A DNA stretch of 64,000 nt, taken from the NCBI RefSeq assembly GCF_000281895.1, contig NZ_CM001558.1, positions 2,236,556-2,300,555 of the forward strand, read 5' to 3'. Shown here piece after piece: positions 1-64,000 of this stretch. Under the pieces are notes generated by a model. The model searched no databases, was not told where the DNA came from, and was given only the letters and a program-made list of their open reading frames with translations. A program made the translations under genes and the position numbers. This DNA comes from Pseudomonas fluorescens Q2-87. GTDB taxonomy: Bacteria; Pseudomonadota; Gammaproteobacteria; Pseudomonadales; Pseudomonadaceae. Positions within the stretch are counted from its first letter, which is position 1, and each line of letters opens with the position of its first letter.

Positions 1-365
1 GCGATGCCGATGCTGGCGTAGTTGGGCAGCAGGCCGACGCAGAACGTCGCCAGGCCCATCAACACGATGGTGGCCAGGAACGTGTATTTGCGCCCGATCA
101 TGTCGCCCAACCGTCCGAACACCAGTGCACCGAACGGTCGCACGATGAAGCCGGCGGCGAATGCCATCAGGGCGAAGATAAACGCCGTGGTGTCATTGAC
201 CCCGGCAAAGAACTGTTTGCTGATGACCGCCGCCAGAGCGCCGTAGAGAAAAAAGTCGTACCACTCGAACACCGTCCCCAGGGAGGAGGCGAAGATGACT
301 TTCTGGGTTTCCTGGCTGGTGCCTGCGCTACGCGTGGCTTCCAGGGGCTGAACGTGTTCAGACAT
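1..365 (-). CDS. MFS transporter, metabolite:H+ symporter (MHS) type, N-terminal part
   Basis: Only the first 121 residues are in the window; the gene runs off the left edge. The translation starts MSEHVQPLEA and soon gives GTVFEWYDFFLYG, the signature of the MHS (sugar/dicarboxylate/osmolyte:proton symporter) branch of the major facilitator superfamily. It continues with the loop 2-3 motif GRLGDMIGRK between hydrophobic segments. It is therefore an inner-membrane proton-coupled uptake carrier, probably for an organic acid or betaine-like compound. It lies downstream of, and on the same strand as, the GMC oxidoreductase, so it may import that enzyme's substrate (inference). The substrate cannot be named from this fragment. 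Confidence 0.85.
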   Translation of the reverse strand, partial: MSEHVQPLEATRSAGTSQETQKVIFASSLGTVFEWYDFFLYGALAAVISKQFFAGVNDTTAFIFALMAFAAGFIVRPFGALVFGRLGDMIGRKYTFLATIVLMGLATFCVGLLPNYASIGI

Positions 366-466
366 AGCACTATCCCTCACAGTGATTGTTTTTGTTGTTC
401 CACTGCCGACGCCGGTAGGGCGTCTTCTGCTTTGATGCGTTCCTTGAATCGACACGTTTTTTCCCT

Positions 467-554
467 GTGGGAGCGGGCTTGCTCGCGAAGGCGGTGTGTC
501 ATCCACCATAAAAGGTGGCCGTATGATTGCATTCGCGAGCAAGCCCGCTCCCAC
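467..554. repeat. REPIN, family 1
   Basis: Two inverted copies of the family-1 REP core (GTGGGAGCGGGCTTGCTCGC and its complement) flank a short spacer in the gap between the GMC oxidoreductase and the MFS gene. The pair can fold into a long hairpin. The same unit recurs at several other intergenic places in this window. Confidence 0.85.
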
Positions 555-572
555 AGGAGGCTGACTTGTTCT

Positions 573-2216
573 TCAGACCGCGGCAGGTACTTTTTCGATG
601 CTGGTGTTCCTCGTGGCTGGGTTGAGGATCATCTGCGCCGCTTTCTCGGCAATCATCAATGTCGGCGAGCAAGTGTTGCCCGAGGTGATGCGCGGCATGA
701 TCGAGGCGTCGGCGATGCGCAGGCCCCTGATGCCATGGACGCGCAATTGCGCATCCACCACCGCGTCGCGGTCCTGGCCCATGCGGCAGGTGCCGACCGG
801 GTGGAAAATCGTCGTGCCGATGCGGGCGGCGGCCTGGTGCAGTTCCTCTTCGGTCTGCAGGCTGGGGCCCGGCAGGTATTCCACTGGGTTGAAGCTGCCC
901 AGGGCCGGGGCCGCGACGATGCGCCGGGTCAGGCGGATGGCGTCGGCGGCGACCCGCAAGTCTTCGGGGTGGCTCAGGTAGTTGGGTTGGATCAGTGGTG
1001 CTTCGTGCGGATCGGCGGAGCGGATGTCTACCCGGCCTCGACTTTGCGGACGCAGGTCGCACACCGATGCGGTGAACGCTGGAAAGCTGTGCAGTGGTTC
1101 GCCAAAACGCTCCAGGGACAATGGTTGGACGTGGTACTCCAGGTTGGCGCGGGTCTGTTCCGGGCCCGAGCGGGCGAACGCACCGAGTTGGCTTGGCGCC
1201 ATCGACAATGGGCCGCTGCGGTCGTACAAGTAGCGCAGGCCCATGCCCATCTTGCCCCACAAGGTGCCGGCGATCTGGTTCAGGGTCCGGGCGTTTTCCA
1301 ATTGATAGATCAACCGCAGTTGCAAGTGATCCTGCAGGTTGCCGCCGACGCCGGGCAGCTCATGAACCACGCCGATACCCAGGCGCTGGAGCAGGTTGCG
1401 CGGGCCAATCCCGGAGCGCTGCAGGATTGTCGGCGAGCCAACGGCGCCAGCGCACAGGACGATTTCCTTGCGGGCCTTGAAGGTCATGCCTTTGCCTTGC
1501 CAGCGAGCGCTGACCGCGTGGGCCCGATTGTCACGCAACAGCACGCGATCCACTTCGACGTCGGTCAATACGGTCAGGTTGGTGCGGTTGCGAATCGGTT
1601 TGAGAAAGGCCTTGGCCGCGTTCCAGCGCACGCCGGCCTTCTGGTTGACCTGGAAGTAGCCGCAGCCTTCATTGTCACCGCCGTTGAAATCGTCGACGTT
1701 GGGAAGACCGCTCTGTTCGGCGGCGGTACGGAACGCATCGAGGATCGGCCATGACAGGCGCTGGCGTTCGACCCGCCATTCGCCGGCGGCACCATGGAGT
1801 TCGGAGTCTCCGGCGAAGTGGTTCTCGCTCTGCCGGAACAGTGGCAGCACGTCATTCCAGGCCCAGCCGGGGTTGCCTTCGGCGGCCCAGCCATCGTAGT
1901 CCGCGGCCTGGCCGCGCATGTAGATCATGCCGTTGATGGACGAGCAACCGCCCAACACCTTGCCGCGAGGGTAGCTCAGGGCGCGCCCTTGCAGGCCGGG
2001 TTGCGCCTCGGTCTTGAAGCACCAGTCGGTGCGCGGGTTGCCGATGCAGAACAGGTAGCCGACCGGGATATGAATCCACGGATAGTTATCGCGCCCGCCG
2101 GCTTCGAGCAGCAGCACTCGATGCTGTGGGTTGGCCGAAAGCCGGTTGGCCAGCAGGCACCCGGCCGGGCCGGCACCCACGATCACGTAATCGTATTCAT
2201 CGACGACAGGTTGCAT
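573..2216 (-). CDS. GMC family FAD-dependent oxidoreductase
   Basis: A 547-residue glucose-methanol-choline oxidoreductase. The N-terminus has the dinucleotide-binding motif VGAGPAGCLLANRL and ELEAGG-like acidic end (LLLEAGG). The GMC signature follows (SYPRGKVLGGCSSINGMIYMRG), and the C-terminus has HPVGTCRMG with the active-site histidine and a final ITSGNTCSPTLMIAEKAA block. Such enzymes oxidise alcohols or aldehydes, with choline dehydrogenase and alcohol dehydrogenases as relatives. I chose the ATG at 2216 because GAGG lies six bases before it; an in-frame ATG at 2228 has no good ribosome site. The gene is divergent from a LysR regulator and upstream of an MHS transporter, which suggests an inducible catabolic unit. 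The substrate is unknown. Confidence 0.9.
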   Translation of the reverse strand: MQPVVDEYDYVIVGAGPAGCLLANRLSANPQHRVLLLEAGGRDNYPWIHIPVGYLFCIGNPRTDWCFKTEAQPGLQGRALSYPRGKVLGGCSSINGMIYMRGQAADYDGWAAEGNPGWAWNDVLPLFRQSENHFAGDSELHGAAGEWRVERQRLSWPILDAFRTAAEQSGLPNVDDFNGGDNEGCGYFQVNQKAGVRWNAAKAFLKPIRNRTNLTVLTDVEVDRVLLRDNRAHAVSARWQGKGMTFKARKEIVLCAGAVGSPTILQRSGIGPRNLLQRLGIGVVHELPGVGGNLQDHLQLRLIYQLENARTLNQIAGTLWGKMGMGLRYLYDRSGPLSMAPSQLGAFARSGPEQTRANLEYHVQPLSLERFGEPLHSFPAFTASVCDLRPQSRGRVDIRSADPHEAPLIQPNYLSHPEDLRVAADAIRLTRRIVAAPALGSFNPVEYLPGPSLQTEEELHQAAARIGTTIFHPVGTCRMGQDRDAVVDAQLRVHGIRGLRIADASIMPRITSGNTCSPTLMIAEKAAQMILNPATRNTSIEKVPAAV

Positions 2217-2344
2217 TCGCGACCTCATTTATTGTTCTTGTGGGTCCATCCTAGTTGTTAGTTTTCGTTAAAAGAATGTTAGTTTTTGCGCAGCCGCTGT
2301 GCGTTTATAAACAGTCCCGCCCAAGAGGAATGCAAGGATGGCCC

Positions 2345-3229
2345 ATGTTTGACTGGAATGACCTGCGCTATTTCCTGGAGCTGCAACGCAGCGGCCGTCT
2401 GCTAACGGCGGCGCGGCGGCTGAACACCACTCACGCTACGGTGGCCAGGCACATCGAAGCCATCGAGAAAAGCCTGGGTACGGCGCTGTTCGTCCAGCAT
2501 GCCCAAGGCTATGAATTGACCCCTGCCGGCGAGGCGTTGCTCAAACACGCCGAGGCCATGGAAAACGTGGCATTGCTGGCCCAGGAGGACATCACCCAGT
2601 CCAGCGCGCCCCTGGGCAAGATCCGCCTGGGGGTGACCGAAGGGCTGGGCATCATGTTCCTCGCCAGCCGCATGGATGGGCTGTTCCAGCGTTATCCGGG
2701 GTTGGAAGTGGAGCTGGTGGCGGTGCCACGCTTTGTCAGTATCCTCAACCGTGAGGCGGAAATCAGCATTCACCTCGAACGCCCGTCGGCCGACCTGCTG
2801 GTGACCCGCAAGCTCACCGACTACAGCCTGGCGCTGTACACCAGCCAGGCCTACCTGGACCGCTCGCCACCCTTGCGGAACCGGGAAGACCTGGCCCGTC
2901 ACGCCTGGATCGGCTACGTCGATGACCTGCTGTTCAGCCAGGAACTGATGTTCCTCAACAGCTTTTGCCGCAACCCCCGGGTGGTGTTCCACAGCACCAG
3001 CGTCATCGCCCAGCAACAAGCCGCGCGCTCAGGTTTGGGGATCGCCGTATTGCCTTGCTTCATGGCCAGCGGCGATCCGGCGCTGGTGCCTTTGTTGCCA
3101 GACGAAACCATCCGCCGCAGCTATTGGATCAGCACCCGCCGCGAACTGCATAAATCCGTACGGTTGCGGGTGCTGTGGGATTACGTGGTGCAGTTGTGTG
3201 AGCGGGAGCAGGGGCTGCTGATCCCCTGA
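2345..3229 (+). CDS. LysR family transcriptional regulator
   Basis: A 294-residue LysR-type regulator. It begins MFDWNDLRYFLELQRSGRLLTAAR with the winged helix-turn-helix (RRLNTTHATVARHIEAIEKSLG) in the first 60 residues. A periplasmic-binding-protein-like effector domain follows from about residue 90 to the end. The ATG at 2345 is preferred because AAGGA lies seven bases upstream and because LysR proteins normally start close to this point; upstream in-frame starts would add an unrelated 30 residues. It is transcribed divergently from the GMC oxidoreductase across a 128-base gap, the usual arrangement for a LysR protein and its target. The inducer is unknown. Confidence 0.9.
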   Translation: MFDWNDLRYFLELQRSGRLLTAARRLNTTHATVARHIEAIEKSLGTALFVQHAQGYELTPAGEALLKHAEAMENVALLAQEDITQSSAPLGKIRLGVTEGLGIMFLASRMDGLFQRYPGLEVELVAVPRFVSILNREAEISIHLERPSADLLVTRKLTDYSLALYTSQAYLDRSPPLRNREDLARHAWIGYVDDLLFSQELMFLNSFCRNPRVVFHSTSVIAQQQAARSGLGIAVLPCFMASGDPALVPLLPDETIRRSYWISTRRELHKSVRLRVLWDYVVQLCEREQGLLIP

Positions 3230-3378
3230 TCTCGATAAATTGGGTACAAGGCCTGGCCGCCCAAGCCCCCTTTTATGGCCCCCAATGCCCTCAAGCCGAT
3301 GCCCTGACGTGCCTTAGTGTGGGAACTGCCAGACCCACAACAAAAAAGGCGCAACCATCGCGCTGCCAAGAGGGCTTT

Positions 3379-3750
3379 ATGTCGGCAACCACGCCTTCCA
3401 TCCTGCTTCACTGCGCCACCTTTGTGCTGCTCGGTTCGCTGCTCGCTGGTTGCGGCGAGGAAGCCAAGCCTCCCGCGGCCACGGTATTCACGGCCATGCC
3501 CGCGGACGCAGCGTTGGCCCAGGTCTACGACAGCAGTTGCAAGCTCTGCCACGCCAACCCCGGCGCCGGGGCGCCGTTGACCGGCGATACAAATGCCTGG
3601 GCGCCGCGCGTGGCCCAGGGCGCCGACACCCTGTTGGACCACGCAATCAATGGCTACAACGGCATGCCTCCGATGGGGCTGTGCATGCACTGTTCCGAGG
3701 AGCAGTTCGTGGCGCTGATCGCCTTCATGTCCGGCCAACCGATCCAGTGA
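3379..3750 (+). CDS. cytochrome c5-like lipoprotein
   Basis: A 123-residue small c-type cytochrome. The N-terminus is a hydrophobic signal ending in the lipobox LLAGC, so it is probably lipid-anchored in the periplasm. One haem motif, CKLCH, is followed by a Met-rich stretch (NGMPPMGLCMHC) that could supply the distal methionine. This fits the cytochrome c5/cbb3-type class I fold. The start at 3379 is supported by AGAGGG a few bases upstream. The next two genes are a Tat-signal FAD oxidase-like protein and a Tat-signal PLP-fold protein. The cytochrome is a plausible electron acceptor for the flavoprotein (inference). Confidence 0.85.
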   Translation: MSATTPSILLHCATFVLLGSLLAGCGEEAKPPAATVFTAMPADAALAQVYDSSCKLCHANPGAGAPLTGDTNAWAPRVAQGADTLLDHAINGYNGMPPMGLCMHCSEEQFVALIAFMSGQPIQ

Positions 3751-3767
3751 CCAGCGGGGACTACAGC

Positions 3768-5162
3768 ATGACGATGGATTTCTCACGGCGCCGGCTGCTG
3801 CAAGGGGCCGGCATGCTCGCAGCTTTTACCGCGCTGGGCAGCCAGGGCGCCCTGGCCGAGTTGATGCGCGCGCCGCGACTGATTCCCTGGCGCAACTGGT
3901 CGGGGGCACAGAGTTGCTTGCCAGCCGCTCGCCTGGCACCCAAGGATCTCGACGAACTGGTGCAAGTGGTGACGCGGGCCGAGGGGCGGATTCGTCCGGT
4001 GGGTTCCGGGCATTCCTTCAGCGCGTTGGTGCCCACTGACGGGACGTTGCTGTCGCTGAGTTTTTTCAGCGGACTACTGGACCACGACGCGGCCAGCCTG
4101 CAGGCCGAGTTCGGCGGCGGTACGCCCATGTCGCGCATGGGCCCGGCGCTCAAGGCCATCGGCCAGGCGCTGCCGAACATGGCCGACGTGGATTACCAGA
4201 CCCTGGCCGGCGCCATCGCCACCTCGACCCACGGTACCGGCAAGGCGTTCGGCTCGTATGCCTCGCAAGTGGTCGGCCTGCAGTTGGTAACGGCCAGTGG
4301 CGAGGTGCTCGATTGCGATGCCAAGCGCCACCCCGAAGTATTCCTGGCCGGTCGGGTGTCCCTCGGCGCGCTGGGCCTGGTGACCCGCGTCCGCTTGCAG
4401 AACCGTCCGGCTTATCGGCTGCGTGAGCGCCAATGGGTGGCCAAAACCGAAGAGCTGCTCGAGGACGTCGAAAGCAACACCCGTGACAATCAGCACTGGG
4501 AGATGCAGGTCGTTACCCATTCCGACTATGCGCTGTCGATAGCCCTGAACGAAACCACGGATCCGGCCACGCCGCCGATCAGCCCCGAAGAGGAGGGCGG
4601 CAACGAATTCGTCAGCTTGATCGAGAATCTCGACAAGTACGGCAGCGATTTTCCCGCCGCCCGCCGAGCACTGCTCAACAGCTTGCGGCTGCTGGCCAGT
4701 TTCGATGATCGGGTCGGTGATTCCCATGACATCTACGCCAACTCCCGCACCGTGCGCTTCAACGAGATGGAATATTCGGTGCCGGCCGAATGGGGGCCCG
4801 CGTGTCTGCGTGAGATCCTCGCGTTGATTCGCGACAAGGATCTGCGCACCTGGTTTCCCATCGAATACCGCTATGTGAAGGCCGACGATATTGCCCTGAG
4901 CATGTTTGAAGGCCGGGACAGTTGCTCGATCTCCGTGCACCAGCACTATCAGATGGATCATCACAATTTCTTCGCGGCCATCGAGCCGATCTTCTGGAAA
5001 TACCAGGGCCGTCCACATTGGGGAAAGTTGCATTCCCTCAACGCCAAGGCGCTACAGACGCTCTATCCGCGCTGGGCTGAATTTACCCAGGTGCGCCAGG
5101 CATTGGACCCTGCGGGCAAGTTCCTCAACGGGCATCTTTCATCGATTCTGGGGGTGAGCTGA
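3768..5162 (+). CDS. Tat-exported FAD-linked aldonolactone oxidase-like protein
   Basis: A 464-residue flavoprotein of the D-arabinono-1,4-lactone oxidase group. The N-terminus SRRRLLQGAG followed by a hydrophobic stretch is a twin-arginine signal. The FAD-binding (PCMH-type) domain follows with GSGHSFSALVPTDG, where the histidine is the position often linked to FAD, and STHGTG. The C-terminal ALO domain ends with GRPHWGK and a DPAGKFLN motif, both typical of the family. It probably oxidises a sugar lactone or polyol in the periplasm, passing electrons to the cytochrome c encoded 17 bases upstream (inference). I chose ATG 3768 with GGGGA before it. Its stop overlaps the next start (TGATG). 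Confidence 0.88.
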   Translation: MTMDFSRRRLLQGAGMLAAFTALGSQGALAELMRAPRLIPWRNWSGAQSCLPAARLAPKDLDELVQVVTRAEGRIRPVGSGHSFSALVPTDGTLLSLSFFSGLLDHDAASLQAEFGGGTPMSRMGPALKAIGQALPNMADVDYQTLAGAIATSTHGTGKAFGSYASQVVGLQLVTASGEVLDCDAKRHPEVFLAGRVSLGALGLVTRVRLQNRPAYRLRERQWVAKTEELLEDVESNTRDNQHWEMQVVTHSDYALSIALNETTDPATPPISPEEEGGNEFVSLIENLDKYGSDFPAARRALLNSLRLLASFDDRVGDSHDIYANSRTVRFNEMEYSVPAEWGPACLREILALIRDKDLRTWFPIEYRYVKADDIALSMFEGRDSCSISVHQHYQMDHHNFFAAIEPIFWKYQGRPHWGKLHSLNAKALQTLYPRWAEFTQVRQALDPAGKFLNGHLSSILGVS

Positions 5163-6445
5163 TGGGCTTCAATCGTCGCGGTTTCCTGAGGGGTACGCTG
5201 GGCGCGGGGGTCTTGCTTGCTGGCGCCGGCGCCTGGTTTCGGCCTGATGACCTGGGAGGGCCGTACAGCGATTATTTCCGCCAGTTGAACCGCGAACTCA
5301 AGGCCAACGGCCCCATGCGTCCGGTGATGGTGGTGGACCTGGATCGGCTGGACCACAACATCGACGTGGTGACGGCCTCGGTCCGGCGCACCGGCAAGCA
5401 ACTGCGCCTGGTGGAAAAATCGTTGCCGTCGCCCGGGCTGCTGCACTACATCGCCCAGCGGGCCGAGACCCGACGGTTGATGTCGTTCCACCAGCCGTTT
5501 CTCAATCACGATGCGGTGCAATTTCCCGAGGCCGATATCCTGTTGGGCAAGCCCTTGCCGGTGCGCTCTGCCGAGTTGTTCTATCAACGCCACAAGGGGC
5601 CGTTCGATCCGTCGCGGCAATTGCAGTGGCTGCTGGACACGCCCGAACGGCTTGAGCAATACCGGGCGCTGGCCCAGAGCCTGGGGATGCGTTTGCGAGT
5701 CAATATTGAGTTGGATGTCGGCCTGCATCGCGGTGGCGTGGCCGACGACGCGGCGCTGGACGCGATGCTCAAGCAGATCCGCGCCCATCCGGCGCAGCTG
5801 GAATTCGCCGGGTTCATGGGCTACGACCCGTTCGTGGGCATGGGCGTGCCCGAACTGCTGGCCAGTCCCGAGACGCTGCTGGCCCGGGTCATGGCGATCT
5901 ACAAAACCAGGGTGGACTTCGTCCGTTTGCGCTACCCCGATTTATGGCATCCGAGCCTGACCTTCAACACCGCCGGCAGCCCCAGCTATCGCCTGCATGA
6001 ACAGGAAAATCTCAGCACCGAAGTGTCGGTGGGCACGGCCATGCTCAAGCCCAGCCACTATGACCTGCCGTCATTGAGCGAGCACGTGCCGGCGGCCTTT
6101 ATCGCCACCCCAGTGCTGAAAAGCACCGGCGCGGTGAACATCCCGGCGCTGGATGAGCGGTCGCGGATTTTTTCCTGGTGGGATGTGAACCAACGCGCCA
6201 CGTTCTTCATCTATGGCGGCAACTGGATGGCCGACTTCGAATCACCGCGCGGCTTGAAGAGCAACGGTCTTTACGGCCGCAGCTCCAACCAGGAAATGGT
6301 CAACGGTTCCGAAGCGGTGGGGCTGGCGGTGGAGGACCAGGTGTTCCTGCGACCGACCCAGACCGAGTCGGTGCTGTTGCAATTTGGCGACCTGCTGGCG
6401 GTGCGGGGCGGCAGGATTGTCGAGAGCTGGCCGGTTTATAGCTGA
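5162..6445 (+). CDS. Tat-signal PLP-dependent DSD1/alanine racemase-fold protein
   Basis: A 427-residue protein related to the alanine racemase N-terminal/D-threonine aldolase-like (DSD1) family. It starts with a twin-arginine-like signal (NRRGFLRG plus a hydrophobic stretch), so it is probably folded with its cofactor and exported. Motifs include VVDLDRLDHNID, VEKSLPSP with Lys86 as the likely PLP lysine, and the C-terminal DSD1-like region. Members act on D-amino acids or beta-hydroxy amino acids. The start codon overlaps the stop of the lactone-oxidase-like gene, so the two are translationally coupled. A periplasmic PLP enzyme beside a flavoprotein and cytochrome is unusual; the substrate is unknown. 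Confidence 0.8.
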   Translation: MGFNRRGFLRGTLGAGVLLAGAGAWFRPDDLGGPYSDYFRQLNRELKANGPMRPVMVVDLDRLDHNIDVVTASVRRTGKQLRLVEKSLPSPGLLHYIAQRAETRRLMSFHQPFLNHDAVQFPEADILLGKPLPVRSAELFYQRHKGPFDPSRQLQWLLDTPERLEQYRALAQSLGMRLRVNIELDVGLHRGGVADDAALDAMLKQIRAHPAQLEFAGFMGYDPFVGMGVPELLASPETLLARVMAIYKTRVDFVRLRYPDLWHPSLTFNTAGSPSYRLHEQENLSTEVSVGTAMLKPSHYDLPSLSEHVPAAFIATPVLKSTGAVNIPALDERSRIFSWWDVNQRATFFIYGGNWMADFESPRGLKSNGLYGRSSNQEMVNGSEAVGLAVEDQVFLRPTQTESVLLQFGDLLAVRGGRIVESWPVYS

Positions 6446-6498
6446 TTCAGTCCTGCCAAGACAAAACCTGCGGTGAAACGAATGCCTGTGAAACATTT

Positions 6499-7455
6499 CT
6501 AGAACGCAAACGGAATACTGATCTTGGCCCACAGCATCTCGCCCTCGGTGCGGTTTTCCACGGCGAATTCCTTGGCCCAGCGGATTTCGGCGCTGGCGTA
6601 CTTGAGGAAGGTCAGGTGCAACGCCGGGCCGATGGCGAAGACCTGGCCGCGCACGCCGTCGTCCACATCCTGCCCGGCGAATTGCACGGTGCGGCCGTAC
6701 TGTTTGTCGTCGGTGGTCTGCTTGAGGTAATAGCCGTTTAGCCCCAGCCTCAGGTTGTCAGTCACGCGATAGCTGGCGGAATAGTCGAAGTGGAAAATCT
6801 GCCCAGAACGGTAGTCGGTGTCCTTGTTCTTGCGGTTGAAACTGTAGGTGGTTTTCATCGACACCTCGGTGTCTTCCGAGGGCAACCAGGTGAAGGAAAA
6901 CAGCGGCTTGTAGGTATAGAAATTATTGCTCGTGTTGGCCAATCGATCGGTGCTGTATTCGCCGGTCGGCACGGTGATTTCCACTGCTGCGGCCAGGGTC
7001 AGGTTCTTGCCCATGTCCCAGAGCACAATGGGCGAAATGGTGGTATCGCCCATGCCCTCGCGGGTGTCGTGCAGGCCGAACACCGAGACTTCCTGCTTGA
7101 TCCAGGGTTGGGCGATGTAGATCCCCGCCCGCCCGCCGGCCACCCGCAACGGGCTGAGGTAATCGATACGTGGGACCACTGCCGTGGATTCGATTTCCAC
7201 GTCCGGCAGTTCACCGCCCAACGAGCTGATATTGAATTTCCGGGCTTTGTAATGGTTGTAGTAGAGGTTGAACGCGACCATGTGGTCCGGAAGGCTGTCG
7301 ACTTCCAGCGGCAACACAAAAAAGCCATCGGTGCCGGGGCCGATGTTGTCGACCCCCGATTCGCTAGCCAATGCGGGCAGGGTACCGGCGCTGGCCAGGG
7401 CGAGGGTCAGTTGCAAGACATATCTGCTGCGGATCGGGTTCATGGAGGGGCTCAT
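6499..7455 (-). CDS. SphA/MetA-like outer-membrane transport protein
   Basis: About 318 residues with an N-terminal signal peptide ending near PALAS and many alternating amphipathic strands closing in an aromatic residue (SIPFAF), as in outer-membrane beta-barrels. It resembles the 'phenol degradation protein meta'/SphA family (PF13557), which are thought to be channels for hydrophobic or aromatic compounds. The start is uncertain: ATGs at 7455 and 7443 both lack a clear ribosome site; the second puts the signal peptide at the very N-terminus. It converges on the cassette to its left and is divergent from an AraC regulator that may control it. Confidence 0.75.
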   Translation of the reverse strand: MSPSMNPIRSRYVLQLTLALASAGTLPALASESGVDNIGPGTDGFFVLPLEVDSLPDHMVAFNLYYNHYKARKFNISSLGGELPDVEIESTAVVPRIDYLSPLRVAGGRAGIYIAQPWIKQEVSVFGLHDTREGMGDTTISPIVLWDMGKNLTLAAAVEITVPTGEYSTDRLANTSNNFYTYKPLFSFTWLPSEDTEVSMKTTYSFNRKNKDTDYRSGQIFHFDYSASYRVTDNLRLGLNGYYLKQTTDDKQYGRTVQFAGQDVDDGVRGQVFAIGPALHLTFLKYASAEIRWAKEFAVENRTEGEMLWAKISIPFAF

Positions 7456-7649
7456 TATTATTGTTGGAGAGGCACCGAAAGTCCGAGCCATACAAATAAG
7501 CCGTTCGCCGCTGCCGGGGCAGGGTAATGGCGGCCACGCAGGGGACTTGCGCGGCCAGATTTTTGTACCCCCTGATCTGCCGGGCCATGCTAACGTTGAT
7601 GAAACAACCGGTTACAAAAACGCCTCCTAACGTGCTCCGGAACCCGCCC

Positions 7650-8693
7650 ATGCCGATGAAAGTCGTCGATCCCACCTATGAACTGGCGCTGGTGTCGCCG
7701 TTTCTGCTGCAAACCCTGGCCGAGGTGGTGACGGACAAGGGCTTCGATGCCGCCAGCTTGTGTCGTGGCGTGGGGTTTGGCCTCGACGATTTGCAGGATC
7801 CTGCCCAGCGCATTTCCTACCGCCAGGCGGTGGCCATGATACAGCGGGCGCTCAGGCTGTTGCCCGATCAGGGACTGGGGTTGTGGGTCGGCGACCGTAA
7901 CGTGCTCGGCACCCTGGGCCTGCTGGGCCACGTTGTGTCGTTATGCGAGACCCTGCGCGATGCCTTCGCCTTGGGCGTGCGTTACCAGCACACCACCGGC
8001 GGCATTGCGGTGACCAGCGTCGGAGAAACCACTGACCGAATCATGGTCGAGGCGACCTGCCGCCTGCCTTTTGCCGAGATCCAGATATTTGCGGTGGAGG
8101 AGTTTTTCGCCAGCCTCATGGTTTATGGCCGCGCGCTGGCCGGGCCCGACTTCAAGCCCCAGGCCGTGGAGTTCATGCACGCCGCGCCGTCCTATGCCCA
8201 GGAATACCTGCGGATATTGGGACCGGATGTGCGTTTTGGTTGCCGGCACAACCGCATGCTGATTGACGCGCACTGGCTGGGCGTGCGCTTGCCCAATCAC
8301 CACCCGCTGGCTTTGCGCCAGGCATTGGCGTTGCTGGAGCAGGAGGCCACCGAGGTCCACCAGAAGATCGATCTGATCCAGGCCGTGGAGCGGGCGATCG
8401 CCCGGGACCTGACCCGTGGCAGCCACATCGAAAAAATCGCCGGCGATCTCAACATGAGCAGCCGCACCCTGCGCCGGCGCCTGACCGAACACAGCCTGAC
8501 CTTCGAAGCCTTGCTCGAACAAGTACGCCGCAGCCGGACCCTGAACCTGCTGGCCAATCCCGAACTGTCCATCGAGCGCATCACCGAGGAAGTCGGCTAC
8601 AGCGACGTGCGCAGTTTCCGCCGGGCATTCCGGCGCTGGACCGGAAAGAGCCCCAGCGCCTTTCGCAGCGAGGGCACTGAGGCTCAGCTCTAA
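7650..8693 (+). CDS. AraC family transcriptional regulator
   Basis: About 347 residues. The N-terminal two thirds match the arabinose-binding-like domain of the OruR/ArgR-type AraC subgroup (LLQTLAEVVTDKGFDAASLCRGVGF). The C-terminus holds two helix-turn-helix motifs, including HIEKIAGDLNMSSRTLRRRL and ITEEVGYSDVRSFRRAFRRWTGKSPSAFR. The start is not certain: 7650 (MPMKVVDP) has a weak GGAA upstream, and the open frame extends to 7527. The gene is divergent from the SphA-like porin, a typical layout for an activator of a hydrophobic-compound uptake or degradation gene (inference). Confidence 0.85.
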   Translation: MPMKVVDPTYELALVSPFLLQTLAEVVTDKGFDAASLCRGVGFGLDDLQDPAQRISYRQAVAMIQRALRLLPDQGLGLWVGDRNVLGTLGLLGHVVSLCETLRDAFALGVRYQHTTGGIAVTSVGETTDRIMVEATCRLPFAEIQIFAVEEFFASLMVYGRALAGPDFKPQAVEFMHAAPSYAQEYLRILGPDVRFGCRHNRMLIDAHWLGVRLPNHHPLALRQALALLEQEATEVHQKIDLIQAVERAIARDLTRGSHIEKIAGDLNMSSRTLRRRLTEHSLTFEALLEQVRRSRTLNLLANPELSIERITEEVGYSDVRSFRRAFRRWTGKSPSAFRSEGTEAQL

Positions 8694-8745
8694 GGTTATG
8701 TCCAAACGGTATTTCTCAAGCCCCGGGCCGTTTCCCTAAGATCAC

Positions 8746-8763
8746 GTCATAACTCGTTATGAC
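8746..8763. promoter_or_regulatory. Perfect 18-bp palindrome upstream of the GntR gene
   Basis: GTCATAACTCGTTATGAC is an inverted repeat with 8-base arms and a 2-base centre, ending 14 bases before the gntR start codon. HutC/GntR proteins often repress their own operon from such a site. It is therefore a likely operator for the whole 8.8-16.2 kb gene block. The symmetry is seen directly; the role is inferred. Confidence 0.65.
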
Positions 8764-8777
8764 AAGTGAAAGGGTCC

Positions 8778-9530
8778 ATGTCCGACAACGTTCTTTCCCT
8801 CAGCAGCGTGCCGCTGCACACCCAGCTACGCGACGTGTTGCGCTCGCGCATTCTCGACGGCCAGTACCCCCAGGGCAGCCAGATGCCCTCCGAAAGCGAG
8901 CTTGGCGCGCTGTTTCGCGTCAGCCGCATCACTGTGCGCCAGGCCCTGGGGGATCTGCAAAAAGAAGGGTTGATCTTCAAGATCCACGGCAAGGGCACGT
9001 TCGTGGCCAAGCCCAAGACCTTCCAGAACGTCAGCACGCTCCAGGGCCTGGCGGAGTCCATGACCGGCCGTGGCTTCGAGGTGATCAACCGCCTGCACAG
9101 TTTCAAGTTCATCGCTGCCGACAAGCTGGTGGCCGAGCGCTTGAAGATCACCGAAGGGGACACGGTGGCGCAGATCAAGCGGGTGCGGCTGATCAACCGA
9201 GAACCGATTTCCCTGGAGGTCACCTACCTGCCCAAGGCCCTCGGTGAGCGACTGGAAAAAGCTGACCTGGTGACCCGTGACATTTTCCTGATCCTGGAAA
9301 ACGACTGCGCCTTGACCTTGGGGCACGCGGACCTGGCCATCGATGCGGTGCTGGCCGACAGCGACCTGACCCAGGCGCTGGAGGTCGAAGCCGGTTCGCC
9401 CATCATGCGCATCGAGCGCTTGACCCATGATGCCGACGGCCAGCCGTTGGACTTCGAACACCTCTATTACCGCGGCGATGCCTTCCAGTACCGCTTGCGG
9501 ATCGACCGACAAAAGGGGACGCAGGCATGA
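8778..9530 (+). CDS. GntR family (HutC subfamily) transcriptional regulator
   Basis: A 250-residue regulator. Residues 10-75 form the GntR winged helix (PSESELGALFRVSRITVRQALGDLQKEGLI) with the wing HGKGTFVAKP. A UTRA ligand-binding domain follows (residues about 90-240), ending FEHLYYRGDAFQYRLRI, as in HutC-type proteins. The ATG at 8778 has AAAGGG upstream. Its stop overlaps the start of the AprA-like gene (ATGA), so it is the first gene of that operon and probably senses its substrate. The palindrome just upstream suggests autoregulation. Confidence 0.92.
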   Translation: MSDNVLSLSSVPLHTQLRDVLRSRILDGQYPQGSQMPSESELGALFRVSRITVRQALGDLQKEGLIFKIHGKGTFVAKPKTFQNVSTLQGLAESMTGRGFEVINRLHSFKFIAADKLVAERLKITEGDTVAQIKRVRLINREPISLEVTYLPKALGERLEKADLVTRDIFLILENDCALTLGHADLAIDAVLADSDLTQALEVEAGSPIMRIERLTHDADGQPLDFEHLYYRGDAFQYRLRIDRQKGTQA

Positions 9531-11272
9531 CCCACAGCTCCACGACTCGAAGTACCCTCGAACAGGAATACGACATTGTGGTCATCGGTGGCGGCACCGC
9601 CGGGCCCATGGCGGCAATCAAGGCCAAGGAGCGCAACCGCGACTTGCGCGTGCTGCTGGTGGACAAGGCCAACGTCAAGCGCAGCGGCGCAATCAGCATG
9701 GGCATGGACGGCTTGAACAACGCGATCATCCCCGGCCATTCCACGCCCGAGCAGTACACCAAGGAAATCACTATCGCCAATGACGGCATCGTCAACCAGG
9801 CGGCGGTGTACGCCTATGCGACCCATAGCTTCGAGACGATCGAGCAGTTGGACCGGTGGGGCGTGAAGTTCGAGAAGGACGAAACCGGCGACTACGCGGT
9901 GAAGAAAGTTCACCACATGGGCGCCTACGTGCTGCCGATGCCGGAAGGGCATGACATCAAGAAAGTCCTGTACCGCCAGTTGAAGCGGGCACGGGTGAGC
10001 ATCACCAATCGACTGGTCTGCACCCGCTTGCTGACCGACGACGAAGGCGCAGTGAACGGCGTGATGGGCTTCGATTGCCGCACCGCCGACTTTCATGTGA
10101 TCAAGGCCAAGGCTGTCATCCTCTGCTGCGGCGCGGCGGGGCGCCTGGGCTTGCCGGCCTCTGGCTACCTGATGGGCACTTACGAAAACCCGACCAACGC
10201 CGGCGACGGCTATGCCATGGCCTACCACGCTGGTGCCGAACTGGCGAACCTGGAGTGCTTCCAGATCAATCCGTTGATCAAGGATTACAACGGCCCGGCA
10301 TGCGCCTATGTCACCGGACCACTGGGCGGCTATACCGCCAACAACAAGGGCGAACGCTTCATCGAGTGCGACTACTGGAGCGGCCAGATGATGTGGGAGT
10401 TCCATCAGGAACTCGAAGGCGGCAATGGTCCGGTCTTTCTCAAGCTCGATCACCTGGCCGAAGAAACCATCCAGAACATCGAAGAGATCCTGCACAGCAA
10501 CGAGCGGCCCAGTCGCGGCCAATTCCACGCCAACCGTGGCACCGACTACCGCACGCAAATGGTGGAAATGCACATCTCCGAAATCGGTTTTTGCAGCGGT
10601 CATTCGGCATCGGGCGTGTGGGTCAACGAGCGGGCCGAGACATCGGTCAAGGGGCTTTACTCGGCCGGCGACATGGCAGCGGTACCGCACAACTACATGC
10701 TCGGGGCGTTCACCTACGGCTGGTTCGCCGGCAACAATGCCGCGGACTTCGTGGCCGGGAAAGATTTTTCAACGCTGGATGCCGGGCAGATCGAACGGGA
10801 AAAGGCCCGGGTCTATGCGCCGTTGGACCGCGAGCACGGCCTGCCGCCAGCCCAGGTGGAATACAAGCTGCGGCGCTTCGTCAACGATTACCTGCAACCG
10901 CCGAAGGTCACCAAGAAAATGCAGATCGGCCTGCAACGCTTCAGCGATATCCAGCGCGACCTGGACCAGATCAAGGCCCACAACGCTCACGAATTGATGC
11001 GCGCCATGGAGGTCAGCATGATTCGCGATTGCGCCGAAATGGCCGCGCGGGCCTCGCTGTTCCGCGCTGAAAGCCGTTGGGGCCTGTACCACTATCGGGT
11101 CGATCACCCACAACGCAACGACAGCGACTGGTTCTGCCATTGCCACCTGAAGAAGGGCGACGACGGCGTGATGACCTCGTTCAAGAAAGCTGTCGAGCCC
11201 TACATCATCGCCCTCGATGCCGACGAACTGCAGGCCTACGACCGGCTGCGGGTCGGTGCCGACGCGGCGTGA
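9527..11272 (+). CDS. AprA-like fumarate reductase/adenylylsulfate reductase-type flavoprotein
   Basis: A 581-residue FAD protein of the fumarate reductase/succinate dehydrogenase/adenylylsulfate reductase superfamily. The FAD motif GGGTAG is at residues 21-26, KRSGAISMGMDGLNNAI resembles the AprA flavin region, and CSGHSASGVWVNERAETSVKGLYSAGDMAAVPHNY forms the conserved C-terminal FAD block. The adjacent gene is a 2x[4Fe-4S] ferredoxin, the AprB arrangement. True AprAB reduces adenylyl sulfate, but there is no sat, qmo or dsr gene here and pseudomonads do not normally respire sulfate. The next genes form a sulfonate/nitrate-type importer, so an oxidation or reduction of an imported sulfur or nitrogen compound is more likely (inference). 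Confidence 0.85.
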   Translation: MTHSSTTRSTLEQEYDIVVIGGGTAGPMAAIKAKERNRDLRVLLVDKANVKRSGAISMGMDGLNNAIIPGHSTPEQYTKEITIANDGIVNQAAVYAYATHSFETIEQLDRWGVKFEKDETGDYAVKKVHHMGAYVLPMPEGHDIKKVLYRQLKRARVSITNRLVCTRLLTDDEGAVNGVMGFDCRTADFHVIKAKAVILCCGAAGRLGLPASGYLMGTYENPTNAGDGYAMAYHAGAELANLECFQINPLIKDYNGPACAYVTGPLGGYTANNKGERFIECDYWSGQMMWEFHQELEGGNGPVFLKLDHLAEETIQNIEEILHSNERPSRGQFHANRGTDYRTQMVEMHISEIGFCSGHSASGVWVNERAETSVKGLYSAGDMAAVPHNYMLGAFTYGWFAGNNAADFVAGKDFSTLDAGQIEREKARVYAPLDREHGLPPAQVEYKLRRFVNDYLQPPKVTKKMQIGLQRFSDIQRDLDQIKAHNAHELMRAMEVSMIRDCAEMAARASLFRAESRWGLYHYRVDHPQRNDSDWFCHCHLKKGDDGVMTSFKKAVEPYIIALDADELQAYDRLRVGADAA

Positions 11273-11296
11273 GCCTTCCACCCAGAGAGACCGCCC

Positions 11297-11542
11297 ATGG
11301 CCTATCAACCCCAGGAAATTTTTTTCCGCTCCAATGCCCCCGTCACCGTGGACGAGGACAAATGCATCGCCCACAAAGGCTGCACCGTCTGCGTTGACGT
11401 CTGCCCCATGGACCTGCTGGCGATCAACCCGGCCACCCAGAAGGCCTACATGGCGTTCGATGAATGCTGGTATTGCATGCCCTGTGAAAAGGACTGCCCG
11501 ACCGGGGCGGTAAAAGTCGAGATTCCGTACCTGTTGCGCTGA
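11297..11542 (+). CDS. AprB-like 2x[4Fe-4S] ferredoxin
   Basis: An 81-residue ferredoxin. Cysteines 23, 29, 32 and 36 (KCIAHKGCTVCVDVCP) and 57, 60, 63 and 67 (ECWYCMPCEKDCP) give two [4Fe-4S] sites. The tryptophan-rich second motif recalls the ferredoxin-like N-terminal part of AprB, but the long AprB C-terminal tail is absent. It starts 24 bases after the flavoprotein gene and probably forms its electron-transfer subunit in the cytoplasm. GAGA-rich sequence before the ATG is a modest ribosome site. Confidence 0.88.
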   Translation: MAYQPQEIFFRSNAPVTVDEDKCIAHKGCTVCVDVCPMDLLAINPATQKAYMAFDECWYCMPCEKDCPTGAVKVEIPYLLR

Positions 11543-11554
11543 CCGCGACACCGC

Positions 11555-11648
11555 ATTCGCGAGCAAGCCCGCTCCCACAAGGGATCGAAGCCAGTCGCAA
11601 ATCTTATGTACACCGATAAACCTGTGGGAGCCGGGCTTGCCCGCGAAT
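11555..11648. repeat. REPIN, family 1
   Basis: Two inverted family-1 REP cores, the second slightly degenerate (GTGGGAGCCGGGCTTGCCCG). They lie between the ferredoxin gene and the binding-protein gene, inside what otherwise looks like one transcription unit. It could moderate transcript level between the enzyme and transporter genes. Confidence 0.8.
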
Positions 11649-11780
11649 GCGGCCAGTCCTGACACCCAAAAAGCCATCCGGCCGCACCCGGACGCTCTAT
11701 TCAGAACACCCCTCGTTTCCCACCGTGCCCTGATCACGGCGGAGACGAATATCCAATAAATGATTCGAGGGGACACACCC

Positions 11781-13187
11781 ATGTTATTGCGTGCAGCACT
11801 GGCCGGTCTGGTACTGGCTTCATTGACCCTGCCTGCCCAGGCAGAAACCATCCGTATCGCCATCGGCACCCAGGACACCACCATCAACTGCGCCGCCGGC
11901 GGGTTGTTGATCCGTGAGCTGGGCCTGTTGGACAAATATTTGCCCCACGACGGCGCCTACAAGGACGTCCAGTACGACGTCCAATGGAAGAACTTCACCA
12001 GCGGTGCGCCGCTGACCAACGAGATGGTCGCCGGCAAACTCGACTTTGGCGCCATGGCCGATTTCCCCGGGGCGTTCAACGGCGTGGCGTTTGAAACCGC
12101 CGGCAAGCACAGCCTGTTCATCAGCGTGCTGTCGGGCAGCACCCAGGGCAGCGGCAACGGCATCGTAGTGCCCAGTGCGTCGGGCGTGCAGTCGCTGGCC
12201 GAGCTCAAGGGCAAGACCATTTCCGTGCCGTTTGCGTCCACCGCCCACGGCATGTTGTTGCGCGCCGTCGCGGCCCAGGGCTGGGACCCGCTCAAGGACG
12301 TGAACATCATTGCCCAGCCGCCGGAGGTGGCCGGCTCGGCGTTGCAGGCGGGCAAGATCGATGCCCACGCCGACTTCGTGCCGTTCGCCGAACTGTTCCC
12401 CAGCCGGGGCTTCGCCCGCAAGATCTACGACGGTGCCCAGGCCAGCACGCCGACGTTCCATGGCGCGCTGGTGGACCAGGCCTATGCGAAAAAGTACCCG
12501 GAGATCGTCGTGGCGTACCTGCGCGCGTCTATCGAGGCCAATCAATTGCTGGCCGCCGAACCTGAGAAGTACAGCGAGCTGATCGCCAAGGTCACCGGAG
12601 TGGATGCCGAGGTCAATTACCTGTTCCACGGACCGCTGGGCGTGCAGACCCGAGACCTGACCTGGAAGCCGGAATATCGCCAAGCCGTCGGCACCGCCAT
12701 CGACACCCTCAAGCTGCTGAAAAAGGCTGATCGTGGCCTGGATCTCAACACCTTCATCGATGACCAGTACATCCGCGCCGCCTTCAAGGCGTCGAACCTG
12801 GATTACGCGGCGCAACTGGGCAACTACGCCCAGACGCCCCTCAACACGGCCGACGCCCTGACTGGCAAAGCCATCAGCGATTTCAGCCGTGTGGCCGAGA
12901 TCTGGGTGCGCGGTGAACCGAAGGTGCGCCATTACGCCTCGGCCCAATCAGCCTTCGCCGCGCTGGCCAGCCTCAAGCAGGAAGGCAAGGGCATCCGCGC
13001 TGTCTATGCCCAGGCCAGCGACAGCGGGATCAAGCTGTTGGCCGAACAAGCGTGGTTCGCCAGTGATGCCAAGGGCCAGCTCAGCGCGTTCCTGCTCAAG
13101 GGCCAGGCCCAGCAGTTTGCTAGCGCCCAGGGCGGCAAGGTCTTGGACTTTACCGAGGCCACCACCCAGGCGGTCGCCGCCCGCTGA
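11781..13187 (+). CDS. ABC transporter substrate-binding protein (sulfonate/nitrate/taurine type)
   Basis: A 468-residue periplasmic binding protein with a clear Sec signal peptide (MLLRAALAGLVLAS, cleavage near AQA-ET). The mature part has the SsuA/TauA/NrtA-like pattern: IRIAIGTQDTTINCAAGGLLIRE, then KLDFGAMADFPGAFNGVAF and LAELKGKTISVPFASTAHGMLLR. It is longer than SsuA (about 320 residues), closer to the NMT1/THI5- and NrtA-like group with an extra C-terminal lobe. The ATG at 11781 has GAGGGG eight bases upstream. It is followed, after a REPIN, by the permease and ATPase. The ligand cannot be read from sequence; co-location with the AprAB-like pair suggests that enzyme's substrate. Confidence 0.88.
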   Translation: MLLRAALAGLVLASLTLPAQAETIRIAIGTQDTTINCAAGGLLIRELGLLDKYLPHDGAYKDVQYDVQWKNFTSGAPLTNEMVAGKLDFGAMADFPGAFNGVAFETAGKHSLFISVLSGSTQGSGNGIVVPSASGVQSLAELKGKTISVPFASTAHGMLLRAVAAQGWDPLKDVNIIAQPPEVAGSALQAGKIDAHADFVPFAELFPSRGFARKIYDGAQASTPTFHGALVDQAYAKKYPEIVVAYLRASIEANQLLAAEPEKYSELIAKVTGVDAEVNYLFHGPLGVQTRDLTWKPEYRQAVGTAIDTLKLLKKADRGLDLNTFIDDQYIRAAFKASNLDYAAQLGNYAQTPLNTADALTGKAISDFSRVAEIWVRGEPKVRHYASAQSAFAALASLKQEGKGIRAVYAQASDSGIKLLAEQAWFASDAKGQLSAFLLKGQAQQFASAQGGKVLDFTEATTQAVAAR

Positions 13188-13201
13188 CTTGCAAATAACC
13201 T

Positions 13202-13289
13202 GTGGGAGCGGGCTTGCTCGCGAAGGCGTCAGCACATTCGACATCTTTGCAGGCTGACCCACCGCTTTCGCGAGCAAGCCCGCTCCCAC
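13202..13289. repeat. REPIN, family 1
   Basis: Two inverted copies of the family-1 core separated by about 40 bases, placed between the binding-protein and permease genes of the ABC transporter. An RNA hairpin here could uncouple the high-level binding protein from the membrane components, as REP elements do in other periplasmic transporter operons (inference). Confidence 0.88.
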
Positions 13290-13316
13290 AGGGACTCCAC
13301 ACCAGAGGATAAATCA

Positions 13317-14099
13317 GTGTTCTCAACATCCAAACGCTGGCTCCTGCGAGCCGCTTCATTGCTGCTTTGCCTGCTGTTCTGGCAGCTCGCCGCCAACGGC
13401 CACTGGGACCTCGGCCTGGTGACCTTCGCCAACGTACCGACGCCGCTGGCGGTGATCCAGGCTGCGCTCGGCCTGGGGGAGTCCGGCAATCTCGCTCGGC
13501 ACTTGGGCAGCAGTCTGGGGCGAGTGTTTGCCGGCTATGGCGCGGCGCTGGTACTTGGCGTGGCGCTGGGCGTCGCCATTGGTCGTTCGAAATGGGCCGA
13601 AGATTTGCTGTTGCCGCCGTTGGAAGTCCTGCGACCGATCCCAGCAGTGGCCTGGATTCCCCTGGCGATCCTGATGTTTCCCTCCTCGGAACTGTCGATG
13701 GTGTTCATCACCTTTACCGGGGCGTTGTTTCCGATCCTGCTCAATACCGTGCACGGCGTCGAAGGCGTGGACCGACGGCTGATCGCCTCGGCGAAAAGCC
13801 TCGGTGCCGGACGCCGGGCGATCCTGCTGGAAGTGATCCTGCCGGGTGCCGCGCCGAGCATCATTACCGGCCTGGCCATCGGCATGGGCACGTCGTGGTT
13901 CTGTCTGGTGACGGCAGAAATGATCGCCGGCCAATACGGCATCGGCTACTACACCTGGGCGTCCTACACCGTACAGAACTACCCCGACATCGTCGTCGGC
14001 ATGCTGCTGATCGGCGTGCTGGGCATGGGCAGCAGTTTGTTGATCAAACGCCTGGGCGGGCTGGCCACGCCTTGGCATCGACCGCGAGGAAAAGCCTGA
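13317..14099 (+). CDS. ABC transporter permease (SsuC/TauC type)
   Basis: A 260-residue inner-membrane permease with about six transmembrane segments. The EAA loop that contacts the ATPase is visible as AKSLGAGRRAILLEVILPGAAPSIITG. RPIPAVAWIPLAILMF is the conserved segment of nitrate/sulfonate/taurine permeases. I use a GTG start at 13317 because AGAGGA lies seven bases upstream. The stop overlaps the ATPase start by one base. It works with the flanking binding protein and ATPase as one importer. Confidence 0.9.
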   Translation: MFSTSKRWLLRAASLLLCLLFWQLAANGHWDLGLVTFANVPTPLAVIQAALGLGESGNLARHLGSSLGRVFAGYGAALVLGVALGVAIGRSKWAEDLLLPPLEVLRPIPAVAWIPLAILMFPSSELSMVFITFTGALFPILLNTVHGVEGVDRRLIASAKSLGAGRRAILLEVILPGAAPSIITGLAIGMGTSWFCLVTAEMIAGQYGIGYYTWASYTVQNYPDIVVGMLLIGVLGMGSSLLIKRLGGLATPWHRPRGKA

Positions 14100-14947
14100 T
14101 GAGTGCAATGCAAACGTCGGAGGGGCGGATCGATATCCGTCAGTTGTCCATTGTTCTCGGCCAAGGTACCCAAGCCTTCGAAGCCGTCCAGGGCCTCGAT
14201 TGCCAGATCGAGGCGGGCCAGTTCGTCTGCGTCCTGGGGCCGTCCGGCTGCGGGAAGTCCACGTTGCTCGGCGCCCTGGCCGGGCATCTGCAACCGCGCA
14301 CCGGCGCCCTGAATGTCGACGGCCTGCCAGTGTCCGGACCTTCGCCCCAGCGGGGCATGGTGTTCCAGCAACACACGTTGTTTCCCTGGCGTAGCGTGCG
14401 CGACAACGTCGCCTTCGGCCTGAAGATGCGTGGCCTGGGCAAGGCCGAGCGGCACCGGGCCGCCGATGAAATCCTTGCCCTGGTGGGCCTTGAAGGGTTT
14501 GCCGGGCACTGGCCGGATCAGCTCTCGGGGGGCATGCAGCAACGGGTGGAAATCGCCCGGGTGTTGGTCAATCGGCCACGGCTGTTGTTGATGGATGAAC
14601 CCTTCGGCGCGCTGGATGCGTTGACCCGGTTGAACATGCAGGAACTGCTGCTGGATATCTGGACGCGCATCCGCACCACCGTGGTGTTCGTGACCCACGA
14701 TATCGATGAGGCGCTGTTCCTGGCCGATCGCTTGCTGGTGATGAGCCCGCGCCCCGGACGAATCATCGAGGACCTGCGCCTGGATTTCCCCCGACCACGC
14801 ACGACCGAGCTGGTCACCCGCCCTGAATTCGCCCGTTTGAAGCGCCACTGCCTCGAGCTGCTGCGCCATGAAGAAGGCCGGCAACTGCCGCGCCTCAATC
14901 CTCTCGGGCTTCCCTCTGAAACCTCCTTGCCGCGATTTGCCCTATGA
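14099..14947 (+). CDS. ABC transporter ATP-binding protein (SsuB/TauB type)
   Basis: A 282-residue ATPase. Walker A is GPSGCGKST (residues 48-56), the Q-loop region reads MVFQQHTLFPW, the signature is LSGGMQQR, Walker B is LLLMDEPFGALD, and the switch histidine lies in VFVTHDIDEAL. These match the nitrate/sulfonate/bicarbonate/taurine import ATPases. The start is fixed by the TGATG overlap with the permease stop. Its own stop overlaps the ATG of the HEAT-repeat gene, so translation appears coupled through five genes. Confidence 0.92.
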   Translation: MSAMQTSEGRIDIRQLSIVLGQGTQAFEAVQGLDCQIEAGQFVCVLGPSGCGKSTLLGALAGHLQPRTGALNVDGLPVSGPSPQRGMVFQQHTLFPWRSVRDNVAFGLKMRGLGKAERHRAADEILALVGLEGFAGHWPDQLSGGMQQRVEIARVLVNRPRLLLMDEPFGALDALTRLNMQELLLDIWTRIRTTVVFVTHDIDEALFLADRLLVMSPRPGRIIEDLRLDFPRPRTTELVTRPEFARLKRHCLELLRHEEGRQLPRLNPLGLPSETSLPRFAL

Positions 14948-15906
14948 CCTCTCTATTCGAAGACACCGACAACGACGACATCCTCACCCTGCAACCGCGT
15001 CTCACCGACGAGGACCCGGGCGTGCGCCGCATCGCCCTGATCGAACTGGCCGACCTTGAAGAGCCCGAAGGCCTGCTGTGGTTGGTCGATCGCCTGGCCC
15101 AGGACCCCAGCGCCGAAGTGCGGGCCGAAGCCGCGCGATTATTGGAAGCCTGGGAAGACGCCCCGGTGGTCGCGGCGCTGTGCCAGGCCCTGACCGATCC
15201 GTGCGCGACCGTGCAGGCCGCCGCCGCCCAGAGCCTGAGCCTGCTCAAGAGCGAAGCGGCGGGGAGGGTGATCCTGCCTTGGGCCGTCCATGGGGATGTC
15301 AGTGTGCGCGTCGCGGCGTTCAGGGCTTTGCGCGAGTTGCGTCTGGCCGACGCCGCGCCGGCAGCCATCGCCGCCCTGGCCGATGGCGATGCCAGCGTAC
15401 GCCGCGAAGCGGTCGGCGTACTGGGCTGGCTCAAGCACCTCGACGCCTTGCCGGCCCTGGCCCGGCTTGCCAGTGACGACCCGGACAGCGACGTGCGCCG
15501 CGCCGCCACCGGCGCCCTCGGCCTGGCCTCGGATGCGCAAGTCTTGCCGGCCCTGCGCCAGGCGTTGCAGGACCCGGCCTGGGCGGTGCGCGAAGAAGCC
15601 GCCACGACCTTGGGCAAGGTCGGCCACGCCGATGCCGGCCCGGCGCTGATCGACGCGCTGGGCGACGATTATTGGCAAGTGCGCCTGCGTGCCACCCGCA
15701 GCCTCGGCCGCTTGCGCTACGCCCCGGCGTTGCCGGCCCTGATCGAAACCCTGGACCATCGCATCAGCAACTTGCGCAAAGAAGCGGCCCTGGCCTTGGG
15801 CGAGTTGGCTGATCCCAACGCGATCCCGGCCTTGCAGGCAGCCCAGGACGACGGCGATCCCGAAGTGCGCAAAGCCGTGCGCATTGCCTTGGGCCAACTG
15901 CAATGA
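14944..15906 (+). CDS. HEAT-repeat protein
   Basis: A 320-residue protein made almost wholly of about ten tandem helical HEAT/PBS-lyase-type repeats of roughly 31 residues. Each carries a pattern like DPDSDVRRAATGALG or DPEVRKAVRIALG. There is no signal peptide, so it is cytoplasmic. Such solenoids act as scaffolds or chaperones; relatives help attach chromophores or cofactors. Being locked between the transporter ATPase and a DUF971 gene by start/stop overlaps on both sides suggests a dedicated partner, perhaps for assembling or docking the AprAB-like flavo-iron-sulfur enzyme (inference). Confidence 0.88.
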   Translation: MTSLFEDTDNDDILTLQPRLTDEDPGVRRIALIELADLEEPEGLLWLVDRLAQDPSAEVRAEAARLLEAWEDAPVVAALCQALTDPCATVQAAAAQSLSLLKSEAAGRVILPWAVHGDVSVRVAAFRALRELRLADAAPAAIAALADGDASVRREAVGVLGWLKHLDALPALARLASDDPDSDVRRAATGALGLASDAQVLPALRQALQDPAWAVREEAATTLGKVGHADAGPALIDALGDDYWQVRLRATRSLGRLRYAPALPALIETLDHRISNLRKEAALALGELADPNAIPALQAAQDDGDPEVRKAVRIALGQLQ

Positions 15907-16181
15907 ATCCCCTGGCGATTGGCAATTCCAAGGGCAAAGGGCAATTGAAGCTCGACTGGCCCGACGGCCGCGAACAACACCTGGACCACGCGGCACTGCG
16001 CCGCCACTGCCCATGCTCACAATGCCGGGCGTTTCGCCTGAAAGGGCTGACGGTCCAGGTCGACCCACGGATCCGAGTGGTTGAGGTCAATGCCCAGGGA
16101 TATGGAGTGCAATTGGTCTTCAGTGACGGGCACGAGCGCGGGATTTATCCATGGGCGTACCTGGCGGAGCTTGAAAACTGA
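15903..16181 (+). CDS. DUF971 (gamma-butyrobetaine hydroxylase-like N-terminal domain) protein
   Basis: A 92-residue stand-alone DUF971 domain. It has the metal-binding cluster HCPCSQCR (Cys36, Cys38, Cys41 and His35) and the conserved LKLDWPDG and GIYPWAYL segments. In other proteins this domain precedes gamma-butyrobetaine hydroxylase or occurs with the Fe-S carrier ApbC/Mrp. Here it is the last gene of the operon, overlapping the HEAT-repeat stop. An auxiliary role in Fe-S or metal handling for the AprAB-like pair is possible but not shown. Confidence 0.88.
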   Translation: MNPLAIGNSKGKGQLKLDWPDGREQHLDHAALRRHCPCSQCRAFRLKGLTVQVDPRIRVVEVNAQGYGVQLVFSDGHERGIYPWAYLAELEN

Positions 16182-16708
16182 CACACCGTTATCGCGAGCA
16201 AGCTCGCTCTCATAATTGAATCGGGGTACGGCCGGAGAGACAGGCCGGCTATAAGGCCGCCTCGCCGGCTTTTGACCTGGGGGCCCCGTTGACCACGCTG
16301 GCCGAACGCAGGCATTGCGCAGTGGGCATCCCGGCATGGATGCCGGGATAGCCGCGCTGGGTCATGGATGACCCTTCGCGGCGGGCCCACGGAGCAATGC
16401 CGGAGAGAGGGCACACCGAGCCTAGGCGAGGTGCCTAGTGGTGGGGCAAGCCTTTTTTGCTTACTTTTTTTGGCGTCTGAAAAAAAGTGAGTCGCCGTAA
16501 GGGCGAAACCCTAAGTTGCCGTTACCGCAAAAATGGATATGTACTCAGTCCTAAATAACCTAGCCAGATGCCAGCCCTCCATGGCGAGCAAGCGAACACG
16601 TGAATTTGTGAGCACAGGAAGAAATGTGGAAGCGAGCTTGCTCGCGATGGCGGCAATCCAGGCGACCTGTCGAACTGACTGGCGGCGCTTGTCAGAGAAA
16701 CCCCGAAA
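16182..16708. other. Non-coding gap with several palindromes and degenerate REP halves
   Basis: No convincing gene. It holds two degenerate family-1 REP halves (about 16190-16213 and 16625-16650). A perfect 10-base inverted repeat lies at 16328-16349 (ATCCCGGCAT, GG, ATGCCGGGAT). A near-perfect 12-base hairpin follows at 16460-16491 (CTTACTTTTTTT, 8-base loop, AAAAAAAGTGAG). From memory, sequence like the 16430-16550 stretch recurs between genes in other fluorescent pseudomonads, but I cannot check that here. Confidence 0.5.
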
Positions 16709-16724
16709 GAGTACAAATGTACTC
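16709..16724. promoter_or_regulatory. LexA2-type SOS box
   Basis: GAGTACAAATGTACTC is a perfect palindrome matching the AGTAC-N4-GTnCT operator described for the second LexA of Pseudomonas and Xanthomonas. It covers the proposed lexA2 start codon (ATG at 16717) and ends one base before the alternative ATG at 16726. Repressor binding here would shut off the lexA2-imuA-imuB-dnaE2 operon until DNA damage. Confidence 0.85.
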
Positions 16725-17334
16725 CATGACGACTCTCACCCCCCGCCGCACCGCCATCCTGACCTTCATCCGCGAACGCATCGCCGAGCAGGGCCAGTCT
16801 CCCAGCCTCGCTGAAATCAGCGAGGCGTTCGGTTTCGCCTCCCGTAGCGTGGCGCGCAAACACGTGCTGGCACTCACCGAAGCCGGTTTCATCGAGGTCA
16901 ACCCGCACCAGGCCCGGGGTATCCGCTTGCTGAACCAACCGCCGCGTCCCGAGCTCCTGGACGTGCCGGTGCTGGGGCGAGTGGCCGCCGGACGGCCGAT
17001 CAGCGCCGATGCCGAGGTCCACAGCCGCCTGATGCTGGACCCGGCGATGTTCACCAGGGCGCCGGATTACCTGTTGCGCGTGCAAGGCGACTCGATGATC
17101 GAAGATGGCATTCTCGACGGGGACCTGGTGGGCGTGCAGCGCACACCGCAAGCCTCCAACGGCCAGATTGTCGTGGCGCGCCTGGACGGCGAAGTCACCA
17201 TCAAGCGCTTCGAACGCATCGGCGAGCGGGTGCGTCTGCTGCCGCGCAACCCGGCCTACCAGCCGATCATCGTCGAAGCCGACCAGGACCTGGCCATTGA
17301 AGGCGTGTTCTGTGGCTTGTTGAGGCAAGGCTGA
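16717..17334 (+). CDS. lexA2: SOS repressor LexA2
   Basis: A 205-residue LexA homologue. The N-terminal winged helix is RRTAILTFIRERIAEQG...SLAEISEAFGFASRSVARKHVLALTEAGFI. The self-cleavage site Ala91-Gly92 lies in GRVAAGRP; the catalytic pair is Ser126 (GDSMIEDG) and Lys163 (VTIKRFE). The position as first gene before imuA-imuB-dnaE2 identifies it as the LexA2 paralogue that controls the mutagenesis cassette. The start at 16717 has GAAAGAG upstream; ATG 16726 is an alternative without a ribosome site. The operator overlaps the start, so autoregulation is very likely. The stop overlaps imuA. Confidence 0.92.
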   Translation: MYSMTTLTPRRTAILTFIRERIAEQGQSPSLAEISEAFGFASRSVARKHVLALTEAGFIEVNPHQARGIRLLNQPPRPELLDVPVLGRVAAGRPISADAEVHSRLMLDPAMFTRAPDYLLRVQGDSMIEDGILDGDLVGVQRTPQASNGQIVVARLDGEVTIKRFERIGERVRLLPRNPAYQPIIVEADQDLAIEGVFCGLLRQG

Positions 17335-17966
17335 TGGGCGCTGTCGTTGCATTGGACACGCTGTTCAACGGCGGTCAGGTCTGGAAGGGCCGGCCTGCGC
17401 CGCCGGCCGCCAGCCCGCAACCCACCGGTCATGCTGCACTGGACGCGGCGCTGCCCAGCGGCGGCTGGCCGGAAGCGGCCTTGACGGAGTTGCTCATCGC
17501 CGCGCCGGGCGTGGGCGAGTTGCAATTGGTATGGCCTACCCTGGCGCGACTGTCGGCAGCAGGGGAGCGGATCGTGCTGGTGGCACCGCCGTTCGTGCCC
17601 TATCCCCAGGCCTGGCAGAGCGCCGGCATCGATTTGCGTCAGTTGTCAGTGATCCGCGCCGATGAGCGCGATGCCCTGTGGGCCACCGAGCAATGCTTGC
17701 GTTCGGGCAGTTGCGGCGCGGTGCTGTGCTGGCCCCGTCAGGCGGATGACCGGGCCATGCGGCGGCTGCAAGTGGCGGCTGAAACCGGCCAGACCCTGGC
17801 GTTCGCCTGGCGCTCGATCCAGGAGGCCATCAACCCGTCGCCGGCGGCCCTGCGCATTGCCATCGATACGCGACCGGCGCAATTGCGCGTGCTCAAGTGC
17901 CGGGGCGGACTGGCCCGTTCGGCGCCGATTGCCTTTGCCTCGCTCATCACACAGACAGGGCACTGA
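17334..17966 (+). CDS. imuA: ImuA, translesion mutagenesis accessory protein
   Basis: A 210-residue RecA/SulA-like protein (called SulA2 in some Pseudomonas annotations). The N-terminus has PTGHAALDAALPSGGWPEAALTELL, the family signature, and the middle keeps a RecA-like beta-alpha layout (ERIVLVAPPFVPYPQAW) without a full Walker A. ImuA links ImuB and DnaE2 to damaged DNA and RecA. The start overlaps the lexA2 stop, and imuB begins seven bases after its end, so it is co-induced in the SOS response. Confidence 0.9.
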   Translation: MGAVVALDTLFNGGQVWKGRPAPPAASPQPTGHAALDAALPSGGWPEAALTELLIAAPGVGELQLVWPTLARLSAAGERIVLVAPPFVPYPQAWQSAGIDLRQLSVIRADERDALWATEQCLRSGSCGAVLCWPRQADDRAMRRLQVAAETGQTLAFAWRSIQEAINPSPAALRIAIDTRPAQLRVLKCRGGLARSAPIAFASLITQTGH

Positions 17967-17973
17967 GGTTGCG

Positions 17974-19395
17974 ATGCGCTGGGTCTGTATTCTCTTCCCG
18001 CAATTGGCGCTGGACGCCGCGCTGCGCCAGCGCCCCGATCCAGACGAACCCCTGGCGCTGCTGACCGGCCCGGCCCAGCGTCGGGTACTGCAAGCGGTGA
18101 ATGCGCAGGCAAGGGCCCTGGGCTTGCGTCCCGGCCAGACCATGACGGCTGCCCAGGCCCTGAGCAAGGGGTTCGCCACGGCCGAATACGACGCGACGCA
18201 GATCGAGCACTGGCAACAGTTCCTGGCGGCCTGGGCCTACCGTTTCAGCTCCCAGGTCAGCGTGCATTATCCGCGCACGGTGCTGTTCGAGATCGAGTCG
18301 AGCCTGGGCCTGTTCGGGCCCTGGCCGGTGTTCGAAGCGCGGTTGCGGGCCGAGCTGACTGAACTGGGATTTCGGCACCGCATCGTCGCCGCACCGAACC
18401 CGGTGGCGGCGCGGGTGTTGGCCAATGCCTATGACGCCTTGGTGGTGCCCGACAGCGAGGCCTTGCAGGCGTGCCTGGGACAGATGCCGGTGGACCGCAT
18501 CGGCCTGGAACCCGACGCCGCCCTGGCTTTGTCGCGCATGGGCCTGCGCCGCCTGGACCAGGTCCAGGCCTTGCCCCGAAACACCTTGGCACGACGCTTC
18601 GAAGCCCAGGTACTCAAGCACCTCGATGCGCTGGTGGGCAGCCGCACCCTGGCGCTGTCGTTCTATTTACCGCCGGACCGTTTCGATGTGCGCATCGAAC
18701 TCAACTACGACGTCCAGTCCCACCAGGCGCTGCTGTTCCCGTTGCGGCGATTGACCGGTGACCTGGCGGCCTTTCTATGCGGCCGCGACAGCGGCGTGCA
18801 GCGTTTTGACTTGCATCTGGAGCACGCCGGCTTGCCGGATACGCTGATCAAGGTCGGCCTGCTCAGCGCCGAGCGGGATCCTTCGATGCTCTTCGAACTG
18901 GCCCGGGGCCGATTGGAGCAAGTCCAGGTCGAAGCCCCTGTGCGCGGCTTTCGCTTGTGTGCCGAAGACCTGCCGAGTTTCGTGCCCCAGCGCCTGGAAC
19001 TGTTCGACGAACGTCCCCAACAATCCTTGCCCTGGGAACAACTGCGCGAACGGTTGCGGGCCCGGCTGGGGGACGAAGCGGTGCAGGGGCTGGGGTTTCG
19101 TGACGATCATCGGCCTGAATGCGCTTGGCAAATGATCCCTCAGCTTCGCCCCCAAGTCTGTCCGGTGCGCGAGGGCGTACAGCGTCCCGGCTGGCTGCTC
19201 GACGAACCCCAGGCATTGCCGCCAGGCCAGGCGCATATCTTCATGGGCCCGGAGCGCATCGAGACCGGCTGGTGGGATGGCGCCGATGTGCGTCGCGATT
19301 ATTACCTGATCGAAACCCGCACTGGGCAACGTGGCTGGGCCTATCGCACGGTGGGCGAAGACGGGCCGCTGTGGCTGCAAGGGTGGTTCGCATGA
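17974..19395 (+). CDS. imuB: ImuB, Y-family polymerase-like protein
   Basis: A 473-residue Y-family DNA polymerase homologue starting [20 protein letters not shown]. The acidic catalytic residues of true Y-family polymerases (for example the DVDCFF motif of DinB) are not present at the N-terminus, as is usual for ImuB, which serves as an adaptor to the beta clamp and DnaE2. The little-finger region and the C-terminal ImuB domain (ending [20 protein letters not shown]) are intact. GAGG precedes the ATG, and the stop overlaps the dnaE2 start. Confidence 0.92.
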
Positions 19396-22300
19396 GCGTT
19401 GAGTATGCCGAGCTGCATTGCTTGTCGAACTTCAGCTTCCAGCGCGGCGCCTCCAGTGCCCTGGAACTCTGCCGTCGGGCCAAGGAGCAGGGCTATCAGG
19501 CCCTGGCGATTACCGACGAATGCACCCTGGCCGGGATCGTCCGGGCCTGGCAGGCGGCCAAGGAACTGGACCTGCACCTGATCGTCGGCAGCGAGATCCA
19601 GGTCGAAAACGGTCCGAAACTGGTGTTGCTGGTGGAAAACCTGGAAGGCTATCAAGCCTTGTGCCGGTTGATCACCCGCGCCCGGCGCCGCAGCGAGAAG
19701 GGCCGCTATCGCATTGTGCGCGAGGATTTCGATGAGCCCCTGCCAGGATTACTGGCGCTGTGGGTGCCTGATAGCAAGGATGGCGAGGTGCAGGGCCATT
19801 GGCTCCAGTCGATCTTCGCAGGGCGCCTGTGGCTGGCGGTCCAGTTGCATTGCGGGCAGGACGACCGCCGTCGGTTGGCGGATTTGCTGGCCCTGGCTGA
19901 ACGCCTGAATCTTCCTGCCGTGGCCAGTGGTGATGTGCACATGCACGTGCGTGGTCGTCGTGCCTTGCAGGACACCATGACCGCCATCCGGCACCACGTC
20001 ACGGTCGCCGAGGCCGGGCAACGCCTGCACCCCAACGGCGAACGCCATTTGCGCAGCCGCAAGGATCTGGCCGATCTCTACCCTCGCGCCTTGCTCGACG
20101 AGACACTGGACATCGCCCAGCGTTGCACCTTCGATCTCAGCCAACTGCGTTATCAATACCCCCGCGAGCTGGTGCCGGAAGGTCATGACTCGACGTCCTG
20201 GCTGCGGGAATTGACTGAGCGCGGAATGCGTAGGCGGTGGGAAGCGGGGGTGGAAGACAAGGTCCGCACACAGATCGACACTGAGTTGAAATTGATCGCC
20301 GAGCTGGGCTACGACAGTTATTTCCTCACCGTGCAGGACATCGTCAGCTTCGCTCGCGAGCGGCATATTCTCTGCCAGGGGCGCGGTTCGGCGGCTAATT
20401 CGGCGGTGTGCTACGCCTTGGGCATCACCGAAATCGACCCCAGTCATACCAAGATGCTGTTCGAACGATTCCTGTCCCGGGAGCGCAACGAGCCGCCGGA
20501 CATCGATGTCGATTTCGAACATGAGCGTCGTGAAGAAGTCTTGCAGTACGTGTTCCAGCGCTACGGCCGTCATCGTGCGGCGCTCACGGCGGTGGTCAGC
20601 AGCTACCACGGCGCCGGGGCGGTGCGCGACGTCGCCAAGGCCCTGGGCCTGCCGCCGGACCAGGTCAATGCGCTGGCCGATTGCTGTGGACGCTGGAGCG
20701 ATGAAGCTCCGCCGGTAGACCGCTTGCGTGAGGGAGGCTTCGACCCGGACAGCCCGGTGTTGCGTCGGGTGCTGGGCCTGACTGGGCAACTGATCGGCTT
20801 CCCTCGGCACTTGTCCCAGCACCCTGGCGGCTTCGTGATATCCGAACAACCCCTGGACACCTTGGTACCGGTGGAAAACGCGGCGATGGCCGAGCGCACC
20901 ATCATCCAGTGGGACAAGGACGATCTGGACGCGGTCGGCCTGCTCAAGGTGGACATTCTGGCCCTGGGCATGCTCAGCGCGATTCGTCGTTGTTTCGACC
21001 TGATCGCGCAATACCGGGGCGAGCGCCATACCCTGGCGTCGCTGGCCAAGGACGATCAGGCCACATTCCAGATGATCAGTCGCGCCGACACCATCGGCGT
21101 CTTCCAGATCGAGTCCCGGGCGCAGATGGCGATGTTGCCCCGGCTCAAGCCCAAGGATTATTACGACCTGGTGATCGAAGTGGCGATCGTGCGGCCAGGC
21201 CCGATTCAGGGTGGGATGGTGCATCCCTACTTGCGTCGACGAAATGGCGAGGAGGCCATCACTTTTCCTTCGCCGGAATTGAAAGAGGTCCTGGGACGCA
21301 CCTTGGGCATTCCGTTGTTCCAGGAACAAGTCATGCAGATCGCCATCGTCGCCGCCGATTACACTCCCGGTGAAGCCGACCAACTGCGCCGCTCCATGGC
21401 CGCCTGGAAACGCCATGGCGGGTTGGAGCCCCATCGAGAACGCCTGGCAGCGGGGATGAAGAAAAACGGCTACACCCCCGAATTCGCCGCGCAGATCTTC
21501 GAACAGATCAAGGGCTTCGGCAATTACGGCTTTCCCGAGTCTCACGCTGCCAGTTTCGCCTTGCTGACCTACGCCAGCAGCTGGCTTAAATGCCACGAAC
21601 CGGCGGCATTCGCCTGTGCCCTGATCAACAGCTGGCCGATGGGGTTCTACAGCCCGGACCAGATTCTCCAGGATGCCCGCCGGCATCAACTGCAGATCCG
21701 CCCGGTGGACGTGCGCGCCAGTGACTGGGATTGCAGCCTTGAACCCATGGAAGGCCAGCAGCCGGCGATCCGAATGGGGCTGCGCCTGGTCAAGGGCTTT
21801 CGCCAAGAGGATGCCCGCCGTATCGAAACAGCCCGTCGGCAGCGGGCATTCTGTGACGTGGCCGACCTGGGCGAACGCGCGCAACTCGATGCCCGGGCGC
21901 AGGCGCAACTGGCCGATGCTGGAGCCCTGCGCGGCCTGGCCGGTGATCGCCATCGTGCGCGCTGGGAAGTGGCCGGGGTGCAGAAGCAGCTGGGCCTGTT
22001 CGCCGGATTGCCTAGCCAGGAAGAACCGCCCGTGGAGCTGCCGACACCGACGGTAGGGGAGAACCTGTTTGCCGATTACGCCACGCTTGGCACGACATTG
22101 GGGCCTCATCCGCTGGCCTTGCTGCGTCCCGAGCTGCGCGCGCGACGCTGCCGCAGCTCAAGGGAATTGCAGGCTGTGGAACATGGCCGCAACGTCAGCG
22201 TCGCCGGGCTGGTCACCGGACGCCAGCGCCCAGGCACAGCCAGCGGCGTGACCTTCGTCACCCTGGAAGATGAATTCGGCAACCTCAACGTGGTGGTTTG

Positions 22301-22469
22301 GCGCGACCTGGCCGAACGTCAGCGAAAGATCCTGGTGGGCTCGCAATTGCTGCGGGTCGACGGACGCTGGGAAAGCGTCGGCGAGGTCCGCCATCTGATC
22401 GCCGGACGCTTGAGCGACCTGACGGAGTTGCTGGCGGGTATCCAGGTGCATAGCCGCGATTTCCGTTGA
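19392..22469 (+). CDS. dnaE2: Error-prone DNA polymerase III alpha subunit DnaE2 (ImuC)
   Basis: A 1025-residue C-family DNA polymerase, shorter than replicative DnaE (about 1160-1175). It begins with a PHP domain ([23 protein letters not shown]), has the palm aspartates in [14 protein letters not shown], and ends with an OB-fold ([36 protein letters not shown]). It lacks the C-terminal tau-binding part of DnaE. It performs error-prone translesion synthesis with ImuA and ImuB. The start is set by overlap with the imuB stop. It is the last gene of the lexA2 operon. Confidence 0.95.
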
Positions 22470-22643
22470 AGCCTGTTGTTGTGCTGCGGACTTTTGGACC
22501 TGGGCAGGGAAGAATCCCTTGCTGGGACAGTGCCCGGATCGACCGCCATGAAACCAAACGCCAACCCCGCGCTCGAAGCTCTGGGCGCAAGGGACTTGTG
22601 ATGTGTCAACTCCCAGCAGGTATTTGAGGTTCAGAATCTAGCC

Positions 22644-24755
22644 ATGCAGTTTCTATCCCAGAATCACGGGTGCTCCGGGTGGGGTGCAGAAATGGCCGGG
22701 CGTATCCGGGCGTTCGATTGGAGCCAGACCGAACTGGGCCCTATCGAGCATTGGACCGCCAGCCTGCGCAGCGCCGTGCAGGTGTTGTTGGCTTCGCCCT
22801 TGCCGATGGTGATGTTATGGGGCCGCCAGGGCTTCATGATCTATAACGATGCCTACGCCGAGTTCGCCGGTGGCCGTCATCCCTATCTGCTGGGGCGAGC
22901 GGTGGAGCTGGGCTGGCCGGAAGTCGCCGAATTCAATCGCCACGTGCTCGACGTCTGCCTGGCCGGCGGCACCTTGTCCTATCGCAGTAAAGAACTGGTC
23001 CTGCTGCGTGATGGCAAGCCGGAAAATGTCTGGATGGACCTTTACTACAGCCCGGTACCGGACGATGACCAAACCCCGGCGGGCGTGTTGGCGATCGTAG
23101 TGGAAACCACCGAACATGTATTGACCGAGCGGGCGCGGCAGCAGGCCGAGCGCAGTTACCGCGCGGTCAATGAGCGCATCCAGCTGGCGCTTTCGGCCGG
23201 GCCGCTGCTGGGGTCTTTCGTCTGGGATGTCCAAGCCGACACGCTGTCTGGCGACGAGCGTTTCGCCCGTACTTTCAACTACCCGCCCAGTTGCCCGCTG
23301 GACGCTTTACCCATCGAGATCGCACGCCAGAGCATTCATCCGGACGACCTTGAGGAGGTTAGCCAGAAGACCGAACTGACGTTGCGCACGGGCACGCCTT
23401 ACAGCGTCGAGTATCGGGTGCGTCGCTCCGATGGTGATTACCTGTGGGTGCAGGCCAGCGGTCGATGCGAATTCGACGCGACCGGCAGGCCCCTGCGTTT
23501 CCCGGGCGTGCTGATCGACATCAACGAGCGCAAGACCGCCGAAGCCTCGCTGCTCAAGTTCACGCGGGATCTGGAGCAGCGCGTCGCCGAAGAAGTGCAG
23601 GCGCGGTTGACGGCAGAAGAACAGTTGCGCCAGTCGCAAAAACTCGAAGCCATTGGTGGCCTGACCGGCGGCGTGGCCCACGACTTCAACAACCTGCTGC
23701 AAGTCATCGCCGGCAACCTGCACCTGCTGGCCCGCCATGAGTCGGACAACGCTAACGTGCAGCGACGGGTAAGCGCTTCCATCGAAGCCGTGGAGCGGGG
23801 CGCTAGATTGTCATCGCAACTGCTGGCTTTTGCCCGGCGCCAGCCGTTGTCTCCGGCGATCTACAACCCGCGGCGCATTTACGATGGCATGGGTGAGTTG
23901 TTACAGCGGGCCCTGGGCGAAACCATCCGGATTGACGTGACTTTGCCTGAGGAACCCTGGTGCATCCACGTCGATCGCAATCAGCTGGAAAACGCCCTGC
24001 TGAACCTGGCGATCAATGCCCGCGATGCCATGGGCGGCGAGGGCAACATCGACATGATCGGCGAGAACATCGCGCTCGATGAGGCCGCCTGTGCCGGCAA
24101 AGGCATCCCGGCGGGCGACTACGTGCGATTGTCGGTAATCGATCGCGGCGCAGGCATGCCGCCGGACGTCTTGAACCAAGTGTTCGAGCCATTCTTCACC
24201 ACCAAGACCGACGGCCAGGGCACTGGGCTTGGCTTGAGCATGGTGTTCGGGTTCGTCAAGCAGAGCGGCGGTCATATCGAGATTGCCAGCACCCTGGGCG
24301 AGGGAACCCGGGCGCAGATGTATTTTCCCCGCAGCTTGCAACCTGAAACCACAGAACAGGTACCACACGACTCGCTCGAGCCTGGGGGGCAAGAGACGAT
24401 CCTGGTGGTGGAAGACAATGACGAGGTGCGCAGCGCGTCGGTGGAATTGCTGGAGCAGGCCGGATATCGGACCCTGACCGCCGTCAATGCCGATGCGGCG
24501 ATGAAGCTGCTGCTTGAAGGCGCCTCGGTGGACCTGATCTTCACCGACGTGGTCATGCCCGGCCTGATCAAGAGTTCCGACCTGGCCGCCTGGGCCAAGG
24601 TGCAGAACCCGCCGGTCCCGGTATTGTTCACCTCAGGGCACACCCGCGACATCATTTCCCGGAACCACCAGTTGAGCCCCGACACTCATTTGCTGAGCAA
24701 GCCCTACGGTCCGGATGCCCTGACCCGAATGGTGCGCAGCGTCCTGGGCAGTTGA
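22644..24755 (+). CDS. Hybrid sensor histidine kinase/response regulator with PAS domains
   Basis: A 703-residue soluble hybrid kinase with no membrane segment. Order: a PAS-like sensor region (residues about 40-160), a second PAS/PAC (about 175-297, ending PGVLIDINERK), a short coiled coil, a HisKA-type phosphoacceptor (GGVAHDFNN, His346), an HATPase domain with N (NLAINARDAM), G1 (DRGAGMP) and G2 (GTGLGLSM) boxes, and a receiver domain with phosphoacceptor Asp635 (LIFTDVVMPG). It resembles the blue-light or redox PAS-hybrid kinases common in Pseudomonas, but no LOV cysteine motif (NCRFLQ) is present. It is not in an operon with a partner; the output is unknown. Confidence 0.9.
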   Translation: MQFLSQNHGCSGWGAEMAGRIRAFDWSQTELGPIEHWTASLRSAVQVLLASPLPMVMLWGRQGFMIYNDAYAEFAGGRHPYLLGRAVELGWPEVAEFNRHVLDVCLAGGTLSYRSKELVLLRDGKPENVWMDLYYSPVPDDDQTPAGVLAIVVETTEHVLTERARQQAERSYRAVNERIQLALSAGPLLGSFVWDVQADTLSGDERFARTFNYPPSCPLDALPIEIARQSIHPDDLEEVSQKTELTLRTGTPYSVEYRVRRSDGDYLWVQASGRCEFDATGRPLRFPGVLIDINERKTAEASLLKFTRDLEQRVAEEVQARLTAEEQLRQSQKLEAIGGLTGGVAHDFNNLLQVIAGNLHLLARHESDNANVQRRVSASIEAVERGARLSSQLLAFARRQPLSPAIYNPRRIYDGMGELLQRALGETIRIDVTLPEEPWCIHVDRNQLENALLNLAINARDAMGGEGNIDMIGENIALDEAACAGKGIPAGDYVRLSVIDRGAGMPPDVLNQVFEPFFTTKTDGQGTGLGLSMVFGFVKQSGGHIEIASTLGEGTRAQMYFPRSLQPETTEQVPHDSLEPGGQETILVVEDNDEVRSASVELLEQAGYRTLTAVNADAAMKLLLEGASVDLIFTDVVMPGLIKSSDLAAWAKVQNPPVPVLFTSGHTRDIISRNHQLSPDTHLLSKPYGPDALTRMVRSVLGS

Positions 24756-24850
24756 TCGCGGCGACCTAAACAAATGGAACCGAAGCCATTGTGTCCCCTT
24801 CGAATGGCTATGGCCGATTCACATGCGGCCCTGTCATGAACGAGGTGCCT

Positions 24851-25129
24851 ATGAACGACGAACCTGCAACCACGCAGCAACAAGGACAGACGCAAACGTC
24901 GTCCCCGCGCAACGATCCGGCCATCGACCCACAGGTTCCGGCCGGCTCACCCAATACCCCCGTCAGCCCCACCGAGGGAGGCCAGGCCCAGAGCGCGACC
25001 CCGGAGGTCGATCAGAAAAAACACCATCAGGACAATGACAACACCTTCAGCCCCGGCTTCAAGCCTGACCCGGACCGGCCGAAATCCGATGACAACACTG
25101 ATGCCGATATTGATACCGATGGTGGCTAG
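24851..25129 (+). CDS. Small acidic, disordered hypothetical protein
   Basis: A 92-residue protein rich in Pro, Gln, Ser, Thr and Asp, starting MNDEPATTQQQG and ending in an Asp run (DDNTDADIDTDGG). It has no hydrophobic core, signal or recognisable domain, so it is probably intrinsically disordered. GAGG five to six bases before ATG 24851 and a strong terminator right after the stop argue that it is expressed. I do not recognise a function. Confidence 0.6.
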   Translation: MNDEPATTQQQGQTQTSSPRNDPAIDPQVPAGSPNTPVSPTEGGQAQSATPEVDQKKHHQDNDNTFSPGFKPDPDRPKSDDNTDADIDTDGG

Positions 25130-25135
25130 CCAACG

Positions 25136-25168
25136 AAAAAGCCCGACTTCACAGCCGGGCTTTTTTTT
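25136..25168. terminator. Rho-independent terminator, probably bidirectional
   Basis: AAAAAGCCCG, a short loop, then CGGGCTTTTTTTT. A-run and T-run on either side of the GC stem let it work on both strands. It lies between the small acidic protein gene and the convergent ilvE gene and probably ends both transcripts. Confidence 0.9.
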
Positions 25169-25186
25169 GACACGCTCAGGCGTGGA

Positions 25187-26206
25187 TCACACCTTGACGA
25201 TCCAACCCGCCGGCGCTTCCACGTCGCCGGTCTGCACGCCGGTCAGCTCCTTGTAGAGCTTCTGGGTGATCGGGCCGACTTCGGTTTCGCTGTGGAACAC
25301 GTGCAGCTTGTCCTTGTAGCTGATGCCGCCAATCGGAGTGATGACCGCAGCGGTACCGCAGGCACCGGCTTCCTTGAAGTCCGACAGCTTGTCGATAAGC
25401 ACGTCGCCTTCGATCACTTCCAGGCCCAGGCGCGATTTGGCCAGTTCGATCAGCGACAGGCGGGTGATGCCCGGCAGGACCGAAGGGGAGTTGGGGGTGA
25501 CGAATTTGTTGTCGTGGGTGATGCCGAAGAAGTTCGCCGAGCCGACTTCTTCGATTTTCGAATGGGTCAGCGGATCGAGGTAGATGCAGTCGGCGAAGCT
25601 GGCTTTCTTGGCCTGGGAGCCGGGCATCAGGCTGGCGGCGTAGTTGCCACCGACCTTGGCCGCGCCGGTGCCTTGTGGGGCGGCACGGTCGAAGCTGGAA
25701 ATCAGGAAGTTATGCGGGGTCAGGCCGCCCTTGAAGTAGGCGCCGACCGGGATGCAGAAGATCGAGAAGATGAACTCCGGCGCGGTGCGCACGCCGATGT
25801 TGTCACCCACGCCGATCACGAACGGACGCAGGTACAGCGCGCCGCCGGTGCCGTAAGGCGGGATGAAGCGCTCGTTGGCGCGGACCACTTGCTTGCAGGC
25901 TTCGACGAACTGCTCGGTCTCGACGAATGGCATCAGCAGGCGGGCGCAGCTGCGCTGCATGCGGGCGGCGTTCTGGTCCGGGCGGAACAGGTTGATCGAA
26001 CCGTCCTTGCAGCGATAGGCCTTCAAGCCTTCGAAGCATTGCTGGCCATAGTGCAGCGCCGTGGAGCCTTCGCTGATGTGCAACACATTGTCGTCGGTCA
26101 GGGTGCCGGCGTCCCAGGCGCCATCGCGCCAGTGCGACAGGTAGCGTTTGTCGGTCTTGATGTAGTCAAAGCCCAGTTTGTCCCAATTGATGCTCTCGTT
26201 ACCCAT
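25187..26206 (-). CDS. ilvE: Branched-chain amino acid aminotransferase
   Basis: A 339-residue class IV PLP aminotransferase of the larger BCAT type. The PLP lysine is Lys184 in GAAKVGGNYAAS; other family marks are HYGQQCFEGLKAYR, YLRPFVIG and SANFFGI. It interconverts leucine, isoleucine and valine with their 2-keto acids using 2-oxoglutarate/glutamate in the cytoplasm. The length and the YFKGGLTP motif match IlvE-II of pseudomonads. AGAGGG precedes the ATG. The neighbouring bkd operon oxidises the keto acids it produces, so the two fit one catabolic route, though a 247-base gap with a REPIN separates them. Confidence 0.95.
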   Translation of the reverse strand: MGNESINWDKLGFDYIKTDKRYLSHWRDGAWDAGTLTDDNVLHISEGSTALHYGQQCFEGLKAYRCKDGSINLFRPDQNAARMQRSCARLLMPFVETEQFVEACKQVVRANERFIPPYGTGGALYLRPFVIGVGDNIGVRTAPEFIFSIFCIPVGAYFKGGLTPHNFLISSFDRAAPQGTGAAKVGGNYAASLMPGSQAKKASFADCIYLDPLTHSKIEEVGSANFFGITHDNKFVTPNSPSVLPGITRLSLIELAKSRLGLEVIEGDVLIDKLSDFKEAGACGTAAVITPIGGISYKDKLHVFHSETEVGPITQKLYKELTGVQTGDVEAPAGWIVKV

Positions 26207-26346
26207 GACACCCTCTATTTCTTAACAACCGTCGAAACGGTTCAAGGCTTCTGACGTATTTTGGATGGGGACAACAATACTTCATTCCGGGGTTGTTTCG
26301 CAGCCTGCTCGATAAGGGGCAGGCATATTTTCCCGGCGTTTCACCT

Positions 26347-26439
26347 GTGGCGAGGGAGCTTGCTCCCGCTCGAGTGCGCAGCACTCGCAAAAAAGCCAGG
26401 GCCGCTTCGCTGCCCAGCGGGAGCAAGCTCCCTCGCCAC
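26347..26439. repeat. REPIN, family 2
   Basis: Inverted pair of the second REP core (GTGGCGAGGGAGCTTGCTCC and complement) with a GC-rich spacer. It sits between the convergent end of lpdV and the start of ilvE. Its core differs from family 1. Confidence 0.85.
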
Positions 26440-26453
26440 GGTGGATATCATCG

Positions 26454-27839
26454 CTACAGATGCAACGCATGCCCCAACGCCCGCAACGCCGCTTCCTGCA
26501 CGGCCTCACCGAGCGTCGGATGGGCATGGATGGTGCCGGCGATGTCCTCCAGGCGTGCGCCCATTTCCAATGACTGGCCGAACGCGGTGGACAGCTCGGA
26601 CACGCCCACGCCGACCGCCTGCCAGCCGACAATCAGATGATTGTCCCGGCGCGCCACGACCCGCACGAAACCGCTTTTCGATTCCAGGGTCATTGCCCGG
26701 CCATTGGCGGCGAACGGGAAATTGGAAACGATGCAATCGAGCCCGGCCGCCTTGGCTTCGTCCGGCATCTTGCCGACCACCACCAGTTCCGGATCGGTAA
26801 AGCACACCGCCGCGATGGCCGTCGGGTTGAACTCACGATGCTGGCCGGCGATCAGTTCGGCGACCATTTCGCCCTGGGCCATGGCCCGGTGAGCGAGCAT
26901 CGGTTCGCCGCTCAGGTCGCCGATGGCCCAGACGTTGCGCATGCTGGTCTGGCAGCGGTGGTCGATTTTCACTGCCGAACCGTTCATCGCCAAGTCCAGC
27001 GCTTCAAGGTTCCAGCCCTGGGTGTTGGGTTTGCGCCCGACCGCCACCAGCACCCGGTCAGTGGCCAGGTTCAACGTGTCACCCTGGGGATCGCGCACCT
27101 GCAACGTGCTGGCCTGGGCATCGAAGCCTTCGACGCTGTGCTTGAGATAAAGCTTCACGCCCAGTTGTTTGAGCGCCTCGTGCACCGGTTGGGTCAATTC
27201 ACCGTCGTAGGCTGGCAAGATCCGTTCCTGTGCTTCGACCACGCTGACTTCGGCGCCGAGCTTACGATAGGCAATGCCCAGCTCCAGGCCGATGTAGCCT
27301 CCGCCGACGACCACCAGATGCTTGGGCACCGAGGTCGGGGCGAGGGCTTCGGTGGAGGAAATGATCGGCCCGCCCACCGGCAGCATCGGCAGGTTGACGC
27401 TTTTCGAGCCGGTGGCCAGCAGCAGGTGTTCGCATTGGATACGGGTGTCGCCAACTTCGACGGTCTTGCCGTCGAGCACCTTGGCCCAGCCATGGATGAC
27501 CTGGACCTTGTGCTTTTTCAACAATGCCGCGACGCCCGTGGTCAGGCGATCGACGATGCTATCCTTCCATTCCACGCTCTTGCCGATGTCCAGGGTCGGC
27601 GCCGACACCGTGATGCCCAGGGCTGAGCCCTGGCTGTGGTGTCGGGTCTGGTGGAACTGCTCGGCCACGTGAATCAATGCCTTGGACGGGATGCAGCCGA
27701 TGTTCAAGCACGTGCCGCCCAATGCCTGGCCTTCCACCAGGATGGTCGAGATGCCCAACTGGCCGGCGCGGATCGCCGCCACATAGCCGCCGGGGCCGCC
27801 GCCGATGATCAGCAGCGTGGTGTTCAAAGTCTGTTGCAT
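26454..27839 (-). CDS. lpdV: Dihydrolipoyl dehydrogenase of the branched-chain keto-acid complex (E3)
   Basis: A 461-residue pyridine nucleotide-disulfide oxidoreductase. FAD motif [14 protein letters not shown] at the N-terminus, redox-active disulfide [18 protein letters not shown] motif [10 protein letters not shown], and the C-terminal dimer motif with the catalytic HAHPTLGE. It reoxidises lipoamide on BkdB and passes electrons to NAD. Three bases separate it from bkdB, and it is the last gene of the bkd operon, which identifies it as LpdV rather than the pyruvate or glycine-cleavage E3. Confidence 0.95.
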
Positions 27840-27842
27840 TCG

Positions 27843-29117
27843 TTACTCCACGAACAGCGTTGCGGGTTGTTCGAGCAGGCCGCGCAGGGCCTGGATGAAT
27901 TGCGCCGCGTCCATGCCGTCGACCACCCGGTGATCGAAGGAACTGGAGAGGTTCATCATCTTGCGGATGACGATCTGGCCTTTGACGACCATGGGCCGCT
28001 CGACGATTTTGTTCACGCCGACGATTGCCACTTCCGGCAGGTTCAGCACGGGTGTGCTGACAATGCCGCCCAACGCCCCGAGGCTGGTCAGGGTGATGGT
28101 CGAACCGGACAGCTCATCGCGACTGGCCTTGCCATTGCGGGCCGCCGTGGCCAGGCGCGAGATCTCCGCCGCGCTGTCCCACAGGCTACGGGCTTCGGCG
28201 TGACGCACCACTGGCACCATCAAGCCAACGTCGCTCTGGGTGGCGACGCCCACGTGCACCGCGCCTGAGCGGTGGATGACCTGGGCTTCGTCGTCGTAGC
28301 GCGCATTCATCTGTGGGAAATCCCGCAGGGCCACGACCAGCGCGCGCACCAAAAATGGCAGCAGTGTCAGCTTGCCGCGACTGGCGCCGTGTTTCTCATT
28401 CAAATGAACCCGCAGTTCTTCGAGGGCCGTCACGTCGATTTCCTCGACGTAGCTGAAATGGGCGGCGCGCTGGGTCGCGTCCTGCATGCGCTGGGCGATC
28501 TTGCGGCGCATGCCGATCACCGGGATCTGTTGGTCATCGTGGCGTTCGGCATAGCCCGAACCGCCCTTGGCCTGGGTCGATGGACCTTGGGCCAGATAGG
28601 CTTCGAGATCTTCATGCAGCACGCGGCCGGCCGGGCCGCTGCCCTGGACCAGGCGCAGTTGAATGCCCAGGTCCAGCGCGTGCTTGCGCACGGCCGGCGA
28701 GGCCAATGGGCGTTCTTCTGGATTGCGGGCCACGGGGGCCACGGCGGCGCAGCGTGGCGCGGCGACGGTTTTTTCCGGGGCCGGTTCAGACGTTGTAACG
28801 GGCGCAGGCTTTGGGGCCTGCACTGTGGCAGTCGATTTTGCCGGTTCGTTCAAGCTTTCCTTTACGTTGCCGGCGCCTTCCACTTCAATACGGATCAGTT
28901 CGCTGCCCACCGCCATCACTTCACCCGGCTCGCCGCCCAAGGCGATAACCCGACCGTGTACGGGTGAGGGGATGTCGACCATGGCTTTGTCGGTCATGAC
29001 ATCGGCCAGCACCTGGTCTTCGACCACCATGTCGCCCACCTTGACGTGCCACACCGACAGTTCAACTTCGGCGATGCCTTCGCCAATGTCCGGCATCTTG
29101 ATAACGTGCGTGCCCAT
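27843..29117 (-). CDS. bkdB: Branched-chain keto-acid dehydrogenase E2 (dihydrolipoyl acyltransferase)
   Basis: A 424-residue E2 protein. The lipoyl domain has the modified lysine in VMTDKAMVDIPSP (about residue 44). A flexible Ala/Pro/Val-rich linker follows, then a peripheral-subunit-binding domain (ASPAVRKHALDLGIQLRLVQGSGPAGRVLHEDL), then the catalytic domain ending with SFDHRVVDGMDAAQF, whose His-Asp pair is the acyltransferase site. It transfers branched acyl groups to CoA. GGAGG lies five bases before the start, just after bkdA2. Confidence 0.95.
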   Translation of the reverse strand: MGTHVIKMPDIGEGIAEVELSVWHVKVGDMVVEDQVLADVMTDKAMVDIPSPVHGRVIALGGEPGEVMAVGSELIRIEVEGAGNVKESLNEPAKSTATVQAPKPAPVTTSEPAPEKTVAAPRCAAVAPVARNPEERPLASPAVRKHALDLGIQLRLVQGSGPAGRVLHEDLEAYLAQGPSTQAKGGSGYAERHDDQQIPVIGMRRKIAQRMQDATQRAAHFSYVEEIDVTALEELRVHLNEKHGASRGKLTLLPFLVRALVVALRDFPQMNARYDDEAQVIHRSGAVHVGVATQSDVGLMVPVVRHAEARSLWDSAAEISRLATAARNGKASRDELSGSTITLTSLGALGGIVSTPVLNLPEVAIVGVNKIVERPMVVKGQIVIRKMMNLSSSFDHRVVDGMDAAQFIQALRGLLEQPATLFVE

Positions 29118-30176
29118 TCAGACCTCCATGACCCGTTTCAACGCCGCGCCCACACGGGACGGCCCTGGGAAATACGCCCACTCCTGCGCATGCGGGTAGG
29201 GAGTGTCCCAACCGGTGACGCGCTCGATCGGCGCTTCCAGGTGATGGAAGCAATGCTCTTGGACCAGCGACACCAACTCGGCACCAAAACCGCAGGTACG
29301 GGTGGCTTCGTGGACGATCACGCAGCGGCCGGTCTTCTTCACCGACTTGACAATGGTCTCCAGATCCAACGGCCACAGGCTGCGCAAGTCGATGACTTCG
29401 GCGTCGATGCCGGTTTCCTCGGCGGCGACCTGGGACACATAGACCGTGGTGCCGTAGGTCAGGATGGTCACGTCCTTGCCCGGACGGGTGATGGCGGCGA
29501 CGTCCAGCGGCACGGTGTAATAACCGTCCGGCACTTGTGCCGAAGGGTGTTTGGACCACGGCGTCACCGGGCGGTCATGGTGGCCGTCGAACGGGCCGTT
29601 ATACAGGCGCTTGGGTTCGAGAAAGATCACCGGGTCATCGTTTTCGATGGAGGCGATCAGCAGGCCCTTGGCGTCGTAGGGGTTGGAGGGCATCACGGTG
29701 CGCAGGCCGCAGACCTGGGTGAACATCGCCTCGATGCTCTGGCTGTGGGTCTGGCCGCCGTAGATACCGCCGCCGCAGGGCATGCGCAAGGTCATCGGCG
29801 CGGTGAACTCGCCGGCCGAGCGATAGCGCAGGCGCGCTGCCTCGGAAATGATCTGGTCCGACGCCGGGTAGACGTAGTCGGCGAACTGGATCTCGGCGAC
29901 CGGCCGCAGGCCATAGGCGCCCATGCCCACCGCCACGCCGACGATGCCGCTTTCGGAGATCGGCGCGTCGAACACCCGCGAAGTGCCGTACTTGTTCTGC
30001 AGGCCTTCGGTGCAGCGAAACACGCCGCCGAAGTAGCCCACGTCCTGGCCGAACACCACGACGTTGTCGTCGCGCTCGAGCATCACGTCCATGGCCGAGC
30101 GCAGGGCCTGGATCATGGTCATGGTGGTAGTGGTCATGGCGGTGTCCAACGCAATATTGTTGTTGTGATCGTTCAT
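29118..30176 (-). CDS. bkdA2: Branched-chain keto-acid dehydrogenase E1 beta
   Basis: A 352-residue E1 beta subunit. Transketolase-type pyrimidine domain (residues about 20-190, with VVVFGQDVGYFGGVFRCTEGL and FDAPISESGIVGVAVGMG) and transketolase C-terminal domain (DVTILTYGTTVYVSQVAAEE). It binds the thiamine diphosphate pyrimidine ring together with BkdA1 and helps decarboxylate the keto acids of valine, leucine and isoleucine. One base separates it from bkdA1. Confidence 0.95.
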   Translation of the reverse strand: MNDHNNNIALDTAMTTTTMTMIQALRSAMDVMLERDDNVVVFGQDVGYFGGVFRCTEGLQNKYGTSRVFDAPISESGIVGVAVGMGAYGLRPVAEIQFADYVYPASDQIISEAARLRYRSAGEFTAPMTLRMPCGGGIYGGQTHSQSIEAMFTQVCGLRTVMPSNPYDAKGLLIASIENDDPVIFLEPKRLYNGPFDGHHDRPVTPWSKHPSAQVPDGYYTVPLDVAAITRPGKDVTILTYGTTVYVSQVAAEETGIDAEVIDLRSLWPLDLETIVKSVKKTGRCVIVHEATRTCGFGAELVSLVQEHCFHHLEAPIERVTGWDTPYPHAQEWAYFPGPSRVGAALKRVMEV

Positions 30177-30177
30177 G

Positions 30178-31419
<1,242 letters not shown>

Positions 31420-31466
31420 CTACGCTCGATCTTGTGAATTTCTTGTAGTGGGCGCGCTAGCTGACG

Positions 31467-31489
31467 AATTTCCCCGGGTAAGGGAAATT
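31467..31489. promoter_or_regulatory. Inverted repeat in the bkdA1-bkdR divergent promoter region
   Basis: Arms AATTTCCC and GGGAAATT around a 7-base spacer, in the AT-rich 192-base gap between bkdA1 and bkdR. A likely binding site for BkdR, an Lrp-type protein known to bind several sites in this region in P. putida. The symmetry is seen; the binding is inferred. Confidence 0.45.
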
Positions 31490-31557
31490 GTCCTACAACA
31501 ATCATAGGCTCGACGCAGAAGAATATTTTTCTCTGTTAGCTTGCTGTTCAGATCATT

Positions 31558-31576
31558 TGCAGATAAAAAATCTGCA
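31558..31576. promoter_or_regulatory. Second inverted repeat upstream of bkdR
   Basis: TGCAGAT, five A residues, ATCTGCA, located 30 bases before the bkdR start. It is well placed for autorepression of bkdR. Its sequence differs from the repeat at 31467-31489, so both being BkdR sites is not certain. Confidence 0.45.
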
Positions 31577-31605
31577 CAACGATAAAAAACAGGATTATTT
31601 GTCTC

Positions 31606-32094
31606 ATGCGTAAATTGGATCGCACCGACATCGGCATTCTGAACAGCCTTCAGGAAAACGCCCGTATCACCAACGCCGATCTGGCCCGCTCAGTGAATCT
31701 TTCACCGACGCCGTGCTTCAACCGGGTCCGGGCCATGGAGGAGTTGGGGGTGATCCGCGAGCAGGTGACCTTGCTCGATGCCGATATGCTGGGCTTGCAC
31801 GTCAACGTGTTCATCCATGTCAGCCTGGAGAAGCAGGTGGAGGAGGCGCTGCAGCATTTCGAAGAGGCGATCTCCGACCGGCCGGAGGTGATGGAGTGCT
31901 ACTTGATGGCCGGCGATCCGGATTATCTGATCCGCGTGCTGGTGCCGACGATCCAGTCGTTGGAGCGGTTCATGATGGATTTTTTGACCAAGGTCCCGGG
32001 GGTGGCGAACATCCGTTCGAGCTTTGCCCTCAAGCAGGTGCGCTATAAGACCGCGTTGCCGCTGCCGGCCAATGGCTTGACGTTGGGGACTTGA
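31606..32094 (+). CDS. bkdR: Lrp-family regulator BkdR
   Basis: A 162-residue Lrp/AsnC protein: N-terminal helix-turn-helix ([42 protein letters not shown]) and C-terminal RAM ligand domain ([19 protein letters not shown]). Divergence from bkdA1 identifies it as BkdR, the activator of the bkd operon that responds to branched-chain amino acids in P. putida. The gap between the two genes is AT-rich and contains two inverted repeats. Confidence 0.93.
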
Positions 32095-32111
32095 ACCAAA
32101 AGGCTTTTAGG

Positions 32112-32236
32112 GCCGCTTCGCGCCCCAGCGGGAGCAAGCGCCCTCGCCACAGGATGGGGTTTGGGCCGGCCACCGACTCGCCAACCACTCATTTCCCGTG
32201 GCGAGGGAGCTTGCTCCCGCTGGGCTGCGCAGCAGC
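32112..32236. repeat. REPIN, family 2
   Basis: Two inverted family-2 cores between the convergent bkdR and metallo-hydrolase genes. The left copy carries a variant (AAGCGCCCTCGCCAC in place of AAGCTCCCTCGCCAC), the same variant seen in the right copy near 63570. Confidence 0.8.
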
Positions 32237-32245
32237 CCCCAATTT

Positions 32246-33109
32246 CTAAAGCTGGTTGATCGGGATTTTCAGGTAGATCACACCGTTGTCTTCAGCAGGC
32301 GGCAGGTGACCGGCCCGCACATTCACCTGGATCGCCGGCAACAACAGTGTAGGCATGCCCAACGTCTTGTCCCGCTCGGTGCGCATGGTCACGAACGTAG
32401 CCTCGTCGACCCCATCGTGAATATGGATGTTGTGCTGGCGCTGCTCACCTACGGTACTCATGCAATGGGGCTCGCGGTGCTCCGGGGGATAGTCGTGGCA
32501 CACGTACAGGCGAACGCCGGCGGGGAAGGCCAGCAGCTTGCGGATCGAGGCGTAGAGTTGCTGGGCGTTGCCGCCGGGGAAGTCGCAGCGGGCGGTGCCT
32601 ACGTCCGGCATGAACAGCGTGTCGCCCACCAGAATCACGTCGCCGTCGATCAGATAGGCCATGTCTGCCGGAGTGTGGCCGGGCACGTGCAGCGCGGTGG
32701 CCTTGAGGTTGCCGATGGAGAAGGACTCGTCGGCAGCGAATAGGTGATCGAACTGCGAGCCGTCCACCGCGAATTGCGGTTCGAGGTTGAACAACGCCTT
32801 GAAGACGCCCTGGACCTGGTTGATGGACTGACCGATGGCGATCTTGCCGCCCAGTTTCTGGCGCAGGTAGGGCGCGGCGGACAGATGATCGGCATGGGCA
32901 TGGGTTTCCAGCAGCCATTGCACGGTCAGCCGGTGCTCGTGGACGAAGGCAATGATGCGGTCGGCCTGTTCGGTGGCGCTGCGTCCCGAAGTCGGGTCGT
33001 AGTCGAGCACTGGATCGACCACCGCGCATTGCCCACCGTCGTGCTCAAAAATGACGTGGGTGTAAGTCTTTGAGGCGGGGTCGAGAAAGCTTTGGATCTG
33101 CGCGGGCAT
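32246..33109 (-). CDS. Persulfide dioxygenase-like MBL-fold hydrolase (ETHE1/Blh type)
   Basis: A 287-residue metallo-beta-lactamase-fold protein. Metal ligands are visible: THAHADH (His70, His72, Asp74, His75), PGHTPADM (His145), GDTLFMPDVGTARCDF (Asp163) and VCHDYPPEHRE (His205). The GTARCDFPGG motif is typical of ETHE1-like persulfide dioxygenases and of the Blh proteins, which oxidise glutathione persulfide to sulfite. Lack of a rhodanese domain separates it from CstB. It is divergent from a TauE/SafE sulfite-exporter-type gene, a pairing known from bigR/blh loci, although no BigR-like ArsR gene is in view. Confidence 0.85.
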   Translation of the reverse strand: MPAQIQSFLDPASKTYTHVIFEHDGGQCAVVDPVLDYDPTSGRSATEQADRIIAFVHEHRLTVQWLLETHAHADHLSAAPYLRQKLGGKIAIGQSINQVQGVFKALFNLEPQFAVDGSQFDHLFAADESFSIGNLKATALHVPGHTPADMAYLIDGDVILVGDTLFMPDVGTARCDFPGGNAQQLYASIRKLLAFPAGVRLYVCHDYPPEHREPHCMSTVGEQRQHNIHIHDGVDEATFVTMRTERDKTLGMPTLLLPAIQVNVRAGHLPPAEDNGVIYLKIPINQL

Positions 33110-33158
33110 GACAGCGAACCTGTGCGGGAAGAACTCATGAAAGGGCTGCTATGCAGCC

Positions 33159-33184
33159 CCGCGGGAGCAAGCTCCCTCGCCACA
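33159..33184. repeat. Single family-2 REP
   Basis: One half only (GCGGGAGCAAGCTCCCTCGC), upstream of the metallo-hydrolase gene, with no inverted partner nearby. It lies within the divergent promoter region of the hydrolase and TauE genes. Confidence 0.65.
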
Positions 33185-33274
33185 TACCAATCTAAAATAG
33201 CTTGTTGCAACGCTTGGGACTTACAACATATGGTCCGCAGCTTAATGAGGGCCAAGGCGTCCTGCAAATGCGAT

Positions 33275-33294
33275 CACACCTGCCAACAGGTGTG
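33275..33294. promoter_or_regulatory. Perfect palindrome upstream of the TauE/SafE gene
   Basis: CACACCTGCCAACAGGTGTG has 8-base perfect arms and a 4-base centre, ending 19 bases before the tauE-like start and sharing the gap with the divergent persulfide-dioxygenase-like gene. It is a candidate operator for a persulfide- or sulfite-sensing repressor, or the base of a 5' RNA hairpin. No regulator gene is adjacent. Confidence 0.5.
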
Positions 33295-33313
33295 CGCGGC
33301 TTGAGAGAACCTT

Positions 33314-34114
33314 ATGTTACTGGCAAGTTTTTTTGGTGTAGTCATGGGCCTGGTGCTCGGCCTGACGGGGGCGGGCGGTGGCATCCTGGCGGTGCCGGCG
33401 TTGGTATTGGGCCTGGGATGGAGCATGACCCAAGCCGCCCCGGTGGCGTTGTTCGCGGTGGGCAGCGCCGCCGCAGTGGGGGCCATCGACGGGCTGCGCC
33501 ATGGCCTGGTGCGCTATCGCGCGGCGTTGCTGATCGCGCTACTCGGGGCGGTGTTTTCGCCGCTGGGCATCTACGTTGCTCATCAGCTCTCGGAAAAAAT
33601 CCTGATGATGCTGTTCAGCCTGTTGATGGTGCTGGTGGCGGCGCGCATGTTGCGTCGCGAAAGCGTACAACCAGGCCCCAGCGACCACGGCGCGGCCAGT
33701 TGGGGCCAGAAAAATTGCATGCTCGACCGCGAGACCGGGCGCCTGGCCTGGACCGGCCGATGCACCGCCACGTTGTCGGCGTTGGGCGCGGTGACCGGGA
33801 TGGTCTCGGGATTGCTCGGCGTCGGCGGTGGCTTTCTGATCGTGCCGGCGTTCAAGCAACTGACCGATGTGCAGATGCGCGGGATCGTCGCGACGTCCTT
33901 GATGGTCATCAGCCTGATTTCGTTGATCGGTGTAGTAGGTGCGTTTCATGCCGGGGTAAGCATCGACCGGGTCGGCGGCGTGTTTATCGCGGCGAGCATT
34001 CTCGGCATGGTGTTGGGCCGACGGCTATCGGCCCATGTCCCGGCCCGGGCATTGCAGGTGGGGTTTGCGGCGGTGTGCCTGGGGGTGGCGGTGTTCATGT
34101 GGGTGCGGGCGTAG
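33314..34114 (+). CDS. TauE/SafE family sulfite/organosulfonate exporter
   Basis: A 266-residue inner-membrane protein with about eight hydrophobic segments in two repeated halves. Each half starts with a glycine-rich motif (GLVLGLTGAGGGILAVPALV and GMVSGLLGVGGGFLIVPAF), the mark of the TauE/SafE (DUF81) family. Members export sulfite or sulfonates. The divergent neighbour is a likely persulfide dioxygenase that would produce sulfite, so the pair may detoxify sulfane sulfur (inference). Confidence 0.9.
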   Translation: MLLASFFGVVMGLVLGLTGAGGGILAVPALVLGLGWSMTQAAPVALFAVGSAAAVGAIDGLRHGLVRYRAALLIALLGAVFSPLGIYVAHQLSEKILMMLFSLLMVLVAARMLRRESVQPGPSDHGAASWGQKNCMLDRETGRLAWTGRCTATLSALGAVTGMVSGLLGVGGGFLIVPAFKQLTDVQMRGIVATSLMVISLISLIGVVGAFHAGVSIDRVGGVFIAASILGMVLGRRLSAHVPARALQVGFAAVCLGVAVFMWVRA

Positions 34115-34140
34115 CTACCAAGAACCTCGGTTGCACAGGG

Positions 34141-35010
34141 TCATAGCAGCCTGCACTGCATCGAAAACCCCAGCGTCACCGATTCCCCCTGCCTCAACAA
34201 GCGCAACCCCGGCCGTCCTGGCAGGTGGTGGGCGTTGACCGGATGGCTGACCGGTTCGATGCAGAAGAACCCCAGGTCCACCGGACAGTACAGCAGGAAA
34301 TAATCGCAGCCGCTGGCCCGGCACTCCAGCTCGTAGCCCAGGTCTGGCTGCTGGATCAGGCAGTGCCCATTCCAACCGCCGAAGCCGTTGTCGACAAGCG
34401 TGTTGGGCAGTGAGCGCAGGTTCTCGAAGTTCCACTGATCAGGGACGTCGATCCGTTCCGTGGGCAGCTTCGCGGTGTCGCACATCCAGACTTCAGTTGC
34501 GCGGGTTTGCAGGCGTGTGCCGGCGGTGCGCGGGAAATACGGGTGCAAGCCCAGCCCATGCCAGGCGGGTTGTTCCGCCATGTGGGTGACGTGCATCGCG
34601 AGGTGCAACTGGCCGCTGCTCAAGCGGATGCGCAGGCTGGCGCAGTAGGCGAACGGGTACTGGCTGTCGAGCTGCAGCAACACTTCCTGGGCACTTTGTT
34701 CGGTCACTTGCCATGGCTGTTGCCAGGCGCTGCCGTGGATTGGAAAGGGATCGTTGGGGCTGTTGGGTTCCAGGGCGAGCCAGCCGCCGGGGCAATCGAA
34801 ACCACCCTCGGCGATCCGGTTCGACCATGGGATCAACGGAAAACCGCCGAGCTTGCCGGGCAGGCCGTTTTCCACGGCGTTCGGAGCCGGGGGACGTAGC
34901 AGCGGCGCGCCGTTACTGCGCAGCGTCCAGTCGACCAGGCTGGCGCCCAGATGCGGGGCCAAGGTGAGGCGGGTCAGTTCGTCTTCGAGGTGCAGAAGAG
35001 GTGGGCTCAT
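34141..35010 (-). CDS. Aldose 1-epimerase family protein
   Basis: A 289-residue galactose mutarotase-like protein. It opens MSPPLLHLEDELTRLTLAPHLGASLVDWTL, has the substrate-arginine motif LIPWSNRIAEGGF, HGSAWQQPW, and the catalytic histidine in GLGLHPYFPR; a late CIEPVSHPVNAHHL block matches the family. It likely interconverts sugar anomers in the cytoplasm. The start is ATG 35010; the open frame continues upstream through a REPIN but shows no protein character. It is the last gene on the strand of the uronate locus, separated from dctM by a REPIN, so it may act on the same hexuronates. Confidence 0.85.
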   Translation of the reverse strand: MSPPLLHLEDELTRLTLAPHLGASLVDWTLRSNGAPLLRPPAPNAVENGLPGKLGGFPLIPWSNRIAEGGFDCPGGWLALEPNSPNDPFPIHGSAWQQPWQVTEQSAQEVLLQLDSQYPFAYCASLRIRLSSGQLHLAMHVTHMAEQPAWHGLGLHPYFPRTAGTRLQTRATEVWMCDTAKLPTERIDVPDQWNFENLRSLPNTLVDNGFGGWNGHCLIQQPDLGYELECRASGCDYFLLYCPVDLGFFCIEPVSHPVNAHHLPGRPGLRLLRQGESVTLGFSMQCRLL

Positions 35011-35042
35011 GGTGGTCGCGTCCGTCGAGTGGGGAAGCCTGT

Positions 35043-35144
35043 GTGGCGAGGGAGCTTGCTCCCGCTCGGCTGCGAAGCAGACGCCCTGCGTTGGAACCGG
35101 ATGGGCCTGCTGTGCAGTCCAGCGGGAGCAAGCTCCCTCGCCAC
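35043..35144. repeat. REPIN, family 2
   Basis: Inverted pair of family-2 cores between the TRAP large-permease gene and the aldose-1-epimerase-like gene. Confidence 0.85.
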
Positions 35145-35171
35145 AAGGGGGCTTGCTTGCTGATGGAATGG

Positions 35172-36452
35172 TTACAACACCAGATGCGGCAGCCACAGCG
35201 AGATGGCCGGAATGTAGGTCACGAGCATCAGCACCACGAACAGCATGGCGTAGAACGGCAGCAGGGCCTTGACGGTGCTTTCGATACTGACCTTGCCAAT
35301 GGCGGAGCCCACGAACAGCACCGCGCCCACCGGTGGGGTAATCAGGCCGATACCCAGGTTCACCAGCATGATCATGCCGAACTGCACCGGGTCCACACCG
35401 ATGCCCACAATCACTGGCATCAGGATCGGCGTCAGGATCAGGATCAGCGGCGCCATGTCCATCACGGTGCCCAGCAGCAGCAGCATCACGTTGATGCACA
35501 TCAGGATCACGTAGCGGTTATCCGACAGCGTCAGGAACATCGTGGTGATTTTCGCCGGGATCTCCATCAGCGTCATGATGTAGCCGAAGCTGGCGGCGAA
35601 GCCGATCAGGATCATCACGATAGAGATGGTGCGTACCGTACGGTGCATCAGTTTCGGCAACTCGCTCCATTTGTAGTCGCGGTAGATGCACATGGTCACG
35701 AAGAATGCCCACACCACGGCGATCGCGGCCGATTCGGTGGCGGTGAAAATGCCCGAGAGAATGCCGCCCAGGATGATGAACAAGGTCATCATGCCCCACA
35801 TGGCTTCCTTGCAGATCTTCAACGCTTCTTTGAGCGGGATCACTTCGCCCTTGGGGTAATTGCGCTTCTTCGCAAAAACCAGGCACAGCGCCATCAGGCA
35901 AAGGTTCATCATGATGCCGGGGACGATGCCGGCCATGAACAATGAACCGATCGAGACGGTGCCGCCCGCGGCGAGCGAGTACAGCACAGCGTTATGGCTT
36001 GGCGGCGTGAGCAGTGCTTGTACCGAACCGCTGACGGTCACGGCGGTGGCGTACTCCCGCGGATAACCTTGGCGTGTCATTTCCGGAATCAGTACCGAAC
36101 CGACCGAGGCGGTGTCGGCAACCGAGGAGCCCGAGATTGCACCGAAGAAACTCGACGCCACGAGGTTGACCAAAGACAGGCCACCGCGCACGAACCCCAC
36201 CAGTACACTGGCGAATGCCACCAGTCGGCGGGACATGCCACCCTCGGCCATGATCGCGCCCGCGAGGACGAAGAAGGGAATGGCCAGCAGCGAGAATTTG
36301 TTCACCCCGCCCGTCACCTGGATCATCATGGCTTGGAACGGGATGTCGATCCAGAATGCACCGATCAGTGCAGAGGCACCGAGGGCGTAGGCCACGGGCA
36401 TGCCGATCATGATCAACAACAAAAAACTGCCCAGCAGAATCAGAGCGTCCAT
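35172..36452 (-). CDS. TRAP transporter large permease (DctM type)
   Basis: A 426-residue inner-membrane protein with about 12 hydrophobic segments, from the DctM family. Motifs include the N-terminal LGSFLLLIMIGMPVAYALG, GAISGSSVADTASVGSVLIPEM and LGIGLITPPVGAVLFVGSAIG. It forms the ion-coupled translocation pathway and works with DctQ and DctP just upstream. The DctQ stop and this start share a base (TAATG). The placement beside uronate dehydrogenase suggests glucuronate or galacturonate as substrate (inference). Confidence 0.93.
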   Translation of the reverse strand: MDALILLGSFLLLIMIGMPVAYALGASALIGAFWIDIPFQAMMIQVTGGVNKFSLLAIPFFVLAGAIMAEGGMSRRLVAFASVLVGFVRGGLSLVNLVASSFFGAISGSSVADTASVGSVLIPEMTRQGYPREYATAVTVSGSVQALLTPPSHNAVLYSLAAGGTVSIGSLFMAGIVPGIMMNLCLMALCLVFAKKRNYPKGEVIPLKEALKICKEAMWGMMTLFIILGGILSGIFTATESAAIAVVWAFFVTMCIYRDYKWSELPKLMHRTVRTISIVMILIGFAASFGYIMTLMEIPAKITTMFLTLSDNRYVILMCINVMLLLLGTVMDMAPLILILTPILMPVIVGIGVDPVQFGMIMLVNLGIGLITPPVGAVLFVGSAIGKVSIESTVKALLPFYAMLFVVLMLVTYIPAISLWLPHLVL

Positions 36453-36979
36453 TAAGCGGCACCTTCGTTTTCTTCAACCAGGTCGAACTGCACGACCCGA
36501 CGCTGGCTTTGATCGCCCAGCAAGAGTTTTTCCAGCACAAAAATCAACGTCAGGAAGCCACCGATCGGTATCGGCATGTACGTGATGCCGACGCGCAGGG
36601 TAGGGATGGCGCTCATGAATTGATTCCACGTGGTCATGCACAGCTTGGTGCCCCACACGGTCATGAAAATGCACACCGCTGCCATCAACAGCTGGGAGAC
36701 AACCGATGCGGCGGTTCTCAAGTGAGGCGGCATGCGAGAGGTAACCATGTCCACGGCCATGTGCGAGCCGGAGCGGTAGCTGGCGGCGGCACCGATGAAG
36801 GTGAACACGATCATCAGCAGGATCGCGGTAGGTTCCGGCCAGCTCGAGCCTGAGCCGAGCACGTAGCGGGCAAACACCCCCCAAGGGATCATCAGCGCAA
36901 CGGCAAGGACAGAAAGGCCGGCCACCCAGATGCACGTCATGTAAATCTTATCGTTGATACGCAGCAGCAAATTCTTCAT
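36452..36979 (-). CDS. TRAP transporter small permease (DctQ type)
   Basis: A 175-residue membrane protein with four hydrophobic segments and the DctQ features YVLGSGSSWPEPTAILLMIVFTFIGAAASYRSGSHM. I start it at ATG 36979, which has GGTGGA upstream; the longer frame from 37036 adds a basic stretch without family similarity. It couples the large permease to the binding protein. Overlap with dctM ensures joint translation. Confidence 0.9.
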   Translation of the reverse strand: MKNLLLRINDKIYMTCIWVAGLSVLAVALMIPWGVFARYVLGSGSSWPEPTAILLMIVFTFIGAAASYRSGSHMAVDMVTSRMPPHLRTAASVVSQLLMAAVCIFMTVWGTKLCMTTWNQFMSAIPTLRVGITYMPIPIGGFLTLIFVLEKLLLGDQSQRRVVQFDLVEENEGAA

Positions 36980-37054
36980 CGGGTTCCACCGTAACCGGGC
37001 GCGCCTTTTAACCGCAGGCGCGCCCAGCCGTTTCATTAGTACAGATTGAGGGAC

Positions 37055-38023
37055 TTACTGGACAGCTTCGATGCGCTTGATCAGGTCGGCATACGGCGCG
37101 CCGTACTTGGCCCGCACCGGTGCAGTGGCGTCGTAGAAGGGTTTCTTGTCGACGGTGATGAACTCGACACCCGCGGCCTTGAGTTTTTCTTCACTGGCGG
37201 CGGATTTCTGGTCCCACAGCACGCGCTCTTCGGCCTGGGCAGCCTTGGCAGCCTTCTTGACCATCGCCTGTTGATCCGGGGTCAGTTTTTCCCAGGTGAT
37301 CTTCGACATCACGATCGGCTCTGGCAGGATCAGGTGACCGGTCAAGCTGTAGTACTTGGCGTTCTGGTAGTGGTTGTGCTCGAGCAAGGTCGGCGGGTTG
37401 TTTTCCGCGCCGTCGATCACGCCGGTCTGCAGGGCACTGAAAATTTCGCCGGTGTCCATCGCGATGCCGTTGGCGCCCATGGCGTTCATCATCTCGATGA
37501 ACATCGGGTTGCCCTGGACGCGGATTTTCATGCCCTTTAGGTCTTCGAGCTTGCGCACCGGCTTCTTGGTGTAGACGTTGCGCGTGCCGCCGTCCATCCA
37601 GGCCAGGGCCACCAGGCCGAATTCAGAGTTGGTGATCCGGTCGAGGATTGCATCACCCACGTCACCGTCGATGACGGCGCGCATGTGGGCCTGGTCGCGG
37701 AAAATGAACGGCATGTTGAAAACGTTCACGTCCGGCACCACAGGGCCGACGATACCCAGGCTGACCCGAGACATCTGGATCGCGCCGGCTTGCATTTGCT
37801 CGATGACTTCTTTTTCGGAACCCAATACGCCACCCGGGAAGAACTTGAACTTCAGTTCGCCCTTGCTCTGCGCTTCCAGGGTTTTACCCATGGATTCTTC
37901 GGCGACCACGGTCGGGTAGCCTTTGGGGTGGATGTCAGCGATTTTCATATCAAGGGCGTGCGCCGCTTGGGCCAGGAAGGCCAGGGGCAGGGCTGCGATC
38001 AGAAGGGTGCGTTTGAAATCCAT
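37055..38023 (-). CDS. TRAP transporter substrate-binding protein (DctP type)
   Basis: A 322-residue periplasmic protein with a Sec signal ending AHA-LD. The mature part has the DctP pattern: IADIHPKGYPTVVAEESMGKTLE, then FFPGGVLGSEKEVIEQMQAGAI. The ligand-carboxylate arginine region reads KIRVQGNPMFIEMMNAMGANGIAMD, and EIFSALQTGVIDGAENNPPT is the family signature. The start is ATG 38023 with GGAG eight bases upstream. It feeds DctQM and likely binds a hexuronate, judged from the neighbouring Udh and lactonase genes. Confidence 0.93.
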   Translation of the reverse strand: MDFKRTLLIAALPLAFLAQAAHALDMKIADIHPKGYPTVVAEESMGKTLEAQSKGELKFKFFPGGVLGSEKEVIEQMQAGAIQMSRVSLGIVGPVVPDVNVFNMPFIFRDQAHMRAVIDGDVGDAILDRITNSEFGLVALAWMDGGTRNVYTKKPVRKLEDLKGMKIRVQGNPMFIEMMNAMGANGIAMDTGEIFSALQTGVIDGAENNPPTLLEHNHYQNAKYYSLTGHLILPEPIVMSKITWEKLTPDQQAMVKKAAKAAQAEERVLWDQKSAASEEKLKAAGVEFITVDKKPFYDATAPVRAKYGAPYADLIKRIEAVQ

Positions 38024-38081
38024 GGTCAATCTCCAGTTTGTTGTTTTTTTTATGGCTCATTCAGCAAAGCGGTGAAGCAGA

Positions 38082-38987
38082 TCATTTCGCGGCGTGTTTT
38101 GGCCCTCCGAAAGCCGGTTCAGCCAGGCCCTTCACGCCAGGGTTCAGCGCGAACACGCCGCCGGCCAGGGATTGCGGATCGTTATCGTCACCCGGGCGAA
38201 TCGAGGTCACGAACAGGGTGTCCAGGTTGCTGCCACCGAAGGCGCACATGGTCGGTTTCTTCACCGGTACTTCCAGCGAGCGATCCAGCCGGCCGTCGGG
38301 GGAGAAGCGGTGGATGAGGCCGGCATCGTTGGCGCAGATCCAGTAGCAACCGTCGGCATCGACTGCCGCGCCGTCCGGGCGTCCGGCCAGGGGCATCATG
38401 TCGACGAACAGCCGCCGGTTGGACGGCGTGCCGCTGTCGATGTCGTAGTCGAAGGCCCAGATCTGCTGGACCAGCGGGTGCGAATCGGAGAGGTACATCG
38501 TGCGTCCGTCCGGGCTGAAACCCAGGCCATTGGGCACGATGAAACCGCTCAGTTGTGCCTCGACCGGGCTGCGTTGCCCGGCCTCGTAGCGGTACATCCG
38601 TCCTTCGTCGGCATTGGCGCCCATGTTCAGCACCATGCTGCCGGCCCAAAAACGGCCCTGGCGGTCGCAACGGCCATCGTTGAGGCGCATGTCGCTGCGG
38701 CTGTGCTCGACGTTTGCGCACAGTTCACTGTCCAGGCTGCCGTCGTCATGCGGGTGCAGGCGGAAGAAACCGCTCTCCATACCTGCTACCCAGCCACCGT
38801 CCTGATGGCGGGCAATGCAGGCGAGCATTTCCGGCGCTTCCCAACCCTGGATTTTTCCAGTGCTGGCATTCCAGCGTTGCAGGCCACCGTTGGGGATGTT
38901 CACCCAATACAGGGCGTTCTCCTCGGGGACCCACACCGGGCTCTCCCCGACGGCGTTACGTGCATCGACAATCAATTCGGCTTGCAT
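38082..38987 (-). CDS. SMP-30/gluconolactonase family lactonase
   Basis: A 301-residue six-bladed beta-propeller of the SMP-30/LRE-like family. Metal ligands fit GESPVWVPEENALYWVNIPNG (Glu near residue 14), RLNDGRCDRQGRFWAG, VPNGLGFSPDGRTMYLSDS and GRPDGAAVDADGCYW. In uronate clusters this enzyme opens the aldarolactone made by uronate dehydrogenase. It follows udh after 42 bases, with AAGGA before the start, which supports that role. No signal peptide is visible, so it is cytoplasmic. Confidence 0.9.
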   Translation of the reverse strand: MQAELIVDARNAVGESPVWVPEENALYWVNIPNGGLQRWNASTGKIQGWEAPEMLACIARHQDGGWVAGMESGFFRLHPHDDGSLDSELCANVEHSRSDMRLNDGRCDRQGRFWAGSMVLNMGANADEGRMYRYEAGQRSPVEAQLSGFIVPNGLGFSPDGRTMYLSDSHPLVQQIWAFDYDIDSGTPSNRRLFVDMMPLAGRPDGAAVDADGCYWICANDAGLIHRFSPDGRLDRSLEVPVKKPTMCAFGGSNLDTLFVTSIRPGDDNDPQSLAGGVFALNPGVKGLAEPAFGGPKHAAK

Positions 38988-39029
38988 GGCGATTCCTTGG
39001 TTCGTTCGTATCCCATGAAAACAGGCGAA

Positions 39030-39848
39030 TCATTCGAACGGGCCGGCCGCCACAAAGGCACCGCCCTGGTAAACCATGGCCGGGTCATCGGCGGCCGGCA
39101 TCGGCTGCGCTTCGACCTTGGCGCGGAAAATTTCCGAGCTGTCCTTGGGCTGGTAACCCAGGTGCGCGGCGTGGCTGTTGTCCCACCAGACGTCGCGGTT
39201 GGCTGACACGCCATAGACCACGGTGTGGCCGACGTTGGGGGTGTAGAGCGAGCATTCGATCAGTTGGGTGAGGTCGTCGAAGCTCAGCCAGGTGCTCATC
39301 ATCCGGCGGTTCTGCGGCTCGGGGAACGACGAGCCGATGCGGATGCTGACGGTCTCGATGCCGTAGCGATCGAAATAGAAACTGGCGACGTCTTCGCCGT
39401 AGGACTTGGACAGGCCGTAGTAGCTGTCCGGACGGCGAGCGCAGTGGGCGTCGATGGTCTCGTCCTGCTTATAGAAACCGATCACGTGGTTGGAACTGGC
39501 GAAAATCACTCGCTTGACGCCGTGCTTGCGAGCGGCCTCATAAATGTGGAAAACCCCGCTGATATTAGCGCCGAGGATTTCCTCGAAAGGGCGCTCAACC
39601 GAAACACCGCCAAAATGCAGAATGGCATCGACGCCCTCTACCAGTTGGTGCACGGCCTGTTTATCGGACAAATCGCATGGCACGACTTCTTCGCTTTCAT
39701 CGATGGCCGGTGCCATGTTGGCGATATCGGACAGGCGAATGTGACGTGCGAAGGGCTTGAGGCGCTCACGCAGGACTTTGCCCAGGCCGCCGGCGGCACC
39801 GGTCAGCAGCAGACGATTGAGAGGGTGGCGAGTGTGTGTCGTAGTCAT
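39030..39848 (-). CDS. udh: Uronate dehydrogenase
   Basis: A 272-residue short-chain dehydrogenase/reductase (extended type). NAD motif TGAAGGLG at residues 16-23; catalytic Tyr144 and Lys148 in YYGLSKSYGE; ASSNHVIGFY and SIRIGSSFPEPQNRRMMSTWLS match the uronate dehydrogenases of P. putida and P. syringae. It oxidises D-glucuronate or D-galacturonate to the 1,4- or 1,5-lactone of the aldaric acid using NAD. It is followed by an SMP-30 lactonase and a TRAP transporter in one strand-wise cluster. Confidence 0.93.
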   Translation of the reverse strand: MTTTHTRHPLNRLLLTGAAGGLGKVLRERLKPFARHIRLSDIANMAPAIDESEEVVPCDLSDKQAVHQLVEGVDAILHFGGVSVERPFEEILGANISGVFHIYEAARKHGVKRVIFASSNHVIGFYKQDETIDAHCARRPDSYYGLSKSYGEDVASFYFDRYGIETVSIRIGSSFPEPQNRRMMSTWLSFDDLTQLIECSLYTPNVGHTVVYGVSANRDVWWDNSHAAHLGYQPKDSSEIFRAKVEAQPMPAADDPAMVYQGGAFVAAGPFE

Positions 39849-39890
39849 GGAATTACCTGAGCAAACAGTGAGAGGTATTAGTTGTTATAA

Positions 39891-39903
39891 GTTGTCGTAT
39901 GAC
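39891..39903. promoter_or_regulatory. Possible operator upstream of udh
   Basis: GTTGTCGTATGAC lies 43 bases before the udh start in the 190-base gap after oprD. The halves GTTGT and CGTATGAC also occur upstream of oprD, split by seven bases. GntR/FadR-type regulators bind related TnGTnnnACnA-like sites, so this may be the uronate operator. The regulator gene is not in the window. Confidence 0.4.
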
Positions 39904-39988
39904 TGTGGAGAAATATCCTTATCCTTCCGCTACCTTGTCAATGTTTGATCGACGAATCGCTCTAGACCGGCATCCTTGGCGTGGCTTG

Positions 39989-40030
39989 CCGCGCTGCCAT
40001 GACCCGCTGCAAACGGGCCATGGCGGCAGA
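39989..40030. terminator. Imperfect hairpin downstream of oprD
   Basis: Reading the minus strand, CTGCCgCCATGgCCCG pairs with CGGGtCATGGCaG around a loop just after the oprD stop. No U-run follows, so it may be a weak terminator, a processing site or an mRNA-stabilising stem. Confidence 0.35.
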
Positions 40031-40038
40031 TCCTGCGC

Positions 40039-41340
40039 TTAGAGGAGCGAAATCGGGTAGCTGATGAAAATGCGGTTCTCGTCGAATTCGTTGGTGCTGT
40101 AGTCCCGACGAATCGATGCGTTACGCCATTTCACATTGAGGCTCTTGAGTGCGCCGCTCTGCACGGTGTAAGCCAGTTCGCTCTCACGGCCCCATTCCTT
40201 GCCGTCAGTGATGGCGCCGGTGTGCACGTTGTCACCGCTGATGTAGCGGTTCATCAGGGTCAGGCCTGGCACGCCGACGGCGGCGAAGTTGAAGTCGTGA
40301 CGCAATTGCCAGGATTTTTCCTTGGCGTTGTCGTAGCTGGAGTTGTAGCTGTCGTTCGCCAACGTGCCGCCGCTGGTGCCGTTGACGCGCATCCAGGCGT
40401 TGTCGCCACTGACTTTTTGCAGGCCAACGTAGAAGGTGTTGCCGCCGTATTTGGCCGAGAGCATGGCGAATGCGGTTTTGTTGTCCAGATCGCCCGCCAG
40501 CGCGCTGCCGTTTTCCTTGCCGATGAAGTAGCCGAGGTTGGCGCCCAGGGTCCAGTCGCCGATGGGCTGGCTGTGGGTCAGGTTGAAATATTGCTGCTGG
40601 TAGATGTCGGACAGTTCCGAGTACCAGACGCCGACCTGGGTGCGTTTTTCGTTGAAGGCATATTCGCCGCCGCCGAAGTTGAAACGGTCGGAGGTGATGG
40701 CGGCGCGGCCATTCATCGACATGTCTTCCATGCTCGCGTCGTTGCGCGGGCTGTTGCCACGGAACTGGCCGCCGTAGAGGCTCAGGCCGTTGATTTCGGT
40801 GGAGGTCACCTGGCCGCCACGGAAGGTTTGTGGCAGGGAACGGCCATCGTCGGAGCGCAGGATTGGCAGGACTGGCATCCATTCGCCGACCTTCAGCTCA
40901 GTTTTCGAGACCTTGGCCTTCAGGGCTACACCCAGGCGACCGAAATCATCGGCCGGGCGCCCGTCGTCGTGCACCGGCAGCAACTGCGTACCCGCCGTGC
41001 CACGACCGCCGTCGAGCTTGACCGAGTACAGGCCCAGCACGTCCACACCGAAACCGACGGTGCCCTGAGTGAAACCGGACTTGGCGTCGAGGATGAAGTT
41101 CTGGGTCCATTCCTCGGCTTTGCCTTGGGCGTTGTTCGGGTTGGTGAAGTTGCGGTTGAAATAGGCGTTACGCAGGGTCAACGTAGCCTTGGCGTCATCG
41201 ACGAAGCCTTCGGCGTGAACGCTCATGGGGAGGAACAGTGCGAGGCTGCTGCAACCAAGCAGTGTCAGCGCTGGGCCGGAGTTGAGAAGGGTACGGCGGT
41301 TTGGACGGTTGTCGGGCGAAAAACGGACACGTGTGCTCAC
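40039..41340 (-). CDS. OprD family outer-membrane porin
   Basis: About 433 residues. I use a GTG start at 41340, preceded by GGGAG seven bases upstream; the frame is open to an ATG at 41379 that has no ribosome site. The N-terminus has a long signal peptide ending SVHA-EGF. The mature part fits the OprD/OccD-OccK family: FVDDAKATLTLRNAYFNRNF, RNDASMEDM, GLQKVSGDNAWMRVNGTSG and a C-terminal aromatic/hydrophobic barrel end (RIFISYPISLL). Such porins admit carboxylates. The position at the head of the uronate genes suggests a hexuronate channel (inference). Confidence 0.92.
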   Translation of the reverse strand: MSTRVRFSPDNRPNRRTLLNSGPALTLLGCSSLALFLPMSVHAEGFVDDAKATLTLRNAYFNRNFTNPNNAQGKAEEWTQNFILDAKSGFTQGTVGFGVDVLGLYSVKLDGGRGTAGTQLLPVHDDGRPADDFGRLGVALKAKVSKTELKVGEWMPVLPILRSDDGRSLPQTFRGGQVTSTEINGLSLYGGQFRGNSPRNDASMEDMSMNGRAAITSDRFNFGGGEYAFNEKRTQVGVWYSELSDIYQQQYFNLTHSQPIGDWTLGANLGYFIGKENGSALAGDLDNKTAFAMLSAKYGGNTFYVGLQKVSGDNAWMRVNGTSGGTLANDSYNSSYDNAKEKSWQLRHDFNFAAVGVPGLTLMNRYISGDNVHTGAITDGKEWGRESELAYTVQSGALKSLNVKWRNASIRRDYSTNEFDENRIFISYPISLL

Positions 41341-41372
41341 TATGACGCTCCCTACTTTTTTGTTGTTTTTAT

Positions 41373-41395
41373 TTGTCATACGTCGTCGTACAACA
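41373..41395. promoter_or_regulatory. Possible operator upstream of oprD
   Basis: On the minus strand GTTGTACGACGACGTATGAC forms two head-to-tail or imperfectly palindromic GT(T/C)GTAyGAC-like halves. It shares GTTGT and CGTATGAC with the site before udh. It lies 33 bases upstream of the GTG start of oprD. Co-regulation of oprD and the udh operon by one GntR-like protein would explain this. Confidence 0.4.
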
Positions 41396-41632
41396 TGAGG
41401 GCGATTATTTGGAAGCTGTTCGTCGTTGTCAACTGGCCATTATCGGAAATGTCCAACTTGGCCTTGCTGCAAAATGAGGCATATCAATGGTTGTGACAGG
41501 TTCAGGTACAGGCCGGAGGCATTGGGGCGGTGCAAATCCTGGCTTCCAGAGTAGCCGTCCTTGCTGGCGGTCATGCGATGACTGGTCTAAGACATTAGTC
41601 GAATGCTCCCGCCAGCGGACGGTGATACCTCC

Positions 41633-41745
41633 GTGGCGAGGGAGCTTGCTCCCGCTGGACTGCGCAGCAGGCCCTTGGATTTTCATTCCGGGCCGGAATA
41701 CCTGGGGCCGCTTCGCGACCCAGCGGGAGCAAGCTCCCTCGCCAC
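41633..41745. repeat. REPIN, family 2
   Basis: Inverted pair of family-2 cores with a spacer of about 65 bases, upstream of the MFS efflux gene. Confidence 0.85.
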
Positions 41746-41835
41746 AGGGGCTTTGTTTATCCAGATGTCGCATCGGTCTGATTCGGGCTACGTAGCCTCG
41801 CGCTGTTGCCTACCACCACGCCAGAACCCGCCGAC

Positions 41836-41856
41836 GTGGCGAGGGAGCTTGCTCGC
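41836..41856. repeat. Single family-2 REP variant
   Basis: GTGGCGAGGGAGCTTGCTCG, a half element whose last bases (CTCGC) look like family 1. It may be a recombinant or decayed copy. Confidence 0.6.
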
Positions 41857-41951
41857 AACGTTGCGTAAAAGAACGGCACTTCTTGCTGCCTTTTACCGTC
41901 GAAAGGGCATCCGCCCACCTCTTCGGGTCTGTGTCAGAACAAGGTTTTTGA

Positions 41952-43613
41952 ATGGATCGCTACGCCCCTCGGAACTGGCAACCCCATGAGCGGCCAACGT
42001 TGCCCGGTTCCCCTTCGACGCCCCTGCACCCAACGCCCAAGCGATTCGCCTACGCGTTGGTCGGCATACTGGTGGCAGTGACCGGCGGGCTGGGCAATTC
42101 ATTGGTGATTGCCAATTTGCCGTACCTGCAGGGCGCACTTGGCGCCACCACTGCGGAGATGGCCTGGCTGCCGGCAGCGTATGTCATGACCAACGTCTCG
42201 ATGAACCTGCTGCTGGTGAAGTTTCGCCAGCAATTCGGCTTGCGTGCCTTCACCGAAGTGTTCCTGGCTCTGTATGCCCTGGTGACGTTCGGCCACCTGT
42301 TCGTCAATGACCTGAACTCGGCGATTGCCGTGCGCGCCGCCCATGGCATGGTCGGTGCGGCCTTGAGTTCCCTGGGCCTGTATTACATGGTCCAGGCCTT
42401 CCCGGCCAAATGGCGACTCAAAGCGTTGGTGTTGGGCCTGGGCACTTCGCAACTGGCCTTGCCCTTGGCCCGGTTGTTTTCCGAAGACCTCCTGCAAATA
42501 GCCGAGTGGCGTGGCTTGTACCTGTTCGAGCTGGGGATGGCATTGCTCTCCCTCGGCTGCGTGTTGTTGCTCAAACTGCCGCCGGGGGATCGTTTCAAGA
42601 CGTTTGAAAAGCTCGATTTCCTGACCTTCACCTTACTTGCCAGTGGCGTGGCGCTGCTTTGTGCGGTGCTCTCGTTGGGGCGCATCGACTGGTGGCTGGA
42701 GGCGCCGTGGATCGGCGTCGCCTCCGCAGCGTCGATCGTGTTGATTCTTGCGGGATTGGCAATCGAGCATAACCGCCGCAACCCGATGTTGATGACTCGT
42801 TGGCTCGGCAGTGGCGTCATGATCCGCCTGGCGCTGGCGGTGATACTGATTCGCATGGTGACCTCGGAACAATCCACCGGAGCTGTGGGGTTCATGCAAG
42901 CGCTGAACATGAGCAGCCAGCAGATGCACAGCCTCTACGTCGTGATGCTGGTGGGCAGCATCGCCGGACTGGCCAGCAGCGCCTTGACCATCAACCCGGC
43001 GCACCTGTTCATGCCGCTGATCATCTCCTTGGTGCTGATGGCCAGCGGTTCGGTAATGGACAGTTATTCGAACAACCTGACCCGTCCGCAGAACCTGTAT
43101 TTCAGCCAGTTCCTGCTGGCGTTCGGCAGTACTTTCTTCCTCGGGCCGACCATGGTCCTGGGGGTACGCAATGTCTTGACCAATCCGCGTAACCTGGTGA
43201 GTTTCTCGGTCTTGTTCGGCATCTGCCAGAACCTCGGCGGCCTGATTGGCGCCGCCGTGCTGGGAACGTTCCAGGTGGTGCGGGAGAAATTTCACTCCAG
43301 CCATCTGGTGGAAAACCTCAGCCAGTTCGATCCTCGCGTGACCGCGCGGGTGGACAGCGGTGGCTCGGCCGTGGGCGCGCTGATCGCCGATCCGGGCCTG
43401 CGTCACGTGCAGGGCATCCGCAGCCTCGCCACGGCCGCGACTCGCGAAGCCAACGTGCTGGCCTATAACGACGTATTCATGTTGATCGCGGTCATCGCCG
43501 TGCTGACCATGATCGCTATTTCCATCCGTGCCCTGTGGCTGATGAGCACCACCCAGCCCGTCGCCGCAGCGCCTGTCCCTTCCGTACCCAGCCGCGGTGC
43601 CACGCCTTCATGA
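41952..43613 (+). CDS. MFS multidrug efflux transporter, DHA2 (EmrB-like) family
   Basis: A 553-residue inner-membrane protein with about 14 hydrophobic segments, the DHA2 number. The first segment contains GGLGNSLVIANLPYLQGALGATTAEMAWLPAAYVMTNVSMNLL, which corresponds to the D1/motif C area of EmrB-like pumps. The long periplasmic loop near 445-500 and the C-terminal tail are family-like. The stop overlaps the start of an HlyD-type adaptor, so the two form an EmrAB-like proton-driven efflux pair. No outer-membrane channel gene accompanies them. The drug or metabolite is unknown. Confidence 0.9.
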   Translation: MDRYAPRNWQPHERPTLPGSPSTPLHPTPKRFAYALVGILVAVTGGLGNSLVIANLPYLQGALGATTAEMAWLPAAYVMTNVSMNLLLVKFRQQFGLRAFTEVFLALYALVTFGHLFVNDLNSAIAVRAAHGMVGAALSSLGLYYMVQAFPAKWRLKALVLGLGTSQLALPLARLFSEDLLQIAEWRGLYLFELGMALLSLGCVLLLKLPPGDRFKTFEKLDFLTFTLLASGVALLCAVLSLGRIDWWLEAPWIGVASAASIVLILAGLAIEHNRRNPMLMTRWLGSGVMIRLALAVILIRMVTSEQSTGAVGFMQALNMSSQQMHSLYVVMLVGSIAGLASSALTINPAHLFMPLIISLVLMASGSVMDSYSNNLTRPQNLYFSQFLLAFGSTFFLGPTMVLGVRNVLTNPRNLVSFSVLFGICQNLGGLIGAAVLGTFQVVREKFHSSHLVENLSQFDPRVTARVDSGGSAVGALIADPGLRHVQGIRSLATAATREANVLAYNDVFMLIAVIAVLTMIAISIRALWLMSTTQPVAAAPVPSVPSRGATPS

Positions 43614-44752
43614 CCGAACCGACCCCGACGACCACCAATGCCATCGCCGCCACCCCCGAAGACCAGGCGCCGCCTGCTGCGCCGGTTACCGAACCGCGTT
43701 CCTTGCGGGTGCGACTGCTCTCATCGCTCGGTTTCGCGGCGGTGGCAATTATCGGCGTGCTGATCGTGCTCTATGCCTGGCAACTCCCACCGTTCAGCAG
43801 CGCCGTGGAAACCACCGAAAATGCTTTGGTGCGCGGCCAGGTGACGATCATCGGGCCGCAGCTCAGTGGGTATGTCCATGAAGTGCCTGTGCAGGATTTC
43901 CAGTTCGTGAAGGCAGGCGACCTGTTGGTGCGCCTGGACGATCGCATTTACCGCCAGCGGTTGGACCAGGCGTTGGCGCAGTTGGCAACGCAGAAAGCGT
44001 CCCTGGCCAACGTGGTGCAGCAACGCAACAGCGCCGAGGCCACCATCAAGCTGCGTCAGGCCGCGCTGGCCGACAGCCAGGCCCAGGCGCGCAAGAGCGC
44101 GGCTGATCTGCGCCGCAACGAAGCATTGATCAGCGATGGCTCGGTGTCCCGGCGCGAATTGGACGTGACCCGTGCCGCCAATGCACAAACCATCGCAGCC
44201 GTGGCCCAAGCCCAGGCCAGCCTGGAAATCGCCCGGCAAGACCTGCAAACGGTGATCGTCAATCGCGGCGCCCTCGAAGCCGCCGTGGCCAGCGCCGAAG
44301 CAGCGGTGCAACTGGCGCGCATCGACCTGTCCAACACCCGCGTCGTAGCGCCACGGGACGGCCAGTTGGGCCAGATCGGCGTGCGCCTGGGGGCTTATGT
44401 CAATTCCGGCGCGCAATTGATGGCGTTGGTGCCGAACCAGAAATGGGTCATCGCCAACCTCAAGGAGACCCAGATGAACAATGTGCGGGTAGGGCAGGCG
44501 GCGAGCTTCACCGTGGACGCCCTCGACCACCGAAGATTCCAGGGCCACGTCGAACACATTTCCCCGGCCACCGGTTCTGAATTCAGCCTGCTGCAGGCCG
44601 ACAACGCTACGGGTAACTTCGTCAAGATCGCCCAGCGCGTGCCGGTGCGAATCACCGTCGATCCTGACCAGCCCGAAAGCGAACGGCTGCGGCCGGGGAT
44701 GTCGGTGGTGGTCAGCATCGATACTGCCGGCCAGGATGATTCATCGAAGTAA
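43610..44752 (+). CDS. HlyD/EmrA-like membrane fusion protein
   Basis: A 380-residue periplasmic adaptor anchored by one N-terminal transmembrane helix (about residues 40-60). A biotinyl-lipoyl-like domain (NALVRGQVTIIGPQLSGYVHEVPVQDFQFVKAGDLLVRLDD) is interrupted by a long alpha-helical hairpin rich in Ala/Gln, then returns (NTRVVAPRDGQLGQIGVRLGAYV). It links the upstream MFS pump to an outer-membrane channel. The start overlaps the MFS stop (ATGA). Confidence 0.92.
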   Translation: MTEPTPTTTNAIAATPEDQAPPAAPVTEPRSLRVRLLSSLGFAAVAIIGVLIVLYAWQLPPFSSAVETTENALVRGQVTIIGPQLSGYVHEVPVQDFQFVKAGDLLVRLDDRIYRQRLDQALAQLATQKASLANVVQQRNSAEATIKLRQAALADSQAQARKSAADLRRNEALISDGSVSRRELDVTRAANAQTIAAVAQAQASLEIARQDLQTVIVNRGALEAAVASAEAAVQLARIDLSNTRVVAPRDGQLGQIGVRLGAYVNSGAQLMALVPNQKWVIANLKETQMNNVRVGQAASFTVDALDHRRFQGHVEHISPATGSEFSLLQADNATGNFVKIAQRVPVRITVDPDQPESERLRPGMSVVVSIDTAGQDDSSK

Positions 44753-44823
44753 GGCCACGGCCCGGTTGGGTTGACTTGGCACAGGGTGAGCCAGCTTGCA
44801 GACCGGCTGGATGTGCCGCCGCC

Positions 44824-44846
44824 TTCGCGAGCAAGCTCGCTCCCAC
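44824..44846. repeat. Single family-1 REP
   Basis: TTCGCGAGCAAGCTCGCTCCCAC, a lone half element between the HlyD gene and the TetR gene. Confidence 0.7.
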
Positions 44847-44915
44847 AGGGATCTGCGGTGTTTTCGAGAGTGGGTGAATGCTAGTCTTGGACAACGCTGT
44901 CGCCAGGGAGCCCTC

Positions 44916-45536
44916 ATGGGCAATCACAAGATCGAGATTCGTCGCAGTAACGTAGAGAAAATCCTGTTGGCCGCCGAAAAGGTCTTTGCCGAAAAGGGCT
45001 TCGGCAGCACGGCCATGGCCGACATCGCCGCCGAAGTGCAATTGCCTCGTTCCAACCTGCATTACTACTTCAGCACCAAGAGCGAGCTATACAGCGCGGT
45101 GCTGTTCGACCTGCTGGAGGTGTGGAAGCAGGACGCCTTGTGCTTCGAGATGTTCGACGACCCCCGGGTGGTGCTCAGCAGCTACATCCGCGCCAAGATG
45201 AACCACTCCCGCAGCCGCCCCTACGGCTCCAAAGTCTGGGCCAACGAAGTCATCCACGGCGCCCCGACCCTGGGCCAGGCACTCGACGCCAGCCTCTATG
45301 ACTGGGCCAAGATGAAGGAAGCGAAAATCCGCCAATGGGTGGAAGACAAACGCATCCTCCCGGTCGAACCCTCAAGCCTGCTCTACATGATCTGGGCCTC
45401 GACCCAGCATTACGCCGACTTCGACCACCAGATCAACATCCTCAACGATCACCAGCCGTTGTCGGACATGCAATTCGAACGGGCGGTGCAGACGGTGACC
45501 AGCGTGATTTTGCGGGGGATTGGGTTGGAGCCGTAG
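44916..45536 (+). CDS. TetR family regulator, RutR-like
   Basis: A 206-residue TetR protein. The N-terminal helix-turn-helix spans residues about 15-60 (ILLAAEKVFAEKGFGSTAMADIAAEVQLPRSNLHYYFSTK). The C-terminal domain has MIWASTQHYADFDHQINILN and ends ERAVQTVTSVILRGI, closely like E. coli RutR, which senses uracil. GGGAG precedes ATG 44916. It probably controls the reductive pyrimidine genes to the right (preA, preT, dihydropyrimidinase, NCS1 permease, amidohydrolase), although two RHS genes now lie between. Control of the EmrAB-like pair to its left is a less likely alternative. Confidence 0.85.
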   Translation: MGNHKIEIRRSNVEKILLAAEKVFAEKGFGSTAMADIAAEVQLPRSNLHYYFSTKSELYSAVLFDLLEVWKQDALCFEMFDDPRVVLSSYIRAKMNHSRSRPYGSKVWANEVIHGAPTLGQALDASLYDWAKMKEAKIRQWVEDKRILPVEPSSLLYMIWASTQHYADFDHQINILNDHQPLSDMQFERAVQTVTSVILRGIGLEP

Positions 45537-45580
45537 CCTCAAGTTGACACGCGGTAGCGTATTCGTTGAAGTTGAGTTAG

Positions 45581-46639
45581 TTATGTTTGCTCGCGAACTT
45601 GGGTTTGGTTTTGTGGTAGATTTTCCCAACGGCTTCTATTGACTCTCAGTTTAATTCGTGAGACTTCTGTGCGTTGTATATTCAGAAAGTCGTGTCTAGC
45701 GCCCTTCGTTAAACCAAGTTTATTTGCTTCAAGTGTCTTGGCTTCAAGTTTTTCTAATTGCGATTTGAGCAACGATTTCAATTTAGGATCAGCCCGGTCT
45801 GGGGTGTCTGGATTTTCGGAAAAATATTTTTTCCATTTGTCTGATAGCTCTTTATTCTTAGCTCTTTTATTGCGTATTCTAGCCGTGTCCGTGTGTGTTG
45901 AAAGTTTTTTGGTTGAGTGAAAACCTTCCTTCTCATATATGAGCGTTTTTCTTCTTGTCACCGCTGACGAGGTGGCTTCGCTGGCACTGATAGATGAATA
46001 TTTTTTGTTTGGGTCAAATGACCTGATTTTGGGCGGACTGCGCGAAATAACTTTCAGTTGTAATCTCAGTTGCCCCCATCCATATGAGTTCGCAATAGCA
46101 ATCCGAACATTCCCACTCGGATCATACCGATTAACCGGATCATTCCCACAATAAGCATACGCATTGATCCCCCCATCCCCAAAAGGACTCAACTCATCCG
46201 GACTGTTGAACCGCATCAACACCGGATTAAAAGCCCGGTTACCCTGTCCCAACAAATAATGCCCAGTTATCGATTCAGGCCGCTCCCCGTTGAAGCCGAG
46301 CAGACAACTCAAACCGCTTTCCCCTGTGCGATAACCGTAGGCGGTATAGGCCATCTGTCGCGAGTCTGCATCCGCCACTGTCCTGAGCAACGAACGTTGT
46401 TGATCCGTTGCCAACAGCGTCGTCTCGGCGGCGGCGGCGGCGGTGCCTGATCGTTGCGCCAGCGGCTGGGGGCCGTGACGCATGATTGTCAGCTGCGATT
46501 GATCCTCTATCTCGTTAACCAACTCGTCTTCTTGATAGAAACGTTGTGTACCTGGGTTCTCCAAAGGCTTCAAGCCTACGAGGCGATCCAGTGGGTCATA
46601 TTGATAGCGGCACAGGATTTTCATTGGCGGCGCTGACAT
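45581..46639 (-). CDS. RHS repeat-associated core protein, copy A
   Basis: A 352-residue orphan RHS protein. Residues 1-177 are the RHS core, with PLDRLVGL near the start and RFNSPDELSPFGDGGINAYAYCGNDPVNRYDPSGN at the end. After DPSGN the sequence changes to a lysine-rich tip without known motifs (for example RIRNKRAKNKELSDKWKKYF), encoded by AT-richer DNA. The core is nearly identical to copy B next door, while the tips share nothing. This is the layout of polymorphic toxin tips, but there is no VgrG, signal or long RHS shell and no immunity gene in the 44 bases downstream. The function is unknown. Confidence 0.85.
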   Translation of the reverse strand: MSAPPMKILCRYQYDPLDRLVGLKPLENPGTQRFYQEDELVNEIEDQSQLTIMRHGPQPLAQRSGTAAAAAETTLLATDQQRSLLRTVADADSRQMAYTAYGYRTGESGLSCLLGFNGERPESITGHYLLGQGNRAFNPVLMRFNSPDELSPFGDGGINAYAYCGNDPVNRYDPSGNVRIAIANSYGWGQLRLQLKVISRSPPKIRSFDPNKKYSSISASEATSSAVTRRKTLIYEKEGFHSTKKLSTHTDTARIRNKRAKNKELSDKWKKYFSENPDTPDRADPKLKSLLKSQLEKLEAKTLEANKLGLTKGARHDFLNIQRTEVSRIKLRVNRSRWENLPQNQTQVREQT

Positions 46640-46720
46640 GGGCTGGGTTCTGTTTGGTGAACTGGGCTGTGTCAGACTCGGATATTTTTGGGAGCTCGTC
46701 TACTAGCAGAACTGTTAGTT
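46109..46720. repeat. Direct repeat unit A (RHS core plus about 80 bases upstream)
   Basis: Nearly identical to 47372-47980. It spans the shared core-coding DNA and continues past the start codon to TACTAGCAGAACTGTTAGTT. One difference is an extra GCG triplet in a short alanine-codon run near 46430. The unit boundaries fall exactly where the C-terminal tip begins and about 80 bases before the gene. Confidence 0.85.
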
Positions 46721-46777
46721 CGGAGGGCTATGGGCGGGCTCGGTAGCTGATTCAGGTGAAGAGCAGATACTCTCGCT

Positions 46778-47899
46778 CTATTTCTTGTTCTTGCGAATTG
46801 CCTCGACGGCCCGTTTGTTGTCTTCAAGGAACTGCAGTTTGCCGCCCTGTCGAGCAACTGTAACTCTAGAGTATGCACGGTCACGTTCCATCTGCATGGC
46901 TCTAGTAGCTCTAGTGGCTCTAGTGGCTCTAGGGGCTTTGTTGGCTTGAAGTTCTGCTAAAGCGCTGGTGGCGGTGTGAAAATCAGTTTCAAGACTCTGT
47001 CTTATCGGTACTAGGCTGTCTGGGTATTCCCTTAATAGGTCGTCGATGAGTTCGTCATACTCGCGTGCCTTTATTGTGCGCGCGCCTGAGCCGCTAGAGC
47101 TTTTTGATTGTTGACCATTTCGAGGCGCAAAGGAGCTTCGGGCTGGACCTTCTGCAGGGAATTTTTTTAATCTCTCCGGGGGCTTATTAGGAATGCCAAA
47201 TATTGTTTCGGGTGTTGAGTGATTATTGGCTATCAATTTTACTGATTGGTTGGTTTCGGTTTTGGAGGTGTGGGTAACAATGGGAGGAGTTCTAGTCCTT
47301 GCGGGTCTTTGTATCGGCAAACTAGCTATTTCGGCTAATGCGTTACGCCTTTGTATCAGGTGATAAGCAATATTCCCACTCGGATCATACCGATTAACCG
47401 GATCATTCCCACAATAAGCATACGCATTAATCCCCCCATCCCCAAAAGGACTCAACTCATCCGGACTGTTGAACCGCATCAACACCGGATTGAAAGCCCG
47501 GTTACCCTGTCCCAACAAATAATGCCCAGTTATCGATTCAGGCCGCTCCCCGTTGAAGCCGAGCAGACAACTCAAACCGCTTTCCCCTGTGCGATAACCG
47601 TAGGCGGTATAGGCCATCTGTCGCGAGTCTGCATCCGCCACTGTCCTGAGCAACGAACGTTGTTGATCCGTTGCCAACAGCGTCGTCTCGGCGGCGGCGT
47701 CGGTGCCTGATCGTTGCGCCAGCGGCTGGGGGCCGTGACGCATGATTGTCAGCTGCGATTGACCCTCTATCTCGTTAACCAACTCGTCTTCTTGATAGAA
47801 ACGTTGGGTGCCTGGGCTCTCCAAAGGCTTCAAGCCTACGAGGCGATCCAATGGGTCATATTGGTAGCGGCACAGTATTTTCATTGGCGGCGTTGACAT
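46778..47899 (-). CDS. RHS repeat-associated core protein, copy B
   Basis: A 373-residue sibling of copy A. The first 176 residues are almost the same core (one alanine fewer); after DPSGN it has an unrelated Ser/Thr/Pro/Arg-rich tip. Near the end lies a short tandem repeat (RATRATRATRA) from a 9-base DNA repeat around 46903-46935, then a basic terminus (RKNKK). The tip DNA is AT-rich compared with its neighbours. No immunity-like gene follows in the 57 bases before repeat unit A. Tandem duplication with tip replacement is evident; what the tip does is not. Confidence 0.85.
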   Translation of the reverse strand: MSTPPMKILCRYQYDPLDRLVGLKPLESPGTQRFYQEDELVNEIEGQSQLTIMRHGPQPLAQRSGTDAAAETTLLATDQQRSLLRTVADADSRQMAYTAYGYRTGESGLSCLLGFNGERPESITGHYLLGQGNRAFNPVLMRFNSPDELSPFGDGGINAYAYCGNDPVNRYDPSGNIAYHLIQRRNALAEIASLPIQRPARTRTPPIVTHTSKTETNQSVKLIANNHSTPETIFGIPNKPPERLKKFPAEGPARSSFAPRNGQQSKSSSGSGARTIKAREYDELIDDLLREYPDSLVPIRQSLETDFHTATSALAELQANKAPRATRATRATRAMQMERDRAYSRVTVARQGGKLQFLEDNKRAVEAIRKNKK

Positions 47900-47980
47900 G
47901 GGCTGGGTTCTGCTTAGGTGACAGGGCTGTGTCAGGCTCGGATATTTTTGGGAGGACGTCTACTAGCAGAACTGTTAGTT
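47372..47980. repeat. Direct repeat unit B (RHS core plus about 80 bases upstream)
   Basis: Second copy of the unit described at 46109-46720, offset by 1260-1263 bases. High identity points to a recent duplication or ongoing gene conversion. Confidence 0.85.
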
Positions 47981-48037
47981 GGATACGGCGCTTCTGGTGG
48001 GGTTACCCTGAGGTTTTGCGCTGTGGCTGAGGGCCCC

Positions 48038-48127
48038 TTCGCGAGCAGGCTCGCTCCCACAGGGGATTGGCGGTGCAGGATTTGTATTCGCCGTATATCC
48101 CCTGTGGGAGCGGGCTTGCTCGCGAAG
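48038..48127. repeat. REPIN, family 1
   Basis: Inverted pair of family-1 cores (left one degenerate, GAGCAGGCTCGC) just downstream of preA and upstream of RHS copy B. Confidence 0.8.
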
Positions 48128-48151
48128 AGGCCAGCCCAGACGCCTCAAATC

Positions 48152-49426
48152 TCAAGCTGTTACATGATAGGGATTGCGCGGATCATGGTTCCAATCCAGG
48201 AACGGCTTGCCGGTGTCGACCGTCACCATTTCGATGCAGTCCTGCACCGGGCAGGTGATCTGGCAGAGGTTGCAGCCCACACATTCCTCATCGATCACTT
48301 CATATTTACGGGTGCCGTCGGCCTGCTTGAGGCTGGCGATGGCCTGGTGTGAGGTGTCCTCGCAGGCGATGTGGCAGCGGCCGCAACCGATGCAGGCCTC
48401 TTGGTCGATTTTCGCGATGACCTGGTAGTTGATGTCCAGGTACTTCCAATCGGTGGTGTTGCCCACCGCGCGGCCGGAGAAGGCCTGGAGGTTGGCGTGG
48501 CCGTGGTCGTCCATCCAGCGCGACAGGCCGTCCTTCATCTCTTCGACGATGCGAAAACCATGCAGCATCGCCGCCGTGCACACCTGCACCGCGCCGCTGC
48601 CCAGAGCGATGAATTCCGCCGCGTCGCGCCAGCTGCCGATGCCGCCGATGCCGCAGATCGGCAAGCCTTGGGTCTGCGGGTCGCGGGCGATTTCGGCGAC
48701 CATGTTCAATGCGATGGGCTTGACCGCCGAGCCACAATAACCGCCGTGGGTGCTCTGGCTGCCGACGCTGGGCAGGGCGACCATGCGGTCCAGGTCGACG
48801 CTGGTGATGGAGTTGATGGTGTTGATCAGCGACACCGCATCCGCGCCGCCTCGATGGGCCGCTCGGGCGGCGACGCGGATGTCGGTAATGTTCGGCGTGA
48901 GCTTGACGATTACCGGCAACGAGCAATAGGTCTTGCACCAACGGGTCACTTGCTCGACGTATTCCGGCACCTGGCCGACCGCCGCGCCCATGCCGCGCTC
49001 CGGCATGCCATGGGGGCAGCCGAAGTTCAGCTCAATGCCGTCGGCGCCGGTGGCTTCCACCAAGGGCAGGATGCGTTTCCACGACTCCTCGACGCAGGGC
49101 ACCATCAGCGACACGATCAAGGCCCGATCCGGCCAATCCTTTTTCACCTGGGTGATTTCCCGCAGGTTGATTTCCAAGGAGCGGTCGGTGATCAGCTCGA
49201 TGTTATTGATGCCCAGTACCTCGCGATTGGCACCGTAGTGGGCCGAATAGCGCGACGACACGTTCACCGCGGCGGGATCCTCGCCAAGGGTTTTCCAGAC
49301 CACGCCACCCCAGCCGGCCTCAAAGGCGCGGACCACGTTGTAGGCCTTGTCGGTGGGCGGCGCGGAGGCCAGCCAGAACGGATTGGGGGCTTTGATGCCA
49401 GCGAAGACAATCGACAGATCGGCCAT
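48152..49426 (-). CDS. preA: NAD-dependent dihydropyrimidine dehydrogenase subunit PreA
   Basis: A 424-residue protein. A dihydroorotate dehydrogenase-like FMN barrel comes first (ELNFGCPHGMPERGMGAAVGQ, with GIGGIGSWRDAAEFIALGSGAVQVCTA binding phosphate). A C-terminal 2x[4Fe-4S] ferredoxin follows (CIGCGRCHIACEDTSHQAI and CVGCNLCQITCPVQDCI). With PreT it reduces uracil and thymine to dihydropyrimidines using NADH, the first step of reductive degradation. The start directly follows the preT stop, so they are one operon. Confidence 0.95.
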   Translation of the reverse strand: MADLSIVFAGIKAPNPFWLASAPPTDKAYNVVRAFEAGWGGVVWKTLGEDPAAVNVSSRYSAHYGANREVLGINNIELITDRSLEINLREITQVKKDWPDRALIVSLMVPCVEESWKRILPLVEATGADGIELNFGCPHGMPERGMGAAVGQVPEYVEQVTRWCKTYCSLPVIVKLTPNITDIRVAARAAHRGGADAVSLINTINSITSVDLDRMVALPSVGSQSTHGGYCGSAVKPIALNMVAEIARDPQTQGLPICGIGGIGSWRDAAEFIALGSGAVQVCTAAMLHGFRIVEEMKDGLSRWMDDHGHANLQAFSGRAVGNTTDWKYLDINYQVIAKIDQEACIGCGRCHIACEDTSHQAIASLKQADGTRKYEVIDEECVGCNLCQITCPVQDCIEMVTVDTGKPFLDWNHDPRNPYHVTA

Positions 49427-50794
49427 TTACGCAGCCTCCACGTTGAGCATGAGTTGAGCGTTGATCGCCTCGGCAGCGAGCTTGCCATGCTGCACCGCTT
49501 GTACCGTGAGGTCCTGATCCAGACTGGTGCAATCGCCGCCGGCATAGACCCCGGGAATGCTGGTGCGCAGCTGTTCATCCACCAGAATCCGTCCATCCTG
49601 GCGCTTGAGTTCCCGGGCCAGGGGATCTACCAGTGCGTCGTCATCGAACGCCTGGCCGATGGCTTTGAAAATGGCGTCGGCGGGCAGGTCGAAGGTTTCG
49701 GCGCTGGCAATCAACCGGCCACTTTCAAGGTGGGTGCGGGAGAAGCGCATGCCCCGCACATGTCCGGCGTCATCGAGCAATACCTGTTGCGGCTGGGCCC
49801 AGGTCAGCAGGCGCACCTGATTGGCCTTGGCGATGTCCTGTTCGTGAACGGTGGCGCCCATGTCCTCCAGGCCGCGGCGGTACACCAGGTTGACATCGCG
49901 AGCGCCGAGACGGGCCATTTGCACGGCCATGTCGATGGCGGTGTTACCGGCGCCGAGCACGATGCAGCGGTCGGCCAAGGGCAACTGGCTGAGATCGTCG
50001 GCCTGGCGCAGTTCGCGAATGTACTCGGTCGCGGCGAGCAGGCCTGGTGCGTATTCATCGCTCAGGCCCAGTTGTTTGCTGGCGGCCAGGCCAAGGCCGA
50101 GGAACACCGCGTCGAACTGTTGATGCAGATCGCTCAGGCTCAGGTTTGCACCGAGCTTCTGACCGTGGCGGATTTCGATGCCGCCGATCTCAAGAAGAAA
50201 GTCCAGTTCGCGCTGGGCGTAATCGTCCACCAGCTTGTATTTGGCGATGCCGTATTCGTTGAGGCCACCAGCCTTCTCACGGGCTTCGAAAATCACCACG
50301 TCATGACCGTGCATCGCGCTGCGGTGGGCGCAGGACAAGCCCGCCGGGCCGGCACCCACCACTGCGATGCGCTTGCCGGTGCTGGCTGCACGCTTGAACG
50401 GGTGTTCAGTGAAGTGGGCGTTGTCCACGGCATAGCGCTGCAACTGGCCGATCAACACCGGCGCACATTCATGTGCGTTATTGCGCACGCAGGCTTGCTG
50501 GCAAAGGATCTCCGTCGGGCAGACCCGAGCGCAGCTGCCGCCGAGGATATTGGCCGAAAGAATCTTTTTCGCCGCACCCTGAACGTTGTCCTGGTGAATG
50601 TTGCGAATGAACGAGGGGATATCGATCTCGCTCGGACAGGCGTTCACGCAGGGCGCGTCGTAGCAATACAGGCAACGGGAGGCTTCCAGGTGGGCCTGGC
50701 GCGCGTTGAGCGGTGGCGCCAGGTCACTGAAGCGGGCGGCGAGGGTGGCCGGGTCTTCCAAAGAATGGGGGAGATGATTCAAGGGCTGGATCAT
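49427..50794 (-). CDS. preT: NAD-dependent dihydropyrimidine dehydrogenase subunit PreT
   Basis: A 455-residue GltD-like protein. The N-terminal Fe-S domain has CLYCYDAPCVNACP and CARVCPTEILCQQACVR. The FAD motif is VVGAGPAGLSCAHR, and the NAD site is VLGAGNTAIDMAVQMARLGA. It takes electrons from NADH and passes them through FAD and Fe-S clusters to PreA. GAGG precedes the ATG. Its stop abuts the preA start. It is separated from the dihydropyrimidinase gene upstream by a REPIN. Confidence 0.95.
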   Translation of the reverse strand: MIQPLNHLPHSLEDPATLAARFSDLAPPLNARQAHLEASRCLYCYDAPCVNACPSEIDIPSFIRNIHQDNVQGAAKKILSANILGGSCARVCPTEILCQQACVRNNAHECAPVLIGQLQRYAVDNAHFTEHPFKRAASTGKRIAVVGAGPAGLSCAHRSAMHGHDVVIFEAREKAGGLNEYGIAKYKLVDDYAQRELDFLLEIGGIEIRHGQKLGANLSLSDLHQQFDAVFLGLGLAASKQLGLSDEYAPGLLAATEYIRELRQADDLSQLPLADRCIVLGAGNTAIDMAVQMARLGARDVNLVYRRGLEDMGATVHEQDIAKANQVRLLTWAQPQQVLLDDAGHVRGMRFSRTHLESGRLIASAETFDLPADAIFKAIGQAFDDDALVDPLARELKRQDGRILVDEQLRTSIPGVYAGGDCTSLDQDLTVQAVQHGKLAAEAINAQLMLNVEAA

Positions 50795-50863
50795 GGAATG
50801 GCCTCACGGTGTTTGAGGTGCTGCCTCTGGTGGGCAGTGGTTTTTCGTTGCCTGGACTGACGC

Positions 50864-50959
50864 CTTCGCGGGCAAGCCCGCTCCCACAAGGGATTTGCTG
50901 CACACCACACCTCTGCGGCTATCCCAGATCCAATGTGGGAGCGGGTTTGCTCGCGAAGG
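50864..50959. repeat. REPIN, family 1
   Basis: Inverted family-1 cores between the dihydropyrimidinase and preT genes, within a same-strand gene series. Confidence 0.8.
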
Positions 50960-50973
50960 CCGAAGGCCTGGAT

Positions 50974-53034
<2,061 letters not shown>

Positions 53035-54519
53035 ATGACCAGATCAACAGTGACTGAGCGCGACGGATTGTTCGAGCTTGAAGCCGGCAACGACGTCCTC
53101 GACAGCCCCCGTTATAACCACGATATCGCGCCGACCAAGGTGCACGAGCGAACCTGGAACAAATGGCACATCACCGCGTTGTGGGTGGGCATGGCGATCT
53201 GCGTGCCGACCTACACCCTCGGTGGCGTGCTCACGGCCTATTTCGGCCTGACGGTGGGCGAGGCGCTGCTGGCGATCCTGTTCGCCAATATCATCGTGTT
53301 GATTCCCCTGACCCTGAACGCTTTTGCCGGGACCAAGTACGGCATTCCGTTTCCGGTGCTGTTGCGTTCGTCCTTCGGTGTCATTGGCTCGAATGTGCCG
53401 TGCCTGATCCGCGCGCTGGTGGCGTGTGGCTGGTTCGGCATCCAGACCATGTTCGGAGGATTGGCGATCCACTTGTTCCTGGGCTCGGTGTTTGAAGGCT
53501 GGAAGAGCCTGGGCGGCACCGGTGAAGTGATTGGCTTCATGGTGTTCTGGGTCATTAACCTGTGGGTGGTGTTGCGCGGTGCCGAATCGATCAAGTGGCT
53601 GGAAACCTTGTCCGCGCCGCTGCTGGTGCTGGTGGGGGCCGGCCTGTTGGTATGGGCGTTGCCCAATGTCTCCCTGACCGAACTGATGGCGGTCCCGGCC
53701 AAGCGTCCTGAAGGCGCCGGGGTGACCAGCTACTTCCTCGCCGGGCTGACGGCCATGGTCGGTTTCTGGGCGACCCTGTCGTTGAACATTCCTGACTTCA
53801 GCCGTTATGCCAAGAGCCAGAAGGACCAGATCGTGGGGCAGATCATCGGCCTGCCATTAACCATGTTCCTGTTCGCCTCCCTTGGCGTGGTCATGACCGC
53901 CGCCTCGGAAAAACTGGTGGGGGTGACGGTCTCCGATCCAGTGACCTTGATCGGACATATCCAGAGCCCGGTCTGGGTGGCGCTGGCGATGGTGCTGATC
54001 ATCGTCGCCACGCTTTCGACCAATACCGCCGCCAATATCGTCTCACCCACCAACGACTTCCAGAACCTGGCGCCCAAACTGATCGGCCGCACCAAGGCCG
54101 TGATACTCACCGGGCTGGTGGGATTGGCGCTGATGGCCCACGAACTGCTGAAGAAACTCGGCCTGATCGTGTCCGAGGTCAGCCTTGAGTCGGTTTATTC
54201 CAACTGGCTGCTGGGCTATTCGAGTTTGCTGGGGCCGATTGCCGGGATCATGGTGGTGGATTATTTCCTGATCAAGAAACAGCAACTGGACCTGGCCGGC
54301 TTGTACCGCGATGACGTGTATCCGGCGTGGAACTGGAACGGCTTCATCGCCTTTGGCGTACCGGTGGTGCTGACGCTGTTGTCCCTGGGCAGCGATGCGT
54401 TCAGCTGGTTCTACAGCTACGGCTGGTTCACCGGCTCGGCGCTGGGCGGGGTGATTTATTACGGGTTGTGCAGTTTGCAGGGCGCCAGTCCCGCCGTCGT
54501 TAAATCACCCCTGCAATAA
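53035..54519 (+). CDS. NCS1 family nucleobase/hydantoin permease
   Basis: A 494-residue inner-membrane protein with 12 hydrophobic segments of the nucleobase:cation symporter 1 family, like Mhp1. Family marks are SPRYNHDIAPTKVHERTWNKWHITALWVGMAICVPTYTLGG near the start, ACGWFGIQTMFGG, and NIPDFSRYAKSQKDQ. GGAG lies six bases before the ATG. With dihydropyrimidinase on one side and the amidohydrolase on the other, it probably imports uracil, dihydropyrimidines or hydantoins. Confidence 0.93.
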   Translation: MTRSTVTERDGLFELEAGNDVLDSPRYNHDIAPTKVHERTWNKWHITALWVGMAICVPTYTLGGVLTAYFGLTVGEALLAILFANIIVLIPLTLNAFAGTKYGIPFPVLLRSSFGVIGSNVPCLIRALVACGWFGIQTMFGGLAIHLFLGSVFEGWKSLGGTGEVIGFMVFWVINLWVVLRGAESIKWLETLSAPLLVLVGAGLLVWALPNVSLTELMAVPAKRPEGAGVTSYFLAGLTAMVGFWATLSLNIPDFSRYAKSQKDQIVGQIIGLPLTMFLFASLGVVMTAASEKLVGVTVSDPVTLIGHIQSPVWVALAMVLIIVATLSTNTAANIVSPTNDFQNLAPKLIGRTKAVILTGLVGLALMAHELLKKLGLIVSEVSLESVYSNWLLGYSSLLGPIAGIMVVDYFLIKKQQLDLAGLYRDDVYPAWNWNGFIAFGVPVVLTLLSLGSDAFSWFYSYGWFTGSALGGVIYYGLCSLQGASPAVVKSPLQ

Positions 54520-54538
54520 CAGATGGATGCGGTCGAAT

Positions 54539-54626
54539 GTGGGAGCGGGCTTGCTCGCGAATGCGGTGGGTCAGCCAGCAGTGATGTCGACTGACCCACC
54601 GCATTCGCGAGCAAGCCCGCTCCCAC
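54539..54626. repeat. REPIN, family 1, with 36-bp perfect arms
   Basis: Arms 54539-54574 and 54591-54626 are exact inverted copies over 36 bases with a 16-base loop. The symmetry extends beyond the REP core to GGTGGGTCAG. It lies between the NCS1 permease and the amidohydrolase. It is the most perfect REPIN in the window, consistent with a recently moved copy. Confidence 0.9.
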
Positions 54627-54671
54627 ACTGAACCGCGTTGAGATTGAGATAACTGGTTTAAGGAGATCCCC

Positions 54672-55955
54672 ATGAACGCTGCCATCGACGTCCTACAGTC
54701 CACCCTCCCGCACATCAACCGCGACCGCCTGTGGCAATCGCTCATGGACCTGGCGCAGCTCGGGGCCACGGTCAAGGGCGGGGTGTGCCGGCTGGCCCTG
54801 ACCGACCTGGACCGCCAGGCCCGGGATCTGTTCGTGCAATGGACCGAGGCGGCCGGCTGCACGGTCAGCATCGATGCGGTGGGCAATATCTTCGCCCGCC
54901 GCCCGGGACGCAATCCGAACCTGCCGCCGGTGATGACCGGCAGCCACATCGACACCCAGCCCACCGGCGGCAAGTTCGATGGTTGCTTTGGCGTGCTGTC
55001 CGGGCTGGAAGTGTTGCGCACCCTCAATGACCTGAACATCGAAACCGAAGCACCGCTTGAAGTGGTGGTGTGGACCAACGAAGAAGGCTCGCGCTTCGCC
55101 CCATGCATGATGGGCTCCGGCGTGTTCGCGGAAAAATTCACCCTTGAGGAAACCCTGGCCAAGACCGACGCCGAAGGCATCACGGTGGGGCAGGCGTTGA
55201 ACGCCATCGGCTATGCTGGCCCGCGCCCGGTCAGTGGCCATGCGGTGGGCGCCTATTTCGAGGCGCACATCGAACAGGGGCCGATCCTCGAAGACGAGGG
55301 CAAGACCATCGGCGTGGTGATGGGCGCGCTGGGGCAGAAATGGTTCGACCTGACCTTGCGTGGCGTCGAAGCCCACGCCGGCCCGACCCCGATGCACCTG
55401 CGCAAGGACGCCCTGGTGGGGGCCTCGATCATCGTCGGCGCCGTCAATCGCGCCGCCCTCGGCCATCAACCCCATGCCTGCGGCACGGTCGGTTGCCTGC
55501 AGGCCTATCCGGGGTCGCGCAATGTCATCCCTGGCGAAGTGCGCATGACCCTGGACTTCCGTCATCTGGAACCGGCGCGGCTGGACTCGATGATTGCCGA
55601 GGTCAAGCAGATGATCGAAGACACCTGCCGGCAACATGGCCTGACCTATGAACTGAAACCCACCGCCGACTTCCCGCCGCTGTATTTTGACAAAGGCTGC
55701 GTCGACGCCGTGCGCGGCGCTGCCCAGGGGTTGGGCCTGTCGCATCTGGACATCGTCAGCGGTGCCGGTCATGACGCAATTTTCCTCGCCGAACTGGGCC
55801 CGGCCGGCATGATCTTCGTACCCTGCGAGGGCGGTATCAGCCACAACGAAATCGAAAACGCCGCCCCCGACGACCTTGCCGCCGGCTGCGCGGTGCTGTT
55901 GCGCGCCATGCTCGCCGCCTCCCAGGCCATTGCCGAGGGGCGCATGGCGGCATGA
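54672..55955 (+). CDS. Zn-dependent amidase, N-carbamoyl-beta-alanine amidohydrolase type
   Basis: A 427-residue M20-family amidase (HyuC/PydC-like). Metal ligands are seen in GSHIDTQPTGGKFDGCFGVLSGLE and VVWTNEEGSRFAPCMMGSGVF, a dimerisation domain with GVEAHAGPTPM and DFRHLEPARLDSM, and the last ligand in SGAGHDAIFLAE. It hydrolyses N-carbamoyl-beta-alanine (or beta-aminoisobutyrate) to beta-alanine, CO2 and ammonia, the third step after PreTA and dihydropyrimidinase. AAGGAGA precedes the start. Confidence 0.93.
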   Translation: MNAAIDVLQSTLPHINRDRLWQSLMDLAQLGATVKGGVCRLALTDLDRQARDLFVQWTEAAGCTVSIDAVGNIFARRPGRNPNLPPVMTGSHIDTQPTGGKFDGCFGVLSGLEVLRTLNDLNIETEAPLEVVVWTNEEGSRFAPCMMGSGVFAEKFTLEETLAKTDAEGITVGQALNAIGYAGPRPVSGHAVGAYFEAHIEQGPILEDEGKTIGVVMGALGQKWFDLTLRGVEAHAGPTPMHLRKDALVGASIIVGAVNRAALGHQPHACGTVGCLQAYPGSRNVIPGEVRMTLDFRHLEPARLDSMIAEVKQMIEDTCRQHGLTYELKPTADFPPLYFDKGCVDAVRGAAQGLGLSHLDIVSGAGHDAIFLAELGPAGMIFVPCEGGISHNEIENAAPDDLAAGCAVLLRAMLAASQAIAEGRMAA

Positions 55956-56040
55956 ATGGCGCGCTGCACTAACGTCACCCCATGTGGTCGTAACCCTCAA
56001 CGCATCCATGCTTGAAAGGCACTGACCACATGGAGACCCA

Positions 56041-57525
56041 ATGAACCAAGACGTCCCCAATACAGATACCAATCGCCGTCAATTGCTGCAGATCATCGCC
56101 GGGCTGTCGGACGGGGTGATGTTGATCGAAGTCGACCAGACCATTGCCTGGGCCAATGAAGCCGCCCTGGCCATGCACGGTGTCCAGGACATCAGTGAGC
56201 TGGGCGCCAATGCCAAGCAATACGCCCGCCGTTTCAACCTGCGCTATCGCAACAATCACCCGCTGACGGAGGATAACTACCCAATTGCCCGGGTCGCCCG
56301 TGGCGATGAGTTCAGCGATATCCTGGTGGAGGTGACGCCCGAGGCCGATCCGGATCGCACCTGGGTCCACCGGATCCGCAGCATGGTGTTGAGCGATCGC
56401 GGGGGCGAACCGGAATATCTCGTGCTGATTCTCAGTGACGCCACTGAATGGGCCAGCGCCGAACAGCGGTTCGAAAAGACCTTCGGCGCCAATCCGGCGC
56501 CGGCAGTGATTTGCCGTCTCAGCGACCTGCGCTACATCAAGGTCAACCAGGGTTTCCTGGAAATGACGGGCTACAGCCGCGACCAGGTGATCGGCCGTTC
56601 GGTGTATGAACTGGACGTGCTCGAAGCTGCGGAAAAACGTGACCTGGCCGTCGAGCGCCTGGGGCAGGGCGCGACCATCCCGCAAATGCAGGCCGAGCTT
56701 AAACTGCCCGATGGCGGGAGCAAGCAAGTGATTGTCGCCGGCCAGCCCCTGGACCTGCAGGACGAGGACTGCATGCTGTTTTCCTTCATGGACATGGAGC
56801 CGCGCCGCAAGGCTGAAACGGCGCTGCGCCAGAGCGAAGAGCGCTTTGCCAAGTCGTTCCGCCTGTCACCCGTACCGACCCTGGTGTGCAACGCCGAACA
56901 GCAGTTGATGGAAGTCAACGAAGCTTTTCTGCATACCACCGGTTATGCCAGCGAAGAACTGTTGGGCAAAACCGTGGAGGAAATCGGCTTTCTCGATAAG
57001 GATGCCAGGGACACGCTATTCGCCAGGCTGGAAAAGACTGCGGCTCTTTCAAAGCTCGACGTCAAGGTGCAAAAGAAGGAGGGGGAACTTATCGACTGCG
57101 AAGTCGCTGCCGATACGGTGCTGATCGAGGACAAGCCTTGTTACCTGCTAGTGTTGATGAACATCACCGAGCGCAAGCGCTCGGAGCTGGAGCTGGTGGC
57201 GGCTATCGAGGAGGTGATGAAGGATGCTTCCTGGTTCAGTCGGACCCTGATCGAGAAACTGGCCAACGTCAAAAGCATCAATGCCCAGGTGCCCAGTGCC
57301 TCGTTCACTGAATTGACGGCTCGGGAGCGCGACGTGCTGGGCCTGATTTGCCAGGGGCTGGCCGACAAGGAGATCGCCGCGCGCTTGAAGTTGGCACCCA
57401 ATACGGTACGCAACCATGTGGCGACGCTGTATTCGAAACTGGACGTTCATAGCCGCAGCGAGGCGATTGTCTGGGCTCGGGAGCGCGGGTTGTTCGCCAA
57501 TGAATGGCGGATGAAGGCACCATGA
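56041..57525 (+). CDS. PAS-domain LuxR-type transcriptional regulator
   Basis: A 494-residue soluble regulator with three PAS-like domains (about 15-140, 150-265 and 275-390, the last ending LVLMNITERKR). A short linker and a C-terminal LuxR/GerE helix-turn-helix follow (LTARERDVLGLICQGLADKEIAARLKLAPNTVRNHVATLYSKLDVHSRSEAIVWARERG). GGAG precedes the ATG. It probably senses a small molecule or redox state directly, without an obvious partner kinase. It lies 85 bases after the amidohydrolase gene but need not control it. Confidence 0.9.
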   Translation: MNQDVPNTDTNRRQLLQIIAGLSDGVMLIEVDQTIAWANEAALAMHGVQDISELGANAKQYARRFNLRYRNNHPLTEDNYPIARVARGDEFSDILVEVTPEADPDRTWVHRIRSMVLSDRGGEPEYLVLILSDATEWASAEQRFEKTFGANPAPAVICRLSDLRYIKVNQGFLEMTGYSRDQVIGRSVYELDVLEAAEKRDLAVERLGQGATIPQMQAELKLPDGGSKQVIVAGQPLDLQDEDCMLFSFMDMEPRRKAETALRQSEERFAKSFRLSPVPTLVCNAEQQLMEVNEAFLHTTGYASEELLGKTVEEIGFLDKDARDTLFARLEKTAALSKLDVKVQKKEGELIDCEVAADTVLIEDKPCYLLVLMNITERKRSELELVAAIEEVMKDASWFSRTLIEKLANVKSINAQVPSASFTELTARERDVLGLICQGLADKEIAARLKLAPNTVRNHVATLYSKLDVHSRSEAIVWARERGLFANEWRMKAP

Positions 57526-57764
57526 TAGCCAGTGCAAATGCACCTGGCATGCTGGTGCAAATTCGGGTTCTGCGTGTGGGTCGGGGTCCTTAGGCTGTCA
57601 GGGTGCGATATCGCTACGGATGTCGCGTCCCCATGAAACAGTCAAGGAATACGCCACAATGTGCATCGAACCCCGTAAGTGCGAGATCGACAGGACGTCC
57701 ATGCCTGCCCGGAAGTGGACGCTGTCCACCGTTCATTTGCGCCTTCGCAGCTGAGGTGCAACCC

Positions 57765-58010
57765 ATGACTCATCTGGCACCCTTGCGCACCCGCCTCGAA
57801 GAAAGCTTTACGCCGCTGGCCTGTGAATGCAGCCTCAACGGCGACGGCACCCTCACCGTACGCCTCTATCACCGCGAAAGCGGCGAAGTGGACCTGGTGG
57901 TGAGCGGCATGAGCCTGGACAGCGTCCGCTCCGATGAAAGCATTGCCAAGCTGATCGACGAGCTGCGCTACGAGCTGAAAAACACCCCGCTGCATCGTTC
58001 CGAGCCCTGA
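57765..58010 (+). CDS. DUF1652 family protein
   Basis: An 81-residue protein of the Pseudomonas-restricted DUF1652 family. It has the typical pattern RLEESFTPLACECSLNGDGTLTVRLYHRESGEVDLVVSG and IAKLIDELRYEL. GAGG lies seven bases before the ATG. It is small, soluble and of unknown role, convergent with the histidine kinase gene. Confidence 0.85.
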   Translation: MTHLAPLRTRLEESFTPLACECSLNGDGTLTVRLYHRESGEVDLVVSGMSLDSVRSDESIAKLIDELRYELKNTPLHRSEP

Positions 58011-58059
58011 GAATCCAGAATGGTTTGACAAGTAACCCTGTGTTCCTACGAGCCGGCCG

Positions 58060-59445
58060 TCACAACAATGTTGGCCGGCAATCGAGCGCCAGCCGCGCGC
58101 CGCCGTATTCACTGCTGTCCACTTCCAGCGTAAAGCCGTGCAAATTGACAATCGCCGCGACGATCGACAGGCCCAGGCCGAATCCGCCGTGCTGGCTGCT
58201 GCCCTCGGCGCGGTAGAAACGACGAAACACGGCCTTGCGCTCTGTCTCGGGAATGCCGGGGCCGGAATCGAGTACTTCGATGCGCGTGCTGTCACCCTGA
58301 TCGACCCCCCGCAGAATCACACGGCCCCCCGTCGGGGTGAACTTGATCGAATTGCTCAGCAGGTTCGACACGGCCTCGAACAGCAGCGCCCTGTCGCCAT
58401 TGAGCAGGGGCAGGCTGTCAGGTACTTCCAGCACGAAGGTCAATTCGCGCTCCTCGGCCAGCGGCAGGTAGAAATCATGCAGCTCCAGCAATAACTGCAA
58501 GGGATCGAGGCGCACGAAACCCGAGCGTCGTTGCTGGTCTTCCAGTTCGGAAATGCGCAGCAAGCCACGAAACCGCGCCATCAGGGTATCGGTCTCGGCA
58601 ATCACCTGGTCCATCTGCAACGCCTCGGGCGAGCCGTCCGCAGCTTCTTGCTGGATGCGGTACAACTGAGCGCGCAAGCGGGTCAGGGGCGTGCGCAGGT
58701 CATGGGCAATGTTGTCGCACACGCCCTTGACCTCGTTCATCAAGCGTTCGATGCGATCGAGCATGGCATTGACGATCGCCGCCAGCATGTCCAATTCATC
58801 GCGCCGGCTCGACAGTGGCAGGCGATGGGTCAGGTCTCCGGCGACGATGGCCTCGGCACTGGCCTGCAACTGGCGAATACGTTGCAGCGGGCGACGGCGC
58901 AGCAGGTGCCAGCCGGCAATGCCCGGGAGGATCGTCAGCGACACGCCCCAGAACAACGCGTGGAGGATGATGCGTGTCACGGCGAACAGCGAGCCGTTGT
59001 CCCGCGCCAGGACCAGCCAGCGTCCGTCCTGGGTCCGGGTGGCCACTGCATCACAACTGTCGGAAGGCACGCTGGGGTCATCGGAATCGATACAACCGCC
59101 GAGCATATGAATCTTGCCGTCCAGCGGCAGGTCCCCAGGGATTTGCTGGATCGGGCCGCTCAGGTGGCGCAGTTGCGGATCGAACAGGCCATAGGCATCG
59201 ACGCCGCGCTCGTCCAGCGTCAGGCTGGCCATGAGCGCATCGTCCAGTTGTTCGCCATGGATCCGCGCGAACAGATGCTGGCGTTGCATCAGGGAGTGCT
59301 TGGCCAGGCTGTCGAGGTAGCCGAACACTTCGTAGTACATCACCCCCATCAGGATCGCGCTCCAGATCACGAACAGTGAACTGTACAGCGCGAGCAAGCG
59401 GCTGCTGGAGGAGCGCCAGCCCTTAGCGGGGTTCAGCAATGACAT
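58060..59445 (-). CDS. OmpR-type two-component sensor histidine kinase
   Basis: A 461-residue membrane kinase. Transmembrane segment near residues 17-38, a periplasmic domain of about 115 residues containing a possible disulfide pair (Cys118, Cys131), second transmembrane segment near 160-180, HAMP linker (RRPLQRIRQLQASAEAIVAGDLTHRLP), HisKA with His248 (CDNIAHDLRTPLTRLR) and HATPase with N (SNLLSNSIKFTP), G1 (DSGPGIP) and G2 (GGFGLGLSI) boxes. Its start overlaps the end of the response regulator by 23 bases. The signal is unknown. Confidence 0.93.
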   Translation of the reverse strand: MSLLNPAKGWRSSSSRLLALYSSLFVIWSAILMGVMYYEVFGYLDSLAKHSLMQRQHLFARIHGEQLDDALMASLTLDERGVDAYGLFDPQLRHLSGPIQQIPGDLPLDGKIHMLGGCIDSDDPSVPSDSCDAVATRTQDGRWLVLARDNGSLFAVTRIILHALFWGVSLTILPGIAGWHLLRRRPLQRIRQLQASAEAIVAGDLTHRLPLSSRRDELDMLAAIVNAMLDRIERLMNEVKGVCDNIAHDLRTPLTRLRAQLYRIQQEAADGSPEALQMDQVIAETDTLMARFRGLLRISELEDQQRRSGFVRLDPLQLLLELHDFYLPLAEERELTFVLEVPDSLPLLNGDRALLFEAVSNLLSNSIKFTPTGGRVILRGVDQGDSTRIEVLDSGPGIPETERKAVFRRFYRAEGSSQHGGFGLGLSIVAAIVNLHGFTLEVDSSEYGGARLALDCRPTLL

Positions 59446-60106
59446 AGCCGGAACCCCGCACGGTGCGAATCAGCGGGTCCAGGCCTGGCGGGTCGATCTT
59501 CTTGCGCAGGCGGCCGATGTGGACGTCGATCAGGTTGGTGCCGGGGTCGAAGTGGTAGCCCCAGACTTCTTCGAAAATCATCATGCGCGACAGAATCTGA
59601 CCGCTGTTGCGCATCAGGAACTCGAGCAGCTTGTATTCGGTGGGCAGCAGGCTGAGCAACTGGCCGTTGCGGCTGGCTTCGCGGCTGATCAGGTTCAGTT
59701 CGAGGTCAGCCACCCGCAGGACGGTTTCCGGTTCCCGGGCACCGTTGTTGCGCCGAAGCAGCACTTCGACCCGGGCGGCCATTTCGTCGGTGGCGAACGG
59801 CTTGGTCAGGTAATCGTCGCCACCGGCCCGCAGGCCGCGGACCCGCTCGTCGACATCGGAAAGGGCGCTGATCATCAGGATCGGCGTGGCCACGCCCATG
59901 GTCCGCAGCGTGGTGACGATCACCAGGCCGTCGAGCTCGGGCAGCATGCGGTCGAGGGTGATCAGGTCGTAGTCACCGCTTACCGCGCGTTCCAGGCCCT
60001 CGCGGCCATTGTCGACCCAGTCGACGTCCAGGCCGTTGCGGGTCAGCTCGGCGACGATTTCACGGGCGGTCACGGCGTCGTCTTCAATGGTCAGGATGCG
60101 GTTCAT
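59423..60106 (-). CDS. OmpR/PhoB family response regulator
   Basis: A 227-residue regulator. The receiver domain has the phosphoacceptor Asp52 (LITLDRMLPELDG) and the switch lysine in YLTKPF. The C-terminal winged helix ends FDPGTNLIDVHIGRLRKKIDPPGLDPLIRTVRGSGYVI. It is paired with the overlapping kinase gene, and divergent from hcnABC. Control of hcn by this pair is not established; hcn is known to depend on ANR and Gac/Rsm. Confidence 0.95.
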   Translation of the reverse strand: MNRILTIEDDAVTAREIVAELTRNGLDVDWVDNGREGLERAVSGDYDLITLDRMLPELDGLVIVTTLRTMGVATPILMISALSDVDERVRGLRAGGDDYLTKPFATDEMAARVEVLLRRNNGAREPETVLRVADLELNLISREASRNGQLLSLLPTEYKLLEFLMRNSGQILSRMMIFEEVWGYHFDPGTNLIDVHIGRLRKKIDPPGLDPLIRTVRGSGYVIAEPR

Positions 60107-60208
60107 GGGCGGTACCGTGTTGGGAAGTTGGAGCTATTGCGCTGCATTCTGCCAAAGAATACCTGTCGGCTTTCTGAAAAAAAGTTCATGGGCCGGCAAG
60201 CGGATTCA

Positions 60209-60222
60209 CTGGCCTGGATCAA
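60209..60222 (+). promoter_or_regulatory. ANR/FNR-like box of the hcn promoter
   Basis: CTGGCCTGGATCAA closely matches the TTGGC-N4-ATCAA anaerobox described for the P. protegens hcnA promoter. A TAACAT -10-like hexamer at 60244-60249 puts the start of transcription near 60256, so the box centre is at about -41, the normal place for ANR activation. Low oxygen should therefore switch on hcnABC. Confidence 0.65.
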
Positions 60223-60380
60223 CACTTGGTCACAAATAATCCCTAACATCCATTTCGTGCGCACTACTATGTTGCGTCTGTCGCCCTGCGTTGGCGCATC
60301 GCCGCTACCGGGAACCGATGCAAACCGAAGGGCGTGCCGCAAGGAGCCGAAGCCCCTCTGAACCTTCAAGGAAGAGCAGC

Positions 60381-60707
60381 ATGATTCAACCTCAAGAACT
60401 TCTGTGCCGCAAATTTGATATCCAGCCCTTGGCACGGGCCGACATGACGGTGCGCCTGGATGGGCAGGCCGTCAACGCCGCCCAGGGTGAAACCGTCCTC
60501 TCTGTCATCCAGTCCCTGGGGCAACGCCAGGTGGCTCGCAACGATCACGACCAGATCAGCGGCGCCTATTGCGGCATGGGCGTATGCCAGTGCTGCCTGG
60601 TCAGGATCGACGGACGCCACAAGCGCCGCGCCTGCCAGACCCTGGTTCGTCCCGGCATGCAGATCGAAACCCGTGCCAACCGCATCACCGGGACGGAGGC
60701 GCCATGA
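60381..60707 (+). CDS. hcnA: Hydrogen cyanide synthase subunit HcnA
   Basis: A 108-residue [2Fe-2S] protein. Ligands are Cys64, Cys69 and Cys72 (YCGMGVCQCCLV) with a further Cys85 (RRACQT). The motif ISGAYCGMGVCQCCLVRIDGRHKRRACQ is that of HcnA and related opine/hydroxyproline dehydrogenase gamma subunits. AAGGAAG precedes the ATG and includes a GGA that RsmA could cover. The stop overlaps hcnB. It carries electrons in the oxidation of glycine to HCN and CO2 at the membrane. Confidence 0.92.
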   Translation: MIQPQELLCRKFDIQPLARADMTVRLDGQAVNAAQGETVLSVIQSLGQRQVARNDHDQISGAYCGMGVCQCCLVRIDGRHKRRACQTLVRPGMQIETRANRITGTEAP

Positions 60708-62122
60708 ACCTCGATCCGGTCATTGTCGGCGGTGGGCCGGCGGGTATGGCGGCGGCCATTGAGCTGGCCAGCCACGGAGTACGCAGCACCTTGCTCGAGG
60801 AAGCGCCGCGCCTGGGTGGCGTCGTGTATCGCGGACCGCTGCGCGATGGCGTGAACCTGGATTACCTGGGGCCGCGCTACAACGAAGCCCTGGACAAACT
60901 TCACGGCACGTTCCAGCGCCACGCTGCCTTGATCGACGTGCGCACGAGCAGCCGTGTCGTCGGTGCCGAGGGGTTCCGGGCATTGATGTTGCTGGACGCC
61001 GACGAGCGCCTGCGTGAGATTGCCTATTCCCACCTGGTCCTGGCCGCCGGTTGTCATGAACGCAGCGTGCCGTTTCCGGGCTGGACGCTGCCGGGCGTAA
61101 TGATGCTTGGTGGCCTGCAATTGCAGATCAAGAGTGGGGCGGTCAAGCCGCCGGGGCCGGTAGTGATCGCTGGCACCGGGCCGTTGCTGCCATTGGTGGC
61201 TTGCCAGCTGCACGCTGCGGGCGTGGCGGTGGCCGGGGTCTACGAGGCCTGCACGTTCGGCAGGATCGCCAAGGAAAGCCTGGCGCTGTTGAACAAACCG
61301 CAGTTGTTTCTCGACGGCTTGAGCATGCTGGCCTATCTCAAGCTCAATCGAATTCCCATGCGCTACGGCTGGGGCGTCGTGCAGGCTGACGGTGAAGGGG
61401 AGTTGAGTATCGTCACCGTGGCGCCATATTCCACTGCCTGGGTGCCCGATCTCAAGCGCGCCGAACAGGTGCCGGCCCAGACCCTGGCGGTTGGCTACGG
61501 GTTTATCCCGCGCACTCAATTGAGCCAGCAGATGGGTCTGGAGCATGGCTTCAGCGAGGACGGCTATTTGCGGGCCGTGGCCGATGCCTGGCAGCAGAGC
61601 AGCGAGGCGCATATCCACCTCGCCGGTGACATGGGCGGGATTCGTGGTGGAGAGGCCGCCATGTTGAGCGGACGTATCGCGGCGCTGTCGGTGCTGATGC
61701 AACGCAACGTACTGGATTCGTCCACCGCCCTTGAGCACCGCGAGCGGTACCAGGCGCAGCTTGACCGAATTGTCCGCTTCCGCGCTGCCGTGGATCGCTA
61801 CACCCAGCGTGGCGCCGGGCAAACCGCATTGCCGGCCGCCGATACGGTGATCTGCCGCTGCGAGCACGCCACTCGCGCCGACATCGACCGCGCCTTGGAA
61901 CAGGGCGTGCAGGACATGGCCAGCCTGAAGATGCGCACCCGCGTGAGCATGGGCGATTGCCAAGGGCGGATGTGCGTCGGTTATTGCAGCGACCGGTTGC
62001 GCGAAGCCACGGGACGTGCCGATGTCGGCTGGCTGCGGCCACGCTTTCCCATCGATCCGATTCCCTTCTCAGCTTTCCAGAACGTTGGCTCGGAGGCTAT
62101 TTCCCATGACCCAGCACTATGA
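60704..62122 (+). CDS. hcnB: Hydrogen cyanide synthase subunit HcnB
   Basis: A 472-residue FAD/NAD(P)-type oxidoreductase. N-terminal FAD motif VGGGPAGMAAAIELASHG, second nucleotide motif IAGTGPLLPLVACQL, VGYGFIPRTQLSQQMGLEHGF and HLAGDMGGIRGGEAAMLSG. The C-terminus has a BFD-like [2Fe-2S] region (VICRCEHATRADID and MGDCQGRMCVGYCS). These blocks match HcnB of cyanogenic pseudomonads as I know it. It is coupled to hcnA by an ATGA overlap and overlaps hcnC by 17 bases. Confidence 0.92.
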   Translation: MNLDPVIVGGGPAGMAAAIELASHGVRSTLLEEAPRLGGVVYRGPLRDGVNLDYLGPRYNEALDKLHGTFQRHAALIDVRTSSRVVGAEGFRALMLLDADERLREIAYSHLVLAAGCHERSVPFPGWTLPGVMMLGGLQLQIKSGAVKPPGPVVIAGTGPLLPLVACQLHAAGVAVAGVYEACTFGRIAKESLALLNKPQLFLDGLSMLAYLKLNRIPMRYGWGVVQADGEGELSIVTVAPYSTAWVPDLKRAEQVPAQTLAVGYGFIPRTQLSQQMGLEHGFSEDGYLRAVADAWQQSSEAHIHLAGDMGGIRGGEAAMLSGRIAALSVLMQRNVLDSSTALEHRERYQAQLDRIVRFRAAVDRYTQRGAGQTALPAADTVICRCEHATRADIDRALEQGVQDMASLKMRTRVSMGDCQGRMCVGYCSDRLREATGRADVGWLRPRFPIDPIPFSAFQNVGSEAISHDPAL

Positions 62123-63368
62123 CGTGATCATCGCCGGTGGCGGTGTGATCGGGGCCTCCTGTGCCTATCAACTGTCCAAGCGCACGCACCTGAAAATCGC
62201 CCTGATCGACGCCAAGCGGCCCGGCAACGCCACCCGCGCTTCGGCCGGCGGCTTGTGGGCTATCGGCGAGTCCGTGGGCTTGGGTTGCGGGGTGATTTTC
62301 TTTCGCATGATGTCCGCCGACCGCAAGCGCAAGACCCAGGGCAGCGCCGTGGCGGTGGATGCCAGCACGCCACATATCCTGCCCCAGTCCTTCTTCGATT
62401 TCGCCCTTCAGTCCAACGCCATGTATCCCCAGTTGCACCGTGAGCTGCTGGAAAACCATGGGATGGACTGCAAGTTCGAGCGGACCGGGCTCAAGTTCGT
62501 GATTTACGACGACGAGGATCGTTTGTACGCCGAGCACATTGTCGCGTGCATCCCGCACCTGGCGGACCAGGTGCGCTGGCTGGACCAGGCCGCCTTGCGC
62601 GAGGCCGAGCCGAGTGTCAGCCATGAGGCCCGCGGTGCGCTGGAGTTTCTCTGTGACCATCAGGTCAGCCCGTTTCGCCTGGCTGATGCCTACACCGAAG
62701 GCGCGCGGCAGAACGGTGTCGATATTTTCTTCAACACCAACGTCACCGAGGTCTTGCGCGAGGGCACGCGGGTCACGGGCGTGGAAACCGCCGAGGCGGG
62801 GACTTTCCATTGCCGGACGCTGATCAACGCCGCCGGCGCTTGGGCGGCGGACCTGAGCGAGCAGGCCACCGGCGTGCGGATCCCGGTCAAGCCGGTCAAG
62901 GGCCAGATCCTGCTGACCGAACGCATGCCGAAAATCCTCAACGGCTGCCTGACCACCAGCGACTGCTACGTGGCGCAGAAAGACAATGGCGAAATCCTCA
63001 TCGGCAGCACCACCGAAGACAAGGGATTCGACGTGACCACCACCTACCCCGAGATCGAAGGGCTGGTGCAAGGCGCGGTGCGCTGTATCCCGCAATTGGC
63101 TGACATCAACCTGAAACGCACCTGGGCCGGCCTGCGTCCGGGCTCTCCCGATGAGTTGCCGATCCTGGGGCCGATGTGCGGCGTGGAAGGCTACCTCAAC
63201 GCCTGCGGCCATTTCCGCACCGGCATCCTGACCTCGGCCATCACCGGAGTGCTGCTGGACAAACTGGTGAACAACGAACCGCTGCCGCTGGACATCACAC
63301 CTTTCCTGGCGGATCGCTTCGAAGTCGCACCGATGGCCGTCGGACCGAAGGAAGTGGAACTGGCCTGA
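62106..63368 (+). CDS. hcnC: Hydrogen cyanide synthase subunit HcnC
   Basis: A 420-residue DAO-type FAD oxidoreductase. FAD motif IIAGGGVIGASCAYQLS, then RPGNATRASAGGLWAIGESVGLGCGVIFFRMM, VKPVKGQILLTERMP and the C-terminal GLRPGSPDELPILGP, ACGHFRTGILTSA block. The length (417-420) and sequence match HcnC, the glycine-oxidising subunit. The three genes together form the membrane-bound cyanide synthase. I considered hydroxyproline or opine dehydrogenase but the strong match to HcnB/HcnC favours cyanide synthase. Confidence 0.92.
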   Translation: MTQHYDVIIAGGGVIGASCAYQLSKRTHLKIALIDAKRPGNATRASAGGLWAIGESVGLGCGVIFFRMMSADRKRKTQGSAVAVDASTPHILPQSFFDFALQSNAMYPQLHRELLENHGMDCKFERTGLKFVIYDDEDRLYAEHIVACIPHLADQVRWLDQAALREAEPSVSHEARGALEFLCDHQVSPFRLADAYTEGARQNGVDIFFNTNVTEVLREGTRVTGVETAEAGTFHCRTLINAAGAWAADLSEQATGVRIPVKPVKGQILLTERMPKILNGCLTTSDCYVAQKDNGEILIGSTTEDKGFDVTTTYPEIEGLVQGAVRCIPQLADINLKRTWAGLRPGSPDELPILGPMCGVEGYLNACGHFRTGILTSAITGVLLDKLVNNEPLPLDITPFLADRFEVAPMAVGPKEVELA

Positions 63369-63467
63369 AGGGACCCAATGAAGGACCTGAGGTGAACACA
63401 ATCCCACAGTCATCCGCAAATGGACTGTGGGGTCGTGCACGAATCTGCCCAACAGCCACCGTCACCC

Positions 63468-63586
63468 GTGGCGAGGGAGCTTGCTCCCGCTGGGGCGCGA
63501 AGCGGCCCTGAGACCTGGCGACCCGGTGTGTCAGGCAATTGATTGGGGCTGCTGCGCTGCCCAGCGGGAGCAAGCGCCCTCGCCAC
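63468..63586. repeat. REPIN, family 2
   Basis: Inverted pair of family-2 cores in the 297-base gap between hcnC and the convergent RpiR-type gene. The right arm has the AAGCGCCCTCG variant. No U-rich terminator is visible, so the hairpin may also protect or end the hcn transcript. Confidence 0.85.
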
Positions 63587-63665
63587 AAGGGCGAGGGTGA
63601 GTCCAGCCTGCCGATCAGTTTCATCGCTTTTCCTTCAGCGGTTGGTTACAGGGTGGGACGAGGCG

Positions 63666-64000
63666 TTAATCCTCGAACCCTACCTGTTCATGAATTTCAT
63701 CGACCTTGAGCTCCAGCCGGTACGCCACGGCGATGAACAATGCCTGGCACAAGCACAGGGTGGCGCTCAAGGAACGGAAGGCGAACGAACTGCCCTCGTT
63801 CACCAGCAGCACCGCATTGGCCCGCTTGGCCAGGGGTGACAGGTTGCTGTCGGTGATAATCAACGTCTTGGCCTGGTGGTGCTGGGCGATGCGCAGGCAG
63901 TGCTGGGTTTCCTTGCCGTAGGGTGTGAAGCTGATGGCGATGACCAGGTCGTTGGCCCGCACGCTGCGCATCTGCTCCCGATAGCTGCCGCCCAGGCCGG
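63666..64000 (-). CDS. MurR/RpiR family transcriptional regulator, C-terminal part
   Basis: The last 111 residues of a gene cut by the right edge. The visible part is a sugar-isomerase (SIS) domain: NDLVIAISFTPYGKETQHCLRIAQHHQAKTLIITDSNLSPLAKRANAVLLVNEG. The SIS fold with a regulator-like C-terminal segment is typical of the RpiR/HexR family, whose N-terminal helix-turn-helix would lie outside the window. A stand-alone SIS isomerase is the alternative. Confidence 0.8.
   Translation of the reverse strand, partial: GLGGSYREQMRSVRANDLVIAISFTPYGKETQHCLRIAQHHQAKTLIITDSNLSPLAKRANAVLLVNEGSSFAFRSLSATLCLCQALFIAVAYRLELKVDEIHEQVGFED

Follow-up and report, generated by a model that had tools for sequence, protein, structure and literature searches.

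The 64-kb stretch of DNA analysed here (the window) carries an eight-gene operon that joins an AprA-like flavoprotein and an AprB-like ferredoxin to a sulfonate-type importer. The operon may serve to take up a sulfonate-like anion and release sulfite from it by reduction, a reading we regard as evenly poised and in which we infer the substrate class, the direction, the chemistry, the regulation and the helper roles. The reductive function is suggested by (i) the clade of the flavoprotein, sister to AprA and PAPS reductase; (ii) an AprB-type ferredoxin; (iii) an SsuA/TauA-like binding protein; (iv) ferredoxin-NADP reductase (FNR), FdxA and sulfur-linked genes among the neighbours of relatives; (v) the operator and (vi) signs of an Fe-S helper.

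The first-pass annotation had described a single-strand block running from gntR to DUF971 with start/stop overlaps, and all eight genes were confirmed on the + strand at the coordinates it gave, the last ending at 16181. In order, the block encodes a GntR/UTRA-type regulator (8778..9530, with an alternative GTG start at 8766; Pfam UTRA 1.6e-37, GntR 1.6e-18), the flavoprotein of 581 aa (9527..11272; NCBIfam NF006131, 1137.9 bits against a cut-off of 587), the 2x[4Fe-4S] ferredoxin (11297..11542; Pfam Fer4_7 1.7e-9, with matches to AprB chains), a periplasmic SsuA/TauA-like substrate-binding protein of 475 aa (11760..13187; SsuA_fam 127.6 bits, below the cut-off of 163.5), the importer permease (13317..14099; Pfam BPD_transp_1 4.8e-24), its ATPase of 282 aa (14099..14947; Pfam ABC_tran 5.7e-32), a HEAT-repeat protein of 320 aa (14944..15906; Pfam HEAT_2 2.5e-53) and a DUF971 protein of 92 aa with a CPCSQC motif (15903..16181; Pfam 9.6e-22). 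These domain assignments are backed by both Pfam and NCBIfam. Overlaps of start and stop codons at gntR/flavoprotein, permease/ATPase, ATPase/HEAT and HEAT/DUF971 were read directly in the sequence. The gene set recurs across the fetched loci of relatives, which makes the arrangement more than chance; the importer genes are not adjacent to the rest of the set in some of these loci. The family name of NF006131 is fumarate reductase/succinate dehydrogenase flavoprotein subunit, and the current Pfam name for DUF971 is GBBH-like_N.

In the tree, the flavoprotein forms its own clade, sister to AprA and the Methanothermococcus PAPS reductase with a support of 100, which bears out the earlier view of an AprA-like protein. 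It does not group with a known enzyme of another pathway, the grouping that had been named beforehand as a refutation. The PAPS reductase of Methanothermococcus thermolithotrophicus (PDB 8a8o) is its nearest solved relative and best sequence match, yet the two share 28.3% identity. That enzyme and an Ilyobacter relative encoded beside cysC/cysD likewise combine an FAD subunit of the fumarate reductase family with an 8-Cys ferredoxin subunit. An AlphaFold model of the flavoprotein, built on a shallow alignment, has a mean pLDDT of 61.4, and its fold matches agree with the sequence result. Arg265 of AprA, which we take to be a catalytic residue that holds the sulfite, is replaced by Leu250 and AprA Trp234 by Tyr219 in all 112 relatives, whereas the Ilyobacter and Methanothermococcus proteins retain the AprA-type Arg and Trp. 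The flavoprotein is therefore probably not an APS reductase, and with Leu in place of Arg its chemistry may differ. The description 'shortened Apr-type enzyme' thus understates this difference. A search of the host genome for a true AprA returned the window protein only, and its 119.8 bits fall far below the 641.75 required for aprA.

The His and Thr of the SdhA HPT motif, presumably active-site residues, align with Asn248 and Leu250 of the flavoprotein. Succinate dehydrogenase and fumarate reductase have genes for a [2Fe-2S]-type iron-sulfur subunit and a membrane anchor; the window operon has instead the 8-Cys ferredoxin and no anchor gene. Fumarate reductase identity was rejected on these grounds. 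Compared with the Methanothermococcus PAPS reductase, the window protein has Leu and Tyr-Glu in place of Arg and Trp-Tyr; in that enzyme, Trp206 and Tyr207 bind FAD according to the available text of PMC10322725.

The ferredoxin gene stays with the flavoprotein gene across the loci of relatives. Its product has eight Cys, spaced as two motifs predicted to bind [4Fe-4S] clusters, and keeps the AprB-type electron-path Trp (111/111). This Trp is shared with dissimilatory AprAB, the sister group of the flavoprotein, whereas the length of 81 aa compares with 150-166 aa in solved AprB chains. The proposed joining of the flavoprotein/ferredoxin pair to a sulfonate-type importer was supported. The binding protein matched three solved structures: SsuA, TauA and one named nitrate transport protein. 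In TauA, the Ser131-Thr132 pair and Gln30 contact the sulfonate (PMC6906117, in the part available). The pair corresponds to Ser160 (83/83) and Thr161 (69/83; Ala in 14) of the binding proteins; Gln38 is present in 83/83 and lies outside the stretch covered by the local alignment with TauA. The amine ligands of TauA, Glu106 and Asp205, are replaced by Asn133 and His234, each in 83/83.

Conservation of the HEAT and DUF971 genes with the flavoprotein in other genomes had been named beforehand as a refutation test, and both were found to be kept. Of 111 loci, 107 have the HEAT gene; among the remaining four, two lie at the end of a contig and two, from Actinobacteria, have a frame that is fused or too long. 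The DUF971 gene is present in 91 of 111. In Actinobacteria the HEAT domain is naturally fused to the flavoprotein, and the window HEAT protein (model pLDDT 95.1) matches the HEAT half of the fusion family NF010374. The fusion makes the HEAT protein look like a lasting partner more than an assembly factor, so the suggestion that both proteins are cofactor-assembly helpers fits DUF971 better. For DUF971 an Fe-S helper role is plausible, given the CxCxxC motif (86 of 90 proteins); Mrp/NBP35 genes occur in three of the loci. HCF101 carries DUF971 with CxCxxC as its C-terminal domain, whose role is called elusive in the available text of PMC7980591; the window protein stands alone.

No gene starts at 8746; a perfect palindrome, GTCATAACTCGTTATGAC, opens at this base and runs to 8763. 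Overlapping this palindrome is a conserved 16-bp motif, the putative operator ACTCGTTATGACAAGT (8752..8767). The motif, ACTYGTYATRACAAGT, occurs in 86 of 93 loci, 79 times before gntR and seven times before the flavoprotein gene, and the 6.37-Mb host genome has a single site. To judge from the sequence, the GntR protein would bind at this motif. It may repress the operon at the one operator until the substrate or a derivative releases it. On this reading, a single autoregulated operon would take up a sulfonate-like organosulfur anion and reduce it.

Neighbouring genes were counted over 112 loci; the counts are raw and include related genomes repeatedly. The search for recurrent neighbours gave many antisense frames, and only clusters that could be named by Pfam or NCBIfam were kept. 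FNR genes occur in 10 loci and FdxA genes in six, which makes reduction the likelier direction; the original wording, 'oxidises or reduces', can be narrowed, with oxidation the less favoured half. YeiH is found in seven loci (the Pseudanabaena protein scores 218.6, slightly short of the 232.6 required by the family), FMN monooxygenases of the NtaA/DmoA type in seven, SfnB-type genes in three and TauE/SafE in one; these are read as links to sulfur. In Sinorhizobium americanum, the cluster that holds the gene set also contains an asfAB-type pair and genes for two FMN monooxygenases. The window's own cluster has no FNR, FdxA, YeiH or monooxygenase gene.

We propose that the TauA/SsuA-like importer brings the compound into the cell. 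Electrons would pass from NADPH through ferredoxin-NADP reductase and a ferredoxin to the AprB-like ferredoxin and then to the FAD carried by the AprA-like flavoprotein. Once reduced, this flavin would attack the sulfur in its oxidised state, in line with proposals for the APS and PAPS reductases (for the latter, a flavin mechanism is put forward in PMC10322725), and release sulfite. From there the sulfite would enter assimilation or, in loci with YeiH/TauE genes, leave the cell. The HEAT protein could act as a scaffold held on the flavoprotein, with DUF971 (or Mrp/NBP35) helping to load the [4Fe-4S] clusters. A wider and more tentative reading, to which we give somewhat less than even weight, is that these operons form a third branch of FAD-type sulfur reductases, through which aerobes would take in an organosulfur anion and cleave sulfite from it by reduction, with no need of oxygen, using a flavin/[4Fe-4S] enzyme equipped with a dedicated HEAT scaffold and a protein for Fe-S loading. 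This would contrast with oxygenase-based desulfonation (SsuD, TauD), the usual route in aerobes.

Instead of acting on the sulfur compound directly, the flavoprotein-ferredoxin pair might be the electron-transfer chain of a desulfonating monooxygenase encoded elsewhere; we judge this unlikely. Such a role is given to AsfA/AsfB in the parts of the review literature available, where the asf cluster is linked to aromatic sulfonates and AsfA/AsfB serve as a marker of aromatic desulfonation. The asf layout of reductase, ferredoxin and transporter matches: adjacent flavoprotein and ferredoxin genes are accompanied by genes for an SsuA-type importer (in Azospirillum, for example). FMN monooxygenases of the NtaA/DmoA type are near in seven of 112 loci, and the host encodes two SsuD-type proteins above the cut-off outside the window's cluster. 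However, the NtaA/DmoA query found no monooxygenase in 105 of the 112 loci, and the window's cluster has none. Of 27 positions checked, chosen from conserved columns, 23 are invariant in 112/112 relatives, including the signature at the aligned active site, which exceeds the needs of an electron carrier. The clade is AprA-like, not AsfA-like: identity to AsfA, for which the reference was the CH34 pair, presumed from its gene layout to be AsfA/AsfB, is 22.6%, and the separate branches in the tree led to the rejection of AsfA identity. The window also has GntR where the asf regulator is of the LysR type (PMC4267179, in the part available), and adds HEAT and DUF971. The available parts of the literature searched held no asfA primer sequences bearing on the CH34 pair.

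Reductive sulfite release must also be weighed against import and reduction of an unrelated, sulfur-free compound, such as a nitrogen compound, which has a similarly low probability. NMT1-type binding proteins carry varied cargoes, one solved match being named nitrate transport protein, and reduction of double bonds is known from elsewhere in the fumarate reductase superfamily. Amidase-type genes occur in four of 112 loci, GNAT and HAD genes in some, and Crp/Fnr-type regulators in 14, of which the one scanned scores best to NtcA, below the cut-off. The Asn and Leu at the SdhA His and Thr positions argue against this, as do a sister group of sulfur reductases and neighbours that include sulfur-oxyanion exporters, SfnB, NtaA/DmoA and the asfAB-type pair.

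A Methanothermococcus-type enzyme for assimilatory APS or PAPS reduction, which would account for the nearest characterised relative and the shared two-subunit layout, is highly improbable given the changed Arg and Trp positions, the sulfonate-type importer, two host PAPS_reduct-domain proteins already read as CysD and CysH, and the absence of any match to Ilyobacter CysC or CysD queries in the 112 loci, where the CysN query gave one weak match (L077, 57.7 bits). The host PAPS_reduct proteins and missing CysC/CysD neighbours likewise make a role in sulfate assimilation unlikely. As regards the first-pass statement that sat, dsr and qmo genes are missing, the CysC, CysD and CysN queries had no match in the 64 kb of the window; compared with FAD-type PAPS reductase, the operon has no APS-making genes nearby and adds the importer, HEAT and DUF971. 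An SsuD query run beside these gave two matches, on which no argument was built.

The open-licence literature searched, in the parts available, holds no earlier description of this gene set. If the proposed function is true, annotation as fumarate reductase/succinate dehydrogenase has concealed a common route by which bacteria obtain organic sulfur, and the role of AsfA/AsfB in aromatic desulfonation could be re-examined alongside the operon. Relatives of the flavoprotein occur in at least 574 genome stretches of one species-level collection, and plasmid records add relatives in cyanobacteria and Actinobacteria.

Solved structures ranked against the 581-aa flavoprotein place MtPAPSR, the FAD-type PAPS reductase of Methanothermococcus thermolithotrophicus, first and AprA next; a low-confidence predicted model of the flavoprotein is consistent with this. 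Its identity is 28.3% to MtPAPSR, 34.4% to the AprA pieces, 25.2% to the Ilyobacter protein, 22.6% to AsfA of the CH34 pair, 24.8% to SdhA and 24.6% to NadB. In a maximum-likelihood tree of 32 proteins, with AprA entered as two pieces, as printed, the flavoprotein family forms one clade whose sister is AprA plus PAPSR (support 100). AsfA and SdhA/NadB fall apart from this clade.

We checked 27 positions in conserved columns, and all 112 relatives share the same residue at 23 of them. These include Tyr219-Glu220, Asn248-Pro249-Leu250, Trp284, Cys356 and His359. AprA and PAPSR, in contrast, have Arg at the position of Leu250 and Trp-Tyr at that of Tyr219-Glu220, whilst SdhA has His and Thr in place of Asn248 and Leu250. 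The MtPAPSR study describes Trp206/Tyr207 as FAD-binding and proposes flavin N5 attack on sulfur (PMC10322725). The simplest reading of the alignments is that the family would share one conserved reaction, other than APS reduction. Cys244, Cys259 and Cys356 (flavoprotein gene, window 9527-11272) are invariant in alignments, Cys356 in 112/112, where PAPS reductases have Val; a redox or sulfur-accepting role for these cysteines is possible.

Tested for membership, the operon does not qualify as asf, AprAB or SDH/FRD. Its layout is similar to that of asf, the aromatic sulfonate cluster, which the asf review presents as a reductase/ferredoxin pair, a transporter and a LysR regulator. The CH34 reference pair near 929 kb is taken as AsfA/AsfB from the wording of the asf paper and the layout; the sequence record carries no annotation at that place. 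The conjugative plasmid pILYOP02 of Ilyobacter polytropus (locus L025, 6378-11709) encodes cysC, an AprA-like protein with a ferredoxin, cysD and a CysN-like GTPase, apparently a FAD-type PAPS reductase outside methanogens.

The first-pass annotation described a strand-wise gene block, and its eight genes are all present as described; the block's first base, 8746, is the first base of a perfect palindrome upstream of gntR. We scanned 112 flavoprotein-bearing loci (111 including the window, plus Sinorhizobium americanum), an uneven sample, chiefly Pseudomonas and Burkholderiales. Within 9 kb and at 40 bits, the ferredoxin lies near the flavoprotein in 111/111 loci, HEAT in 107 and DUF971 in 91; counts that may include paralogues are 94 for GntR, 94 for the ABC ATPase, 93 for the binding protein and 86 for the permease. 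P. putida (L062), Burkholderia (L083) and Ralstonia (L084) are examples of loci with non-adjacent importer genes. FdxA and a 1153-aa protein come after the gene set in Acidithiobacillus caldus pTcM1 (L012, 10102-14035); the 1153-aa protein matches solely Pyr_redox_2 and occurs in only this one of the 112 loci.

Four of the 111 loci have no separate HEAT gene: L027 and L031, on contigs ending early, and two actinobacterial loci. Tsukamurella encodes a single 893-aa protein with a flavoprotein part and a HEAT part, both covered by NCBIfam NF010374, and the Nonomuraea flavoprotein, with a frame exceeding 640 aa, would also be fused to HEAT. Because it occurs as a natural fusion, the HEAT protein would be expected to remain attached to the flavoprotein. 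It is confidently predicted as a solenoid (pLDDT 95.1), and the folds nearest this model are mostly binding scaffolds, designed or natural. DUF971 carries CxCxxC in 86 of 90 matches; three of the four exceptions are L011 (Mesorhizobium), L024 (Rhizobium) and L131. The same motif is reported for the DUF971 domain of HCF101, its function there being called elusive (PMC7980591). Among the 112 loci, those of Nostoc, Pseudanabaena and one other genome contain Mrp/NBP35 genes, the last encoding a protein above the ApbC cut-off in a cluster with DUF971. A putative role for DUF971 in Fe-S loading would fit these observations.

The ferredoxin has two 4-Cys motifs; in 111/111 the second motif has a Trp behind its first Cys, the same place as the Trp of AprB. 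Ferredoxin-NADP reductase (FNR) genes are found in the cluster in 10/112 loci, directly upstream of the flavoprotein in six (L132, L134-L138), and FdxA in 6/112; the window's own cluster has neither gene. The presence of these genes in some clusters indirectly favours NADPH-driven reduction.

The binding protein is about equally near SsuA, TauA and a protein named nitrate transport protein, and its Gln38, Asn133, Ser160 and His234 are invariant in 83 relatives. By the contacts given in the TauA paper, the binding protein retains the Ser-Thr pair that faces the sulfonate, whereas the amine ligands Glu106 and Asp205 align with Asn133 and His234. The imported compound is therefore likely to be an oxyanion distinct from taurine. 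As raw neighbour counts over the 112 loci, NtaA/DmoA-type FMN monooxygenases occur in seven, YeiH-type exporters in seven, SfnB-type proteins in three and a TauE/SafE protein in one. One of the 112 loci, S. americanum plasmid C, has an asf-like pair: asfA-like and asfB-like genes come first, then DUF971, flavoprotein, ferredoxin and HEAT, and after these the importer genes and two FMN monooxygenases.

The pattern ACTYGTYATRACAAGT, picked after inspection of these same, mutually related loci, lies (≤2 mismatches) within 310 bp upstream of gntR in 79/93, immediately upstream of the flavoprotein gene in 7 more and at neither place in the remaining 7. Outside these positions, one extra site occurs in 1.93 Mb. 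The host genome (6.37 Mb, one contig) has a single site at ≤1 mismatch; a reversed control pattern gave one match, on one strand. We read this as a putative GntR regulator that would bind there and control its own operon only.

At ≥65% identity, a flavoprotein copy is present in 9/25 same-genus genomes, host counted, and 10/38 relatives overall. In an even phylum draw (E ≤ 1e-100) copies occur in 21/398 genomes, host counted, and 10/212 genera. Scanning one genome per species with a sequence pattern confirmed at least 574 relatives, the best 80 being retained; among the matches listed, the flavoprotein is closest, at 97-98%, to those of named Pseudomonas loci. Records of plasmids extend the distribution to rhizobia, Acidithiobacillus, Methylocystis, cyanobacteria and Actinobacteria, at 58 to 82% identity in the best 48 rows.

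Inverted repeats of the GCGAGCAAGCCCGCTCCCACA type, which we take to resemble REP elements of Pseudomonas, lie at window 11549-11660, 13199-13292, 16184-16217 and 16622-16653, in the ferredoxin/binding protein and binding protein/permease gaps and downstream of DUF971; they could divide expression of the operon. Upstream (5162-8693) are an Ala_racemase_N protein, an outer-membrane-like protein on the reverse strand and an AraC-type regulator scoring under the QhpR cut-off. Adjoining the operon (16624-22469), frames assigned by eye to a lexA-type repressor, imuA, imuB and dnaE2 read like a mutagenesis cassette.
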